Shown here: piece after piece, positions 1-64,000 of the stretch
How positions within the stretch are numbered: position 1 is the stretch's first letter
How the letters are laid out: each line of letters opens with the position of its first letter
Source of the DNA: Owenia fusiformis
Lineage: Eukaryota; Annelida; Polychaeta; Sabellida; Oweniidae
Assembly (NCBI GenBank): GCA_903813345.2
Contig: CAIIXF020000010.1
Span: 35,453,425-35,517,424, forward strand
Direction of reading: 5' to 3'
Length of the DNA stretch: 64,000 bases
The notes under the pieces: generated by a model
What the model was told of the DNA's origin: nothing
What the model saw: the letters and a program-made list of their open reading frames with translations, nothing else
Database searches by the model: none
Made by a program: the position numbers and the translations under genes

Positions 1-849
1 GTTTAAAGGAGTTTGTATAGAAACCAGCAGTCCAAACCATCCATCTCTAATAACAGAAAGAATGGTCAGATTATTTGCCTCATATTGCCATATAATTATT
101 TGCTCTAAGATGGAGGGAAACGATTCATGAACGTAAAAAATAAGATTTAAAAATAGGATATTAATATTTCATTCTATTGAGTTGAATATCTGTGCATCTT
201 TCGCATCGTGAAGGTTTTAATCTGGAATAGAATTAAAATATGTACATTTATATAGATTTTAACCTCTGTTTATAATATGCCATAGCTATAATAATGATAT
301 CCACTGTAAAATGTAAATTAATTTTAAAAATCCCATAAGCTGTGTACCGTAAGGTATTCACCTGTTGTCTAATAAGCACGACCAGTGAATATCGCTTTAT
401 CTCCCATGGCACGTGACAGGATTTTGACCAATCATACAATCGAAAACTTAACAGTAATGAATAATATTCCATCAATATTGTTTTAATTACTTTGAAATGA
501 ATCTATGTAGTTTTAATAAAATTAAATAAGTGAAATAAAGAATTTCTCCTCTTATGTTTGATTTAGACAGGGATGAATAAAAGTATTTGCTTTCCAATTA
601 GACTATAGATCAAGAAAGAGTTGCTGAACATTGCTGCCATCTATTTATCTGTATTACATACCTAGCGAAGCATTTGTACGGAAGTCAATGGGAAAGTTAG
701 CGAGCTATATCCACCGATATTGCCCGATTACCCCGATATAGCCCGCTTACCTCGTTTTGATATTAGATTTCTTTAATAACCATGATAATATCATGACGTC
801 ACGTCATTGATACAAAGTGACCATGTGAACAAAGGCATGTAATACATCA
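1..849. other. Non-coding stretch, nothing recognised
   Basis: AT-rich sequence with no recognisable exon, RNA gene or long repeat. Short open frames here have no domain-like content. A palindromic TGACGTCA (CRE-type) octamer lies near 794-801, but there is no gene start next to it that I can support. Confidence 0.4.
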
Positions 850-961
850 GTTATGTCACTATGACGTGAAATATGCCTTCGTTCTTGCCCAAATATAGAG
901 CCTCCCAAGGTCGGCCTATATTGGGAGAACTCAGGCATATTTCACGTCATAGTGACATAAC
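850..961. repeat. Short perfect-stem hairpin repeat
   Basis: An inverted repeat of about 28 bases (starting GTTATGTCACTATGACGTGA on the left, read back on the right) flanks a smaller inverted pair built on CCCAAATATAG/CTATATTGGG. The whole block folds into one long stem. It lies 70 bases outside the Transib-like element and is probably an independent foldback MITE. No target duplication was identified. Confidence 0.6.
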
Positions 962-1030
962 CTCTAAATATAGCACTTCATATATACCGATACCTTGCAA
1001 AACAGAGGAGTTGCACCATTGTACAGAATG

Positions 1031-2291
1031 CACGGTGTATAACCCAAACGTTCCTACATGCACGACGGAGCGTTTCATTTACGCGGAAACGCTCCGGAGC
1101 GAAATAAAATGACGGCTAATGAAGATTCCACTATGACCGTAAGTATTGTTTCTCTCGTTTCTCTTACATATCATATGTTATGGTGAAATATTATGTACCA
1201 TTCGATGAACAATACCGTGAGGAAAGATCTTATTTATTCAACTTCTGGTGGTAAACTGTTATTTGCTTGATCAAAGCTCCGTACTTGTAGATCGAACGAA
1301 TCTGAAGATGACGATTTGACCACAAATTACGAATTAAACTAGTATTTCTGTTAAAGTAGTAGATCACAAACTCATTTCCTAAAGTCCCAGTCCAAATCCA
1401 TTACTTGTTCTCGAGAAATCGCTTGTTTTCCTCAAAACGCTCCGTCGATTTAGAACACAATTTTAGAAACGCTCTTACCATTTTGTTTTGATATCATTTT
1501 CAGATTATTAGAGAAGAGTTCCGAATCGAATCTTTCTCTCAAAAACGTGTTGTACTTGTTAGGCAAATTGAAACATCTGAACCTGGTGGTGCTAAACGTG
1601 CAACTAGCTGATTTAAGCCTACATTAGATGATGTCATGCCTACATGTGTGCTAAATCATAGAACTATAGAAAAATACTAAAATTTATATGTGAATTAATC
1701 TTTCTTCTTTTGATGCCAAGGGGCATAATAGATCTTTTCTTTCGCTTCCTGAAAGGGAAAGGCAAGCTATATATTTCCTAAACTGATCTAGACTACCGGA
1801 GCGTTTCCAGTTCACTGTGTTAACCAGATCGGAGCGTTTCTTGAATATGAGAATGTCATCATTTTTAAGACTGGATTTCGGTCATCAAATCACTATTACG
1901 ATAATGTATGGTGCGTTGAAGCATTGGAATTTGACTAAAATATACGTTGGTGCTCTAATCTTGGCTCAACTAATCACATGTATCGACAAAAGGGTTTTGA
2001 CCGGTAGAATGACAAATACGTTTTTGAATTTTGATAACTTTACTGCTTCGTACAGCTCTTCCTAATTGCTTCAACCGTCAACAGCCAGCCAAGTACAACA
2101 TGAATATCACACCCATCGAATGGTATACTCGAAATATGGAACTCATACCTCTTATTCCCATTATTGGGGAAATCATCAGATGGCTCATCATTCCCGCCAG
2201 CCAGTTTTCCTAATCCGGAGCTTTTCTTTGTTTAATTTCAGTTATGAAACGCTCCGTCGTGCATGTAGGAGCGTTTGGGTTATACACCGTG
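1031..2291. mobile_element. Non-autonomous Transib/RAG-type DNA transposon
   Basis: A 1,261-bp element with terminal inverted repeats of about 48 bp that differ at only a few positions. Both ends start CACGGTGTATAACCCAAACG. It is flanked by the 5-bp direct repeat GAATG (1026-1030 and 2292-2296). CAC-starting termini with a heptamer resembling the RAG recombination signal (CACAGTG) plus a 5-bp target duplication are the hallmarks of the Transib/ProtoRAG group. No transposase frame is visible, so it is non-autonomous. The motif GAAACGCTCC, in either orientation and with small variations, recurs inside at about 1066, 1083, 1434, 1466, 1796, 1830 and 2214 as well as in the TIRs, which looks like a set of subterminal binding sites. 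Superfamily assignment is inference from ends and duplication length. Confidence 0.72.
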
Positions 2292-2896
2292 GAATGGGAC
2301 TGTATTGATTATGTATGACGTTTTCAGAGAGTATATAGAGCTAGATTCAAAGCACCGTCCCTGTAACTTTCAAATGAAAATATTATAAAACGGCGAGGAC
2401 CTCAACTTTTCATGTATACACTGACAAAAACTTAAAATTCTCGCTGTAAAGATATAGTCCCACGTGGAAGTACACGTCATAAAACTGATGGGTAAAGGCA
2501 ATGTGCCGCCCCACTGCTGTAATTATCTCTTACGCCTTCCCCTATACGTTATATTAGTACGGTTTGGTTTGTGTCGCTTTAGAATAACAAGTTGGTATAG
2601 TATTATTGCTAAATCTGACTGGTCAGATCAGATCAGATTGTACTGATCATGATATAGGCCTAATTATGAATGAATGTCAAAACTGACTCAACACTAAAAC
2701 AGCAGAAAGTGTACAATGTTGCAAGCAATGTTTTCAACTATTTTGTCACGTGACCTTAAAAACCGAGGAATTATCCTGAAATATATGAATTAAAGTATGA
2801 ACTTTTAAATTTAATCGTATGTTATCAAATGAATGCAAAACAATATAAAATTGTGCAAACTCATCATTATCCATATACTCTATTATTCCATCACTA
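2292..2896. other. Non-coding spacer
   Basis: Between the Transib-like element and the 391-bp MITE I see no exon, RNA gene or large repeat. The sequence is AT-rich with simple A/T runs. Confidence 0.35.
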
Positions 2897-3287
2897 GAGT
2901 CCATTTCACTGCTTCATTGCGTCAGTAGAACGGCAAAAATAAGAAATTGGGAGACCATTGTGCAATAATATATGGAAAAGTATATTCATAATGTACATGA
3001 ATGACATTGTATATTTTAGATTTTTTAGTTTTTTGTGCAATAAGCCTGTGCCGTCTTGTAATTTGAAGAATTTCAGCCATGCTAATCTTATTGAAAATAA
3101 CATGGCAGAGAAGCATCCAAATATAAGAGGCCACACACTTTATAAGCCAAACTAGAAGCAATCCAAGATATACAAATGTCATTCATGTACAATAGGAATA
3201 TATTTTTCCATATATCATTGCAAAATGATATTTTGATTTCTTATTTTTTTAGCTTTTACTGACGCAGTTAAACAGTGAGATGGACTC
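2897..3287. mobile_element. TA-flanked MITE with long inverted repeats
   Basis: Arms of about 110 bp (2897-3008 and 3176-3287) are inverted copies beginning GAGTCCATYTCACTG, with TA on each outer side (2895-2896 and 3288-3289). This fits a Tc1/mariner-type MITE of 391 bp. The open frames in it on both strands are by-products of the palindrome. It lies just downstream of the TGF-beta gene stop codon. Confidence 0.7.
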
Positions 3288-3420
3288 TATCCGTTCTCAT
3301 TAAAGGTGGGGAATCTTAAAAATCTATAAGTGGGACTCCCTTTATAGAAGCTGATAGCTCAGGAAAATAAAAATCTTCGAATTTTATCTCTACAGTCCTC
3401 GTTGCCCCTTTAAAAATAGC

Positions 3421-3426
3421 TTTATT
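3421..3426 (-). promoter_or_regulatory. Poly(A) signal directly after TGF-beta stop
   Basis: On the minus strand the stop codon TAG (3429-3427) is followed immediately by AATAAA (3426-3421). If used, the mRNA would have a 3' UTR of only a few tens of bases. A more distal signal cannot be excluded. Confidence 0.5.
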
Positions 3427-3828
3427 CTAGGCACAATGACATCTTTCTACTTTCATATTTTGTAAAACTTCAAGCTTTGTGGCTCTCACAGACCCATCCT
3501 CTGGAAAATACAACAACGATAAATTTGAGTACTTTCCGGGCGTACAGCAAAGACCAGTTCCGTTTCCATTCACACCGCGTTGCAGCTGGGACAAGTAACT
3601 GTGATGGTAATGTTGCAGAAAATTGTATGGGCATTCCCCCGTACAGAAGTAAGCGTTATACATTTTGGGTGCGACGATCCAATCCCATCCAAAGGAGCTG
3701 AAGTCAACAATGAGAGATTCGCGGCAACAGTTGTCAGAGTTCTCAAAATCTGAACAATCCCGATTGTAATTCATTCTTTTCTTCCTGTATTTGATCCCCC
3801 TTTGTACTGTCATATATATCACTGGTCT
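3427..3828 (-). CDS. TGF-beta ligand exon 4 (furin site, mature domain)
   Basis: Acceptor TTTCTTTTCCAG ends at 3829. The exon opens with RPVIYM, then RKKR, then the cystine-knot domain with nine cysteines and one NGT sequon, and stops at TAG 3429-3427. The last residue pattern CHCA has one residue after the final cysteine, as in other family members. The mature chain is 115 residues, slightly longer than vertebrate myostatin. Confidence 0.9.
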   Translation of the reverse strand, partial: RPVIYMTVQRGIKYRKKRMNYNRDCSDFENSDNCCRESLIVDFSSFGWDWIVAPKMYNAYFCTGECPYNFLQHYHHSYLSQLQRGVNGNGTGLCCTPGKYSNLSLLYFPEDGSVRATKLEVLQNMKVERCHCA

Positions 3829-6800
3829 CTGGAAAAGAAAAGTATCATAGATTTTCTAAATCTTAAATTGTTTCATTATCGCTAGGGTCGATACTAATTT
3901 TTCAGTAAACATGGTTAACGTTTGGTAAAACAATGACTTCAAATGGTGCATAACAATTTTATAGGACTACAGTATTTATAGGCAATTATTTTTTTAAAAC
4001 ATGCGAGGTCAAGGGTCTTTACTTAAAGTTAATTTTCTATAGAATCCAGAGGAAACCATAAAAATTACAACGGAATTGCATACAACATATACCAGCAGGA
4101 TACCATAAACTAATGTCTGGCTCCGATTCAGGGCGCCAAAGTGAAAATCGGAGCAAATGTGACCAAGGCATTAGGAATACCTTACAACACCTCGGGATAC
4201 CATTCAACTTACTAACGAATACCATACAACACCGCGGGATACCATCCAACTTACTAAATGATACCATGTAAATGTGATTTACCAGTGGTTTCTCCTCGTC
4301 CTTATCTGGATGTGTTATGGCTAGACTCCTCCCATTTACGCTATTCGCTTTTACCTCTAGGCCCAAATTGGAATTAGGGCGTCTTATCCAACGTTGAACC
4401 TGCGCCAGAATGTCGAATTTATGCCAGTATCCGTTTCTATGTACATCATTAATTTGTCGTATGGCAACTCGCTCTACCTCACCACTCCTCTTTATATTGT
4501 TAATCTTCAAAAACGAATTCGAATCTCCTGTTTCTGTGTGGTTCCTCGTGTAAACATAGAGGCTGGCATTAAGGATTGTCAGTCGGGATGAATTCAAGAA
4601 TGAGAACCGAATGCTTTTGTCATCAAAATGTCTAAGTGGTTCGTCACCTGAGGTAAAACACAAAATCATTTATTCAGCTGTAAAGTTAGTATAGTGTTCT
4701 GGGTATATAAATTACACAATGTAATTATACATATAACCAATCCTTTTTTCCAATAAGGTTAACAACCGCCAATAGCTGATCATGACTCGGCAGCTCACCC
4801 AAACAAAATGAATTGTCGCTGATTTGACCACGCTTTTGATATTTTTCAATGGATCGTCGCATTTTTTATTATAGGAATTTTCATAAGAGTTATATAACAC
4901 ATGAAATGTATTCTGAGATTTGACAGAATAGCATAAATATTTTCTTTTGTTTCTGGAAACTTATTTACAACGAATTGAAATTAGATCTGGAGATTATAAA
5001 CAATTAGTACAAGGAGAGCGTTTTGTCTTACTTCGTATCATTTTTATCAGTTTTGACTTCATAGTGCAATGTCACGGCGCGGTATCCAAACAGCGTGCAT
5101 AATATGCACGCAGTTTGATACTCTGACAAACTGCGCGCATATCAACATTGCATCATATACGTTGGAGTCTTTGTTTTCAAACGACATTTTAAGACATTTA
5201 TTCTGCATTGATTTAAAGTTTCATACGTCCATTCGGTGGCGATTATATGATTTTGTCATGTGATAGCGAAAACTATGTCCAGATGAACATAGGTTTTAAA
5301 ATATAAGCAGTTTAATAAAAACAATTCCATCGGTTATTCGATTACCAACACATAAGTTGATATCGCAGTTTTCACAGAAATAGAAAATACTTGGGTTTTG
5401 TTTCATAGATAATTCCCAACCCAGTTCTCACGTACAATGCATTCATTTTAATTACGAAAACAGCGATATAGGTCAAAATAGTTCCAACGTCAACGTGAGC
5501 ATGTTTACTACGCGTATGCCCGTCATCTCAGAATTGAGCAAATGGTAGCATACGCGAGTTACAATAAATGGACGCTGATATCTTTAAAAGTTACCCGACT
5601 CCCTATAATGTGAAGGCTAAGATATCAGCGTCCATTTAGATCAATCGAACTCCTATATGAACAGGTACATTTTGATATATAACACTATGGGGTGGGGGTA
5701 AGCGTTTCATAGTTGGTCAGAATGCCATATGTGCAAAGTAGTGTTCAATATTTTCGAATTGCGTGTTGGATTACGGTACTCACACCTTAAATCAGATAAT
5801 CATGATACAAACAGACATTGTATGACGCAACATTGTATATTATAAACGCAAAAGCTCCTTCGGAACCTTAAATTAAGTGCTACTTGTAAATTAAGTTAGT
5901 CTCCACATAATACAAGGGCCGATCAAAATGTTTCTTACCGTTGGCTCTAGATTTTATAATAAGAGGAGTTGGATGCTCAAACGTTAACATGAGACAGGGT
6001 AGTAAGTTTGCTTGAGACTGTCCGAGTTTCATTTAAATTGGTTCATTGGTAGTGACTTATAGTCAATACATACACTCCCCTCCATAAGTTTGGCAACCTT
6101 TTTCCCCCATTGAACTACGTGTTAAAGCCTCTTTACCTTTGAATTTTTATTTACTTAACCTGCGATGGAAATACTTATACTATTGATGGAAACGTAATTT
6201 GACTTTAATTCCAATACCTCCAAATTTTCTCAGTTTTTTTCCTCAATTACAATAGGTCGAAAATTGATGATAAATTTGATGAATTTTTGAAAATCGACAT
6301 TCCCATGTTAACCAATGGGAAATGGTAGGTTTGCCGCAAGTCATATGACAGAATATCCATCCATCCGAGTCCTTGCAAAAAATACATGGGATTACATGGG
6401 AATGACGATTTTCAAAAATTCATCAAATTTATCATCAATTTTCGACCTATTGTAATTGAGGAAAAAATTGAGAAAATTGGAGATATTGGAATTAAAGTCA
6501 AATTACGTTTCCATCAATAGTATAAGTATTTTCATCGCAGGCTAAGTAAATAAAAATCCAAAGGGAAAGAGGCTTTAACACGTAGTTCAATGGGGGAAAA
6601 AGGTTGCCAAACTTATGGAGGGGAGTGTATTTTCAATGATTGAATTAGGTGGAGCAGCGTTTTTATAAAAAAATTGTGCTAAGCTGCAGTTTTGGAAATT
6701 CCTAACACTAAGTAGTGTCATCTGTCAACAGACTGTAGTTTTATCATTTTTAATTAGTTTTTCTGCTACATGTAATATTCATTCTCATTCAAATTATTCA

Positions 6801-8447
6801 TCCTCAATTGCAATGCGCTTCCTATATCTGTCCACTCGATCCAAAAACACATGTTTAAGGCCTTCGTATGAGAGGTTTTAAACGATGTCTGTAAATTTCC
6901 AGAACCACAACTCAGCAGATATTTTATATTCAACGCTGCTCCATCTAACTTTGTCATTGAAAATGTGAATTGACTCTGTGTCACTACCAATAATAATTCT
7001 GTCTGATAAACAAAACTAACCTTGTATTTCCAGTACTTTTCATCCTCTGGGAAGTCGTGTCCTCCCCGTCTGGTATTTTTTTAAATATGCCCGCAGTTTT
7101 GTCAGTGTTTCAAACTGCGTGCGTAGTATGCACGCAGTTTGGATACCGCGCCGTGAATGGGCTGTTTCAAAATTTCTATACTTTAGGAAGGGAATAATAG
7201 TTTTGTTTAATTGAAATGCATTCTCCTCCAAATGGCAGTCGTTCTCAATTGGAAAACTTGATAAGGTTTTAACTTTTGAATTCTGACTTTCTTTGAAAAT
7301 GTAACTTCTAGGTTGGTTTGATTCCCAATAGACAAAATCACAAAAAGTAAAATATATTTTCTCGTATTTGACAGATATTATTTTCTTTTACTGAATACTT
7401 TTCGGTTGTATAATTCATTAAACCCAAAAATAATAGATCAAAATTGATCCAATAAATCTAATAGATATTGAAATTTAGAGGAACTTTTTTCTATATTTGC
7501 CACGTTATTTTACCCGAGTAATCCATTTTGTGGTGGACGAATTCTTATTTACATAGTCTCTTATAATGTTTGATTTATCTTTTTAAGTTGAGAAAACATT
7601 TGAGGTATTATAGATGATGTTAGATACATTTTCAGCCTCAAAGTGTGTTTTTTCCGTTACAGGTAATCACAACAAAACCTCAAGAATTTAAAGAATTTAA
7701 ACTTTTTGAGGGAAGTGTACTACAATATCACAGAGAAAGCACATTTTATATTTTCACACCAATGAATCATTCAAATATGTAGGCACCAGTATAAAAGGAA
7801 AATAATCAAATACTGTTAAAGAACACAGCAAGATAAAAAAACATCCGAGTGTGAACATAGAAAAACATGTAAACCAATTTTACGCGTAGCACTCACATCT
7901 TTCTGCGAGTACGAATTCTTCCGACGTCTCAGTATGGCTGGAATCCTCGTCCAGCGTGTCCCAACGTATGTCGTCCATTGCCATGTTACTCTCTCTTCTC
8001 GAATTTAATGTAAGACGTTCAATCTCTTGAATGAATGGAGGGTTCCTTGGTTATTATTATTATTATTATATTTATTGCCCCTCCAATCATGGAGATAATA
8101 TATCATTACAGTATATAATAAATGTAATAAAAATAAAGATTTATAAAAATACAAAGACAAGTGGAAAGCATTGATACAGCAGAACCCTCCTGGTTAGCCC
8201 ATGTTCTCCCCTGGGGGTCCCACTGCACCACTGTGCGAACCATTACGATTTCATGGTATGGTATAGGTATCCCTGTGACATTTGGTGGTCGTTCTAACCG
8301 CAACTGTTTTAAAATCTCCGATTTGATTATTTCTAACCGCATCAGTCTCATTTGTCTCAGATCGCTATCTCTCTGCTTTGTGCTGCATACTAACTTCGCT
8401 AATAAGATGACCGACGCGCAAAATGTAACAACTTTAATATTACCCAT
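3427..8447 (-). CDS. Myostatin/GDF11-like TGF-beta ligand (4 exons)
   Basis: This secreted growth-factor precursor is joined from exons 8447-8224, 8045-7897, 4647-4283 and 3828-3427 (1,140 bp, 379 residues; human myostatin is of similar length). Residues 1-22 are a signal peptide. An amphipathic basic helix near residues 31-52 (RLMRLEIIKSEILKQLRL) matches the latency helix of this family. The central prodomain has the motif SNLGLEVKA. RKKR at residues 261-264 is a furin site. The mature part has nine cysteines (CC, CTGEC, CC and the final CHC) and GWDWIVAPK, typical of the activin/TGF-beta/GDF8-11 group. FLQ followed by HH, and CCTPGK followed by LYF, favour GDF8/11. Phases agree at all joins (2, 1, 0). 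The first donor (CA|GTGGGA) is weak and its acceptor has a poor pyrimidine tract, so exon 1's end is least certain. Intron 2 is loaded with MITEs. Confidence 0.85.
4283..4647 (-). CDS. TGF-beta ligand exon 3 (prodomain core)
   Basis: Acceptor TTTTACCTCAG precedes 4647 and donor CTG|GTAAAT follows 4283. The exon encodes 121 codons, including the prodomain strands around IRFSFLNSS, the helix WHKFDILAQVQRWI and SNLGLEVKA, in the order seen in myostatin. Phase in is 1 and phase out is 0, matching its neighbours. Open reading continues into the following intron only by chance, where a GGATACCAT-type direct repeat lies at about 4190-4270. Confidence 0.85.
5072..5147. repeat. Dispersed 75-bp repeat with inner palindrome
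   Basis: This segment, starting CACGGCGCGGTATCCAAAC, is repeated in inverted orientation at 7085-7152. Both copies contain the palindrome TGCGTGCATA/TATGCACGCA. It lies in intron 2 of the TGF-beta gene. Its type is unknown; it may be the end of a small transposon. Confidence 0.6.
5567..5640. repeat. Hairpin
   Basis: AAATGGACGCTGATATCTT is followed after about 35 bases by its exact inverted copy AAGATATCAGCGTCCATTT. It lies in intron 2 of the TGF-beta gene and is probably a foldback remnant. Confidence 0.6.
6073..6627. mobile_element. Palindromic MITE, CACTCCC family (full copy)
   Basis: A 555-bp element whose two halves of about 230 bp are near-perfect inverted copies around a loop at roughly 6305-6396. 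The ends are CACTCCCCTCCATAAGTTTG and its inverse, flanked by TA (6071-6072, 6628-6629), fitting a Tc1/mariner-type insertion. It has split an older exon-like segment (see 6040-6700). Partial or divergent copies lie at about 9580, 21538, 27598 and 55743. Confidence 0.85.
6766..7082 (-). pseudogene. Exon-like open segment in TGF-beta intron 2
   Basis: The minus strand is open for about 104 codons from 7082 to a stop at 6766. It has no obvious start and a protein-like composition (motifs EDEKYWKYKVSF, FTFSMTKLDG, CFWIEWTDIG). A diverged inverted copy of part of it lies at 6040-6072 plus 6628-6700, interrupted by the palindromic MITE, and that copy has stops. I do not recognise the domain. It could be a retained exon fragment of a duplicated gene or part of an unknown transposon. 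Confidence 0.35.
7085..7156. repeat. Inverted copy of the 75-bp dispersed repeat
   Basis: It is the reverse-complement counterpart of 5072-5147, with about ten differences. Together the two copies bracket the exon-like duplication and the palindromic MITE inside intron 2. Confidence 0.6.
7897..8045 (-). CDS. TGF-beta ligand exon 2 (prodomain)
   Basis: The exon encodes 49 complete codons starting NPPFIQEIERL and ending VLAER. It is bounded by AG at 8047-8046 and a consensus donor T|GTGAGT at 7897/7896. The acidic, serine-rich segment matches the variable middle of myostatin prodomains. Next to it lies an (ATT)n run at about 8052-8080 inside the preceding 178-bp intron. Confidence 0.75.
8224..8447 (-). 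CDS. TGF-beta ligand exon 1 (signal peptide, latency helix)
   Basis: It starts at ATG 8447 with a clear hydrophobic signal sequence ending near LVCSTK, then the arginine/leucine-rich helix that caps the mature dimer in latent family members, then RPPNVTG with an N-glycosylation sequon. The exon must end in phase 2 to fit exon 2. The only GT in that phase before the frame loses similarity is CA|GTGGGA at 8224/8223, so the 3' border is tentative. Confidence 0.7.
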
Positions 8448-9358
8448 TGTTAATTGATTTTTTGTTTGTTTTTATAAAGTTTTGCTAGGGCAAATACAAT
8501 ACAGCGATTATTGCGTATTTCAAATAAACTGCGCATGTTTATTCTACGTATCTGGTTATGGCAAGTTCTTTAGGACTCCTACTAATCACTCCAAACAATA
8601 AATATATCTTGTAATTGGTATTTAGTTATTAGATTTAACGTTGTGATTTAAATTCAAGAACATCTCAATTATGTTACATATTGTAAACATGTAGGTTAAA
8701 TAAACATTGAACACAAAAATAGAAAAATTGCTAATTTCTTTACGTGGAAGTGCTTTAATTTCTTTGGCAATTTTAGCCAGTGAGTGGGCATTTAAACCCC
8801 AAATGAATTAAAAGGGGGGATACTCCAACTTGGCGTAAGGATATTTCAAAAGTCACTCGCAAATCCTAAGATCACATGGAGAAAACAAAAAATATCGCTC
8901 GGCAATTGCGATCAACTTAATAGAGCTATTAAGATTTGCATCATTTACTGAAGTGGCACTTGAAGATTAGAAATCGCAAATACATCGTACATGTTTTTTT
9001 CCAATACGACTACTTGAACAATTAATTTACTCGCATATTCAAAAAATCAAAATACAAATGGTGTTGACGTTAAAAATCAGCCTTTCATTTATTTACAGAT
9101 TTTTCCATTTGTGACGAAAACTCACAAATCTTACCAAACCTTTAAGACTGACTGTCGCTCCTTTCCATCTTTTCATTGAGAGATGTTGTGTCCAATTTCA
9201 CTGAACAAGTTGTATTTCTCCATTCAATCAATTTCTGGGATATTGGTGATTTGTGTTTAGGGCCCGTTCTTCATTTATATTTTCTAATTCCATCGTTTTT
9301 TAATAAATTATGATTTCAACACGAAGTGAGGACGAAAATCTGTCCTACAGTCTTGTCT
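8448..9358. other. Intergenic region, TGF-beta 5' / sushi gene 3'
   Basis: It lies upstream of the TGF-beta start and downstream of the sushi gene stop, both genes running on the minus strand. TATAAAAA on the minus strand at about 8472-8480 is too close to the ATG to place a promoter firmly. A minus-strand AATAAA at about 9088-9093 could end the sushi gene mRNA. No other feature is seen. Confidence 0.35.
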
Positions 9359-9549
9359 TTAGTTTTCACATCCAGATCTATCCTGATAATCGCAAAGCTT
9401 TAGTGTCGGATTAAAGAACAGATTAGCGGGGCAAATTTTATGAAATAGGTCGCCGTCTTTGGTGTAGTAATAAAAGAATCTGCAGTCTTCGACATCCGGT
9501 ATCACCCTATCTAAGTCCGTTAGATTAGTTCCAGTTGGTAAATCTATAT
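9359..9549 (-). CDS. Sushi gene, terminal chitin-binding exon
   Basis: Acceptor TCTATTTTCAG, phase 1, with stop TAA at 9361-9359. The segment resembles CBM14 but keeps only four cysteines. The usual cysteine after the aromatic pair is replaced by tyrosine (FYYY), and the first family cysteine is absent upstream. In peritrophin-A domains these two normally pair, so the loss looks coordinated. Confidence 0.7.
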
Positions 9550-12500
9550 CTGAAAATAGAAATATTTGATACAATTATACACCCTCTCCATATGTTTGGC
9601 AACAGGAAGCCCCCCCCCCCGGATCATGAGTTTAATGCCTGTTTATGTGTAACGATTTTTAAAAAAAATTCATAGAAGTTTTCATAAATATCCAACTTTT
9701 GTAGGCTAATATAAGAACAAAAAGAAGATTTAAACCTCGACAGGTTTTACAACGCTATAAAATGAAGACTTTCAATTGCAAAACTCATGAAGAGGACTGT
9801 AGTACATCGATCAGTTGCACGTTGGTCATGAGAGCCGAGTGTGGCATGACATGTATGTCTGAATCTTAATTTTGTGTCGAACTCGAGATTTCTTCTAAAT
9901 CGCCACACATAAACGGGCTTTGTAATTGACACGTAGTTTGAAAGTAGATTTCCTATTGCGAAACATTTGACGGGGAGTGTACGTGTATTTTTTCATTTCT
10001 CATTTATTCCAAATATAACATAAAATACATTACAATATTATTGCCTACGTTTTTCAACATTGTCGGCAATATACAAAACATATAAAAATGGAAACAATGA
10101 AAATACAATAGATAAGGTACATAATATTAATGGCAGGGAATGTTAGAGGCTTTCAGGGGGGGGGGTTAATCTAAAATATCAAGAGCCTGGCAGATGTAAT
10201 GGCTAACTATATGAATGATTTGTTCATTATCAGTTACAGTGAGATTTCTGTCTCCAAATAATAAAAATTGAATTTTTTCATGAGAGTTTAAATTTTGGAA
10301 ACGATTGAAAAATCCTAAGGTTTTTAGTCCTGCTAGGAGAGTGCATCTTTCTTGTTGCAGCAGAGGGCAGTTTAATAAAAAATGATGCGTTGTTTGTTGT
10401 ATGTCACCACATACGCAGAAAGGGTCATTTACTGTCACAAAGTTATGGGAATATAAATGTGCTTTTAGAATCAGTCAAGCTCTAAATCTATTGAACAGAA
10501 TTTCAATTTTCCTTGGCATTGTCATATTCATTTTAGTAGTGGATACTCTGCAGTCAGGGCTCATATTTCCTCTTACTAACCTTTTAAATCTAGATATTGG
10601 TTGGCCTTTCCTGTCCTCATATGGTATGTCATCCCACAGGGTCATAGCCCTGATAATGGTTGACTTTTTGAACGAATTACTGATTGGAAAGGGTATTCTA
10701 TAATGCCTTGGTTGTCTTAGGGGCCGATTTTGAATATTCTGGTATGAACTAACTAAATCAAAAATAAAAGGAGGGAAACAATGGTATCTAGCCTTGAAAG
10801 CAAAAATTTTAAGATGTTCTTCTCTCCTGGAAGCTAACGTTTTCCAGTTGAGTAATGATAAAACTTTCGATGTGTTTGAACCGTGTATTGCTCCTGACAC
10901 ATGGCAAGCTGCTTGATAATGAAGTCTATCCAATGTTAATAGTTTTGAAGTTGATGCCTTATCATATATTGTATCACAGTAGTCGAAATGTGGTAGTATA
11001 AATGAGTTATATATATTCTCTAGGTATTTACTGTTTAGCATTTTAGTTAACTTTTTCAATGGTCTCATGAGAGAGATTACTCTCTCTCTATGAGTTGGTC
11101 AACATGTGAATTAAAGTTTAGATTTTGATCAAGTACTAAGCCCAGGTGTTTGTGTTTGGTGCAACTAGGAATCACATCTCCTCCTAGTTTTAAAGGGTTC
11201 CGATTAGCATCCCGTATAAAAACAATATGGCGGCTCCAGGCGAATCAACTGGATCAGTCCATTTTTAAGAAATAAGGGGAGTTCTGTAAAATCCAGTTTA
11301 TTGAAATTGTCTTTGAGATAAAGTAATCCGTTTATAATGATTTTGAAAACGTTATCCAAAGAGTGATTGCGTTCAAAGAATACATGTACAACAGCCAATA
11401 TAAATCCTTGTATTAGAAACCGGTTTGTCTTGCTTTGTTTCATTTGTAGGATATTTCATATGCCAAGCTGTGTGCTATTACGTTATGGGGAAATTTAGAT
11501 GCCAATTTTTCCTTATTATACACAGATAGAAGATCCTGAAACTCCACCCATAAATGTGGAATTGATTTGTCAAAATAAAAATCACCCTTTTATACATGTG
11601 TGACGATCTATAATATACTTATGCTATATAACAGTTAGAGGTGTTGACACAACGACCTCGGACCTGTGAACCCTTGAGTATTATTCCGGGATCGGGCCTT
11701 TTATACTAAACGGTGAGCAACACCAGAAACGAGCGTTCGATTTGCTAAACGATATGCGTCACCCTTTAAAGGGACTGGCTCTTGTAATAGTCTTCTATTT
11801 CCTGATACAAAGGTTAAGTCTGCACTTTTTTGTGTATATTCTATCTGTGATTTTAGTACATGTAAGACGATCACTTACTAAGACCGGGAACACATTCGGG
11901 TTGCTCCCCCGACCATTCGAGGGTCCCATCCAGACAAACTCTTCTATGACTGCCCAGTAACGTATACGTCTTGTCACAATCAAACTCAATAGCATCGCCG
12001 ACCTCGTTCCGATCAGATGGTCCAATAATAGCACCGAATAATGGTGCTTCCAATTTATGGCATTTCATATCTGAAAAGGAGGCAATGGTAACTATGAGCC
12101 TCAATGCTACTGATTAATAGCAGGATGAAACAAAGTGGTTATACATAAAATAATGGACAAACGTTTGATTTCGAGCGTATTTTATACTTTCTTTTATATC
12201 ACATATAGTATTTTACAATATTTGGAATACAGACTTTTTAATTGATGTCGATTAAAAATTTTCCACAATTTCATCCTGGTGCAATCCCCTTTACCTGTCC
12301 GCCTTTGAAACTCATCGTCATTGACGCATATTGGGTCAGGTCCGGACCAGTAGCCATCTATCTGGCATGTTCGTGAGTCGCTGGGGAACGCCTTTAGTGC
12401 GCCTGCGCAATCGTATGTAATAGTCTCGCCTGCTTGGTAGGATTGCTTTGAAGGTGATATGCTACTGTAATTGCATGGTACTGGGTGGTAGCAACGAACC

Positions 12501-13161
12501 GCTGGAAATAAAGGTAAATGCTACACTTCTCAAAAGAGAATTTTTTATTCTCCATAAGAAGTCGGTTAAAACATGAGTATGAATGTTTGATCCTCTTTTT
12601 CAAATTCATTATGTCGGGGATGAGATCTTTGAAGTGGAATCATAGCGTTCTGTTAATGTTTAAAAAAATTACTGTTTTTACTTCCGAAAAAAAATAGTCG
12701 TATTTTTCAAGATTAGTGATAACTCTAGCCCTGTGTATTTTTTAATACTGTTATTTAACCCTCGTTTCTTCAACATTCAAAATGGTTGGAATACGAGTAT
12801 AGGTAACTAACAATTCAATGCTAATCAATATATACATGTACATCTCTTATAGTCGTTTAACAAACTAAAAAAAACTTACGCTGACACACTTGGCTTACAA
12901 TCTGAAGACTGCACCCTCTCGAGGAACAAATCTGAATAAGAATATGACTCCAAATATCTCCCAAACATTTCCTTGGACGGTTCGGAACAAGTTCGTAATT
13001 TTCTTGGCATACTATAGTTGCAAAATATCCCTCTTCAAAGCCTTCCCGAAGCTGTTGGTCTGATGGACGGTAAAGAGGGTCATGTCGATCTCCTGGTTCG
13101 TACAGAATTCGCTCGGCGTTCCTTGGTAGGAGTTGTAACGCAGGACACTTACCCAAAGAAT
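9359..13161 (-). CDS. Sushi-domain protein with C-terminal chitin-binding domain (5' incomplete)
   Basis: Four phase-1 exons join in one frame: 13161-12880, 12501-12295, 12070-11879 and 9549-9359. The first three each carry a sushi/CCP module with the C...C...C...W...C pattern; the third is the most canonical. The last exon has a CBM14/peritrophin-A-like module (VEDCRFFYYY, then CPANLFFNP, LCDYQ, GCEN) and the stop. Sushi plus chitin-binding modules occur in secreted matrix, haemolymph or immune proteins of invertebrates; the role here is inferred only from domains. No signal peptide or start exon was found between 13161 and 17480, so the 5' part is missing or unrecognised. A LINE fragment and a MITE sit in the last intron. 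Confidence 0.75.
9580..9979. mobile_element. Diverged CACTCCC-family MITE
   Basis: The left end CACCCTCTCCATATGTTTGG and the inverse of the right end CACTCCCCGTCAAATGTTTC are related to each other and to the 6073 element, with TA on both sides. The inner part differs and includes a run of ten C. It is inserted in the last intron of the sushi gene, directly beside the LINE 3' end. Confidence 0.65.
9990..11213 (-). mobile_element. 5'-truncated LINE, reverse-transcriptase C-terminus
   Basis: On the minus strand from about 11213, translated pieces in shifted frames read HKHLGLVLDQNLNFNSHVDQL, then YLENIYNSFILPHFDYCDTI, then DDIPYEDRKG, then a CxC...H...C zinc-binding tail (DPFCVCGD, HHFLLNC). 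This order is the thumb and C-terminal region of jockey/I/CR1-like non-LTR retrotransposons. Frameshifts near 11075 and 10450 break it. The low-coordinate edge, with an A-rich end on the element strand, is about 9990-10010. It lies in an intron of the sushi gene in the same orientation. Confidence 0.8.
11879..12070 (-). CDS. Sushi gene, third visible exon
   Basis: Acceptor TCCTTTTCAG and donor A|GTAAGT, phase 1-1, 64 codons. A standard CCP: KCHKLEAP, GDAIEFDCD, RRVCLDG, EWSGEQPEC. Confidence 0.85.
12295..12501 (-). CDS. Sushi gene, second visible exon
   Basis: Acceptor TTTATTTCCAG and donor ACAG|GTAAAG, phase 1-1, 69 codons. It contains RCYHPVPC, GETITYDC, SRTCQIDGYW and GPDPIC, a CCP core with one additional cysteine near the start, and ends in a charged linker. 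Confidence 0.75.
12880..13161 (-). CDS. Sushi gene, first visible exon
   Basis: Acceptor CATTCCAG and donor C|GTAAGT, phase 1-1, 94 codons. Residues run from SLGKCPAL through GYFATIVC, PRKCLGD, W and QICSSRGC. The module is longer than usual between the first two cysteines and has two extra cysteines after the fourth, so it is an atypical CCP. Confidence 0.7.
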
Positions 13162-14040
13162 CTGGAATGGCATTCAAATATGTTTTTAACAGAGAAAGCT
13201 TTAAATTTACTCCAGGATTGCCAATATATGGCGTTGAATTTAATGTGTTCAATTTTAGAATTTAAAATGTAATTTCTACTTCAAACATCTTCTAATCTTT
13301 GAATTAAAGGTCGAAAATAGCAATATCAACATCTCGTGTAAACCTATGGGACTGATGTGAACTGACGAGGGAAATTTTGTAAAATGCAATCGAAACGAAT
13401 CCATTGGAGAGAATTCCTTAAAGATCCCTGGTTACGTACGATTTTTTGTGTACCTAATACCTCTAGTCACATTTGATCTATGGCAACCGTACGGCGGCCG
13501 TAGCTTCCCGAAATCGAGAGAAATATGCAGCATAAAATATAGGAATAAGCAGTACGATGTAGATTTTCTTTTCGATTTTATGAAGCTACGGCCGCCGTAC
13601 ACCCGCCGTAAAGCAAATGTGACTGAGGCTTAATTCGTAGTAGATATTCTGCCTAGTACTGCATAGTTTGCCCTGTGTTCAATTCAACATTTATTGTCAT
13701 TTATCGCTTCTTCTGTCCGTCAATTCAAAACTGCAGGCAATATTGCAATAAAAATTTGATTATCTCAAGAATAGTCGAGCTTTACATTGTAACATGGCTA
13801 AATAGGAGTTTTAAAATGAATGTTTATTTGATGATCTTAGAAAGAATACTTGGTTGGTACATGATTGGGAAGCTTCTATAAATTGGATATAGTTGATATG
13901 GCTGTATAATTATTTTTTCGAACTCTCTCCGCGGATTTATCTTTTCCGGAAGCTAAATTTTAATGGTAACATTATTGGCTTAATATGGTACTTTGTGGGA
14001 TCCTACATACCCTATCTTAGGTTTTAAAATACTTTATCTC
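13162..14040. other. Intergenic region with small hairpin MITE
   Basis: At about 13468-13622 a hairpin is bounded by GTCACATTTG/CAAATGTGAC, with an inner GC-rich pair GTACGGCGGCCGTAGC and its inverse. Otherwise no exon is seen. The missing 5' exons of the sushi gene would be expected here or beyond the next LINE. Confidence 0.45.
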
Positions 14041-14175
14041 ATCCTACATTTCCTTTCAACGCACCTCTCCTTTCAACGTATCATACTTTACCTTACCTTT
14101 CATTGTACTTAATTCCCTCTCCTTTCAACGTATCATACTTTACCTTAAGTTTTATTGTACTTAATTCCCTCAGTT
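14040..14175. repeat. CCTTA/CTTTCAACG-rich degenerate tandem repeat, left part
   Basis: Repeated pieces such as CTCCTTTCAACGTATCATAC and TTTACCTTA occur here. Similar ACCTTA-rich sequence resumes at 15540-15710 on the other side of the LINE, so the retrotransposon appears to have landed inside this tract. Confidence 0.55.
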
Positions 14176-14298
14176 CAGTGTCTTTATTTCCTCCACATAG
14201 GTGAAGATTTAAACATTACATATAATTACAGACAATTCACATTAACAAATTATTTACATTTGTACATATTATTACATATAGATTTACATTTAGAGTTT

Positions 14299-15535
14299 TT
14301 ACATTTCCGTTTGTTTGATAACTGTTTTAACCATTAGATCAATGTAATATGCACTATTCAATAGGAACTGTTCCATTGTACCATCTTGGCAATTTTGAAG
14401 TACATCAGTCGTGCTTCCTAGTAACGTTTCTACTATGATATCTTCAGTAGTGTTCAATAATTGAACTGATAAATCAATAGGTAGTATATTAACAATACCA
14501 TCTAAGAGTTTCTCTCTCAAATAAATAACTCGGACATGTTGGCAGTGAAGAACAAGGTGACTGACCATATCAATTGTTAGCTTTTTACATGCAAGGCATT
14601 TCGTTTCTTTTTCGGTAAAAAGTAAAAGGAGTGCAAGTAACTGGCCAAATCGCCAGGTAAACATGGGATATTTTAGACCAAGTTCCCAATAAATAATAGG
14701 CTTATACTCGATATGAACATTTGAAAACCGTTGTAATCTTGGATTAATGTGGACAGTCTCTCGCCATGTTTTTGATTCTGTATACTGAATTTGGCCATTT
14801 ACTAATAATTTCCATTTTCCTTTGTCCATAATTCTATGTTTAAAAGTATTTCCTTCCAAATAAGTTAAGAATTCTTGACGGATAACAGGATATGTATCTA
14901 AAATAGACATGACGTCACTTAAAAAACCCTGACTATGCAGATTATGGACATCTCGTACAATCGTGCTCGCAAGGCGAATTATAAATATTTTTTTCTGTAT
15001 TAAGATGTCACTTAATCTGCATAGTCGTCCTAGAAACATTAATTTTAATTTATGTATATAAGATTGCACTGAATATTGCCCCAGAGAGCTTATCACAGCT
15101 CCACTCGGTGTACGATTCACCATACCCTGAAATCGTTTTGCTATGTGACGCTGTGTAATCTCTACTGTTTCAATTTCATTAGGACTTAAAGAATACCATA
15201 GTTCACATCCGTACATTGCCGTCGGCATAATGATACGATTCCATATTTTAAGACTTACTAATGGGTTAAGTCCTCCATTGTACATTCCTATGTTGCATAA
15301 AGAGTTAAAACACGCTCTAGCTTTTTTATTAGCATCTATCAAGGCAGGTTTGGAAGTGAGATTTTTGTTGATAATATTACCGACATATACTTGTTCATTT
15401 CTGGTAGGTATTGGATCCTTACCTAATGACCAGTTTGAGTTACACTTATTTAGGTTTGATTTCCCAAAGATAATTACAGCACTTTTGCATTGTTTCAAAG
15501 GTGGACCAGCATGATATACTAGTCTCCAACGACAG
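14299..15535 (-). mobile_element. 5'-truncated LINE, reverse-transcriptase C-terminal half
   Basis: The minus strand is open for about 400 codons down to a stop at 14299. Early residues read KQCKSAVIIFG and QVYVGNIINKNLTS, typical of the RT region after the catalytic motif. PTAMYGCELWYSL follows, and later a CxxC...H...C knuckle (CLACKKL, HLVLHC). The catalytic FADD box is not present, so it is truncated at about 15510-15540. The long intact frame suggests a fairly young insertion. It differs from the LINE at 9990 and belongs to the same broad jockey/CR1/I group. Confidence 0.85.
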
Positions 15536-15539
15536 CTTA

Positions 15540-15712
15540 ATTCCTTTACCTTACAATGTATCTTACTTTACCCTACCTTTATTTCACCTTACTTTACAAA
15601 GTACATTACTTACCTTACCTAACCTTTTAACCTACCTTACCTTCCTTCCTTAATTTACCTTATAACGTACCTTTATTAACCTTAACTTACCTTTCTTTAC
15701 AAAGTACAGTTT
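15540..15712. repeat. ACCTTA-rich degenerate tandem repeat, right part
   Basis: Multiple imperfect TTACCTTACC, ACCTTACTTTAC and TTTACAAAGTAC pieces occur. It is the counterpart of the tract at 14040. Confidence 0.6.
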
Positions 15713-16740
15713 CCTTTTATCGTTGAATCACTTTCAAACACTAGGATTTTTTCTATTATTGGCATTGATGGTTCGGAACTTACGACTTGCTCTTTTGATC
15801 GATATTAATCTGTGGAATATTCTCTTTTTGCGAGTGCCTCTATCAAAAATATGAACTTCTCACTTAGGTAAATACGACAATAATTTGGGAACTTAAGTAT
15901 CAACTCCAATTGAGTAAGCTTAAATGTTTACCAATTTTCTGTAGTAGCCATGGAAATGCAGTTTCATTATGTCAAAATGAGCAATCAAGCTACACAAAAA
16001 TTCCATTGACAGATTAGAGACAGTAACTACAATTGTACGAAACACATTATCCGATTGTAAAAATTCCCTTGATTACGACAATTTATAGATTTGTGATAGA
16101 ACACATTTTATACGATTGTAATTAATTACTTCAAACTTTTAAAATCATCGTACTTACTGTTAATGCACAAATAAAGACAAAAACATGTTAATGTATTTCT
16201 TAGCGACATGTTCTCATCCTTGAGACATCCTAGGTATGTAAATAAGCTGCATGGTAGTTAAATATTCAACATAAATCGTACATGCTATTTGACAAGCCCG
16301 TTTATACTAAATCAAAAACAAGGCATTAAATGACAAAATATCACCATCAGTTATTGGAAGGTGTAAGAATTTGTTACATTCGCCGAACCCCGAACGCCGA
16401 CCGCAGAACGCCATCCACAAAAATGTTAGAGTATATAACAAATCAATATATCACCACTTCTCAGTGGTGACATTAAATACAAGTGATTTGCACAGCAGAA
16501 ATTAGCCACTTTTGACACCCCTTTGAAAGTGTCTTAGTAGTTCTCTTCAGGTCTGTCTTGAGCAGCGTATCAGTTCCATGTCAATATTACTGTATATATT
16601 GAAACATTAATTAAAAATAGCATTTATCATCACGACAGTCACCTTCCTTAAATGGCGGCCCGAAATAATGTATTGTCAAACAAAATAAAATAAGTTCATC
16701 AAACTATCAACATTGTCTCTTCCTAGCTGTTCATTTATAT
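15713..16740. other. Non-coding region between divergent genes
   Basis: No exon or large repeat was recognised. It lies between the sushi gene side (minus) and the TSP1 receptor (plus), so it may hold distal regulatory sequence. Confidence 0.35.
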
Positions 16741-16741
16741 T

Positions 16742-16769
16742 TGACGTCACGATTGTACCAATGACGTCA
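16742..16769 (+). promoter_or_regulatory. Two CRE (TGACGTCA) motifs, likely promoter
   Basis: Perfect TGACGTCA palindromes at 16742-16749 and 16762-16769 are exactly 20 bp apart. About 17 bp further downstream an ATG in good context (AAAATGG, 16786) and then a strong splice donor (16827) follow, as expected for a CREB/ATF-type proximal promoter driving a non-coding leader exon of the TSP1 receptor gene. Function is inferred from position only. Confidence 0.5.
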
Positions 16770-16826
16770 CTTGCTTAGATACAAAATGGTGGACGGGGCT
16801 GTCGAAATCTAAAAATAAAATTTCGA
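16770..16826 (+). other. Putative non-coding leader exon of TSP1 receptor
   Basis: Sequence after the CRE pair ends at GA|GTAAGTATG (donor at 16827). A matching acceptor, CTTCTTTCAG, ends at 17484, about 120 bp before the main ATG. The leader contains a closed 8-codon upstream frame (16786-16812) that could dampen translation. The transcription start is unknown. Confidence 0.45.
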
Positions 16827-17607
16827 GTAAGTATGTTGTGTTTTAAATTGATTAAAATATTATCCTAACAAGTATCATTGATCGCATAAAGTATTTCATC
16901 CCCAGACAGGCATAGACCGGTTGATTATCAGTTTATCCGTGCGTAAACTCTCCGTTTTCAAAATAAATTTCAATTTTGCCAGGCAAATTTTGACAATTTT
17001 ATTTTTAATATTTATAATCCATAATCATAATGCTTTCATCCCCTTGAGATTCGGGAACATATTTCCATTTTTGGGTCTTTTTGAGACATTTTAAATTCAT
17101 CACTTTTCCTGCGAAATAGCCAGAGAATCATGTTCCAGAAATACACCTCCGTCTTGTGTAGTTCTAGTATAAGCCTACATGTCTATATTATGTTGCTTAT
17201 AGAATGTGGTCAAAACTGTATATAAAAGATATATAATATAAACAGCAATAATTAATTTTTGAAATGTGATATTTTCCACGACAATATATTCGTCATTTTG
17301 TCAGAGGAAAATTATTGAATATATCGTTGGTTTGAATTCCTAGATGACTGAGATGATTTCTTTAATTCCCATTGGGAATATTGAACATAAAATATATATC
17401 AGCCTCATCAATATGCCGCTTTTGGCATTCAGTTTTCTTATGTGTTGTCGACATTCAATAATTATTCACCAAATCTTCTTTCAGACTAGCTTGCAACGAG
17501 GACAACCTGACTGATACACTACACTAGCGTGCATAACTTCGTATACACAGACGTGGACAACCTGGTTGATAGGGCAGTGCATCAAGGTGTATAATCTGAT
17601 CAAAACG

Positions 17608-20600
17608 ATGAGTACTTTGACCAAAGCAATAATAGTGACTACTGTTGTGCTTCTGTTTACACGTGGAATCTGTGGTCGCCATGCTGTTGAAGCTTCAAAG
17701 AGAGATATCGTTAAAGCAGAAACTGGTAATAACGAAGTACTTGAAGATGATTTAACGTTACCAGAACGTTGGAACGAGGAAGGTCCCATGGCAGATGCAA
17801 TGTTATACATCTCAGAACGCTCAAGGAGAATGTTCATAAATGACTGTCTGAATGGTAGATCAGCATGTACTTATGATTTAGTAGGCGAGACGGGGAAATA
17901 TCGATGGAATTCAGATCTTTCTATCGAAGCTAAAATCAGATTTTGGAAATTTTACGAGTGTACGCTTACAAAGAAAAGTACAGACTGTCCTATAGACGGT
18001 CAATGGTCAACATGGTCAAGTTGGCACAATTGTAACGCTACGTGCGGACAAGGTGTACGTATCAGAGACCGTGAATGTGATCATCCAAAGCCAAAAAATA
18101 ATGGATTCAAATGCTCTGGACCACTAAAACAGGAGAAATTATGTGATGGAGCATGTATCACAGAAGACAAAGACGTATCAAAGTTAAGCCCCCCTCAACA
18201 AGAAGCGTATGCAATTCTAAGAGCGAAACACGCAGCACACCCTTTACTTCTGGCTAAGTGCTATACTAAGCACTGCATATATCGTGACGTTCAACATATC
18301 ATTGACAAGACAGATGCAGATGTGTACTGGTCCGCCCTTCACTGTTTTAAATACGGAAATGCTTGTCCAATCAATGGAAAATGGTCTGAATGGACAGGGT
18401 GGGGAAAATGTAATGCTGCTTGCAATATGGGTATCAAAGTAAGAACCCGGATGTGTAATCAACCTGCTCCTACCGCCAATGGAAACTGGTGTGAAGGAGA
18501 GTCAATGGAGAGAGCACCATGCGAAATTCAAACATGTGACCCTAGTTCCATAGGTCATTGGAAGCAATGGGAAGCATGGGGATTGTGTACTAAGACTTGT
18601 GGAGGTGGAGTATCAGTTCGAAAGAGAGAATGCAAAGATACCCGAGAATGTGAAGGTGAAGAAACACAATCATCGCCATGTAAAAGTGAGAGGTGTTCCG
18701 TAAAGGGACAATGGGCAAATTGGGGTACTTGGAACGCTTGCTCACGACAATGTGGGCTGGGAGTCTCTCTAAGAGACAGGACATGTAGTAATCCTATACC
18801 GTCTGGAAGTGGCCAGATTTGCAAAGGACCGGGTACCGAGATAGGTTATTGCTACAAATCACCATGCGTTCATCACTCTGAAAAGGTGGCCGTATTTTCC
18901 GGAAACAGTTACATCGAATACTCCGAGCCTTCCATGGTGGCGAGTAGGACCCTGATTGTCTATATCCGCTTTAAACCAAATAGCAACGGGGGAATTCTTT
19001 ACCAAAGCTTCCACAAACCAGAAGAATGTAAAATAATGTTAAAGATTTGTTCAAACAAAATTGTCCTGGAGCTGATCAATGGTTTGGTTGTGCTTGATTC
19101 AACGATGGGAGACGCCAAATTGAAGATTACCTCAACGGCTAAGATACTATTGGACAGATGGAACACGGCATTGGTCACATTAACAGGGCAACAAGGAACA
19201 CTGACTTTAAATGATAAACATCACTATTTTGGCTCATACACAATGGAACCTTCAACCGATTATAACATGCCAACTTTAATTGGTGTCGGATTCACAGGCG
19301 CAATTTCGAAGCTTACTATTAATTTCCGAGCTGTGCCACTTAATAAACGGATCAATTTCTGGAAAGGCCACGGCTCACCTCTAGCTTTGGAACATGTAGA
19401 GTTTAATCCTGCTGATATCGAGGCGACTTTACCTGAATTTAACGGTGACGTATACTCGCAAATCTATCATATCCATGACACAGCGAATGAGCACAGCGTC
19501 CAGTACAAGGTAATTGTTAAACCAAAGGAAACCCTGGCTGGATATATTGTTTATAACGAAGGCGTGACTAGTGGAAGTTTCACGTATTTAAAGCTTGATG
19601 AATCTGCTCTGAAATGCTGTGTTAATCCAGGCTCGAATGAGAAAGAAGCATGTGTATCAAGTGAGAATATCCTCCCGGAGAAATGGTACCTTATCGAATG
19701 TACGATACAAGAAAATCACATAGAGATTAGAGTTGATAACAACCCACCCGTTGAGACTATTATCAGTGGTCAGCCTTACCTCCCAAAACCAGATTGGTAC
19801 GTCGGTGGAGTTCCCGAGGAGAAAGACGGATTAAAACTTGAATCTTCAAGTAGGAAAACTCAAGGGTTTGATGGCTATATCGATGCTTTTGTTATTGGTG
19901 ATCAGCACCATAATATGGCACAGACCGCTTTAGTTAGTCCAAAAGGTTATGTCAATGCAATGGGGATGTCCATTGCTGAACGATTTAAAGATCTTTATGA
20001 ACCTGCTGCGAGCATTGTACTGCTAAGATGCAGCTACGCTAGATACGCAGCAGCCATCAATGGTACACCAGTGACTGTCATGTGGTTAAATGGTACACAA
20101 CTTGTACGTTTTGATAACTTTGTAAAACTTGAACCAGATTCTCCAGCTGATAAGGATGTTAGTGTTCTCAGAATAGACCCACCAGAAGGCTATGCCCATC
20201 AATACGAAAGTTCGTACGAATGTCTGATTTTTGCAAATAATCAATTCATCTTAAAAGCGTACGCATTGACGTTCAAGGATAAACACCTCGACACCGAAGA
20301 AGAAATTATTGATAAAGCCGAGAGAACTATTACTATAACTGCCATTGTGTTTGGACCAATATCAGTAGTCATTTTGGCTGTTGGTATTATCGTTACGCTA
20401 CGCGCGAAAAATAAAAACGCGCGAAAGGAAGAGTTCAAACGGACTTTCGAGCGCTTCGCCGACGAAGTGGCCAATACTGATGAGGATGAGCCTATCAGAA
20501 ATAATAACGATGGGGAAGGCTCGGCGGGTTCGAGTTTAATGTCCCTGGCAAGAGCAGCGATAAAAAGGGAACACATGACGACAATACCATCGGGTCTATC

Positions 20601-20937
20601 AATAGGATCCTATACACCGAACAGAAATATCAATATGTCTCAAAGGAGATCGGATGAAGCCGTGGACACATTAAGGTCACAGGGAATTTCCAAATACGGC
20701 ATGGAAAATAACGGCCTATTGGCCAAGGACAGTGACAGTGATAGCGAGGATGATACAGTGTTCTCATATGTGCCACCTAAAATAACCATGGAAAGACAGA
20801 TATTCCCTTCGCTGCCGACGGGAATATCGAACAATGTCAATGAAAACAAAGGTGGACATGTGCCGACAAACGTTCCTTCATCACCATTTCCAAAAGTTAT
20901 GTTAAAGGCAAAAATATCAGAGTCTCTGTTGAATTAG
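17608..20937 (+). CDS. Type I membrane protein: 4 TSP1, 2 LamG-like, Ig-like
   Basis: The uninterrupted frame gives 1,109 residues from ATG 17608, chosen because it starts the signal peptide MSTLTKAIIVTTVVLLF; the in-frame ATG at 17566 would bury it. TSP1 repeats lie at about 127-183, 253-310, 315-363 and 366-420, with WxxW and CxxxCGxG signatures. Two laminin-G-like domains are at about 426-577 and 610-775. An Ig-like domain (cysteines 808 and 871) is at about 801-890, the transmembrane helix at 907-931 and a 178-residue tail carries an acidic DSDSDSEDD patch. A helical cysteine module before TSP1-1 (60-125) is repeated before TSP1-2 (193-252). This is probably an adhesion or guidance-type surface receptor; I know no named family with this order. 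The coding region is intronless, unlike its neighbours, but a 5' UTR intron is likely. Confidence 0.88.
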   Translation: MSTLTKAIIVTTVVLLFTRGICGRHAVEASKRDIVKAETGNNEVLEDDLTLPERWNEEGPMADAMLYISERSRRMFINDCLNGRSACTYDLVGETGKYRWNSDLSIEAKIRFWKFYECTLTKKSTDCPIDGQWSTWSSWHNCNATCGQGVRIRDRECDHPKPKNNGFKCSGPLKQEKLCDGACITEDKDVSKLSPPQQEAYAILRAKHAAHPLLLAKCYTKHCIYRDVQHIIDKTDADVYWSALHCFKYGNACPINGKWSEWTGWGKCNAACNMGIKVRTRMCNQPAPTANGNWCEGESMERAPCEIQTCDPSSIGHWKQWEAWGLCTKTCGGGVSVRKRECKDTRECEGEETQSSPCKSERCSVKGQWANWGTWNACSRQCGLGVSLRDRTCSNPIPSGSGQICKGPGTEIGYCYKSPCVHHSEKVAVFSGNSYIEYSEPSMVASRTLIVYIRFKPNSNGGILYQSFHKPEECKIMLKICSNKIVLELINGLVVLDSTMGDAKLKITSTAKILLDRWNTALVTLTGQQGTLTLNDKHHYFGSYTMEPSTDYNMPTLIGVGFTGAISKLTINFRAVPLNKRINFWKGHGSPLALEHVEFNPADIEATLPEFNGDVYSQIYHIHDTANEHSVQYKVIVKPKETLAGYIVYNEGVTSGSFTYLKLDESALKCCVNPGSNEKEACVSSENILPEKWYLIECTIQENHIEIRVDNNPPVETIISGQPYLPKPDWYVGGVPEEKDGLKLESSSRKTQGFDGYIDAFVIGDQHHNMAQTALVSPKGYVNAMGMSIAERFKDLYEPAASIVLLRCSYARYAAAINGTPVTVMWLNGTQLVRFDNFVKLEPDSPADKDVSVLRIDPPEGYAHQYESSYECLIFANNQFILKAYALTFKDKHLDTEEEIIDKAERTITITAIVFGPISVVILAVGIIVTLRAKNKNARKEEFKRTFERFADEVANTDEDEPIRNNNDGEGSAGSSLMSLARAAIKREHMTTIPSGLSIGSYTPNRNINMSQRRSDEAVDTLRSQGISKYGMENNGLLAKDSDSDSEDDTVFSYVPPKITMERQIFPSLPTGISNNVNENKGGHVPTNVPSSPFPKVMLKAKISESLLN

Positions 20938-21420
20938 CTTCGTGAGCTGAACTAATCAGTCATCTTATCAAGAAGGTTGAACGTTGTAATTTGTTATTAG
21001 CCCGTGAACAAGCTGTCGTGATGACTTACTCGGCCTATTACTATGTCTGATGTGATGACGTCTTTCAAAAACCCGAGAATTCCGCTTATCTTTTGGTAAT
21101 ACCTAAAGTGACTAAAGCCGCATTCACGTCATTAGCTCAGTCCGCATATTGAGAATAATTAAAGGAGCACTATTTCTAAAACTGTGAACCAAAATTATAA
21201 GAATTTTCATATGTAGAAAACTCGGTAAATAATAACACCATCAATTGTATTTAGACTTTGATACAAACCTTCTTTTCTGTACATATTAGAGCTTTGAAAA
21301 TACATTTACTCGCCTCGTATATTTAATTGCCTTTAAGAATATACCCCTTATAGTTTGTACATGTTAAACTGCTTACTAGGTGAGTGATTTCTTTCAAGAC
21401 TTGGTATTTTGAGGAATAAA
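20938..21420 (+). other. 3' UTR of TSP1 receptor with AATAAA
   Basis: Sequence after the TAG at 20935-20937 is non-coding, and AATAAA occurs at 21415-21420, giving a plausible UTR of about 490-510 bp. An alternative signal cannot be ruled out. Confidence 0.45.
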
Positions 21421-21537
21421 GCTTCGTATCAAGTCTGTTGATGGTGAAAATCGCAGGCTGAAAAACAGATTTGGATATTTTTGATACGGATCCACTTTAA
21501 GATTGTAATCTTGTTAGTTACATATTATTCTGAAATA

Positions 21538-21729
21538 CACTCTCTCCATTAATTTGGCAACAGGAAGTTTTCTTTGGATAGCATATTTATAGCATGTAAA
21601 TGTTTGAATCTTAATTTTGCAGCGTTATTTCAAAGTTTGGACATGTATGGCTATGATTTTTTCAAATCGCCAATCATTAATAAATGATCAAAACAAGAAA
21701 TTCCGTTGCCAAATTTATGGACGGGAGTG
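21538..21729. mobile_element. Short CACTCCC-family MITE
   Basis: Ends CACTCTCTCCATTAATTTGG and, inverted, CACTCCCGTCCATAAATTTG enclose only 192 bp, with TA on the left and TG on the right. It is a short deletion derivative of the palindromic family. Confidence 0.65.
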
Positions 21730-22975
21730 TGAATAACACGGCAAATTCAAATTCGCATTTCATGTATTAGTAATACAAATATTTTAAATATACTAAAAGG
21801 AAAGTACCATAGGTACACGCAAATTATAAAGATTGAATTTCAAATCTTACCATTTGCTTCACTAATCAATCCAATCTGTGCTAGCATTTCTTCGGAGCGA
21901 GTCTGTTTTGGTTGCATACATACTGTAATAAACCCGCTCGAGTATTTGTACAGCTGTGTTTCATATGTTCATCTCCAAAGTCAGTTTGAGATGAGATAGA
22001 CTTATAATAGATATGTCATATAGGAATTCTTATTTCATTTTAAACCAAGAGATCTCAGGCATGTGATGATAGATACAGTTTAAAAGTTACAAATGGTTTG
22101 CATTTGAACATTATATTACATCCAACATTGTGATTTTTTACTAATAGCCTTCGTTATGTAACACCTTGTATTTCTATTTAGAAGTACACGTTTACGTACA
22201 ATTTGACCAAATAAAATACATCGGACGCTCTTTAATATATCACTTTAGACTTTTCATTTGATATTATATCCTAGTACTATGAATAACATTTATAAATTTT
22301 ACTGATTTACATTAGATAGAAATAAACATTAACGTTTATCGACATGAGAAATTCAAAATTCGACATGTAGCTGACGTAGGAAATGTGACTGCAAAAGTAT
22401 CCGACCGCAGAAATTCTACGGCGAGCGTAGCGTAGAAAGAAATGTGACTGGCGTGTTCATGAATTTTTGCTTCGTTTACTAGAATGTTTATTTACATATG
22501 ATGGCAAAAACCAAAACATATAAACATAATAGTAAACATCACAAAGTTACACATCGGCCGACTTCATAATGTCATTGGTTTCCACATATATATTCATTTA
22601 TGTGATATCCAAAGAATAATTCTTAAATTTGATTGGTTGAAGAGCTTTTTATGTTTTGTTATTTTATTTCATGCCCAAAAATGCTCTATTCAGAATCTAA
22701 AACAGATGGAACTAAATTATTGCTATTGTAAAATATCTTTCTTAGTTCTAAGATCATAAGAACAACTATTATAATACTTATTATAACTAACACTAAGAAA
22801 GGGGGATATGGAGAACACCATAATTGTAAAAAAACATGAGTCAGTGGGTAAGATTACAATCACATTGAATTAAGGGGCATGTGGGATGCGAAATAATTAC
22901 AAATACACATGGAGTCAACTATGACTTCGTCACATAATAACAGTGGTTACACAATATAATTATATCACTGGCGCA
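21730..22975. other. Non-coding region between convergent genes
   Basis: No exon was recognised. The last exon of the cadherin/EGF gene (minus strand) should lie between here and 26960 but was not found. At 22380-22450 a small segment is bounded by AAATGTGACTG copies, similar to the hairpin MITE ends at 13468. Confidence 0.35.
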
Positions 22976-23019
22976 GTCCTCACTCTCTTATTAGTCCATG
23001 GCCTACAGGTGACTAAAAA

Positions 23020-23525
23020 ATAATATAGGAATATCCTATGGTTTTGAAAAGATATCATTTATATCCATGAGTGGATATCGATATCTTTACGAGTAAGCGC
23101 AGCGAATGAGTGAAGATATTGATATCCATGAGTGGATATAATTTATATTTTTGAAAAACCATAGGATTGTCCGTTTATCCCATGGGAAATCTTAAATTTT
23201 TTTTTAAAATATTTCGAAAAAAGTTTTTGAGAAGAAAATTTGAAGCAAAACATTTTTGAAAAAAGATTTTGAAGGTTTCAAAAATTTTGAAGGAAAACAT
23301 TTTTGAAAAAAAATTTTGAAAAAAAATGTTGAAGGAAAAGATTTGAAGGAAAAAAATCTAATAGGAAAAAAAAGTTGACAAAAACTTATTGAAAAAATCT
23401 AAACCATCGAATATCACTTTTGAAACCATCGAATATCACTTTTGAAACCATCGAATATCACTTTTTGAGAAGTGATATTCGATGGTTTGAGAAGTGATAT
23501 TCGATGGTTTGGGATTTTTTGCTAA
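23020..23525. repeat. Foldback and satellite-like block
   Basis: An inverted pair (CCTATGGTTTTGAAAAGATA... and ...TTTTGAAAAACCATAGG) encloses two ATATCCATGAGTGGATAT copies at 23030-23165. After an A/G-rich tract of GAAAAAAATTTTGAAGG-like units (23190-23400), AAACCATCGAATATCACTTT occurs three times directly, then twice inverted (23400-23510). This is composite foldback DNA with no coding content. Confidence 0.6.
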
Positions 23526-23749
23526 AATATGATATCTTGATCCACATATCAAATATATCTTCACCTGATATTCGACATATATCCTTGTAACCATTGGATA
23601 ACAAGCGATATTCAACGGAAGTCACATGACTGTCTTCCAGTCCAGTGTAATTTCAATTTATATATCCCCGGGAGTGCTTTACTATAACCATGGGCTCTAT
23701 GACATCAATAGTTTCTTATTCCATTAAAACGAGTGAGGAATGTTACAGT

Positions 23750-23905
23750 GAATAATAAAACAAATATTTAATTCTATTTTCGGTGAATACCCGTGACACT
23801 TTCATAAGATGATATTCCACTAGCCCTTCGGGCTCCTGGAATATCACTTGTAAAAGACTGAAAGATGCACAGGTATTCGCCTCAATAAAATTAAATATTT
23901 GCATA
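23750..23905. repeat. Dispersed repeat shared with 41284-41425
   Basis: Shared pieces include TATTTTCGGT-AATACCC, ATCACTTGT-AAAGA and ACAGGTATTC in the same order as at 41284-41425. The copy at 41284 carries extra hAT-end-like sequence. Type unknown. Confidence 0.5.
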
Positions 23906-24039
23906 ACAACAGTACATGGTTGCATAAAATTATATGATATAATATTATACAAATATTGAATTATGTGGAGTTGAATATCTATATATATTTCTGAAGGTGA
24001 ATTCACCGCAGCCCGAAAGGCGAGGTGAATACATCCCTA

Positions 24040-24535
24040 AGAAATATATAGGGGTTATGCACTGGGAGGTTCTGGATACAGGGAATATCCCGAGGGATAT
24101 ACACTATATTTTCCCGAGGGACCGAAGGGACCGAGTGAAGATGTATTGTATATCCCAAGGGATATTCCATGTATCCAAACCGACCGTGCATAACTGGTGT
24201 ATCTCATTTGAGTGGGTTTAGAGTAGATATAACCTTTTCCACCTTTTTCAAATGACAAGATATTTATATTTAACATTTTCGTCTTTTTGTTCAATACAAT
24301 GAAATTGTAACAATTAAACTTAAAAAAAATTAAATTTTAAAATTAAAAAATTAAAACTTTTGATATTTAAACTTTTTTAAACTTTTGAAAAATTCCCGGG
24401 AGCGGGATGGATATATTATATCTGCCCACATTTGGCCTGGAACGGGACATATACAATATATCCTGCCCGCTCCTCAGATACGATATATATTCCCGGGTGA
24501 TATCTACCCCAAACCCACTCAAGTATGAGATACAT
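24040..24535. mobile_element. Foldback-rich element, inverted copy at 38920-39335
   Basis: It contains a hairpin around GATACAGGGAATATCCCGAG/CCCAAGGGATATTCCATGTATC, an A/T-rich middle and a GC-rich end with CCCGGGAGCGGG. An inverted, highly similar copy of about 415-490 bp lies at 38920-39335, and partial relatives at 30448-30588 and 32715-32840. It has no coding capacity. Confidence 0.65.
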
Positions 24536-24719
24536 ACAGATATTAACCGATCACAGAATTCAATATTTTCCGATTGGTCAGTTCTTGTGCTGTACCAATC
24601 TATATTGCTACTGAGATTGTCCCCATTGATCATCTTCATCGCAATACAGAAAATATTGGTACATGTACGGAGGGAAAAATCTCAGTTTGCAATACAGCGG
24701 ATCAAACGATAAAAACGTT

Positions 24720-24842
24720 ATTGAATGATTTGAAGTGCATTACAGGATATATTCTGTCTCGATATTCTGTATTGGTTCCAATACGGAATTTCTCGAGCAG
24801 AATATATCCTGTATTGCACTTCAAATCATTCAATAACTTATA
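24720..24842. repeat. Hairpin repeat (ATTTGAAGTGC family), copy 1
   Basis: GAATGATTTGAAGTGCATTA with AGGATATATTCTG is mirrored by its inverse about 70 bases on. The same hairpin recurs at about 38210-38325 and 50033-50150, each next to AT(C/T)GGTCAGTT-like sequence, indicating one foldback MITE family. Confidence 0.65.
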
Positions 24843-25019
24843 CACACGTTTTCTAAGCAGGGAGACATGGAATACCTCAATTTATTTTAAGTCACATGGT
24901 AACTAATTGACCAATGAGAGAACGAATATCACGGCATGGAAATAATAATAGATTTTATTAAATCACTGTCATATTCCTCACTCTCTGATTGGTCCATGTT
25001 TTACATGTGACTAAAAATT

Positions 25020-25395
25020 ACAAGCGATATCCAACGGAAGTCACGTGACTTCCGTTGAATATCAAAAGGTATTCACCAAGGAGGATTGGCTCCCAGAGTG
25101 CAACATCGATATTCTGTCCCATATATGAGCATGTCGTGATACAAAATTCGAATTCAAGCATCCGCCATTTTGTTCACTTCAACATTTGAATCGTGAATTT
25201 TGATCTTATTTCCTCACGAAAAATTCCAAAACTCACAAGAAATGATCGAGATATTAGTTCGAATCTTTTGGACCGTTTATTTTGAATTTATAGTCGGTTA
25301 TAATTTCCGAAAATAACGACATTTCGACGTTTTCATTGTTGGAAAATATCGAGTGTCGATCCTGGGAGCCAATCCTCCTTGGGTATTCACCAGCT
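25020..25395. repeat. Nested foldback
   Basis: Outer arms CCAAGGAGGATTGGCTCCCAG (25076) and its inverse (25358) enclose about 260 bp. A small palindrome of CGGAAGTCACGTGACTTCCG lies just before it at about 25035. No coding content. Confidence 0.55.
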
Positions 25396-26964
25396 CACGA
25401 CTTATTCCAGTGTAATTTTAATTTTGATTTTTTTTATCTTCGGGTTACTAGAATGAGTCCATCAGATTCCAATGAATCATTCGTTCACTGGTATCAATGT
25501 ATTTGCAGTCCATCATTTATTGTCCGGAGAAATAGTTTTTAGTAATGTAGAATATGAAGACAGGGGAAGAACAGTTAAACCCTAGGCTCTTTGATTATGG
25601 TCCACAATGCTATATATTCAGGAAGACACCGATTTTTCGAATTCTATGCAAAACTTTGCTCTACATCCCTTAGCTACCCACATGTCACCATTGCCATCGT
25701 CAAAGCCCCATTTATCGTTCGTACATTTCGTCCTGAAAACAATTTCAAATCACAAATTATAGAACAGCCATAAAACAATAATATAAAATCACACAATTTA
25801 CAAATAAATGCAAACAAAAACACAACTACAAACACATGCCTGTGCATTTGGCCAATACAATTCATGTTTTAAAAACGCTGTTTTGACTAAATAAGTTACT
25901 TTTCTCCTTCAGGTTTTAAGACGTTTATACGAATGATACCATTTTTCTAATAGGCCACATAAATATACAACATATGAGATGTTTTTACACGGGCGTTCTA
26001 AGAAACTTAGATAAACAAATCACATTTTCGAATATGAACTTTAATCAATGGTACTATTCTTTATCTCACCTCGACATTCGTGTCGTAACTGTTGGAGGGC
26101 CAGAAAAGTCCATTTCACGAAGGAATGATGCATCATCAAACACAGAACATGTGACGTTTCGCCATCTTACACTTGAACACGAGAAGCAGTGGGAACCTAG
26201 TGACAAAAAATATACGTACATGTATAAGTCTTGTTGCACAATTCCTTTATGGCTCAGCCATATTTGCAGCGGGCAGGAAATGAGATATTTACAAAATCTA
26301 CCCTCAACCAGTCTTCTGCTTGGACTACTTGGAGTATGGTCACATGAGATACGGGGCAGCTATTCTTTCGATACTCAACCTCACGGTTTTCTTGCTTGCC
26401 GCTCGATTTTGGCCGCCTTTTTTGAAATCGTGTCGCACGGGACTGAGGCTAGTTTCATATTTAGACATTGATCCCCAAATTAGATCAAACAAGCTCGCCG
26501 TTATACGAGGCATTAACATGCAACATGTCACCAACTGCCATTTGTTATGGACGCGCCGAAAACCAACCGCCAAACACCATTCGCAAAAAGTTTGGTGACC
26601 ATAAGAATATGTCTCCACTTATGGCGGTGATATAAAAATTGTAACAGTTATTTGGTCTGTAAATTAAGTCATGTGATTGGTCAATACCAAATAATATGAA
26701 TAATTTCTCAGTACTCAAATGCCATTTTAATTGTGGTGAAGTCATCTGAGAATTTACCTGATTCTACACTCTATTTCAAAGGAGGTTTCAAGAACGTTAC
26801 GTTTCCCCAAGTTTTATTATATTTACTCATTTGGCGCACTACAGTAGTTTCTCATTTTCTATTGTGTGTCAATAGTGGTTGTGTAGTAGTTTCTAATTTT
26901 CTAGTATGTCTGGTGGTCTTACAGCATTGTCTAATTTTCTAGTATGTGTCAATAGTGTTCCTAC

Positions 26965-27081
26965 CTGTGTTGCATCGGTCACCCTCCATTCCGGGTGGGC
27001 AGAGACACTTAAAGTTCTCTCCAAATGTGTTGATACAGACAGCACCTTCCCCGTAGCAGGGCTCTGTGCTACATGCGTCCT
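26965..27081 (-). CDS. EGF-like exon
   Basis: Phase 1-1, 39 codons, acceptor TTATTTCAG and donor CACAG|GTAGGA. Six cysteines follow EGF spacing (DACSTEPC, GAVC, FKCLC, GMEGDRC). A complete, canonical EGF module. Confidence 0.85.
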
Positions 27082-30000
27082 CTGAAATAAACGTAATCTA
27101 AGGAATAAAGGTCGAGATTATCTGGTTTAAGTATAATTAAAGACCCAGATTCTATTCTGTTCATCCTTAAGAAATACAGGAATCAAGCAGTTACTCAGGT
27201 CTTTGGCAATGGCCAGAAAAACCTGAGGTTATTTCTTTGCCAGTTATAATAATAGAATTGAGCAGCTGATCTTTGTTCTGATTCTCATATGATAAAGAAT
27301 ACATTCGTAACAGACATTACATTTACCGGTGTAAAAGAAATTATGGTCCCCTGGGGATCATGGTCCCCTTTCTTAAAGGCCCTTACTGGCCCTGATTGTG
27401 GATACGATAATAAGGGAAAGAGTTGTTTTTAGGTCACCATATAAATCAATGGAAAGTAGGACCATAATTTGATAGGACCTCCTACCCTTTTACACCTGTC
27501 TACAATGAAGATAACTAGTCATGCGCGCGTACCCCATTATTATGATAGACAAGTTAATCAATGGTTTAAGTCAATGTGGGACATGATATTTGGTTTACAT
27601 GGAATTGTAGATTTTCAAAAATTTATCAGATTTTCATCAATTTTCGACCTATCGTAATTGAGGAAAAAATTGGGAAAATTTAGAGGCAATTGAAATGAAG
27701 TCAATTTACATTTTCATCCATATTAAAAGTATTTTTCTCTTTATGTAAATAAAAATTCAAATATAAAAAGGCTTTAACACGTAGTTCAATGAGGGAGCTA
27801 AGGTTGCCAAACTTTTTGAGTGGAGTGTACTATAAACGACGTTCTTTGGCTATTATGTATGGAAACATATAGATAAAGTTTCAAGATGATACATGTACTT
27901 TCTCCAATTTTCAAATAACGAGACCCAGAACGACAGCTTGTGATACGTTTTTCAGCAGTTGCCTTTTTAGTCTTAACAACATGTAACCATTGAGGAAAAG
28001 TATATTAAATAGTTGTGTAATATATATGATTTAAGTAAGCAAAAGATAATCACCATCATCATCGCATTTATTGTAGAATATAATGAGATGTGGAGAAAAT
28101 AACGGGGAAAATAATACGACTTATAATGAAGAGGCATATCAATAGAAAAAATACGTGACGTTTACCAGCAGATTAAGGGCGACTTTCGAGCTTAACTTCC
28201 AATAAAGACCATGATAATGGTTTATGTATTTTTTACCCTATTAATAGGGTTAAGCTACACGTTTTTAGAGAACTTGTACGCGTTATATTGTGTTATGTTA
28301 TATGATATTATATATGACCCCCACCCAGAGATTTCTCTTCTCTCAATTTATTTCTCAGGGACCCAAGTACAGCAATTTACCGGTCGATTCCTTTTTACTT
28401 AATAGACTATAAAGAGAGATCCGATATATATAGCAAGCAGGCTAAACAAAAATTGTCTCAATTTTAAAATATATTTGGCTCATGTCATTCCTTGTAATGT
28501 CTATTTTCAAAAAACAAAAAAGTGCATCATTTATTCCAGGAAAACTAAAGATTTTTATCATAATGTATGGTTAACATTGTTATTATTTGGGAGAATTTAA
28601 ACATTTTTCATCCATTTTTCTACTTTGGATCAATAACAACTTAAGGTGACTGTTAACTTAATCGATTTTCAGAAAAAAATGAAAATTTCACAATCTTGAA
28701 ATTTTCAAACTCTTCCTGAGAAGTCGTTTTTATTATTTCACATATGCTTGTGCACTGTAATCATTACAAAGACATCAAAGAACAAAAAAAAACGTTAGTT
28801 TGAGAAAAAAGTGCCGTTTAAAGAATTTGAGAAGATTTTTTTCTAGGAGTAGCCCGTGAAAAACCGCTGATTCAAAATATCTGAACATTTCAGAAAATAT
28901 ACTTCAAACATATATAAAAAACGAAGGAGCAACGGAAATTTGAAAAATTACCCGATAAAAAAATTGGGATCAAAATAAGGAAAAAAGTACACTTCTCAAA
29001 TTGTTTTTTTTTCTATTTTTTTTAATTTGTATGAGAGATTTCAAAATTCTAAAGCTCCTTCCATTTTGGGCTATATTAAAGGGATGTTTCAGAGAAATTA
29101 GAAAAATGTTCAGGGACCTTTGCCGTGCTACTCTTTTTGTCAATTTTTCTGTCACATTTTCAGAGGACTCAAATTCCCATTCCAAAATGTTTACTGTTTC
29201 TATTTGCATTACCACAGTGAGCCTGGTTATATAAATGATAAGTGGAACTAAAAAATTGAGAGAAAATCCAACCAAAAGACAGTTAATTTTGATGGTCAGA
29301 TTATACTGAAATGCCATGTGCTTCCTGGTTTCGGCCATCTTGGATTTTTGATTAAGTTATAAGTTACCTTAACCAATTTATAACATATTGTGAATCTTTT
29401 GGGAGATATTGTATTTGACATTGTAAGGAATAAATTGGTGGGTCAATGGTACACGTTGCTTGTAATTTTGTCACCCTCTGGATTCTGCCTTTAATCGGGT
29501 GAGTAATTCAAAGAGAAATAATCCTAAGAATGCCAAAAGTGTAAACGTTCACGTACAAGTCCTCTAAAAACTCCCTCATGTACGTTCACTTACCATTTGA
29601 GGGCCATTCGCAGTCTGATTCGACATCTGGGACATCTGAAATGACGTGTAAGAAACCATTGTTCATCATGGTATTAAAGTGAATTCAAAAGCTTATAAAA
29701 ACGATCAAGTACGTTTCGGATGTCTCACGTGATTTCTTTAATAATCCCCGAAGATCACAATCAAAATACAAGTAGCGTACACTTACCATCAGTACAGTTT
29801 GGGCCTTGCTTATGAGGTGGACAAAGGCACTGCACTCCTTCATTCAACGGGATAGCAATACCTCCATTGCATTCTAAAAGCACACAAATATAAGCTATCC
29901 AACTAGAATTATATAACGTATACAACTTTACTCATTTTTAATAAATTTTCGAAGAGGTTGATTACATTTTTATAATTAGTTGATAGATAATGAGTGCGTC

Positions 30001-33000
30001 TGATCTATAGCCCGGTTGGTCTCAAAACTCAAGTCTTTATAAAATCACGGGTACTTTAAAAATGACGTTAAAAGCTTGAAATAGTGTGCTAGTCATTTTG
30101 AATCAAAGGAGAGTCAAATATAAATTGGCGATGTAACTTTGGGGAAAAGAGAGCAACACTTCTGGTAACGTCAATGCAATATATACATTTTCAACCGATA
30201 ACCAATTCAAGCTGTATACATGTATATGAGGATTACCTGTATGTGTAGTTTTTGGGACGTGTGGTATATTTTGAGGGAAATGAAGATACCATATTTCCCA
30301 ATGGATATAACCCATATTCAAAACCTAGCATCACATAACTAATTTGTCACATGGTTAGTTAGGTTTCACAAATGAAGTTATCGGGACACCCATATCCAGC
30401 AGAGCTGTTATGCACCTGAACCCTCAGTAGTCTAGGATATATGAGGGTTATGTTATGGGAGGTTTTGGATATGTGGTATATCCCGAGGGAAATATTTATA
30501 TCTTACCGAGGGCCCGGAGGGCACAAGGTAAGATATCATATTTCCCGAGGGATATACCCCATATCCAAAACCGAGCATCACATAACTAACTTATCCTATG
30601 ACAAGTGACTTTTATCTATGAGACATTGACACTGAACTCGGCTGATACTCCTTTCCTTTTTTTGACTGCATTGACAAAAAATGAAGCCAAAAGATCATTT
30701 AGTGGATCTGGTTCAATTGTTTCTATTGGTCTTAGCTCGCCTTTCTGTACAAGAAAGGATTTGAGAACGCCCATATCCAAAATGGTTTTTTGAGAGTTTT
30801 CTCATTTTCATTACTTTCAAGAAATTCTTAGACGTTTTGGTCTAGAAGAATATAGTCCGGAGTAGGGATACTAGCGGTTACCGTTGGTTATTTGGTTTTC
30901 TGTATAAAAAGCTCTTTCTCCTTTTCTGTCCCGTCGCAGCGCCATCTAGTGTTTGATAAATGAATCAAGGTTTATTCTCGATAGGGTAAGTACTAATCTA
31001 TCAGGAAACATTTACAAGTTTGGTTAGAAACAGAATTTTTATAGATGGCGGAGTGATTTTTGAGACTATGTAGAGCAGAATAATTTTCTGAAACAGGTAG
31101 CTTTACGGTGGTAGCTCTCTCCAGATTCAGTTATCTCAAAAACGGTGTGGTCACCGTATGCTTATTTTGTAACGGCAAGCTAGACAAGACTCCAATGAAC
31201 ACTGGGCACTGTTTCGCTGAGCTAGATCTGTGCCCATGAATATATTATGAAATGAAACGTTATAATGGTCGTCAATGGGATTTTTTACTGCAATCTTGAC
31301 CCTATTAGCAACAGGGTGGTGACAGTACTAGGGTGGAAAATAGCGTTATTTTTGTAAAAATTACACTTTCTTAGCAATGTGTACCTTGCATCTCTAAGAA
31401 AAATCAAATTATCTGAAGAATTAGCAATTTAGATTTTCGCTGATTCAGCATTTTTCATTTTTTACCTAAAAATCACAGGTTTTGACCATTTTTGGCCTGT
31501 ATTTTGTTACAGGATAGCACAAGAAGGCTGTTAGAGCTGGTTTTAAGAGGTTGTTGACAGGCTTTTATCAAATTATTACCGAATTTAAGGATTTAGCCAT
31601 CATCATAGCATGTAATACAGCTTTTTCCTTTGTGTCTGAATTTTTCTTGAAAATATATGACAAATTTGACACATTTAACCCAATAGACTGACTAAATATG
31701 GCTGAAAACAGTTACTAACATGCATGTAATTAAAACAAGAACATTGCTATGCAAAACTGATATGATAATTTAATATAGAAGCTCATTTACTGAAAATGAA
31801 TCACTAAATAATGGCTAATTTGGGGTAATCTCTGATCAAAAATGACTAGATTTGACCATTTTTTTGTTTCATGGTTCAGTGATTTTGGCAATAAAATTAT
31901 GGAAGTGCGAATAAACGTTTTGACATGCTAAATATTGTGAATTTTTGTTAAGCCATAGCGAGTAGCAGTATTTCTATTGCAAAAATGGTCAGTTAGGTAT
32001 AAAACTGCATGGCCCTAAAATAAATGACCCCGGGGTTAACAAAGCAGCTATAAAGGCTCTTCTATTGGTGCGATTGGGCTTAAATTGCACAAAAAGTCTT
32101 GAAACACTCTTATGTTTAAGAAAAACAAGATTTCTGGCACAAAATCATTCAACCGTGTCACTATTAGAATATAGTCCGGAGTAGGGATACTAGCGGTTAC
32201 CGTTGGTTATTTGGTTTTCTGTATAAAAAGCTCTTTCTCCTTTTCTGTCCCGTCGCAGCGCCATCTAGTGTTTGATAAATGAATCAAGGTTTATTCTCGA
32301 TAGGGTAAGTACTAATCTATCAGGAAACATTTACAAGTTTGGTTAGAAACAGAATTTTTATAGATGGCGGAGTGAATTTTGAGACTATGTAGAGCAGAAT
32401 AATTTTCTGAAACAGGTAGCTTTACGGTGGTAGCTCTCTCCAGATTCAGTTATCTCAAAAACGGTGTGGTCACCGTATGCTTATTTTGTAACGGCAAGCT
32501 AGACAAGACTCCAATGAACACTGGGCACTGTTTCGCTGAGCTAGATCTGTGCCCATGAATATATTATGAAATGAAACGTTATAATGGTCGTCAATGGGAT
32601 TTTTTACTGCAATCTTGACCCGAAAATATCTACCGCCGTCTGCTTCCATTTTGGTAGTTTCGCTAAAGCGATATATTCTAACGAATTTTGACTGTTTCTA
32701 CACCAAGCGAAAACGTTTTCCCGGGAATATTGGTGCGGGAGATATACAGCGGGAGCTATATATATGTCCCGCTCCTCCAAGATATCGATTTTATATCCCG
32801 CTGTTATGTACCTGAAACCCCACTTGTCATAGGATAAATACACCTATGTTCATTCATGATCGAATTAAACATGAACGTCTGCTAATGGTCCTTGTTTAGT
32901 ATCGCTAACCCTCATGTACTATCACACCAAACTAGTTCTCACTACGTTCTCGAAAAAGGGCTTAAACTGTGCACGAATGGATTTGACGTACTAAGGACCC

Positions 33001-36000
33001 ACTAAGAACCGTTTGGGATCTGTTTACAAACTTCATGAACCTACTAGAACGAGCAGGTCCTCCAGAACTTAGCTAGAGCATGCTAAAAAATTTCTGGTGA
33101 TCGTCAAAACGTTGCCGAATCGGTTTTTAACGGTGTGCGAACTGAATGAACGTAGCTTCAACGTTCTACGATCTGTTTACGAACTTCATTGGCTTTCCCG
33201 GACGGGGAATGTGATTTAGAATTTTGAATGGCGACCATACCGTTCTGTAATCAGGTCACGAAGACCTTCTAGATTAAGGGACGGTTCATACTACGTTACA
33301 CACCGACGTGGTGCGACCTGAACGAACTGCGAATGAGATGGACGTATTGAAGACTGTTTATGAACGAAGTAGCTAATTATTTTAGACATATATCCCGACC
33401 GCAGCCAGATTGAGCCCGTTTACGACATTTTCGTAGGACTGGCAAGAACGGGTAAGAACTAGTTTGGTGTGATAGGGGGGTAAAGCAATGAAAAATCACA
33501 AATCTAAACTCTATAGTTCTAATATCTTCGAACTAGCCGCCATTTATAATTATTCATATTCGTTTTGAAATATTTGAGTACCTTGATGAATGTTTTTCTT
33601 CCTAATGCGTTCATTTATTATCTTCATGAGTTAAGGACGTGGGTAAAATCACGATTTATTTGTATGCTGATTGTGCATTGACAACTTACCATTTACAGAA
33701 CCAGTCGAGTTACCTTTCGGATTATCTCCTGGAAGAAAAATTATTCTTATTTGAAATCATGTCATAAAGAATACTAGATTCAATATAGTTCAGAACCCCG
33801 ATTTAGGGATCTAGATTGAATTGGCATTTTGCATTATACATGTAGGGTCAGTTGAAAATTGTATTAATCTATTCATCTTACAAAACTAAAAATTAATGTA
33901 TGTGGATTATGATTTGACAACTTACCGTCGATGGAATCAGTCGAGTTACCTGGCGAGCTATCTGGAAGAAAAATCATTCTTCTCTGTACATGTAATCATG
34001 TAATAATGTTAACACCAATTATTCATGTTAAATTAATAACTTTAACAAGGATTTAAATATCCTTCGGTCGTTCGGGGTACAGAAAACGTTTCACAGCAAA
34101 AAATGTGAATCAAACCACTGAATCCTGGAGTCAGGATTCATACAGGATTCATATGCACATATGAATCCTGTATGAATCCTGCCTCCAGGATTCATACAGG
34201 ATTCGCTGTTTAAATAGTTTACAAATGAATCCTGCCTTCAGGAATCATACAGGATTCATATGCAATATAGTTTACAAATGAATCCAGCCTTCAGGATTCG
34301 TACAGGATTCATATAGAAGGTAGTTTGCAAATGAATCCTGCCTTCAGGAATCATACAGGATTCATATGCAATATAGTTTACAAATGAATCCAGCCTTCGG
34401 GATTCGTACAGGATTCATATAGAAGGTAGTTTGCAAATGAATCCTGCCTTCAGGAATCATACAGGATTCATATGCAATATAGTTTACAAATGAATCCAGC
34501 CTTCAGGATTCGTACAGGATTCATATAGAAGGTAGTTTGCAAATGAATCCTGTAGCCAGGATTCAAGCAGGATTCATATGCAATATAGTTTACAAATGAA
34601 TCCAGCCTTCAGGAATCATACAGGAATCAAACGAAAATTGGAATTGATGTGTATGTTTCTATTCTAACACTCACATTGGCGTATCGCATATATTACGCCA
34701 AATGCGCACAGGCGTACCAAATGAATTCGAAAAATTTAATAAAAATGTGTAATTATTTAAAAGTTGTTCTGTGTGCTAATTTAAAATACATTGTTTTATT
34801 TATATTGTCTTCCCCGAATGGGTATATAAACTTTAAATATACATGTAGCCATGTTTATTGAAAAAAGGACATTCGGTCCGTTTTATTCTTATTGGTATTA
34901 ACTCGCAAATGTCACTACTGGAAATGGTTTTGTGTGGCCATGGCAGGGCAAGAAGGGCCCCCGAGGGTCAAAAGGGGCCGTTCTGTAAGATAACTTCTTC
35001 GGACGGGAGGTTTTTTACCACAGACTTACAGAAGTGGTGCCGTTAAAAGAGTTTCTTCTTGGAGAAGGTGCCGCCTAAATGAAACAAAGTGCAATGGCCA
35101 TTGAGATCGATGCTGTCCCTGTCAGGAGATAATATCAGGCGATGTATATTTGATGATAAACAAACTTGGTGGGCCATCTTGCCCAATGGTTCTTCTTATC
35201 CTGGGTCTCTTACTCCGCTCCTACGCCCATTTCTCATTTCTTAATGCTAATATAGAATGCGTCACGTGTTATGAAAGATTAGTAGGCCTCAATATTACAA
35301 TTTGAACCCGATTTTGAAGCATCCTTCAAGATCGGTCCTTCACTGCTTTCATAGCAGCTCATGAATGTCACAATGCAATGAATTACTCTTGGGCCGCAGG
35401 GATGATTTTGAAGCACCCCTGTAAGCCTTTAAATTACATTGAAATGATAGGCCCTAGGATACAGTACTGCTTTTGCCGAGAGTCACATCGGCATGTTCCG
35501 ATCGGCGCTCCGATCGGTGTAGTGTCGGCAGTTTGGTCGGCACACCGGTCGGCACTCCGATAGGCATCGCCATCGGGATAGTTCTGCCGATCGGCAAAGT
35601 CATCGGGACGGCATTCCCGTCGGCACAGTATACATCAATGCATCGGAGGATCGAAAAAAACATCGATAAACTCATAATGATATTTCTTGAGAGTTAGATT
35701 ATTAGTTAGAAAGTTATATTCTTGAAACATATTCAATAAAAATAAGTTTATACTGAGAACTAGTTTTAGTAAATAATAACTATTGCCGTCTTAAAAATAT
35801 AGAAATCCTTTTATAGAGCATTCTGTATAATCTATAAAATAATCTTTCAGACGGGCAAATCACAATGAGGACAAATGATTATTTAGTAAGATAAGTCTGC
35901 AATTATGTCTGTATACGTAGATTGTACGTTGAAGTTGGACCGTCGATGATTTTGATTGCGACATTGCGTGCACCTCTCAAACAAATAAGTCAAAGACAAA

Positions 36001-39000
36001 TATATTTGAAATGTTTCCAGGATTGTTATTCGTTTGTTGTAATGCAGATTGACTGATAGACCATTGTAATGGGTTGTGCTTGGGATTCACACAATTATTC
36101 TATGATCATCTCAGGATATATTATATTTGATTTGAAATGCGGATGTTTACATTAAAGATCTTGTTTTCATTTCGTTAAAACAAAACTATTAGATTAGATA
36201 TTAGCGTACCTCAATGGAAAAGAATCAAAAGATACCCCAATTTAACGCGCAGCATGATAATTTGTCATTTTGGAAATTCGTCAATATGACTAAACTACAT
36301 GTAGCCCCCCGGAACTAGCCTTTCCAGTAAAACAAATGCGACAGATATCCAAAGAAAGTTACATTTTATTCTTGATTTCTCGGAATAATTGAAATGATAA
36401 ACATATATAAATTGCAACTATTATTATTTTGCTCTCCAATTATGATTCAACGCCTTCCCTAAATTTTCTATCAGATCATCGATCCAAGACTTCAGCAAAT
36501 ATTTCAATCATATTTTGCGTTTTATCATCTTTTCCAAATGCTATACGCATATGGTACTACAACCACTTACTGACAGTGCTTTATCGTTATTTTTGCAAAT
36601 ATGGATGTTTACACTGCTTGTATCTTATTCTAGGGGGTTTTATATATCCTCACAATGTAATTATATATTTTTCTGTTTTGTAGGTTCCCGTGGGTAAGAT
36701 ACACACATGAACAATACGGCCCATCCTAAAGGGCACAGACCCGTCAGTGGCGTTCTTCAAGTATAGCCCGTGGAGATAGTTTTTGAATCTTGCCTCAAGT
36801 GGTGTGTTAATCCCATATTGGGCTTGAGAAAGGGGTATACACAGCTGCTCGATACAAGTGCAAACTATGAAATAATACCCATACATGCATAATATAACAA
36901 TAGATAAATGTTTGGCATGCATTGCGTTTCTGTTTAATTGTTAAATTATTTCATAATTTATAATAAGCAGATAAGTTGCTTTTTAGGTATTTAGCGACAT
37001 TAAGGACTGAGAACCCAGAGTCACACATTTCCTCGGATATTCCTCCATATTAAGCAGATATACCTGTTTGCATGTTTTAATTTTGATTTGATTTGATTGT
37101 TTGAATTGCATGAATTGATAAAGTCTTTCAAATGTCACCAGTCTTTGGGGGGGGGGGTGAGATTTCCTGTAGGAATTAAAATTAAAATAAGATTTATTAC
37201 GATCTGTTTTGTTTGCATCATTGTATAACGTTGATAAAAGACAAGGGCAGCATTGGAATTACAAAATTGTGCGATTCCCTACCTCCCATTCATAGATTTA
37301 GTCTCTGGTCATGGTATTCAAAATTATATTTGTTCTGTCATTCTGATTTCCCGTGTCGGGACATTCTGATCTATCGGAGTCTCACTTTATCTAACCCTTT
37401 GATATGCCAAAGGATACTTGCTGTAGATCACACAATGGTGTCGGGAGATTAAACCAGTCAATGTTCCGATCGTCGCAATATTCGATACATCGAAAGATTT
37501 CACGGATTCATACAATTCCATGCATACTGTATATTCAGCACAGTATGCATGTACATTCCATATATCCTTCCAATAATAATTGCTGCATGTACATGAACTG
37601 GTGAAACCTCTCGGTGCATCGAATGTTGTGACGATCGGAACATTTTACTGGTTTAATCGGCACTGGAAATCAGAATGACAGGGGAATCGGGGACAAAATG
37701 ATTTTTATAAGAGATACAATTTTGAATGTGACGAGAATAATTAAACCTTAATTGTAATAATTAGATTTCAAACACATGAGATACGATGATATGACAGAGT
37801 CCATGCGTTCTGAGCCTAATGTGACTGGCAAATAAAAACAGCCCGGAAATTTTTGAATTCCGAGGTTGTATAGTAAACTTTCTCACTTAATTCAAATAGA
37901 ATTATCTATCGCATCTGTTTTCCTATACGATTCCGGATCACGAATGAGGGGAATTTTCATACTTTATCATTCCGTTCTTAATATATTGTATAATATATTT
38001 GTATTCTGTTTTACGGGTTCCCCTTGAAATTGGTTACAACAACACGGCAATTTATCGTATTATCTGTAAAATGATTGGTCAGTTATCGTGCTGTACAAAC
38101 CTGTATTGCTACTGAGATTGTCCCCGTTGAGCATCTCCGTCGTTATACAGCAAATATTGGTACGGAGGGGCATTCTCAGTAGCAATACAGAGGATCACAC
38201 GATAAAAACGTTATAGAATGATTTGAAGTGCAATACAGGATATATTCTGTCTCGATATTCTCGATATTCGGAATTTCTCGAGCAGAATATCCTGTATTGC
38301 ACTTCAAATCATTCAATCACTTATAATATCACAGTTTAATGAGTCGTCAATAATTTAACACGGCGGTCTTTATTTTATAGTTTATGAAAATTGCCTCAAG
38401 TACAATCATGGGCTTTCAACTAGATGGTACAATGTCAAAATCTTATGATGATTTCTTCCGACCTATGTTTACTAACAAGAGAGGGGTACGCAGTTGCTTG
38501 AAGCAAGCATAATTTATGAAAAATCCATAGTCCGATAATTAATTAATTGGCACGAATCTGTTAATTGTTTTTGTTATTGTTACTTTTTCTAGACGGATTT
38601 TCAGGTATTATCTGCATTTAGATGGCTGATTATAAGGCATGAACATTTTTTCCAGTGTTAATTGTTATTGTTATTACTTAGGCAGGATCGCCAATAGAAT
38701 TGCATGCTTTGTTTTGTTTTGATAGTTAGTTAAGAACTTTTGCCAGGTGAAGTATTCAATCCATCTACGCAAACGTGCATGTACTTTAGTAACATTAATT
38801 TCTAGGGCTTCAAAGTAATTTCCACCTCCTCCGGTATTATTTCTGTGGGAAAGGGTTTTCAAAAATAATTTTAATCTTTTGAGACCTTTAGGGGTATAGG
38901 ATATAGGATCAAGTCACATCTCATACTTGAGTGGGTTTGGGGTAGATATCACCCGGGAATATATATCGTATCTGAGGAGCGGGCAGGATATATTGTATAT

Positions 39001-42000
39001 GTCCCGCTCCAGGCCAAATGCGGGCAGATATAATATATCCATCCCGCTCCCGGGAATTTTTCAAAAGTTTAAATATCAAAAGTTTTAATTTTTTAATTTT
39101 AAAATTTAATTTTTTTAAGTTTAAATGTTACAATTTCATTGTATTGAACAAAAAGAATATTACGAAAACGTTAAATATAAATATCTTGTCATTTGAAAAA
39201 GGTGGAAAAGGTTATATCTACCCTAAACCCACTCAAGTATGAGATACACCAGTTATGCACGGTCGGTTTGGATACATGGAATATTCCTTGGGATATTCCC
39301 TGTATCCAAAACCTCCCAGTGCATAACCCCTATGTATTTAGTTTTTTTTCCTGAAGGTTAAGAAAATAAAAATTCAAACATAGAAAGGCAAAGACGTGAA
39401 AATGTGGGAAAGTTTTAATATTTAATTTATGCGTTTCTTTCATTCAAATGGCGACCCTAGAATATAATTGCAATCGACCTCCATGGCATTTGACAAAGTC
39501 AGACCTGTAGTCAGAGAAGGGGGGGGGACGCCTTTCTCCAAAGTTTATTTAAAATCGTGCAGTTTTTCATGATTGTGAGCTCTTTTAACTTAAGTGATGA
39601 CCAAAGTTGTTTAATGTGGACCCCCTGCCTCCATCACTCTGGAAAATGGCTACGGGCCTGAAAGGGCAAATATTGTCATTGATTTCTCGAGAGCTCATGA
39701 TACACTCAATCCACAAGGTGAGTCTGAAGGTGAAAACCTAGAAGATCTCTGTAATCAAAGGCTGAGACGATATTTTCTATAATCAGAGTCCTAGACGACT
39801 TCTGCTGTAATCAGAGTCCTGGGTGATCTTTAGACTTCACTGTAATCAAAGTAGACAAACATCCGCTGAACAGGGAAATTGATGGATTAGTGAATAATCT
39901 TTTGTTTGTTTTTTAAATAATACTTATTGTTTTGACAAATATAAAACTTTTGTTTCCGATTGTAATACAAGTGTATGTATCAAATCCATCATGTGAAGCA
40001 ATCCCTAAAAGCAGAACAAGACAACCACAATAACCACCTTGTTCTAAGGGTATTACTACTAGTTTAGAAGTCTTATATTTTACTATCTGAGAAATAGCGG
40101 GCCATAGTGCAATGCCCAGTCGTCGTGGTGTTTCAAAATGAATATCAACATTCAGCATTGAACACACTGAAAAACTAGACATTTGGCCTTCGGCCCTTGG
40201 GCGGTCCAATAATCCCCTATCACACTACCCTACCCCCATACTCTAGCCTGTATTTTTTCATAGGAACAAGCTGCAGTGAAGATGCAAATGGAGAGGTATT
40301 CTCTATCTTTGTCTATGGGATTTCCTGGTAATAATAAAATGCAAACTGCTTGATGAATATATTTGATATATACAAGTAGTAATTCGATTGTATCCCTTCA
40401 GAAATATGGAAATGATCAAAAGTCCTCAATTTGCAACTTTACTGCAGCCTGTATTCTTTTTAAAGAAATACGGGCTACGGTTTGTGGACAGAGTAGTGTG
40501 ACTGTGGTACCCGCTGAAATGAGTTTATTGGCATATTCTTCAATAGCATCCTACATTATACTGTAAAGCAGGAAGGCGTGAATGAAAACATAATTATTTT
40601 TGATCATTTGACTCGGGGACTGAAATGTTGCATTGAAGTTACAGCTACATGTTGAGTGTTAGATATTTGTAAATCATATAAAGATTGGTATAGTAAAATG
40701 TACATGATACTTTTAACCCCACAATTTCGTGGAGAGGAGAACATTACAAGAGTCCGATCATCTCTTTAAAACCAAAACTTGTTCCATAACAATTCATCGT
40801 TGGTGCCATTTGGAATCTGAATTTTGTTCTGTCAATCATCGGCAAAGCAGGTCTCAGTGCGTCTTGGGTAGAATTCTTTGGAAGGTCAGGCCCGCCAGGA
40901 ATACCAAGGAGGCCACTTTTTGAAAAATTCCAGGGGTCACATTTAACAATGACAACTTTCGCCCAAGTTCACTGCTCAAAATGTAGAAAAACTGACTATG
41001 GGCCTGAATCTCAACCCCCATTTAATTCCATTACTGACATTCTTCAATTTTATGATGCAATAAAATATTGCATGAAATTATTTTGTAATGATAGGGTGGT
41101 TTATATCATAATTTAATATCCAATTTTCTCTCTTCACAAAACGTTCAATACATGTTTCATTACAAGAATCAATACTGAGTATTGAATCATAAATAGCTCT
41201 GACATGTTGAGTAAGATTAATCTTGTCTTCCCAGATGCATGTAAGCTGGACAATGGACAGTCATGAATTAAAACAAGGACGTCTTTGAATAAAACAAATA
41301 TTTCATTTATTTTCGGTTAATACCCAGGCCCGTAGCCAGGATTTGCCAGGGGGGGGGATTCGTGGAACACTAGTATCACTTGTGAAAGATGTACAGGTAT
41401 TCACCACAATAGAGTGAATTATTTGCTAAATATTCATAAGAAATAAACATCTGGAGCGGCAGCAGTGTAACATTTTTATATCAAAATTAATAAAAGAGCA
41501 TGCAATAAACTGTAAGAATATAAGCTTATATTATGTAACATGCAAAAACAATAAATCTATTTCAATATTGCTAATATAGAGCTTTTTGTCTTCGAAATTG
41601 TCACGATCGCCGCCAACTGTAAAAAAACAATAGAGAGGTTATGCTACACGTTCTTTAGCTGAACGCGTAAACTCATTTTTCCCTGCGGTATATCTCTCAA
41701 AGTTATCTTTAAATTTGACTAGTTTAGTATAAAGATCTTAGGTAAGTTGTTATTATTATAAACCGTTGGATGGGGGAACAATGTTGCTTAGGGTCACATA
41801 TTACACGTTCAAATTTTGCTAAATGCATGTAGCTGAATCTCTCTTATATCTGGAATATAACGCAAACCCTTAATTAATTAACTTTCAAATATAAACAGTG
41901 AAACAAGTAACTGCAAATTAACATGATGTAGGAAAGCCAGGTAACCCACTGACTCTTGGGATTCGAAAGTCAGTTGTGGTTGCAAACGGTCGAATGCATT

Positions 42001-45000
42001 CATTGAATTAATTATAACCAAATATTTTTTCAGAACTTCAACGAATGCGTCGAATCCCATTGAATGAACTCCTATCTGTAGTGAAGGCTTGCACCAACCC
42101 CTTCGGCCTTGCCTCTCTTCCTGCTATCCCTCTCTCCCATCTCGCTATCCTGTAAAAATGAATATTATTTTAAACAGACGAATTTCATGTACATTGTATT
42201 AATTGATGCATCATGATTATTCAATTGTAGAATGAATTAAATATTATTTACAATTATTTTGAATACCAAACTAAACCCTTTTATGTCATTCTGATACTCA
42301 TAGCATCTTTCTGTTTCACCTGAAACATGCTGAGCAGACATGGGATGTCATGGTTTATCATGATGCTTTTATGTAGGCTATTAATTATAGTTAATATATG
42401 GTATGTTTATGCGAATTCCAATTGGACTAATATAAAGGGGTATTGTTTCATTATGTGCCAGTGAACTTGAGAAAGTCCGACATACTCATTGCTTCCAACC
42501 CAAAACTTAAAATGGGAAGTAATCAAGATCCCAAGAACACGATCGGTACTTAAACAATACGCTTGTAAAATCCCGGCGATCGAAATGCAATCAAACTTTC
42601 GCAATCAGGTGCCTAATTAGTCTTTTGATCTCTGAAGTTTTACTGAACTTTTCAATGAACTCGTGAGAAGCAAACGCAATCATCACAACCTCAAATAAAC
42701 ATGTTTCTTGTAAATCTAAAATAGAGTAAACCCCAGGGAAAATATCGCGTGGTAATTTGATTATTTTATAGGAATTTGGCATATTTCAATTTTGAAATAA
42801 CAAAAGTCAGTCTCGGAAGAATTCACCAAGCATTCCCTACTTCGATGCGTTTTTTGGGAGGGTCGTTTAGCGCCGATACGACTTCATGATTAGAGTTGTG
42901 CTTTATTCGTTTTTATGAAATATGTACGTCACAAGTGACACTTTGATGAATTATTTTTTGGTTTACAATGCATATTTAGCTTTTCCCTCTAAAAGTTTAA
43001 AATCCATCTTTATACTTTTCTTAGATTGATTCAATAAAATTAACATTGGATCCCAGACAGTTATTGAATTCTCAGACATTTGATTAGTCTAGATATTTGT
43101 ACTTCCTTTGACCAGTGGCTGGTGTGACTGAACTTCAAATCTAGTCTGTTTCATTTTTATGTAAATTGAAAGGAATAAAGTTTTATCTTAAGTGTTTTAA
43201 CAATCTTAACGTTTGGCGTGCAGCACAACTTAATACACAATCAAAGGACAGAATACAGAAATAAGAACATGTCTTTTATTTGTTATTCAAGCTCGAGCAA
43301 TATCCCCGTTATAAAACCAAAATATGGTCCTTGGTCATCGCAGAAATGGTCTTGCAACAAACCTATATGTGCCCGCTTGTCTCTGTAACTTAATAAATAA
43401 AAAGTTATACTAAATATAAAATACGATTCTGAATAAAAACTTTAAGAACGTGGTTTGCGTTATTTATTTATACGAACTCGCTCGTCTTTTGGACTTTATA
43501 AATGAGTATGGAAATACACAAAGCCAAGTGGCCATGAGCTTAATAATTATTAGTAATATTGAATTATTGTACATGTACGAGGGGTGATCCAAAAGTCTTG
43601 GACGCCCTGCTCTAATTTTGTTGGTTTTTGATAAAATTACTTTAAACTTTCCAATAATAAAGGCCAACAACCAAACTACTTTGTGTATTAATTTCATGGA
43701 GAAATTATATATTTTGTACAGTTTTCTAGATAGTTTTTAATACAGGGACCCTGCCACCCGGAACGGTATTCGCACATGGCAACTTTCAGCCTTGAATGTT
43801 ACCGCCATTTCACTTGTTTCACAAGTCTTGACCACTATATTTCTTTGAATTTTGAATGTTAAACCATGTTAGTTTACTTCCTTTGTTACTAGGAAACCAT
43901 TTAATTGTGTTGTAATTATAATGTCACATATGACAAAGGCCGCACATGTCAAATTCTAAGAAAATGCCATCAGACAAGCAACCCTCATTCTGGTATCATT
44001 TTTGCTGCAAGATGGCTGCTGAAATGCAGAACACAAAAAAATCAAAGTGGAACAAAGAATACTTCAAGATATTTTCACAATTATTGACCTTGAGCAGCTA
44101 CCATATGCACGATACAGTCTATCTATAGCTCCATGTGATTTTCTTCCTTTTCTCCAAGTTGAAAAGATGGTTGAAAGAAAATGTTTTTTACTCATTGAAT
44201 GAGGTTTAGAGTAGAACTCCAGCAGCATTTGTATCACATAAGCACTGACGGTTTCATAAATGTCTTCCATTCATTGGTAAAGTGGTATGAAAAATGTGTT
44301 CAAATTCGCGGAAAATATGTTGAAAAGTAGGTCTTAATATGTGAAGATGATGATGGCAGATGACACTCAGGTTGAAAATCGAAAATTCTCTCATATCATG
44401 GCTGGTGTTAGGTTGTGCACCTGCACCTAAAGTATTTGCCATATTATAAGAGTTGTGACGTGATTTGCTATATTCAAATACCGTTCCGGGTGGCAGGGAC
44501 CCGGTATTAAAAGATATGTAGAAAAGTAGCAAAAATATATTATTTTCTGTTGAAACTTATACATAAAGTTGTTAAGATGATGATATTTATTGTCTGAAAG
44601 TTTCATGTAATTATATCAAAAAATAGCAAATTTAGAGCGGGGCGTCCAAGACTTTTGGATCACCCCTCGTATTGCTTTCCTGGGTACTCTAATAATAAAA
44701 TTATACGTTCCCAAATAAAAAAAAATAGAAGAAGAATCTAGATAACAATTCAATAAACAATATCAAGTTTAAAATCCGAAAATACGCGCGGGCCGTAAAC
44801 GTTTCTGAATTTAATAACAAAGTACATGTGACTGTGTAATTATATCCATTGATGTTGTAAATTATTACTACATGTATGTTTAAGCCATCTTGCTTCATCA
44901 AGCTTCGGACCTATCCTAAAACGTAGTGATTGAGCGTGGGAACTGACGATGGGTTGAGCAGAGACATATAAAACTGGTTTATGTCTCTGATCGATGATTT

Positions 45001-48000
45001 AAGCATAAAATTATATAAGACCTAGAATGAAGATAAGACAAAGATCGCATTATGCAAAACAATTAATTTAGCTTTTAATTATTGATCTGTGTTATACGAT
45101 CGACCAGTGCCGATGGTATTATCATTACATTATGTATGTGCCGACCGAGGTGCCGATGGAGCAATAGCATGGGCATGTCGATAGGTGTGCCGATCGGTAT
45201 ACCCATCGCCCATCGGAATACCCATCGGAATGCCGATCGGAATGCCCATCGGCGGCCCATCGGTGTGCCGATCGCGCGCTTAGTTACAAAACAAATGTTC
45301 AAGCTTCATTATCAAACAGATTTAAAATACTAGAGTTCTGCTTAAACGCAACAACTGATTAGGACAAAAACTGAAAAACAATATGGCTATCTTTAAATTA
45401 AATTAAAAATAGATTGTGTCATGCAAGACTCGCCATTTGAATAATTTACAAAATGAATTCAGCCTTCAGGAATCATGCGGGATTTATGCACAAGGTAGCT
45501 TCTCAAATAATTACACATTTTTATTAAATTTTCGATTTCATTTGGTACGCCTGTGCGCATTTGGCGTAATATATGCGACACGCCAATGATAACTGTTAAA
45601 ACAAAAACATGCACATCAATTTCCGTTTAAATCCTGTACGAATCCTGAAGGCTGGATTCATTTGTAAACTATATTATATATGAATCCTGCTTGGATCCTG
45701 GCTACAGGATCTATTTGCAAACTACCTTCTATATGAATCCTGTATGAATCCTGAAGGCTGGATTCATTTGTAAACTATATTGCATATGAATCCTGTATGG
45801 TTCCTGAAGGCTGGATTCATTTGTAAACTATATTGCATATGAATCCTGTATGATTCCTGAAGGCTGGATTCATTTGTAAACTATATTGCATATGAATCCT
45901 GTATGATTCCTGAAGGCAGGATTCATTTGTAAACTATATTGCATATGAATCCTGTATGATTCCTGGAGGCTGGATTCATTTGTAAACTATATTGCATATG
46001 AATCCTGTATGATTCCTGAAGGCAGGATTCATTTGTAAACTATTTAAACAGCGAATCCTGTATGAATCCTAGAGGCAGGATTCATACAGGATTCATATGT
46101 GCATATGAATCCTGTATGAATCCTGGCTCCAGGATTCAGTGGTTTGATTCACATTTTTTGCTGTGTTTGTGACTAGCCATGCGGGGTGTATTCAACAATA
46201 TTTCCCCTGCTTTTCGGTCTATCTTTCTTAAATTCAGAACCCCAATTTAGGTGTCTTGACTGAAGTGGCATTTTGGGCCAAAAAAACAATACCCAACTTT
46301 AAAGATGAATATCATACAATATATGTTAAGCTATGCCTTGTATTACATATCATTTTAAAGGTAAATCATTTCCTAACAATATGACACCATCCGATTGAAA
46401 AACTTTTGTTTTCTTGTGGAGTGAGAGCCTAAAATTGACACCGGGTGTGTCATGAGGGACCAACAATTATTGACTGCGGATTTCAAAATGGTGAAAAATG
46501 GAGGGAAATTTGAATTTGGGCACCATCAAAAGAGGTACATTAATACAAGTTTAGTGCAAAATTCACCCATAATACTTATATCTTTTCATTTAACTATCAT
46601 TTGTTTATTTTCATTTTTAGATTAACAAAGATAACCATTTCAGTTATGAACAAGTAGCTAAATGATGGTATCATATCTTTTAATTTCAGAGGCCCTGGAC
46701 CAAAATGAGACAATATGCCCAAATTAAGTGATTAAGATGAAGCTCTTATAAAAATCTTAAAGAAGAAAAGAACTATATGGCAAAAAAGAATATTAAATGA
46801 ATTCCCCAGAAGGAACCTCAAACCTGGCACATCATGATTGATTAATACTGTTATTTCTTATAATATTTCTTATAATATATCACCTTACCATGATTAATGC
46901 TGTTATTTCTTATAATATATCACCTTACCATGATTAATACTGTTAGTTCCTATAATATATCACCTTACCATGATTAATACTGTTAATTCTTATACTAAAT
47001 CACCGTACCATGATTAATACTGTTATTTCTTATAATATAACACCTTACCTTGATTGATTAATACTGTTATTTCTTATAATATAACACCTTACCATGATTG
47101 ATTAATACTGTTATTTCTTATAATACCATGATTGATTAATACTGTTATTTCTTATAATATAACACCTTACCTTGATTGATTAATACTGTTATATCTTATA
47201 ATATAACACCTTACCATGATTGATTAATACTGTTATTTATTATAATATAACACCTTACCATGATTGATTAATACTGTTATTTATTATAATATAACACCTT
47301 ACCATGATTGATTAATACTGTTATTTATTATAATATAACACCTTACCATGATTGATTAATACTGTTATTTCTTATAATATAACACCTTACCTTGATTGAT
47401 TAATACTGTTATTTCTTATAATATAACACCTTACCATGATTGATTAATACTGTTATTTATTATAATATAACACCTTACCTTGATTGATTAATACTGTTAT
47501 TTCTTATAATATAACACCTTACCATGATTGATTAATACTGTTATTTATTATAATATAACACCTTACCTTGATTGATTAATACTGTTATTTCTTATAATAT
47601 AACACCTTACCATGATTGATTAATACTGTTATTTATTATAATATAACACCTTACCATGATTGATTAATACTGTTATTTCTGTAGGATTGTTTCCATCGCT
47701 TACGTCAATCGTCAAATTATATGGTTTATCCGATCCGTTTAAGGCTGAAACAAGTATATACTCGCGTTATAAAAACAATGGCAAACTAAAGGATATGCGT
47801 CAATGTCCACTTAAGTCCCTACTGAATTCGCTTCGATCATATTCAGTCTCGGAGAGGAATCTTTTGAGAATGTCCTTTGTGGATATTTGAATATATTTCA
47901 ATTCACACTTTTAAAAAGAAGGCATCTTGCCTGGTTTTTATGTTCCACTTTAGAACATTCTCCAATTAAACAAAAACCTAATTCAAGTACATTTACCGAT

Positions 48001-51000
48001 CAAATATTACACAAATCAGAATTCTGAATGTAACTAGCATTACGTGTGAGGAATGACCGTGTCACCATATTTGGTACTAGTGTGCGAATTCTTCTTTACT
48101 TCTTTGTTAGTACCTAGCAGCAACATTAAGGAATTGAACTTTGGCATTAATGTTTACCGGGATGATGACCTTACCTTTACTATTTGTAATGACACCTGTC
48201 GTAGAATCTATCCCAAATTCTTGGGAAGAACCTTTTATCCTATATATCAGTGTATTATAGTCGCTCGACACATCATCATCTGAACAATTCAATTTTAAAA
48301 CCTAAAATAAAAATATTTTGTATCGTTAAACGTGTATTATCCAAAGAGTACTAGCACGGGATAACACAAATTATTTTCAGTTTGAAGGGGACTCATCTCT
48401 TACTTAGCCTATTTTGGGGTACCGTGACAGTACTGCTTTTGTTTGCTTTTGGTTGTTTGTTTGCTTGTTTGTCTGTCTGTTGTTTTGGGAAGGGTTCCAT
48501 GTATACATTCATCAAAGGTAAAATACATTGTTATCAATGAACTCTAATATCAAAAAACATCTTATTCTCTGTTATGCGTAAAACAAGATACAAATATGAG
48601 TGACTGGTCTTACTTTAAAGGTAGTACCATGCTTTCAGAGAAAAGAAATTTGGGAAATATCTCAACAAAACATTAACAAAATATTTTGATTAAAATATGT
48701 ATTTTCCAAGAACATATTAAAATCTACACACAATTTCGAAAAATATTAGGCCTATATTTATATCCCAAAACTTGCAAAAATCAAGTTTCATTGTCAACTT
48801 TATTCACACAAACAGATGTTCAATATATCCACACTTTTGATCAATTATAGTCCTCAATCTTGGCCTAAACTGGCCAATAGCATCATTCATTTGATATGCT
48901 GTTGAGACAATCAATTTGCGACTATGGATTATTTAAAAAAACGAATACGACAAATAAGTGCTTGCAATTGTCGAATTTGGGTATTCGCATCTGACTGAAA
49001 ATTAGTATGAAGTGACAAAATACTAGGCTGATCATTTTGATATATGGATACAAGTGAAGGTGACTTCTGACTAGTAAGCAAACTAAACAAAAATTTAACA
49101 CAACAGACGTTTCAATCCATTTGATGCTTTGTTAGCCTGTAATGAATGAATGTAATCAACAAAATAGGACCAAAAACTTAAATGTGACATGTGACAATTT
49201 TGGAAATTTGAATTGAAAAGTGACTGACGCGCCCTCGCTATCCGCTCTTGGCGATCCCTAATACGTACATGTAGTGAACGGCACTTGTGTTTTGTATCAG
49301 AAAGCGCGTTATTTGTAATAGCATTGGGCATTAGCACTATGTAATAATGCAGCACCGAAAACAATCATTATGATGAAATTGTGACATTGTACATTATCTA
49401 ACCGTGGTCTTGGAAATAAGTATTTACTGACAAAATATCCGTGTATAAAAAATATCCAGGAACACAATCTTTTCTGTTGACAAATTACTCTTGTTGAGTG
49501 TGCGCTCAACGATAAATATCGTGGCAATGCATGTTTTATCCTGGTATATAACCTCGGCAGATATTGTAACTGTAGTAAACGAAAAACGCGAATATGGAGA
49601 GGAGTTTTACACCCATATAGAAAATAAACTAGTCTTATCCGCTAGTGTAAATCCGTAATACACGTAGCCAGAAACGGCGGGCACTTTAACATATTTTTTG
49701 TAATTCACGCATACATACCTCTGTATATTTTGGTGTATATTCTCCCAGAGAAACTTGGTAAATTGTCTTGTCACAAACCGGAAAATTGTCATTCACATCT
49801 AGCACAACGATAGTAAGTTCTTCGTCCCAAAGTTCACCAACTGGCCCATCTCTAGCTCTGATTTCTAATTTGTGTACTTGAGTTGTTTCATAATCAAGTT
49901 CTGAAAATATTTTGTTTTTGAAAAATATCTAGCGGCCTTAAAAACATCCTCGTGACACACTTTATGCAGATCTATTCAACGAGGTAAAGAAAATAGTGTG
50001 TTTTCTAGTGTCAAGTGCTGTATTATAAGTTACTGAATGGTTTGAAGTGCAATACAGGATATATTTTCGACTTCGTCTCGTTCTAATACGGAATTTCTCG
50101 AGCAGAATATATCCTGTATTCAAAATTGCAGTTCAAATCATTCTATAACTTATATTATCGTATGATCCGTAAAATGAAGCCCTCTGATTGGTCAGTTCTT
50201 GTGCTGTACCAATCTGTATTGCTAGCTACTGATGATGAGGTCATCTCCAGTCTGTCATCTCCGTCGCAATACAGAAAATATTGGTACGGAGGGGACAATC
50301 TCAGTAGCAATACAGAGGATCACGCGATAAAAACGTGAAGTGCAATATAGGATATATTCTGTCTCGATATTCTGTATTGGCACTCGACTTTGTCTCGTTC
50401 CAATACAAAATTTCTCAAACAGGCTAGAGTAGTATATATTGTATTGTTCCATAGCTGTAAACTATGATGTCATAAGAACATTTGTCAGTTGCTTGAAAAC
50501 GATTTAAATTGCAAAATTAAATCATTTTGTTAAGTTAGTTATAAGATGAATACATTTATTTTCAAAGAAAAGTCATATTTATTTAAATGCACGGGGCCTT
50601 TAAATGCACACAGTTTATTGATTTCAAAAACAATTATACAGGGGTCTAGATAAGCTGAAAAAATTATTAGCCAATGTGGCTAATATTTTCTAAAAAATAA
50701 TATTAGCCACTCTGAAAAATTATTAGCCAAAACATTTTTTATCAAATGACATAAATTGAAAGCGTACTTCAAACAAATTTCACATGTCATCGTCCCGCTA
50801 ACGCTATTGCATGTCAACCAAGGCTGCCCCGCCTTCCAATCTCTGGACGGAAAGACCAATCCGGGACCTCAATGGTCCCAGAAAGTGCAAGAAGAAATGC
50901 TTACATGTAGGCTAGTCTACCACATTCGTTTGTCCGAATTCTCACCGGTTTTCGAATATAATCACCCATTCTCAATAAGAATGCAAAATAGGTGACCCAG

Positions 51001-54000
51001 GGCTCAATCTCAGCATTTACATTACCAACATCACTTTTTGTTGTATATATAAATAGTATATATGACCCTCTACCTAGCACGTTTGTAATATATGATTTCT
51101 CAGTTACACATATTTTATTATATGTACTAGAATAGGGCTATTCATCAGTTACGTGACTGTCGCCATATCAAAAATCAGGATTGTATGGTGCCATTAGAGA
51201 ATTTTTCATGCATAACATCCCATATAAAGTGGTGTATTATACACAAGACGATCCCAGCTTCTGGTTAAATGACAGAAACTATCATTTTGACATTTTTACC
51301 ATGTTGGAACTGTTCCTTGACCAATGTCGCCAGACTTTTTTATATCAACCCCCCTGTACTATAAATCAAATAAAAACTGGTGAAAAATTAATGTTTCATA
51401 TGTGCCATATACGTATCTGGATTCCAATTTGAATACTTAATAGAAAGTCGTAAAAGTTGATATTTGAAACGTTGAGATTTTGGGGCCAGAAAATTATAAT
51501 TCCCGTTTTTCATGAAGTTATAGATAAGAAAATCATTTACGTGATCATAGTTTTCACAGGCAATAAGTGTCTGAGCAAATTAATGTTATATCACCTTATT
51601 GTATGGTAGGAGTGATCCTTGTTGATCAGTATTTTTAACGAAATTGACATTGTTTGAATATAATACAGCCAGCAAAAGGGTATTTGCATCATTTACGACA
51701 CCATCATTTACGATACCTAGTAGTACGAAAATAACGGTTACCATACTCCTAGCTCTGAATAAAGTTTATAAAGCGGGAAATTTGAGTATTCATATTCATT
51801 TGAATCTGAATAAAGAAACACTACCACCTTTGTAGAGTAAATCCACACAATTTAAGGTATATATCACACCTAATATAGTATCTCTCTTGTAAAACGAAGA
51901 TGTAGTGTTAATTTGATGTTATCTATGGCATAAAGACAGTCAGTATAAATGTGAAAATGAATATAAAAACACTTTTCTATCATTCAATTTGAATTGAAGC
52001 TATAGTCTTGCGTTTTCTATGTCATAAATTACGTTACCATAGGTAACGTAATTGATAAATTCTATTGCACACATTTTCTGTCGTCAAATCTTTACAGGTA
52101 TGTTCATTTATCAACTTGTATACTTTTCGTAGATGGGAAAGCATCCTGCTGAAATTCAAAAAGACTATCGTGATAGGAAAAAAGCACCAAAAAGAGCGTG
52201 CTCGGGTTCATAAATGCATTGTCTCAATAGCTGAGTGCACTATCTGAAAAAGATAAAGACCATAAAAGAAAAAATTATGGCATTGCGCCCGAGACATGTT
52301 ATGTTAGTCTCAGATAGCGTAATAATACAGGAGGCAAATCAAAAAGAAGAGAGACTGTTAGCAATGACCCAAGTAATGCCGATAACAATGATTGTGACCG
52401 TGTTTATGGCAGTGGTACAAGTAACACACAATTAATAGTTCATATAAATTTTGCCTGGAATTTTGCAAGAGGACATGCATGGCTCTTTAAAGAACGGATA
52501 AGTAGAACTTGGGGACGTACGTACCCATAAAAAACATTGCTCCCTGAACATAGATAAACATGGAAAAAACAATGACAAATCATTCCAAAGGATCTTGCAG
52601 AAGCAGAGAAAAATAGAACCAAGGGTCCAAGCACGCCAAAACACCAAAGAGTGCAGGGGAAAAGTGATGCGATGCAAACTTTAACATAGTGATATCCCTA
52701 GAGTTGAGGAGAAGATTAGTACGAGGAAAACACGTAGTTGAAGAGTTGAAGCAGACGCAACATGACTGGCGTGGAAATGCCTGAAAGAGTGTTCAAGTCT
52801 AGTTGATATAATATGACTGAAGGCGATGGAAGGTGATACAAGCTTAAGGGCCTTGCTTGGCTGGACAAAAATGAAATGAGTACTCGACGTTTACCACAAG
52901 AAAAGGAATATAAATTTGTTGAATCAAATAAACAGTGTTAAAAGCGCCCCTCACAAAAGTGAAACAAACCAGGAATGACATACAAGAAGAGACAACATAG
53001 CTATCCAAGAGTATTCTGACAGGGCCATCATGCAGACTGAGAGTGGAGATAAAGAGCTACATCTTGGCGATTTTTTTCACTGCAGTTTACAATTACTGTT
53101 GGTATGTCGAAAAGACACTTCATGTAGATACTGATGATAATAAATACTATTTTTTAAGAAAAGAAGAATCTCCAATGGTCTCTAGAATGTTACGTTATTT
53201 GGCTGAGTCTCAGATTTTGAGTGTGTAGTAGAGGAGTCAATTCCAACAGGGAAGTTTAAAGGGCTATTTAAACTCTAGATCTGTGTCCTGAGATTCAAAC
53301 TCGTGTTCTATTGGATTTATATGTCCAAGCTAGGATTAAGTAACGTTTTCAGGAGTTCATATGTACCTATGATATTAGAGGGAGACACTGAATGTTGTTA
53401 CTTTTTGACGATAATCACAAATTATATAGTATAGTTTTGATCTTGCGATTGTAAGTTTTGTAATCACTTACGTTACAAAGGATTTAGCATTACAATTGTG
53501 TGAAGAAAGACTAAGTCCCTTTAATCCTGTATATATTCATTCCAACATATAGCGTATGTGACAATATATTAATTCATTACGTGTTTTGTGCATAAATAAT
53601 GTTTGTGTTAGCTTTAATGTTTCTATTGCAAAAGTTGGTCAATTTCTCCATCATTTACGTTACTTGATGGTCCACTGAACTATGTTTGTTTTAAATGTTA
53701 CTATTGGTTAAAATGCAGTGTAAACATGATAAAAGAAGCACCAGTTGATGGTTTCACGATGATCACATATGATATGACTCATTCTACGATGTTACTATTT
53801 TTGGATCATATACGTTACCAAGGGTGTAACGATATACAAATTTCAAATAAATTTTGTATGGCATAGCAAACACCAAGATATGGCTATCAATTGATTCTGA
53901 ACACTATTTCTAATCAGAAAAGAAAGATAAATTTAATGTTAACAGACTGATTTTCTATAAAATTGGAATGACATGTAGCACTTAGGTTTTGTTTCTGAAA

Positions 54001-57000
54001 AGGAATAATAAGTCACATGTAATTGTTGACTTCAATGTGAATTCTTTCCACTTATGTCTCTTCAAAATGCTTGATGTATGATTTAGTATTAAGACAAAAT
54101 ATATCCTTATTGTTAGAAACAAAAACAGACATGAGAATAATATGTTGAATGAAAATATAGGTCTCTTGCTACGACAACCCTCTATAACGTAAATGACAGA
54201 GACCTACTTTTTAAATAAACACTAGATAAGCTTCAACATGTGACTTTTCCATGAAGGGGTATGAGATTGATGAAGATATTTTGACTTTAGATACTTAACA
54301 TATATTCAAATAAAAATACATCAACTTTAAACCATTCAAAGCTACTTTAATTTTCGTCAGATTCATACCTGGAATTTGCATTCTTATTGAGAATGGATGA
54401 ATACGCAATTGTAATTGTTTTAATCGATGTAAGCATATTCCTTACATCTTTCTTTATCTGGGTGAGAAATAACAAGCTATGGTATTGGTTAATACGCCAG
54501 AAATCACCATATTATTCTTCGAAATCTCTTTAGAAAATTTTGAATTTAGCATGACATGAATGCAACAGAAAAACGAACGAAACAGGTTTGCAAATATGAG
54601 CTTCTGTTAAATTTGCATTGACCCGAAAACAAGTTGTGGCGTCTTAACTGATTTATTAAAATACCGAACGCAACAGATATTATGAAGCTTCCATGTGTTA
54701 ATTTTCCATTGAAACAAAAATAATTGTGGCGTCTCATGGCTGAAATTACGAAAATACGAAAGTTGAAAACGGAGAATTTCCTCGATAACTGGATGATTTA
54801 TCTGTTTCGCGGGTAGGTTCAGTACAAAAATATTCGCCAACCTTGCGAATATTTAGATCAATATCTTCGCCAGGTGCTAAAAGTATTCGCAATTGGCGAA
54901 TGGCGACAGCTTATCTAGACCTCTGAATTATATTTAATATCCACGATGAGTACTTTCCTGACTTTTTTGGCATTGCTATTTCCTTTTTATTATGTCATAT
55001 ATATTTGTGAGACGTGTATGGAGAATAAGTTCATCTCTCAAAGCCTTTTATCCAAAGCCAAATACCTTTCAATTCAAACAGAATACTAATTTTACTTTCA
55101 AATCTTACCTCTTACTAGATTAACAGTTACAGTGACACCATTTAATACTTCTGTGGCAAAAATACCATTCGCATTGCCAGATACTATACTAGATACTAGT
55201 GCGTTTGGATTATGTAGAGTGCTGCATGTCATAAATGCTAGTACCTGAAAAATAGAAATGCCTTGTATCCTTGCATATTTGATTTAAACGTGTATTGTTT
55301 CCTTTTGTATGCATGTATAATCTATTTTCCTCTTTACATAGATATGGATTGTGTACTAGGATGTTTTGGATATGGTGTTTATCTAGAGGGAGATATATGC
55401 ATCTTCCGAGTCATTAACCCCATTTTCAAATAAACCGTACATAACTCAAACTTTTTTCAATTGTTTTTCAAAGTTTTGTTCAATTACCGGAAGTGGAAAG
55501 ATGCCAAGGAGCGAGAGATATGACGGAAGATTCTAGAGGTTCTGAATATGGAAACCTCAAAATTGAGATACAGGATATACCTTACCAACGTACCTCCCTA
55601 AAACTCTGCTTCGCATCGGATTTTGACAGTTATCCACGTATTATTACATAAAAATGATAAATTACTAGAAAGCATCACAAGAATATTAAAAGTAGTTATT
55701 AAATAAAAGCATTTGTCTCCGCCAATGCATTATATATATACACACTCCCCTCCATAAGTTTGGCAACCCTACCCCCCCCCCCCCCCCCTACCATTTATCT
55801 GACCTATTGTTATTGTTGAAAATAATTGAGAGGTATTGGAAGTGTTCGAAATGGTGTCAATTTATATTTCAAGTCCTGAAAGTAGTATTTTCTTTACAGA
55901 TTATGCAAATAAAAATTCAAACATAAATAAGCTTTAGCACGTTATTTATTGTGGAATGGTTAGGGTTGACAAACTTTGAGATTTCCATATTCAGAACCTC
56001 CCGAATCTCCCGTCATTTCTGGGCAGTGTTTACCATCTACTCTCTCCACTTAAAGTTTTCCATGTCTGGTCTGACTATAGATTCTATGCTCGAAATACCA
56101 ATTTCTTTGCCAGTACCATAGTCTGATAGTGGCAAAACTACGTCCCACTTTATACTTATTTGATACAACTTTCAACAGAGTTCACATTGCTGTTATGAGT
56201 CGTAATCTTTTTTTTATTATTAAATCAATGTAACCTATTTACAGGTTTTAGTGGCTATGACCCCCAAAAGGGAGTATTACATGTAGGTATTACACTGAAC
56301 ACTGACAAATCTGACTGAGTCTATATTGTTATGGCGCTCCTGTTAAATATAGAAACTATCCCACTTCATCCTTTATTTTTATCCCCACTCTAACTCCCTT
56401 TTGTTTAAGCTTTTTTGAAGATACATGTTTTTCAATTAAATAGGGGATACATACATTTCAACTTTTCACTTGAACGTGACCCGAAACTAAATCAATGAAA
56501 ACATAATATCAAATTGACTCCTAGACTATGTACGTTCTGTATACGACCCCCTAGGGCTTGCTACCATACCCGAGTTGTGAAAGTAGCTATAGCTACAAAT
56601 AAAAGACTACGTTTGGTGCAAAAATCGGGGTGATCGGGCTATAGTGGCTGAGTTAGGATAACTTGGGTTTTTATTTCAGAAATTGCTTGAAATCATACAA
56701 GTTATGTTCTCATAGAATAAGAACAAAAGCTCAGACATGTTCAATATCATCTTTGTTACAAACAAGTTGCTAGGAGTAAATTGCTTTAGAAGTGCTAGTA
56801 TTTGTGAGAACAGAAATTCTGTCATATATCTTAGTACCTCTGCGAAAAATGTTAGTTATTTTCGCAGTTACTAACTTTCGAGAAATGCAAGTTTTAAATA
56901 AATTTTACAAACAACTTTCAACTTTCGAGAAATAATCCCCTGAGTATCAATCATCCCATGCAAGGAATAAAAAGTCTAAGTATGTTATATGTTGAAAATT

Positions 57001-59889
57001 AAGAACAGAAGTAAACATAAACTGATACAGGTACGTCATGAGAAACAAAGGTTAATATGGGTAGGGGGAGGTGATAAGGAAGTGTATTAGAGCAAGTTCA
57101 CACCAAATTTTGAATTATATATATCGGCGTCTAGTTGCCTAAATCTTCAGCTACGCCGCCCCTGCTCCTCTATGGCACTTTGACCTACCTTCGACACCAT
57201 TTGACCTCCTTTTTAGACACCTCCCTCGATAATTTACGAATGGCCTATGATATGGTGCAGTACCTTACTTTTTATTTTATCTCTTAAACTTTGAAACGCC
57301 AGGGGGTCATGTGCCCCCTTCCCTATTCATTAGTGTTGTGAACAAATCTGTTGTACATATTAGGATGAATTTAGTTAATACAGTGGAATGCGTGCCTATT
57401 TTTAACGGTTACTTATTTCTATCATAATATCCCAATATATGGAGGATGACTAAACGTGGTCAGAATAAAACCATGGTAAAGAAGAACTCACAGGTCTGCC
57501 TACTTCTGATTTATCTTCAGATCAGGGACTTCCACTTTTCCAGGGTTTCCTATACAAAAAACACCTGAAAAAGAAAACTACAATTCTTACTTGTATGTGA
57601 TGATAATGTATAAATATTGAATGATTTGTCATCTCTTTTGAGTAAAGGTTTCAAGTCTTTACTACCTATCTAGTTTGATGAAGCGAATTTGATGAACCGG
57701 TGTCAGAGTAAATATAGTCTCCCTGAATATATGGTCCGGGAGACCATACAGACTAGGACACCATGTCCTCCGGACCTTGTATCCTAGGGTGTGTGGTCTT
57801 AACCGGACCATATTCTCTGTATTGGTAAACAATATAACCCAGGACTATATTTACTGACGGACTATAGATACGTTGACAGTCCCCCAGGGATTATGGCCCC
57901 CCCCTTTTAAAGGCCCTTACTGGCCCCGATTGTGGATACGATAATAAGGGAAAGAGTTGCATTTAGGTCACCATATTAATCAATGGAGAGTAGGACCATA
58001 ATTTGATAGGACCTCTTACCCTTTTACACCGGTGTCAGAGTAAATATAGTCTCCCTGAATATATGGTCCAGGAGACCATACAGACTAGGACACCAGGTCC
58101 TCCGGACCTTGTATCATAGGGTGTGTGGTCTTAACCGGACCATATTCACTGTATTGGTAAACAATATAACCCAGGACTATATTTACTGACGGGCTATAGA
58201 TACGTTGACAGTCCCCCAAGGGATTATGGTCCCCCTTTTAAAGGCCCTTACTGGCCCTGATTGTGTATAAGATAATAAGGGATAGAGTTGTATTTAGGTC
58301 ACCGATTAAATCAATGGAGAGTAGGACCATAATTTGATAGGACCCCCTACCCTTTTACACCGGCAAGATTTTGGTCCTATCTGTTATCTTTATTTTTACT
58401 GTATAGATGTCGTACTATAGTAGTACTTTACGTAATATATACTTATTTGATATTTATCAATGAATTAAAAAACACTGCTTGCATCCAAACACCTTTAGTG
58501 CAGTGGTTAGAACAGTCTTCTGACTGTTGCCTAGGTGTGGATCGACTCCCACTCTATCCTGTGTTTTTTCTTTACCATATTCTGCATAAAATAAAACTAT
58601 TCCGTTTCCTCGTTTTCATGAGACTAATCTTAATATTGATGCACGTATAGGGGACTATAATTTCTAGTTAATTCTGTCCCTTGGACAACTTATTCTTAAT
58701 TTTCTAGATGTACATGTCCAAGCGGACTATATTTTCTGGTTGCCTCTGTCCCCAAGACAACTTATCCTTATTTCTCTAGTTAAATGTCGTCTACTAACAT
58801 TTGTCTAGAGACTATAAAAACTGGGTAGTATAGTCCCATTTGCAGTATATACATTTTAAATAACTTATATTAGAATAAGTGAGCATATTGGCATGCGTAA
58901 CTGCACTCGATTCACTGCCTTGAATCATTACTAGAGAAATGGCACCATGGGAATAATAATCACGCCCTTTTGATTTTTTGTTTGTGAAAGAATTCCCGTG
59001 GTTTTGGGTGACATAGCAGTATAACACGAACGGTCTTGTATGTCAATGAACTATTAATTATACAGAGACTTCATTTATATACATATCTATGGACATTTAG
59101 GCCTATAACCAGAAAAATATGTTCCGGTGCGACTAGTTAGAGACCATAATTTGGTATTTAAAGTCCGTGTGCATATTGTGATTAATCACGAACTTTTTGG
59201 TTGTGAAACAAATAAACCTATTAAAAAGAAAGAAAATTGGTTGTTTGAGATAAATGTGATAAAAGTGCAAATCTCCTAAAATCTCATGAAAAATGAGAAT
59301 TAGCGAGATTTCAAAGTTTTTTGGAAACTCCTCTATTGAATGACAGCATGTTTGGCTATTAAAAGCGTTGCCAATCGACTTGGAAAAGAGCTATCTTTGA
59401 CTTGGAATAACATTTTCATACTCTATCTATATTTAAGGTAGAGCAATTTGCCAAAGGAGTTGAATTGAGTCATTTTTGTCGACAGTGAAATTGGTCATTT
59501 CCAGGTCAATTTACTACTTAATTAATGCTCTCGTGCTCCAACCTCCCTAAATTGAAAGAGCGTCCAAAACAACGTCTATTGTATTAATTTTATGTCAATT
59601 GGTGATAAAAAACATAATAAAATACACGCTTCGTTCTTCGAAGCTACTTCCACTCAGTACAATTTTTTTGTCACGGTTAATGAAAAAATTGGCGAGAGCA
59701 CTGCATAGAACAAAAACACTAGTTTCACCAGGAATTTTGCGCAAGTTGATTGCATACTCTCAGTTGTGCCGGAATGACCCGTGTACATGTTCTTACCTTG
59801 TCCCATGGTCAGATCCACGCCAAGTAAGATTACTGCCATTAAGTAGACGAATAACGACATGATGAACTTCATTGTCAAGTACAACCGAT
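26965..59889 (-). CDS. Cadherin/EGF adhesion-type protein (partial, multi-exon)
   Basis: Minus-strand exons, in transcription order: signal peptide 59889-59797, cadherin 55244-55109, 49900-49719, 48301-48175 and 47744-47655, micro-exons 33961-33926 and 33728-33690, partial EGF 29873-29787, micro-exon 29635-29594, EGF 27081-26965. From 55244 on, all phases chain without a break and the split codons give sensible residues (for example R-E-LDYE across 55109/49900). Cadherin calcium motifs LDYE, RARDG and DVNDNFP are present, covering about 1.8 repeats. A phase 1-to-0 exon between the signal peptide and the first cadherin exon is missing from my reading, and no transmembrane or stop exon was found below 26965. 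Whether all exons belong to one gene is inference from strand, phase and order. Introns are filled with mobile elements. Confidence 0.65.
27326..27498. mobile_element. Small MITE (GGTGTAAAAG ends)
   Basis: Ends CCGGTGTAAAAG and CTTTTACACC enclose inverted GACCATAATTT-type arms. Its inner sequence (AAAGGCCCTTACTGGCC) recurs in the tandem element at 57697-58363. Confidence 0.6.
27598..27827. mobile_element. Single right arm of the CACTCCC palindromic MITE
   Basis: About 230 bp match the right half of the element at 6073-6627 (TTTTCGACCTAT, TTTAACACGTAGTTCAAT, GGTTGCCAAACTTT) and end in GGAGTG-TA. The left arm is absent. Confidence 0.75.
28645..29368. mobile_element. TTAA-flanked MITE, 724 bp
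   Basis: Inverted ends GGTGACTGTTAACTTAATC and GGTAACTTATAACTTAATC are flanked by TTAA on both sides (28641-28644, 29369-29372). TTAA duplications are typical of piggyBac and Kolobok elements. The 122-codon minus-strand frame inside has no recognisable domain and is probably fortuitous. Confidence 0.65.
29594..29635 (-). CDS. 42-bp micro-exon
   Basis: Phase 1-1 with acceptor CATTTCAG and consensus donor ATG|GTAAGT. It encodes 14 residues, VPDVESDCEWPSN after the split codon, with a single cysteine. It is a linker between the partial EGF and the EGF exon. Confidence 0.6.
29787..29873 (-). CDS. Partial EGF exon (four cysteines)
   Basis: Phase 1-1, 29 codons, acceptor GTGCTTTTAG and donor ATG|GTAAGT. 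It reads ECNGGIAIP, then VQCLCPPHKQGPNC. Relative to canonical EGF it keeps C2, C4, C5 and C6 but lacks C1 and C3, which normally bond to each other. Confidence 0.7.
30448..30588. repeat. Foldback copy (TATCCCGAGGG family)
   Basis: The hairpin has arms GTTATG..GGTTTTGGATATG and the inverse, around a centre GAGGGCCCGGAGGGC. A degenerate relative lies just before it at about 30245-30335. Related to the elements at 24040 and 38920. Confidence 0.55.
30847..31302. repeat. 456-bp direct repeat, left copy
   Basis: It starts AGAATATAGTCCGGAG and ends GCAATCTTGACCC. The copy at 32166-32621 has the same length and I noticed only one base difference (GATTTTT versus GAATTTT). It looks like a pair of LTRs of a very small retroelement, but lacks TG...CA ends. 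Confidence 0.85.
32166..32621. repeat. 456-bp direct repeat, right copy
   Basis: Near-identical partner of 30847-31302. The spacer (31303-32165) begins TATTAG, and TATT-AG recurs at the junction into this copy. No matching target duplication was found outside the pair. Confidence 0.85.
32919..33475. mobile_element. 557-bp MITE with CTATCACACC ends
   Basis: Inverted ends CTATCACACCAAACTAGTTC occur at both sides. The interior is GC-richer than its surroundings and repeats GAAC/GTTC-type motifs. Target duplication is unclear (GTA versus GGG), so superfamily is unassigned. Confidence 0.65.
33690..33728 (-). CDS. 39-bp micro-exon encoding a GNST linker
   Basis: Phase 1-1 with acceptor TTTTTCTTCCAG and donor ATG|GTAAGT. 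It encodes GDNPKGNSTGSVN. It and its flanks are clearly paralogous to the exon at 33926-33961. Confidence 0.65.
33926..33961 (-). CDS. 36-bp micro-exon encoding a GNST linker
   Basis: Phase 1-1 with acceptor TTTTTCTTCCAG and donor ACG|GTAAGT. It encodes SSPGNSTDSID after the split codon. Intronic flanks (TTGACAACTTACC, GGAAGAAAAAT) match those of the neighbouring micro-exon, showing a tandem exon duplication. Confidence 0.65.
34097..34765. repeat. Minisatellite-bearing element, copy 1
   Basis: Tandem units of about 53-61 bp are built from GAATCCTG motifs with ATATAGTTTACAAATGAATC spacers, preceded by CAGCAAAAAATGTGAATCAA and followed by a unique tail containing CGCCAAATGCGCACAGGCG. An inverted copy with the same head, array and tail lies at 45500-46170. 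This head-array-tail layout resembles Helitron/Helentron-type non-autonomous elements of marine invertebrates, but terminal hallmarks were not confirmed. Confidence 0.7.
34766..35470. other. Non-coding spacer
   Basis: No exon, RNA gene or repeat was recognised between the minisatellite element and the GC-rich array. Confidence 0.35.
35480..35645. repeat. GC-rich TCGGCA/CCGATCGG array, copy 1
   Basis: Short degenerate units such as CGGCATTCCGATCGG and GATCGGTG are repeated in alternating orientation. A second array of the same type lies at 45100-45285, also beside the inverted minisatellite element. Confidence 0.65.
35700..37990. other. Intronic region without recognised features
   Basis: AT-rich, with a run of ten G at about 37147. 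At 37463-37640 inverted pieces around CCAGTCAATGTTCCGATCGT / ACGATCGGAACATTTTACTG form a small foldback. No exon was recognised. Confidence 0.35.
38210..38325. repeat. Hairpin repeat (ATTTGAAGTGC family), copy 2
   Basis: Same foldback as at 24720-24842: GAATGATTTGAAGTGCAATA with its inverse, and CAGAATA/TATTCTG inner arms. The preceding sequence (CAGTAGCAATACAGAGGATC) is also shared with 24650 and 50300. Confidence 0.65.
38920..39335. mobile_element. Foldback-rich element, inverted copy of 24040-24535
   Basis: It reads, in reverse, the same GC-rich end, A/T-rich middle and TGGATACATGGAATATTCC hairpin half as 24040-24535. The two copies are about 14 kb apart in opposite orientation. Confidence 0.7.
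39495..39660. mobile_element. Short hAT-like MITE
   Basis: Ends CAGACCTGTAGTCAG and the inverse of TGGCTACGGGCCTG, with a G-run inside, resemble hAT CAG(G/A)CC termini. A related end, CAGGCCCGTAGCCAGG, occurs at 41328. No clean 8-bp duplication was seen. Confidence 0.45.
39661..43575. other. Intronic region with one partial dispersed repeat
   Basis: Apart from the repeat at 41284-41425 (shared with 23750, with hAT-end-like sequence and a G-run) I see no exon with convincing flanking splice sites. Several short open frames lack domain content. Confidence 0.35.
43578..44669 (+). mobile_element. Degraded mariner-family transposon
   Basis: A 1,092-bp element with ends CGAGGGGTGATCCAAAAGTC in inverted orientation and flanking TA (43576-43577, 44670-44671). 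Inverted similarity extends roughly 190 bp in, including CCACCCGGAACGGTAT. Plus-strand reading in broken frames gives APCDF, then LKRWLKENVF, then GFINVFHSLVKWYEKCVQIRG, the C-terminal catalytic region of mariner transposases. Stops and frameshifts show it is dead. Confidence 0.8.
44680..45095. other. Intronic spacer, nothing recognised
   Basis: AT-rich sequence without exon or repeat signals that I can support. Confidence 0.35.
45100..45285. repeat. GC-rich CCGATCGG array, copy 2
   Basis: Units such as TGCCGATCGGAATGCCCATC repeat here with the same motif vocabulary as 35480-35645. Both arrays lie next to a minisatellite-bearing element. Confidence 0.65.
45500..46170. repeat. Minisatellite-bearing element, inverted copy
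   Basis: Inverse of 34097-34765: tail with CGCCTGTGCGCATTTGGCG at about 45550, an array with a strict 53-bp period around 45788-46000, and end TTGATTCACATTTTTTGCTG near 46170. The unit is GAATCCTGTATGATTCCTGA followed by TTTGTAAACTATATTGCATAT. Confidence 0.75.
46833..47682. repeat. 44-bp minisatellite carrying splice-donor sequence
   Basis: About 20 tandem units (a few of 40 bp or with deletions) abut and overlap the cadherin exon 47655-47744. On the minus strand each unit reads GTAAGGTGTTATATTATAA, then AAATAACAGTATTAATCAAT, then CATG. The last 24 or so bases equal the exon's 3' end and the first bases equal its donor. Some units read CAAG|GTAAGG, a better donor than the authentic ATG|GTAAGG. 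Confidence 0.9.
47655..47744 (-). CDS. Cadherin exon with repeat-derived 3' end
   Basis: Phase 1-1, 29 complete codons plus split codons. Acceptor TATACTTGTTTCAG precedes 47744 and donor CATG|GTAAGG follows 47655. It encodes LNGSDKPYNLTIDVSDGNN and then PTEITVLINH. The first part is the final strands of a cadherin repeat (IDVSDGN). The last eight or so codons are the same sequence as the tandem 44-bp unit next to it. Confidence 0.8.
48175..48301 (-). CDS. Cadherin exon (first half of repeat)
   Basis: Phase 0-1, 42 codons plus one base. Acceptor TTTTTATTTTAG, donor AAAG|GTAAGG. It reads VLKLNCSDDD, then NTLIYRIKG, then FGIDSTTGVI, the early strands of a cadherin domain. The open frame continues into the intron by chance. 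Confidence 0.85.
48302..49718. other. Cadherin gene intron
   Basis: An intron of about 1.4 kb between consecutive cadherin exons. No MITE ends or other features recognised; a short TTGTTTG/CTGT-rich tract lies near 48440-48485. Confidence 0.5.
49719..49900 (-). CDS. Cadherin exon with calcium motifs
   Basis: Phase 1-0, two bases plus 60 codons. Acceptor AATATTTTCAG, donor GAG|GTATGT. It contains ELDYETTQ, LEIRARDGP and DVNDNFPVCD, the three conserved cadherin calcium-site motifs, followed by the first strand of the next repeat (YQVSLGEYTP). Confidence 0.9.
50033..50455. repeat. Hairpin repeat (ATTTGAAGTGC family), copy 3, plus a partial
   Basis: A foldback of GTTTGAAGTGCAATACAGGA with TATATTC arms at 50040-50150 is followed by linker CAGTTCTTGTGCTGTACCAA and a second partial hairpin at 50335-50455. 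Same family as 24720 and 38210. Confidence 0.6.
50639..54925. mobile_element. 4.3-kb hAT-like element
   Basis: Ends CAGGGGTCTAGATAAGCTG (left) and, inverted, CAGAGGTCTAGATAAGCTG (right), flanked by the 7-bp repeat AATTATA. Subterminal similarity (AGCCAATGTGGCTAATA versus CGCCAATTGCGAATA) extends inward. CAG-starting ends and a 7-8-bp duplication suggest hAT, but no hAT transposase is visible. It lies in the intron between cadherin exons 49900 and 55109. It carries the decayed ORF at 52134-53228. Confidence 0.6.
52134..53228 (+). pseudogene. Decayed transposon-encoded ORF
   Basis: Plus-strand fragments in shifting frames read GKHPAEIQKDYRDRKK, later SEKDKDHKRK, later ARGHAWLFKERISRTW, and near the end YCWYVEKTLHVDTDDNKYYF followed by FLRKEE and a stop at 53228. 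The basic PAE-x-QKDYRDRKK start and the WYV-x-K...FLRK end recall an uncharacterised protein type common in marine-animal DNA elements; that recollection is weak. Many stops and frameshifts mean no functional product. Confidence 0.4.
55109..55244 (-). CDS. First visible cadherin exon
   Basis: Phase 0-1, 45 codons plus one base. Acceptor CTATTTTTCAG, donor AGAG|GTAAGA. It reads VLAFMTCSTL, then SSIVSGNANGIFATEVLNGV, then TVNLVR, matching the central strands of a cadherin repeat. It joins to LDYE in the next exon through a split GAA codon. Confidence 0.8.
55743..55980. mobile_element. Truncated CACTCCC-family MITE
   Basis: The left end CACTCCCCTCCATAAGTTTG is intact, followed by a C-run of about 18. 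The right part keeps GGTTAGGGTTGACAAACTTT but lacks the terminal GGAGTG. It is inserted next to a TA microsatellite. Confidence 0.7.
55981..57690. other. Intron, nothing recognised
   Basis: The missing phase 1-to-0 exon of the cadherin gene should lie between 55245 and 59796. The best splice-flanked candidate (57490-57570) has stops in every frame before its donor, so I do not call it. Confidence 0.35.
57697..58363. repeat. Tandem duplication of a 332-bp element
   Basis: Two consecutive copies (57697 and 58029 onward) begin CCGGTGTCAGAGTAAATATA and end CCTTTTACACCGG. Each holds inverted sub-arms (GACTATATTTACTGAC) and the segment AAAGGCCCTTACTGGCC shared with the MITE at 27326. Confidence 0.75.
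58490..58565 (+). ncRNA. tRNA-like sequence (SINE head or tRNA pseudogene)
   Basis: TAGTGCAGTGG resembles a Pol III A box, and GGATCGACTCC (58539-58549) a B box at tRNA spacing. A GTGG/CCAC T-arm and an ACAGT/ACTGT stem with a six-base loop can form, and a T6 run follows at about 58562. The loop size and acceptor mismatch argue against a functional tRNA. Confidence 0.4.
59797..59889 (-). CDS. Signal-peptide exon, start of cadherin/EGF gene
   Basis: Acceptor GTGCTGTTTTAG at 59890 suggests a spliced 5' UTR. ATG at 59872 opens MKFIMSLFVYLMAVILLGVD and then LTMGQ. The donor CAAG|GTAAGA at 59797 is strong and phase 1. It is a typical secretory leader with no domain. Its membership in the downstream cadherin gene rests on strand and order; the connecting exon is unseen. 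Confidence 0.65.
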
Positions 59890-60088
59890 CTAAAACAGCA
59901 CACATATTAAGGTATTACTTTTTAAGAACAAATATAAACAATAACTAGATGTGTAAATTGGGGTCCTGGGTTCGATTCCCATACATTGATTTTAGCACGC
60001 TCTGTTTCGAGTATCTAGTTCGTTACACTACAGCTCCCCGGCTGGCGTGCCAATGGGTTGTTACATTACCTAATATTTCAATTGTTAA

Positions 60089-62226
60089 GTAGCGGTCACA
60101 CTAGCCGTGTAGGCTCACCGTTCGCCACCGTGTGGCTAATTATGGCCAGACGGCGGTGCACGGTATGGCCACACGGTGGGTCGTTTCCCGCCCGTTGAGA
60201 AACGTTCAGGGAACGTTGCCGTCCATCCACACCCGGCGAATTTTTTGAGCATGCTCAAAACTTTTCCCGTTTGAGTAACGTTCGGTTGCGAACGGTGATA
60301 GCGGTACGGGAATGGTATAAGGACGGTGCAGCCGTTAAGGACACGTTCGCAGAGCGGTAATGGGACGATGGTGGACGTTGACTCTATCAGTGACGGGCTG
60401 CGAACGAGAGTGTACCGCTTGGGTACCGTCCGATAAACGAGGTTCAAACGGGGGTTTGAAAGGTCACATAAAAAGGGTTTTCACGGTACAAGCCGCTTAA
60501 CGCTTAGGTAACAGTCCATTAACGTGTTAACGGCCTCATAACTGCTCCATAACATCCTCTAAACATCCTAATACCGTGAACTCGCAATTGTACCGCCTCG
60601 TGACGCAGTGTTGTCACCGTGTTCTGCCGTTTCAACAATTTTGCCTCCAGTTTATTTAAATATTCAGGTATTGTCCAAGGTTTTGTCCCGTAACTCGAGA
60701 CATCAATTCTTCGACTTTCTCATTTGTACTTTGAAGCCACAAATCCACTCAAACCACTTTGACAGAGATTCTTTTGAAGACACTGAGAAAAACAAGTTAC
60801 AAATATATTTCTTTTATCATACACGAAGAAAATAAATAAATTGCAAAAATGATTAAAGCTCAAATAAAAGTGAAAATAAATGTCCAGTTAGCATTATAAG
60901 CCAAACTTCGAACTATCAACTGTTTTATGCATTTTACGTGATCTTTCTGTTCACATTACCGTCCATCAAAAAGTTGTGAAAGCTTTATTTCTCATTTACA
61001 CGACCAATTATATAAGAAAAAATTAATAGGGTGGAGGAAGAGCCGATTTCTGTCAGAAAATTCAATAAAACTGCAATATTCATGTTCATGACAACTTAAC
61101 GTTCACCCATTAATCCCTTAATGATTAAACTACGGTATAACAAAGATGTGAAGTCTTCCGTGAATTTTCGAGTGATACCCTTCTGAGTTATTCGATTAAT
61201 TTAAAAAGGCGCGACGTCACCAGCGTGCAAAAAGTCAATATTTTTTGGTATATAACTCAAACGACACAGGTCTAAGACCTGTAATATATACGTTGACGCA
61301 ATTATCACAAAATATATGTAGTTGCCGTTTTACAAAACGTTATAAAATTAATATAAAACACCGCCGTCTTTTTTCGAAATCAAATAAGATTTGGCATATT
61401 TTTATTAGTGATTCAATAAACTGACTTCAATTCCAATTCGAGTACAGTTCACTTCGAAACCCTCCATTTTAATGAGGAAAAATATTTCTAAACGTTGAAG
61501 GGGAGTTAAGGTTCAATCTGTACCTTCCAATAACGCTTTGCGTAAAATGTAATGTCAAAACAAATAGTTACCCCTCAGAGCAATTAGTTTCAAAACGTAT
61601 AGTAAAATCGTAAAACGTGATATGGTCGGATGAAATATAGATATTGCATGTTTGTCTACCAAAGTTGGTCAGGTTCTCGAGACCTATTCATTTTCAACGT
61701 ATTTTCATGGAATAAACATACTAACTATTACAGAGAAAGACTTAACTCGGTTGACCCAACTAGCTGCTTACAGGATGGACAAGCTATGTGGCCACATTGT
61801 ACAGTTAAATATAGACAAACTTGTAATGTTATTGAACATAATTAAGATGTATAAGCAAATTAATTATATAAATCATTTAGCTTTGAACACGTGGATGGTT
61901 GAGCATACATTCCAAAAAATGAGTTAAATATTGTGAGCGTTTGCATGACGCCATCAAGGCGGTTCGGCCGATATCCAGGCGTTCCGGCCGGTGAAAACCT
62001 GGTGAGGGGATGGTATGCGCCAGTTGAGAACACGGCGAGAACGGTAAGCAAGAATTCTGAAACACGGTAAGTCCGGTACAAGGCCGATGAGAAGCCGGTA
62101 CAGACCCGGAATAGAACGGTATAGTCCCGGTCAAAAATGTATAAAAACAATGCGGCCGTCGCCGTCTGGCCATAATTAGCAAAACGGTGGTGAACGGTGA
62201 GCCTACACGGCTAGTGTGACCGCTAC
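60089..62226. mobile_element. TTAA-flanked element, 2.1 kb
   Basis: Inverted ends of about 75 bp start GTAGCGGTCACACTAGCCGT and are flanked by TTAA (60085-60088, 62227-62230), as in piggyBac/Kolobok-type insertions. Terminal 300-500 bp are GC-rich with many ACGGT-like motifs. The middle (about 60950-61330) is AT-rich and related to the foldback at 62983-63992. No transposase is visible; open frames on the minus strand in the ends are fortuitous. Confidence 0.7.
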
Positions 62227-62281
62227 TTAACGAATAACTTGCTCTCTCCCTTATCCTCATTGGTGATAAAAGACTACCTAA

Positions 62282-62385
62282 AGCTGTAAACTTAAATATC
62301 CTCAAATGTAGTGCCATCGTTTTTGAACGATGTAAACTTAAATATCCTCAAATGTAGTGCCATCTTTTTGAACGATGTAAAATGT
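62282..62385. repeat. Two-copy tandem repeat of about 54 bp
   Basis: GTAAACTTAAATATCCTCAA through TTGAACGAT is repeated twice in a row with a single-base length difference. Confidence 0.7.
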
Positions 62386-62982
62386 CTAGGTCACCCCACC
62401 ACTGTAACGCTCCACAAATACAACCCCTTTTAATGTCTGATTGAATTTTATCATATAACGTGGCTGATAATGCTGATGCCCAGCCACAAGAACATGTGCA
62501 CTTGTTTATTGTATTCTTTGTAGAAATATATAAATAAAAAAAAAAAAAAAATTGCTCCTGTAGCGATGTGACGAGATAATTAGTATTACTATGCCTAGTT
62601 TTAAAGTCAAGTTCAAAAGTTCAACTAAATCTTATTTTATTTAACCATGAACGCTGTGGTTTTAAGTACCTATTGTTGCAATAGATCATATGCATATGAC
62701 CTGTTGAATGTTTATAATTTGAAATGTGTTTTATAATACATTTTGGCAATTTGACACGTGTACTTATACATATTCACAAATATATGATGTCGTGGCCTAG
62801 CCAAGCGTCAACATGATAAACTGGTTACAAAAGGTTAAAAATGGTCAAACTCAATTATATAAAAATGTATTTCGTGACACTTGATTTCAAAATATAACTT
62901 CGAGGGACTTTTCGTTTGAAAAACTGTAAGTTTTTTAAATAAAGATTGAGCTGTCACACGATCTATTCTGAAGCTCTTATAC
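62386..62982. other. Non-coding spacer
   Basis: AT-rich with an A16 run at about 62538. No exon recognised. Confidence 0.35.
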
Positions 62983-63992
62983 CACGCCCGGTGATCGTAC
63001 AAAAATGATGGAGAGGGGGGGGATTAGGCGATTTCTGCAAGAAAACTCAACAAATTTGGAAGATTTATTTTTTCAAGAGAAAATTAACAACTGAATTGCC
63101 AAATGAATATGTGCAGTGCATGGCAAAATATAATAGGTCATCTCGTATTTTTTGAAATGATACCCTTCTAAGATATGAGATCTATTAAAAAAGGCGCATC
63201 ATCACCAACGTGCAAAAGTCAATGTTTTTGCTATAAATCGGGCAACAATGGTCTACACGACCTGTAAGGCATAAGGGACGTTATTATCACAATACTTATG
63301 ACATTGCTCACTTTTTAAAGTTAGTTTCCATGCGTTATACAAAAAAATAATCGAAAAAAATTAATTTTGGATGGAGGGGGGGTCGGATGGAGGGGGGATT
63401 TATATATCTTTACTATGGAACAAATTCACAAGAACTCGTGTATTTGAAAAAACTAAACTCAGTACCCCAGTAAGAAACTGGATATTATATCTCTAGGAAA
63501 TGAAAAATGGGAAGATTTGGAATCATAAGAATAAATTCAAGTAGCATGTCTTATGCGATCCCCCCCCTCCATCCGATCCCCCCCCCCCCCCCCCCCTCCA
63601 TCCAAAATTAATTCATTTCGATTATTTTTTGTATAACGCATCGAAACTAACTTTAAAAAGTGAGCAATGTCATTAGTATTGAGATAAAAACGTCCCTTAT
63701 ACATATTTATTACAGGTCGTGTAGACCATTGTTGCCCGATTTATAGCAAAAACATTGACTTTTGCACGTTGGTGATGATGCGCCTTTTTAATAGATCTCA
63801 TATCTTAGAAGGGTATCAGTTTAAAAAAAAATACTAGATGACCTAACATATTTTGCCATGCACTGCGCCTATTCCTTTGGCAATTCAGTTGTAAATTTTC
63901 TCTTGAAAAAATAAATCTTCTAAATTTGTTGAGTTTTCTTGCAGAAATTGTCAAATCCCCCCTCCATCATTTTTGTACGATCACCGGGCGTG
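62983..63992. mobile_element. 1-kb foldback element at right edge
   Basis: Arms of about 420 bp (62983-63401 and 63561-63992) are near-identical inverted copies starting CACGCCCGGTGATCGTAC, around a loop of about 160 bp, with G- and C-runs bordering the loop. The flanks do not show a clear duplication, and the window ends 8 bases after the right arm. Confidence 0.8.
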
Positions 63993-64000
63993 ATTACGTG

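Follow-up and report, generated by a model that had tools for sequence, protein, structure and literature searches.

Minisatellites built from the edges of exons have been met before in lancelets, for which Canestro et al. 2002 is reportedly the reference cited, and in the human gene IFI6, whose minisatellite with multiple splice donor sites is said to have had its original account in Turri et al. 1995. The lancelet 'mirages' are minisatellite-like tandem duplications of exon/intron boundaries that arise at either edge, as in Adh3 and the globins (PMC3087553), and they have also been noted in TnC and PGBD5 (PMC3902484). Data on Adh3 and RT-PCR of globins suggest that regular splicing is undisturbed by them (PMC3087553). 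In IFI6 (6-16, G1P3) two downstream repeat units are reported as extra donors (PMC4526556). Human genes in segmental duplications can have tandem repeats of variable length where exon and intron meet, and new introns and alternative transcripts are reported to accompany these (PMC2812944). Intron gain through tandem duplication of AG|GT-bearing segments has also been discussed (PMC3087553). The open-access literature searched yielded the structure only in single lancelet genes, in IFI6 and, in a related form, in human duplicated genes; it gave no report of mirages, so described, from animals other than lancelets, and the accessible portion of a paper on intronic minisatellites of an earthworm does not describe boundary-spanning ones (PMC12783039). 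The original prediction for the locus reported here, that such minisatellites are rarely described, is true but incomplete, given the lancelet mirages, IFI6 and the human duplicated genes (PMC3087553, PMC3902484, PMC2812944).

The array under study lies in a 64 000-nucleotide stretch of the genome of the annelid Owenia fusiformis (the window), on the minus strand, in a cadherin/EGF gene. It is probably a donor-type mirage, in which the donor segment of one exon (exon C) has been duplicated into ~20 mostly silent intronic copies. The features discussed are located in Table 1.

Table 1. Location of the exons of the window gene and of junction arrays; positions are those of the window unless C1 or C10 is given.
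Feature	Position	Strand	Details
Tentative signal-peptide exon, MKFIMSLFVYLMAVILLGVDLTMGQ..	59797..59869	minus	donor AAG|GTAAGA; a reading of the sequence
Exon Z, first half of first cadherin repeat	55109..55244	minus	136 nt, phase 0 to 1, donor GAG|GTAAGA
Exon A, ..ELDYETTQ..LDVNDNFPV..	49719..49900	minus	182 nt, phase 1 to 0, donor GAG|GTATGT
Exon B, VLKLNCSDDD..TNSK	48175..48301	minus	127 nt, phase 0 to 1, donor AAG|GTAAGG
Exon C, end of second cadherin repeat, ALNGSDKPYNLTIDVSDGNNPTEITVLINH	47655..47744	minus	90 nt, phase 1 to 1, donor ATG|GTAAGG
Donor-type junction minisatellite	46833..47680	minus	44-bp units, 20 unit starts
Linker exon L1	33926..33961	minus	36 nt, phase 1 to 1
Linker exon L2	33690..33728	minus	39 nt, phase 1 to 1
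Exon E1, EGF-like, ECNGGIAIPLNEGVQCLCPPHKQGPNCTD	29787..29873	minus	87 nt; Pfam EGF models below cut-offs
Small exon S, DVPDVESDCEWPSN	29594..29635	minus	42 nt
Exon D, EGF domain, EDACSTEPCYGEGAVC..	26965..27081	minus	117 nt; PF00008 22.5 bits, cut-off 21.5
Acceptor-type junction array in paralogue (L027+L025)	C10:36823543-36834525	minus	97 bp x ~113
L055, Muted	C1		53.6 bits; frame stops after 7 residues in array
L058, WD40	C1		36.5 bits; frame stops after 25 residues in array
L060, PTCB-BRCT	C1		42.0 bits; frame stops after 1 residue in array
L063, Rieske_4	C1		34.2 bits; frame stops after 2 residues in array
L056, no Pfam match	C1		array starts at donor of exon-like ORF; stop inside

The 44-bp unit joins the last ~24 nt of exon C to ~20 nt from the start of the intron that follows. 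Exon C ends, on the minus strand, in TTAATCAATCATG, with the junction reading CATG|GTAAGG, followed by GTAAGGTGTTATATTATAATAAATAACAG and then by the last ~24 exon bases and the donor again. TRF, applied to the window, located the array at 46864-47680 with a period of 44, 19.2 copies and a score of 1291, and the anchor ACAG[TC]ATTAATC gave 20 unit starts, equivalent to 19 complete spacings, from 47673 to 46851. The original prediction had proposed a minisatellite made of the 3' end of an exon at 47655-47744 and its splice donor, repeated about 20 times into the intron, and the strand and edges of the exon, the composition of the unit and the copy number were all confirmed. Its figure of roughly 18 units with the GTAAGG core was a slight over-count: between 47744 and 46800 on the minus strand GGTAAGG occurs 17 times, as the authentic donor and 16 decoys, in the contexts CATGGTAAGG (12) and CAAGGTAAGG (five), and is kept in 17 of the 19 complete units when unit 0, which holds the authentic donor, is counted. 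GGTAAG is absent from the minus strand of the next 12.8 kb of the intron (46799-34000), and the entire window has 24 occurrences of GGTAAGG on the minus strand and none on the plus strand.

Units 1-14 carry between zero and two substitutions relative to unit 0; thirteen of them are 44 bp long and unit 12 lacks 10 nt. The distal units 15-18 are more diverged and comprise three 40-bp forms and one 52-bp form. The near-identity of units 1-14 to unit 0 points to concerted evolution within the array, and because unit 0, which includes the exon end, matches units 7-9 at 44/44 positions, the exon-end unit seems to be part of the array turnover. By eye, there are 88-bp steps in the order of unit types, and AACAG and TATTAAT also occur inside the unit. 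When 88 nt of the unit were searched against the genome, with very common words skipped, the array itself was the sole match, which rules out spread of the unit from elsewhere in the genome. Rfam returned nothing from the window at the gathering threshold. Tandem arrays are often mis-assembled, and one lancelet mirage is so reported (PMC3087553), but it is barely credible that the length or existence of the present array is an assembly artefact, as the differences among its units follow an order (five AAG units, shorter forms at the distal end) and similar arrays are found elsewhere in the same assembly.

The gene was reconstructed from nine exons (Z, A, B, C, L1, L2, E1, S and D), whose splice sites are all canonical and whose reading frame stays open over 285 codons. 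Splice phases gave exon Z, which is supported by the score that the spliced peptide reached in Pfam, and L1 should be the exon to which C is spliced. The signal-peptide exon is a guess with no link to Z, and an intervening exon is probably missing; no exons were found after D. Exons B and C together scored 25.9 bits with the Pfam Cadherin model, below its cut-off of 28.8, and the spliced Z+A+B+C peptide reached 58.1 bits in two stretches, which agrees with the prediction that exon C belongs to a cadherin. In the window and 30 kb of flanking sequence, a cadherin HMM made with 18 repeats from this genome detected exon A (E 0.0004) and exon B (E 0.001) and left C at noise level (E 19); beyond A and B nothing stood out. 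Exon C as the last exon of the gene was ruled out, since the downstream exons L1-D were found by paralogy. Both here and in the paralogue the linker exon occurs as a tandem pair (L1 and L2, with a GNST motif; window 33690-33961), so small exon duplications are old at the locus.

A genome search with the spliced Z-A-B-C peptide identified the paralogue, which is on the same chromosome at a distance of 1.3 Mb and has the same orientation. Comparison of the two loci recovered L1, L2, E1, S and D from each gene, and the exon order is shared. Exon C of the paralogue has a homologous end and phase and the donor AAG|GTAAGC but carries no array; the donor is therefore old and the array a secondary addition. 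Intron C-L1 measures 13.7 kb in the window gene against 0.85 kb in the paralogue, apparently because of a 12-kb insertion (window 34092-46165), probably a DNA transposon, whose inverted repeats of ~668 bp (34092-34758 and 45505-46165; 93% alike) hold 53-bp tandem units. Inside the insertion, at 43590-44690, inverted ~30-bp copies (GAGGGGTGATCCAAAAGTCTTGGACGCCC) were seen by eye ~1.1 kb apart, and these form a small nested inverted-repeat element.

Selection was estimated by the NG86 method between the window gene and the paralogue. The combined exons C+E1+S+D (108 codons) gave dN 0.142 and dS 0.555, without a significance test, and exon D alone gave dN 0.069 and dS 0.752. The value for exon C alone is weak (dN 0.386, dS 0.824 on 19 synonymous sites), and L1, computed apart, gave dN 0.18 and dS 0.824; the comparison covers C, L1, E1, S and D, and L2 differs in length. 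These figures are signs of purifying selection on the exons compared, so the product appears to matter, although it would be cut short wherever a decoy is used. The dN/dS estimate may not bear on the array, which could be too young for it. It is highly improbable that the gene is dead or exon C unused, with the array as mere debris: such a reading could draw on the incomplete gene model, which lacks the first coding exon(s) and everything past D, but it conflicts with nine exons that retain intact sites and frame, with the low dN/dS and with a paralogue of the same exon order.

The strength of the donors in the window array was assessed by duplex energy with the U1 5' end and with a donor matrix built from 16 distinct 9-mers among 37 family donors. 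The authentic donor ATG|GTAAGG gave -8.5 kcal/mol and 10.2 bits, and the five AAG|GTAAGG decoys gave -10.0 kcal/mol and 12.7 bits. Eleven decoys are thus equal to the authentic donor and five are stronger, and strength cannot be what selects the true site. Read-through past the authentic donor (...ITVLINHGKVLYYNK) adds GKVLYYNK and then meets a stop; because the stop follows at once, any decoy use lowers the full-length product. Both the superior decoys and the in-frame TAA within the first unit had been foreseen in the original prediction. The hexamer AATAAA is present in six of the 19 complete units and in unit 0 overlaps the in-frame stop of the exon C frame, with GT-rich sequence following (GGTAAGGTGTT), an arrangement that might allow cleavage in the array to generate an alternative last exon and a secreted two-repeat cadherin, restrained by U1 on GTAAGG. 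This is very unlikely, as AATAAA is frequent in sequence so rich in A+T and is missing from 13 of the 19 complete units, and as the array is absent from exon C of the paralogue.

The paralogue has an array of its own at the opposite edge of another exon. Just before its exon D lie 11 kb of tandem repeats with a 97-bp unit, in 113.5 copies by TRF; the unit, an acceptor with an exon start, comprises TATATTTGAATATTGTAG and the beginning of exon D. An exon-internal anchor gave 103 unit starts, all 103 with AG before the exon start, and an anchor that includes the acceptor gave 95, of which 92 had identical 18 nt up to the acceptor. Among 67 units of exactly 97 nt that were profiled, variable columns were both silent and replacing, and no sign of translation was seen by eye. 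GGTATGT occurs 93 times within this array and is a possible donor for micro-exons. Another piece (L028, C10:36813701-36819700) has two tandem repeats at positions 2581-3810, one of 84 bp x 4.8 and one of 30 bp x 21, flanked on each side by 47-52-bp arrays; the repeats are perhaps coding on the plus strand, where the 30-bp unit reads TNPSSGYQGM by eye.

Exon D of the window gene has an ordinary acceptor and no array. The exon is a member of a large EGF family, of which 25 further pieces were examined, and exon D was present in 23. One of these (L048, C11:4887700-4889350; 1131-1620) has three partial copies of the acceptor and exon start before an intact EGF exon, spaced roughly 112-141 nt, and represents a young acceptor-type duplication. 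TRF and tblastn showed no such copies in the flanks, of differing lengths, of the other 22. Either exon edge is therefore affected, with the donor type in the window and the acceptor type in the paralogue and L048.

Recurrence of donor-type arrays was surveyed across the genome with the pattern AGGTRAG x3. With gaps of 20-50 nt there were 1734+1613 matches against 518+417 for the reversed motif, and with gaps of 51-80 nt 1946+1723 against 741+494; this control counts matches rather than arrays. At the level of arrays, among the matches listed for the first 5.22 Mb of C1, there were six with the donor motif and three with the reversed motif. If, as a rough estimate, 40% of the AGGTRAG sites of a genome like this one are donors, random founding of arrays would by itself give a ~1.7-fold excess. 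Part of the excess is thus expected because donors supply many AGGTRAG words, and the 3.0- and 3.6-fold motif excess shows only a mild preference for donors, if any. The window array fits neither pattern, so the patterns under-count. A further match to the pattern (gaps 20-50 nt) lies at window 15692 (minus strand), away from any TRF-listed array. A corresponding acceptor-motif screen (TTTTTCAG x3) gave 324+275 matches against 1+21 reversed but is uninformative on acceptor arrays, because one dispersed repeat (TTTTTCAGTACAT..) dominated the matches listed. This repeat forms TTTTTCAGTACAT arrays at C1:293555-296346 and other places, often as inverted pairs ~0.9-3.5 kb apart, and is apparently another transposon with minisatellite-filled ends.

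At least 13 distinct donor-motif arrays lie on C1 up to 12 Mb among the matches listed, and 12 of these were inspected at the 5' side, the purine-rich array at C1:9402211 being left out. An exon-like character was judged from flanks and ORFs, not blind, and the reversed-motif arrays (L066-L072) stood outside this judgement. In five of the 12 the array begins precisely at the donor of an ORF that looks like an exon and has a plausible acceptor, and in all five the exon frame meets a stop inside the array; four of the five peptides pass Pfam cut-offs (Table 1). A further three (L054, L061 and L064) start at an exon-like end; their units are open and preserve the frame, and these arrays could be coding repeats. 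L054 (C1:441700-442860; tetraspanin 13.5 bits, below the cut-off of 32.1) has both edges duplicated, with two copies of 120 bp at the acceptor edge and a 54-bp in-frame open array at the donor edge. No exon was seen at the remaining four (L057, L059, L062 and L065).

Two options had originally been offered for the exon C array, neutralisation by exon-definition rules or a role as a length-variable splice modulator. The former fits better, because the compared exons are under apparent purifying selection and exons of conserved families (Muted, WD40, BRCT and Rieske) carry arrays of the same kind; the latter gained no support. If these genes work, position rather than strength must decide; in the window gene the decoys are of equal or greater strength. 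For the donor-type mirage we propose the following course. Slippage in replication, or unequal exchange, would have duplicated the 44-bp segment straddling the exon C donor, and the array would then have grown, partly homogenised, to ~20 copies within the intron. Under exon definition, the acceptor of exon C would pair with the nearest usable donor, so that the exon-proximal GTAAGG would win over 16 equal or stronger downstream decoys and the array would leave with the intron. Any use of a decoy would yield an mRNA encoding GKVLYYNK and a stop, destined for nonsense-mediated decay or for a soluble protein of two cadherin repeats.

Some use of the decoys is quite possible by analogy, because in IFI6 downstream units are reported as donors (PMC4526556). 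A working modulator of that type, in which the first decoys are used appreciably and the array length sets the share of truncated mRNA, would gain from the five decoys that outscore the true donor and from the immediate stop, through which any decoy use cuts the full-length product. Such a role is nevertheless unlikely: like anatomy in unrelated genes is easier to explain as tolerance than as regulation, exon C of the paralogue lacks an array, and lancelet mirages are reported not to disturb splicing (PMC3087553, PMC3902484). Counting against a silent array, the boundary repeats of human duplicated genes have reportedly been associated with new introns and alternative transcripts (PMC2812944).

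Splice-site choice among sites of equal strength is usually studied with built constructs of few sites. Here there is a natural series of 16 to >100 near-identical sites adjoining real exons, with some decoys stronger than the true site, and ordinary RNA-seq of O. fusiformis could reveal the rule by which a site is chosen. Extended to the genome, the proposal becomes tentative, with the chances somewhat short of even: that working genes of this genome, outside lancelets, hold splice-junction minisatellites by the few hundred, in which the exon-proximal copy is chosen by position alone, over 16 equal or stronger downstream donors in the window or ~110 near-identical upstream acceptors in the paralogue. 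If so, exon edges would be a recurrent birthplace of minisatellites, exon ends would join in array turnover and the arrays would be natural titrations of splice-site choice. The 'few hundred' is a rough extrapolation from the five firm cases, all within a stretch of no more than 12 Mb on a single chromosome. That such arrays recur in another genome would indicate a general mutational process acting at the edges of exons, and raw material for new introns and exons.

Among the systems described, the AG|GT model of intron gain shares with exon C tandem copies that carry an exon edge and splice signals, but a new exon or intron is not evident at the exon C array. The human duplicated genes likewise have minisatellites at exon-intron boundaries in recent paralogues (PMC2812944); there they are linked to exon elongation and putative new introns, whereas here the layout matches that of the paralogue and the array sits inside an intron that already existed. 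Like exon C, IFI6 has a tandem repeat at the end of an exon, with units that are splice donors; it differs in that downstream units are reportedly used, whereas decoy use here would meet a stop at once. The exon C array and its kin belong to the mirage class known from lancelets. In both, the unit is an exon edge with its splice signal, either edge may be involved, many units keep GT or AG, units range from tens to about 160 bp and turnover occurs inside the cluster. In the lancelet report the boundary unit on the exon side stands apart, which it does not in the exon C array, and copies in Owenia number up to ~113, compared with 3 and 6 in the lancelet BflGb6. The Owenia arrays further differ from the lancelet mirages in their annelid host, in the occurrence of donor-type and acceptor-type arrays in two sister genes and in the signs of many such arrays genome-wide.
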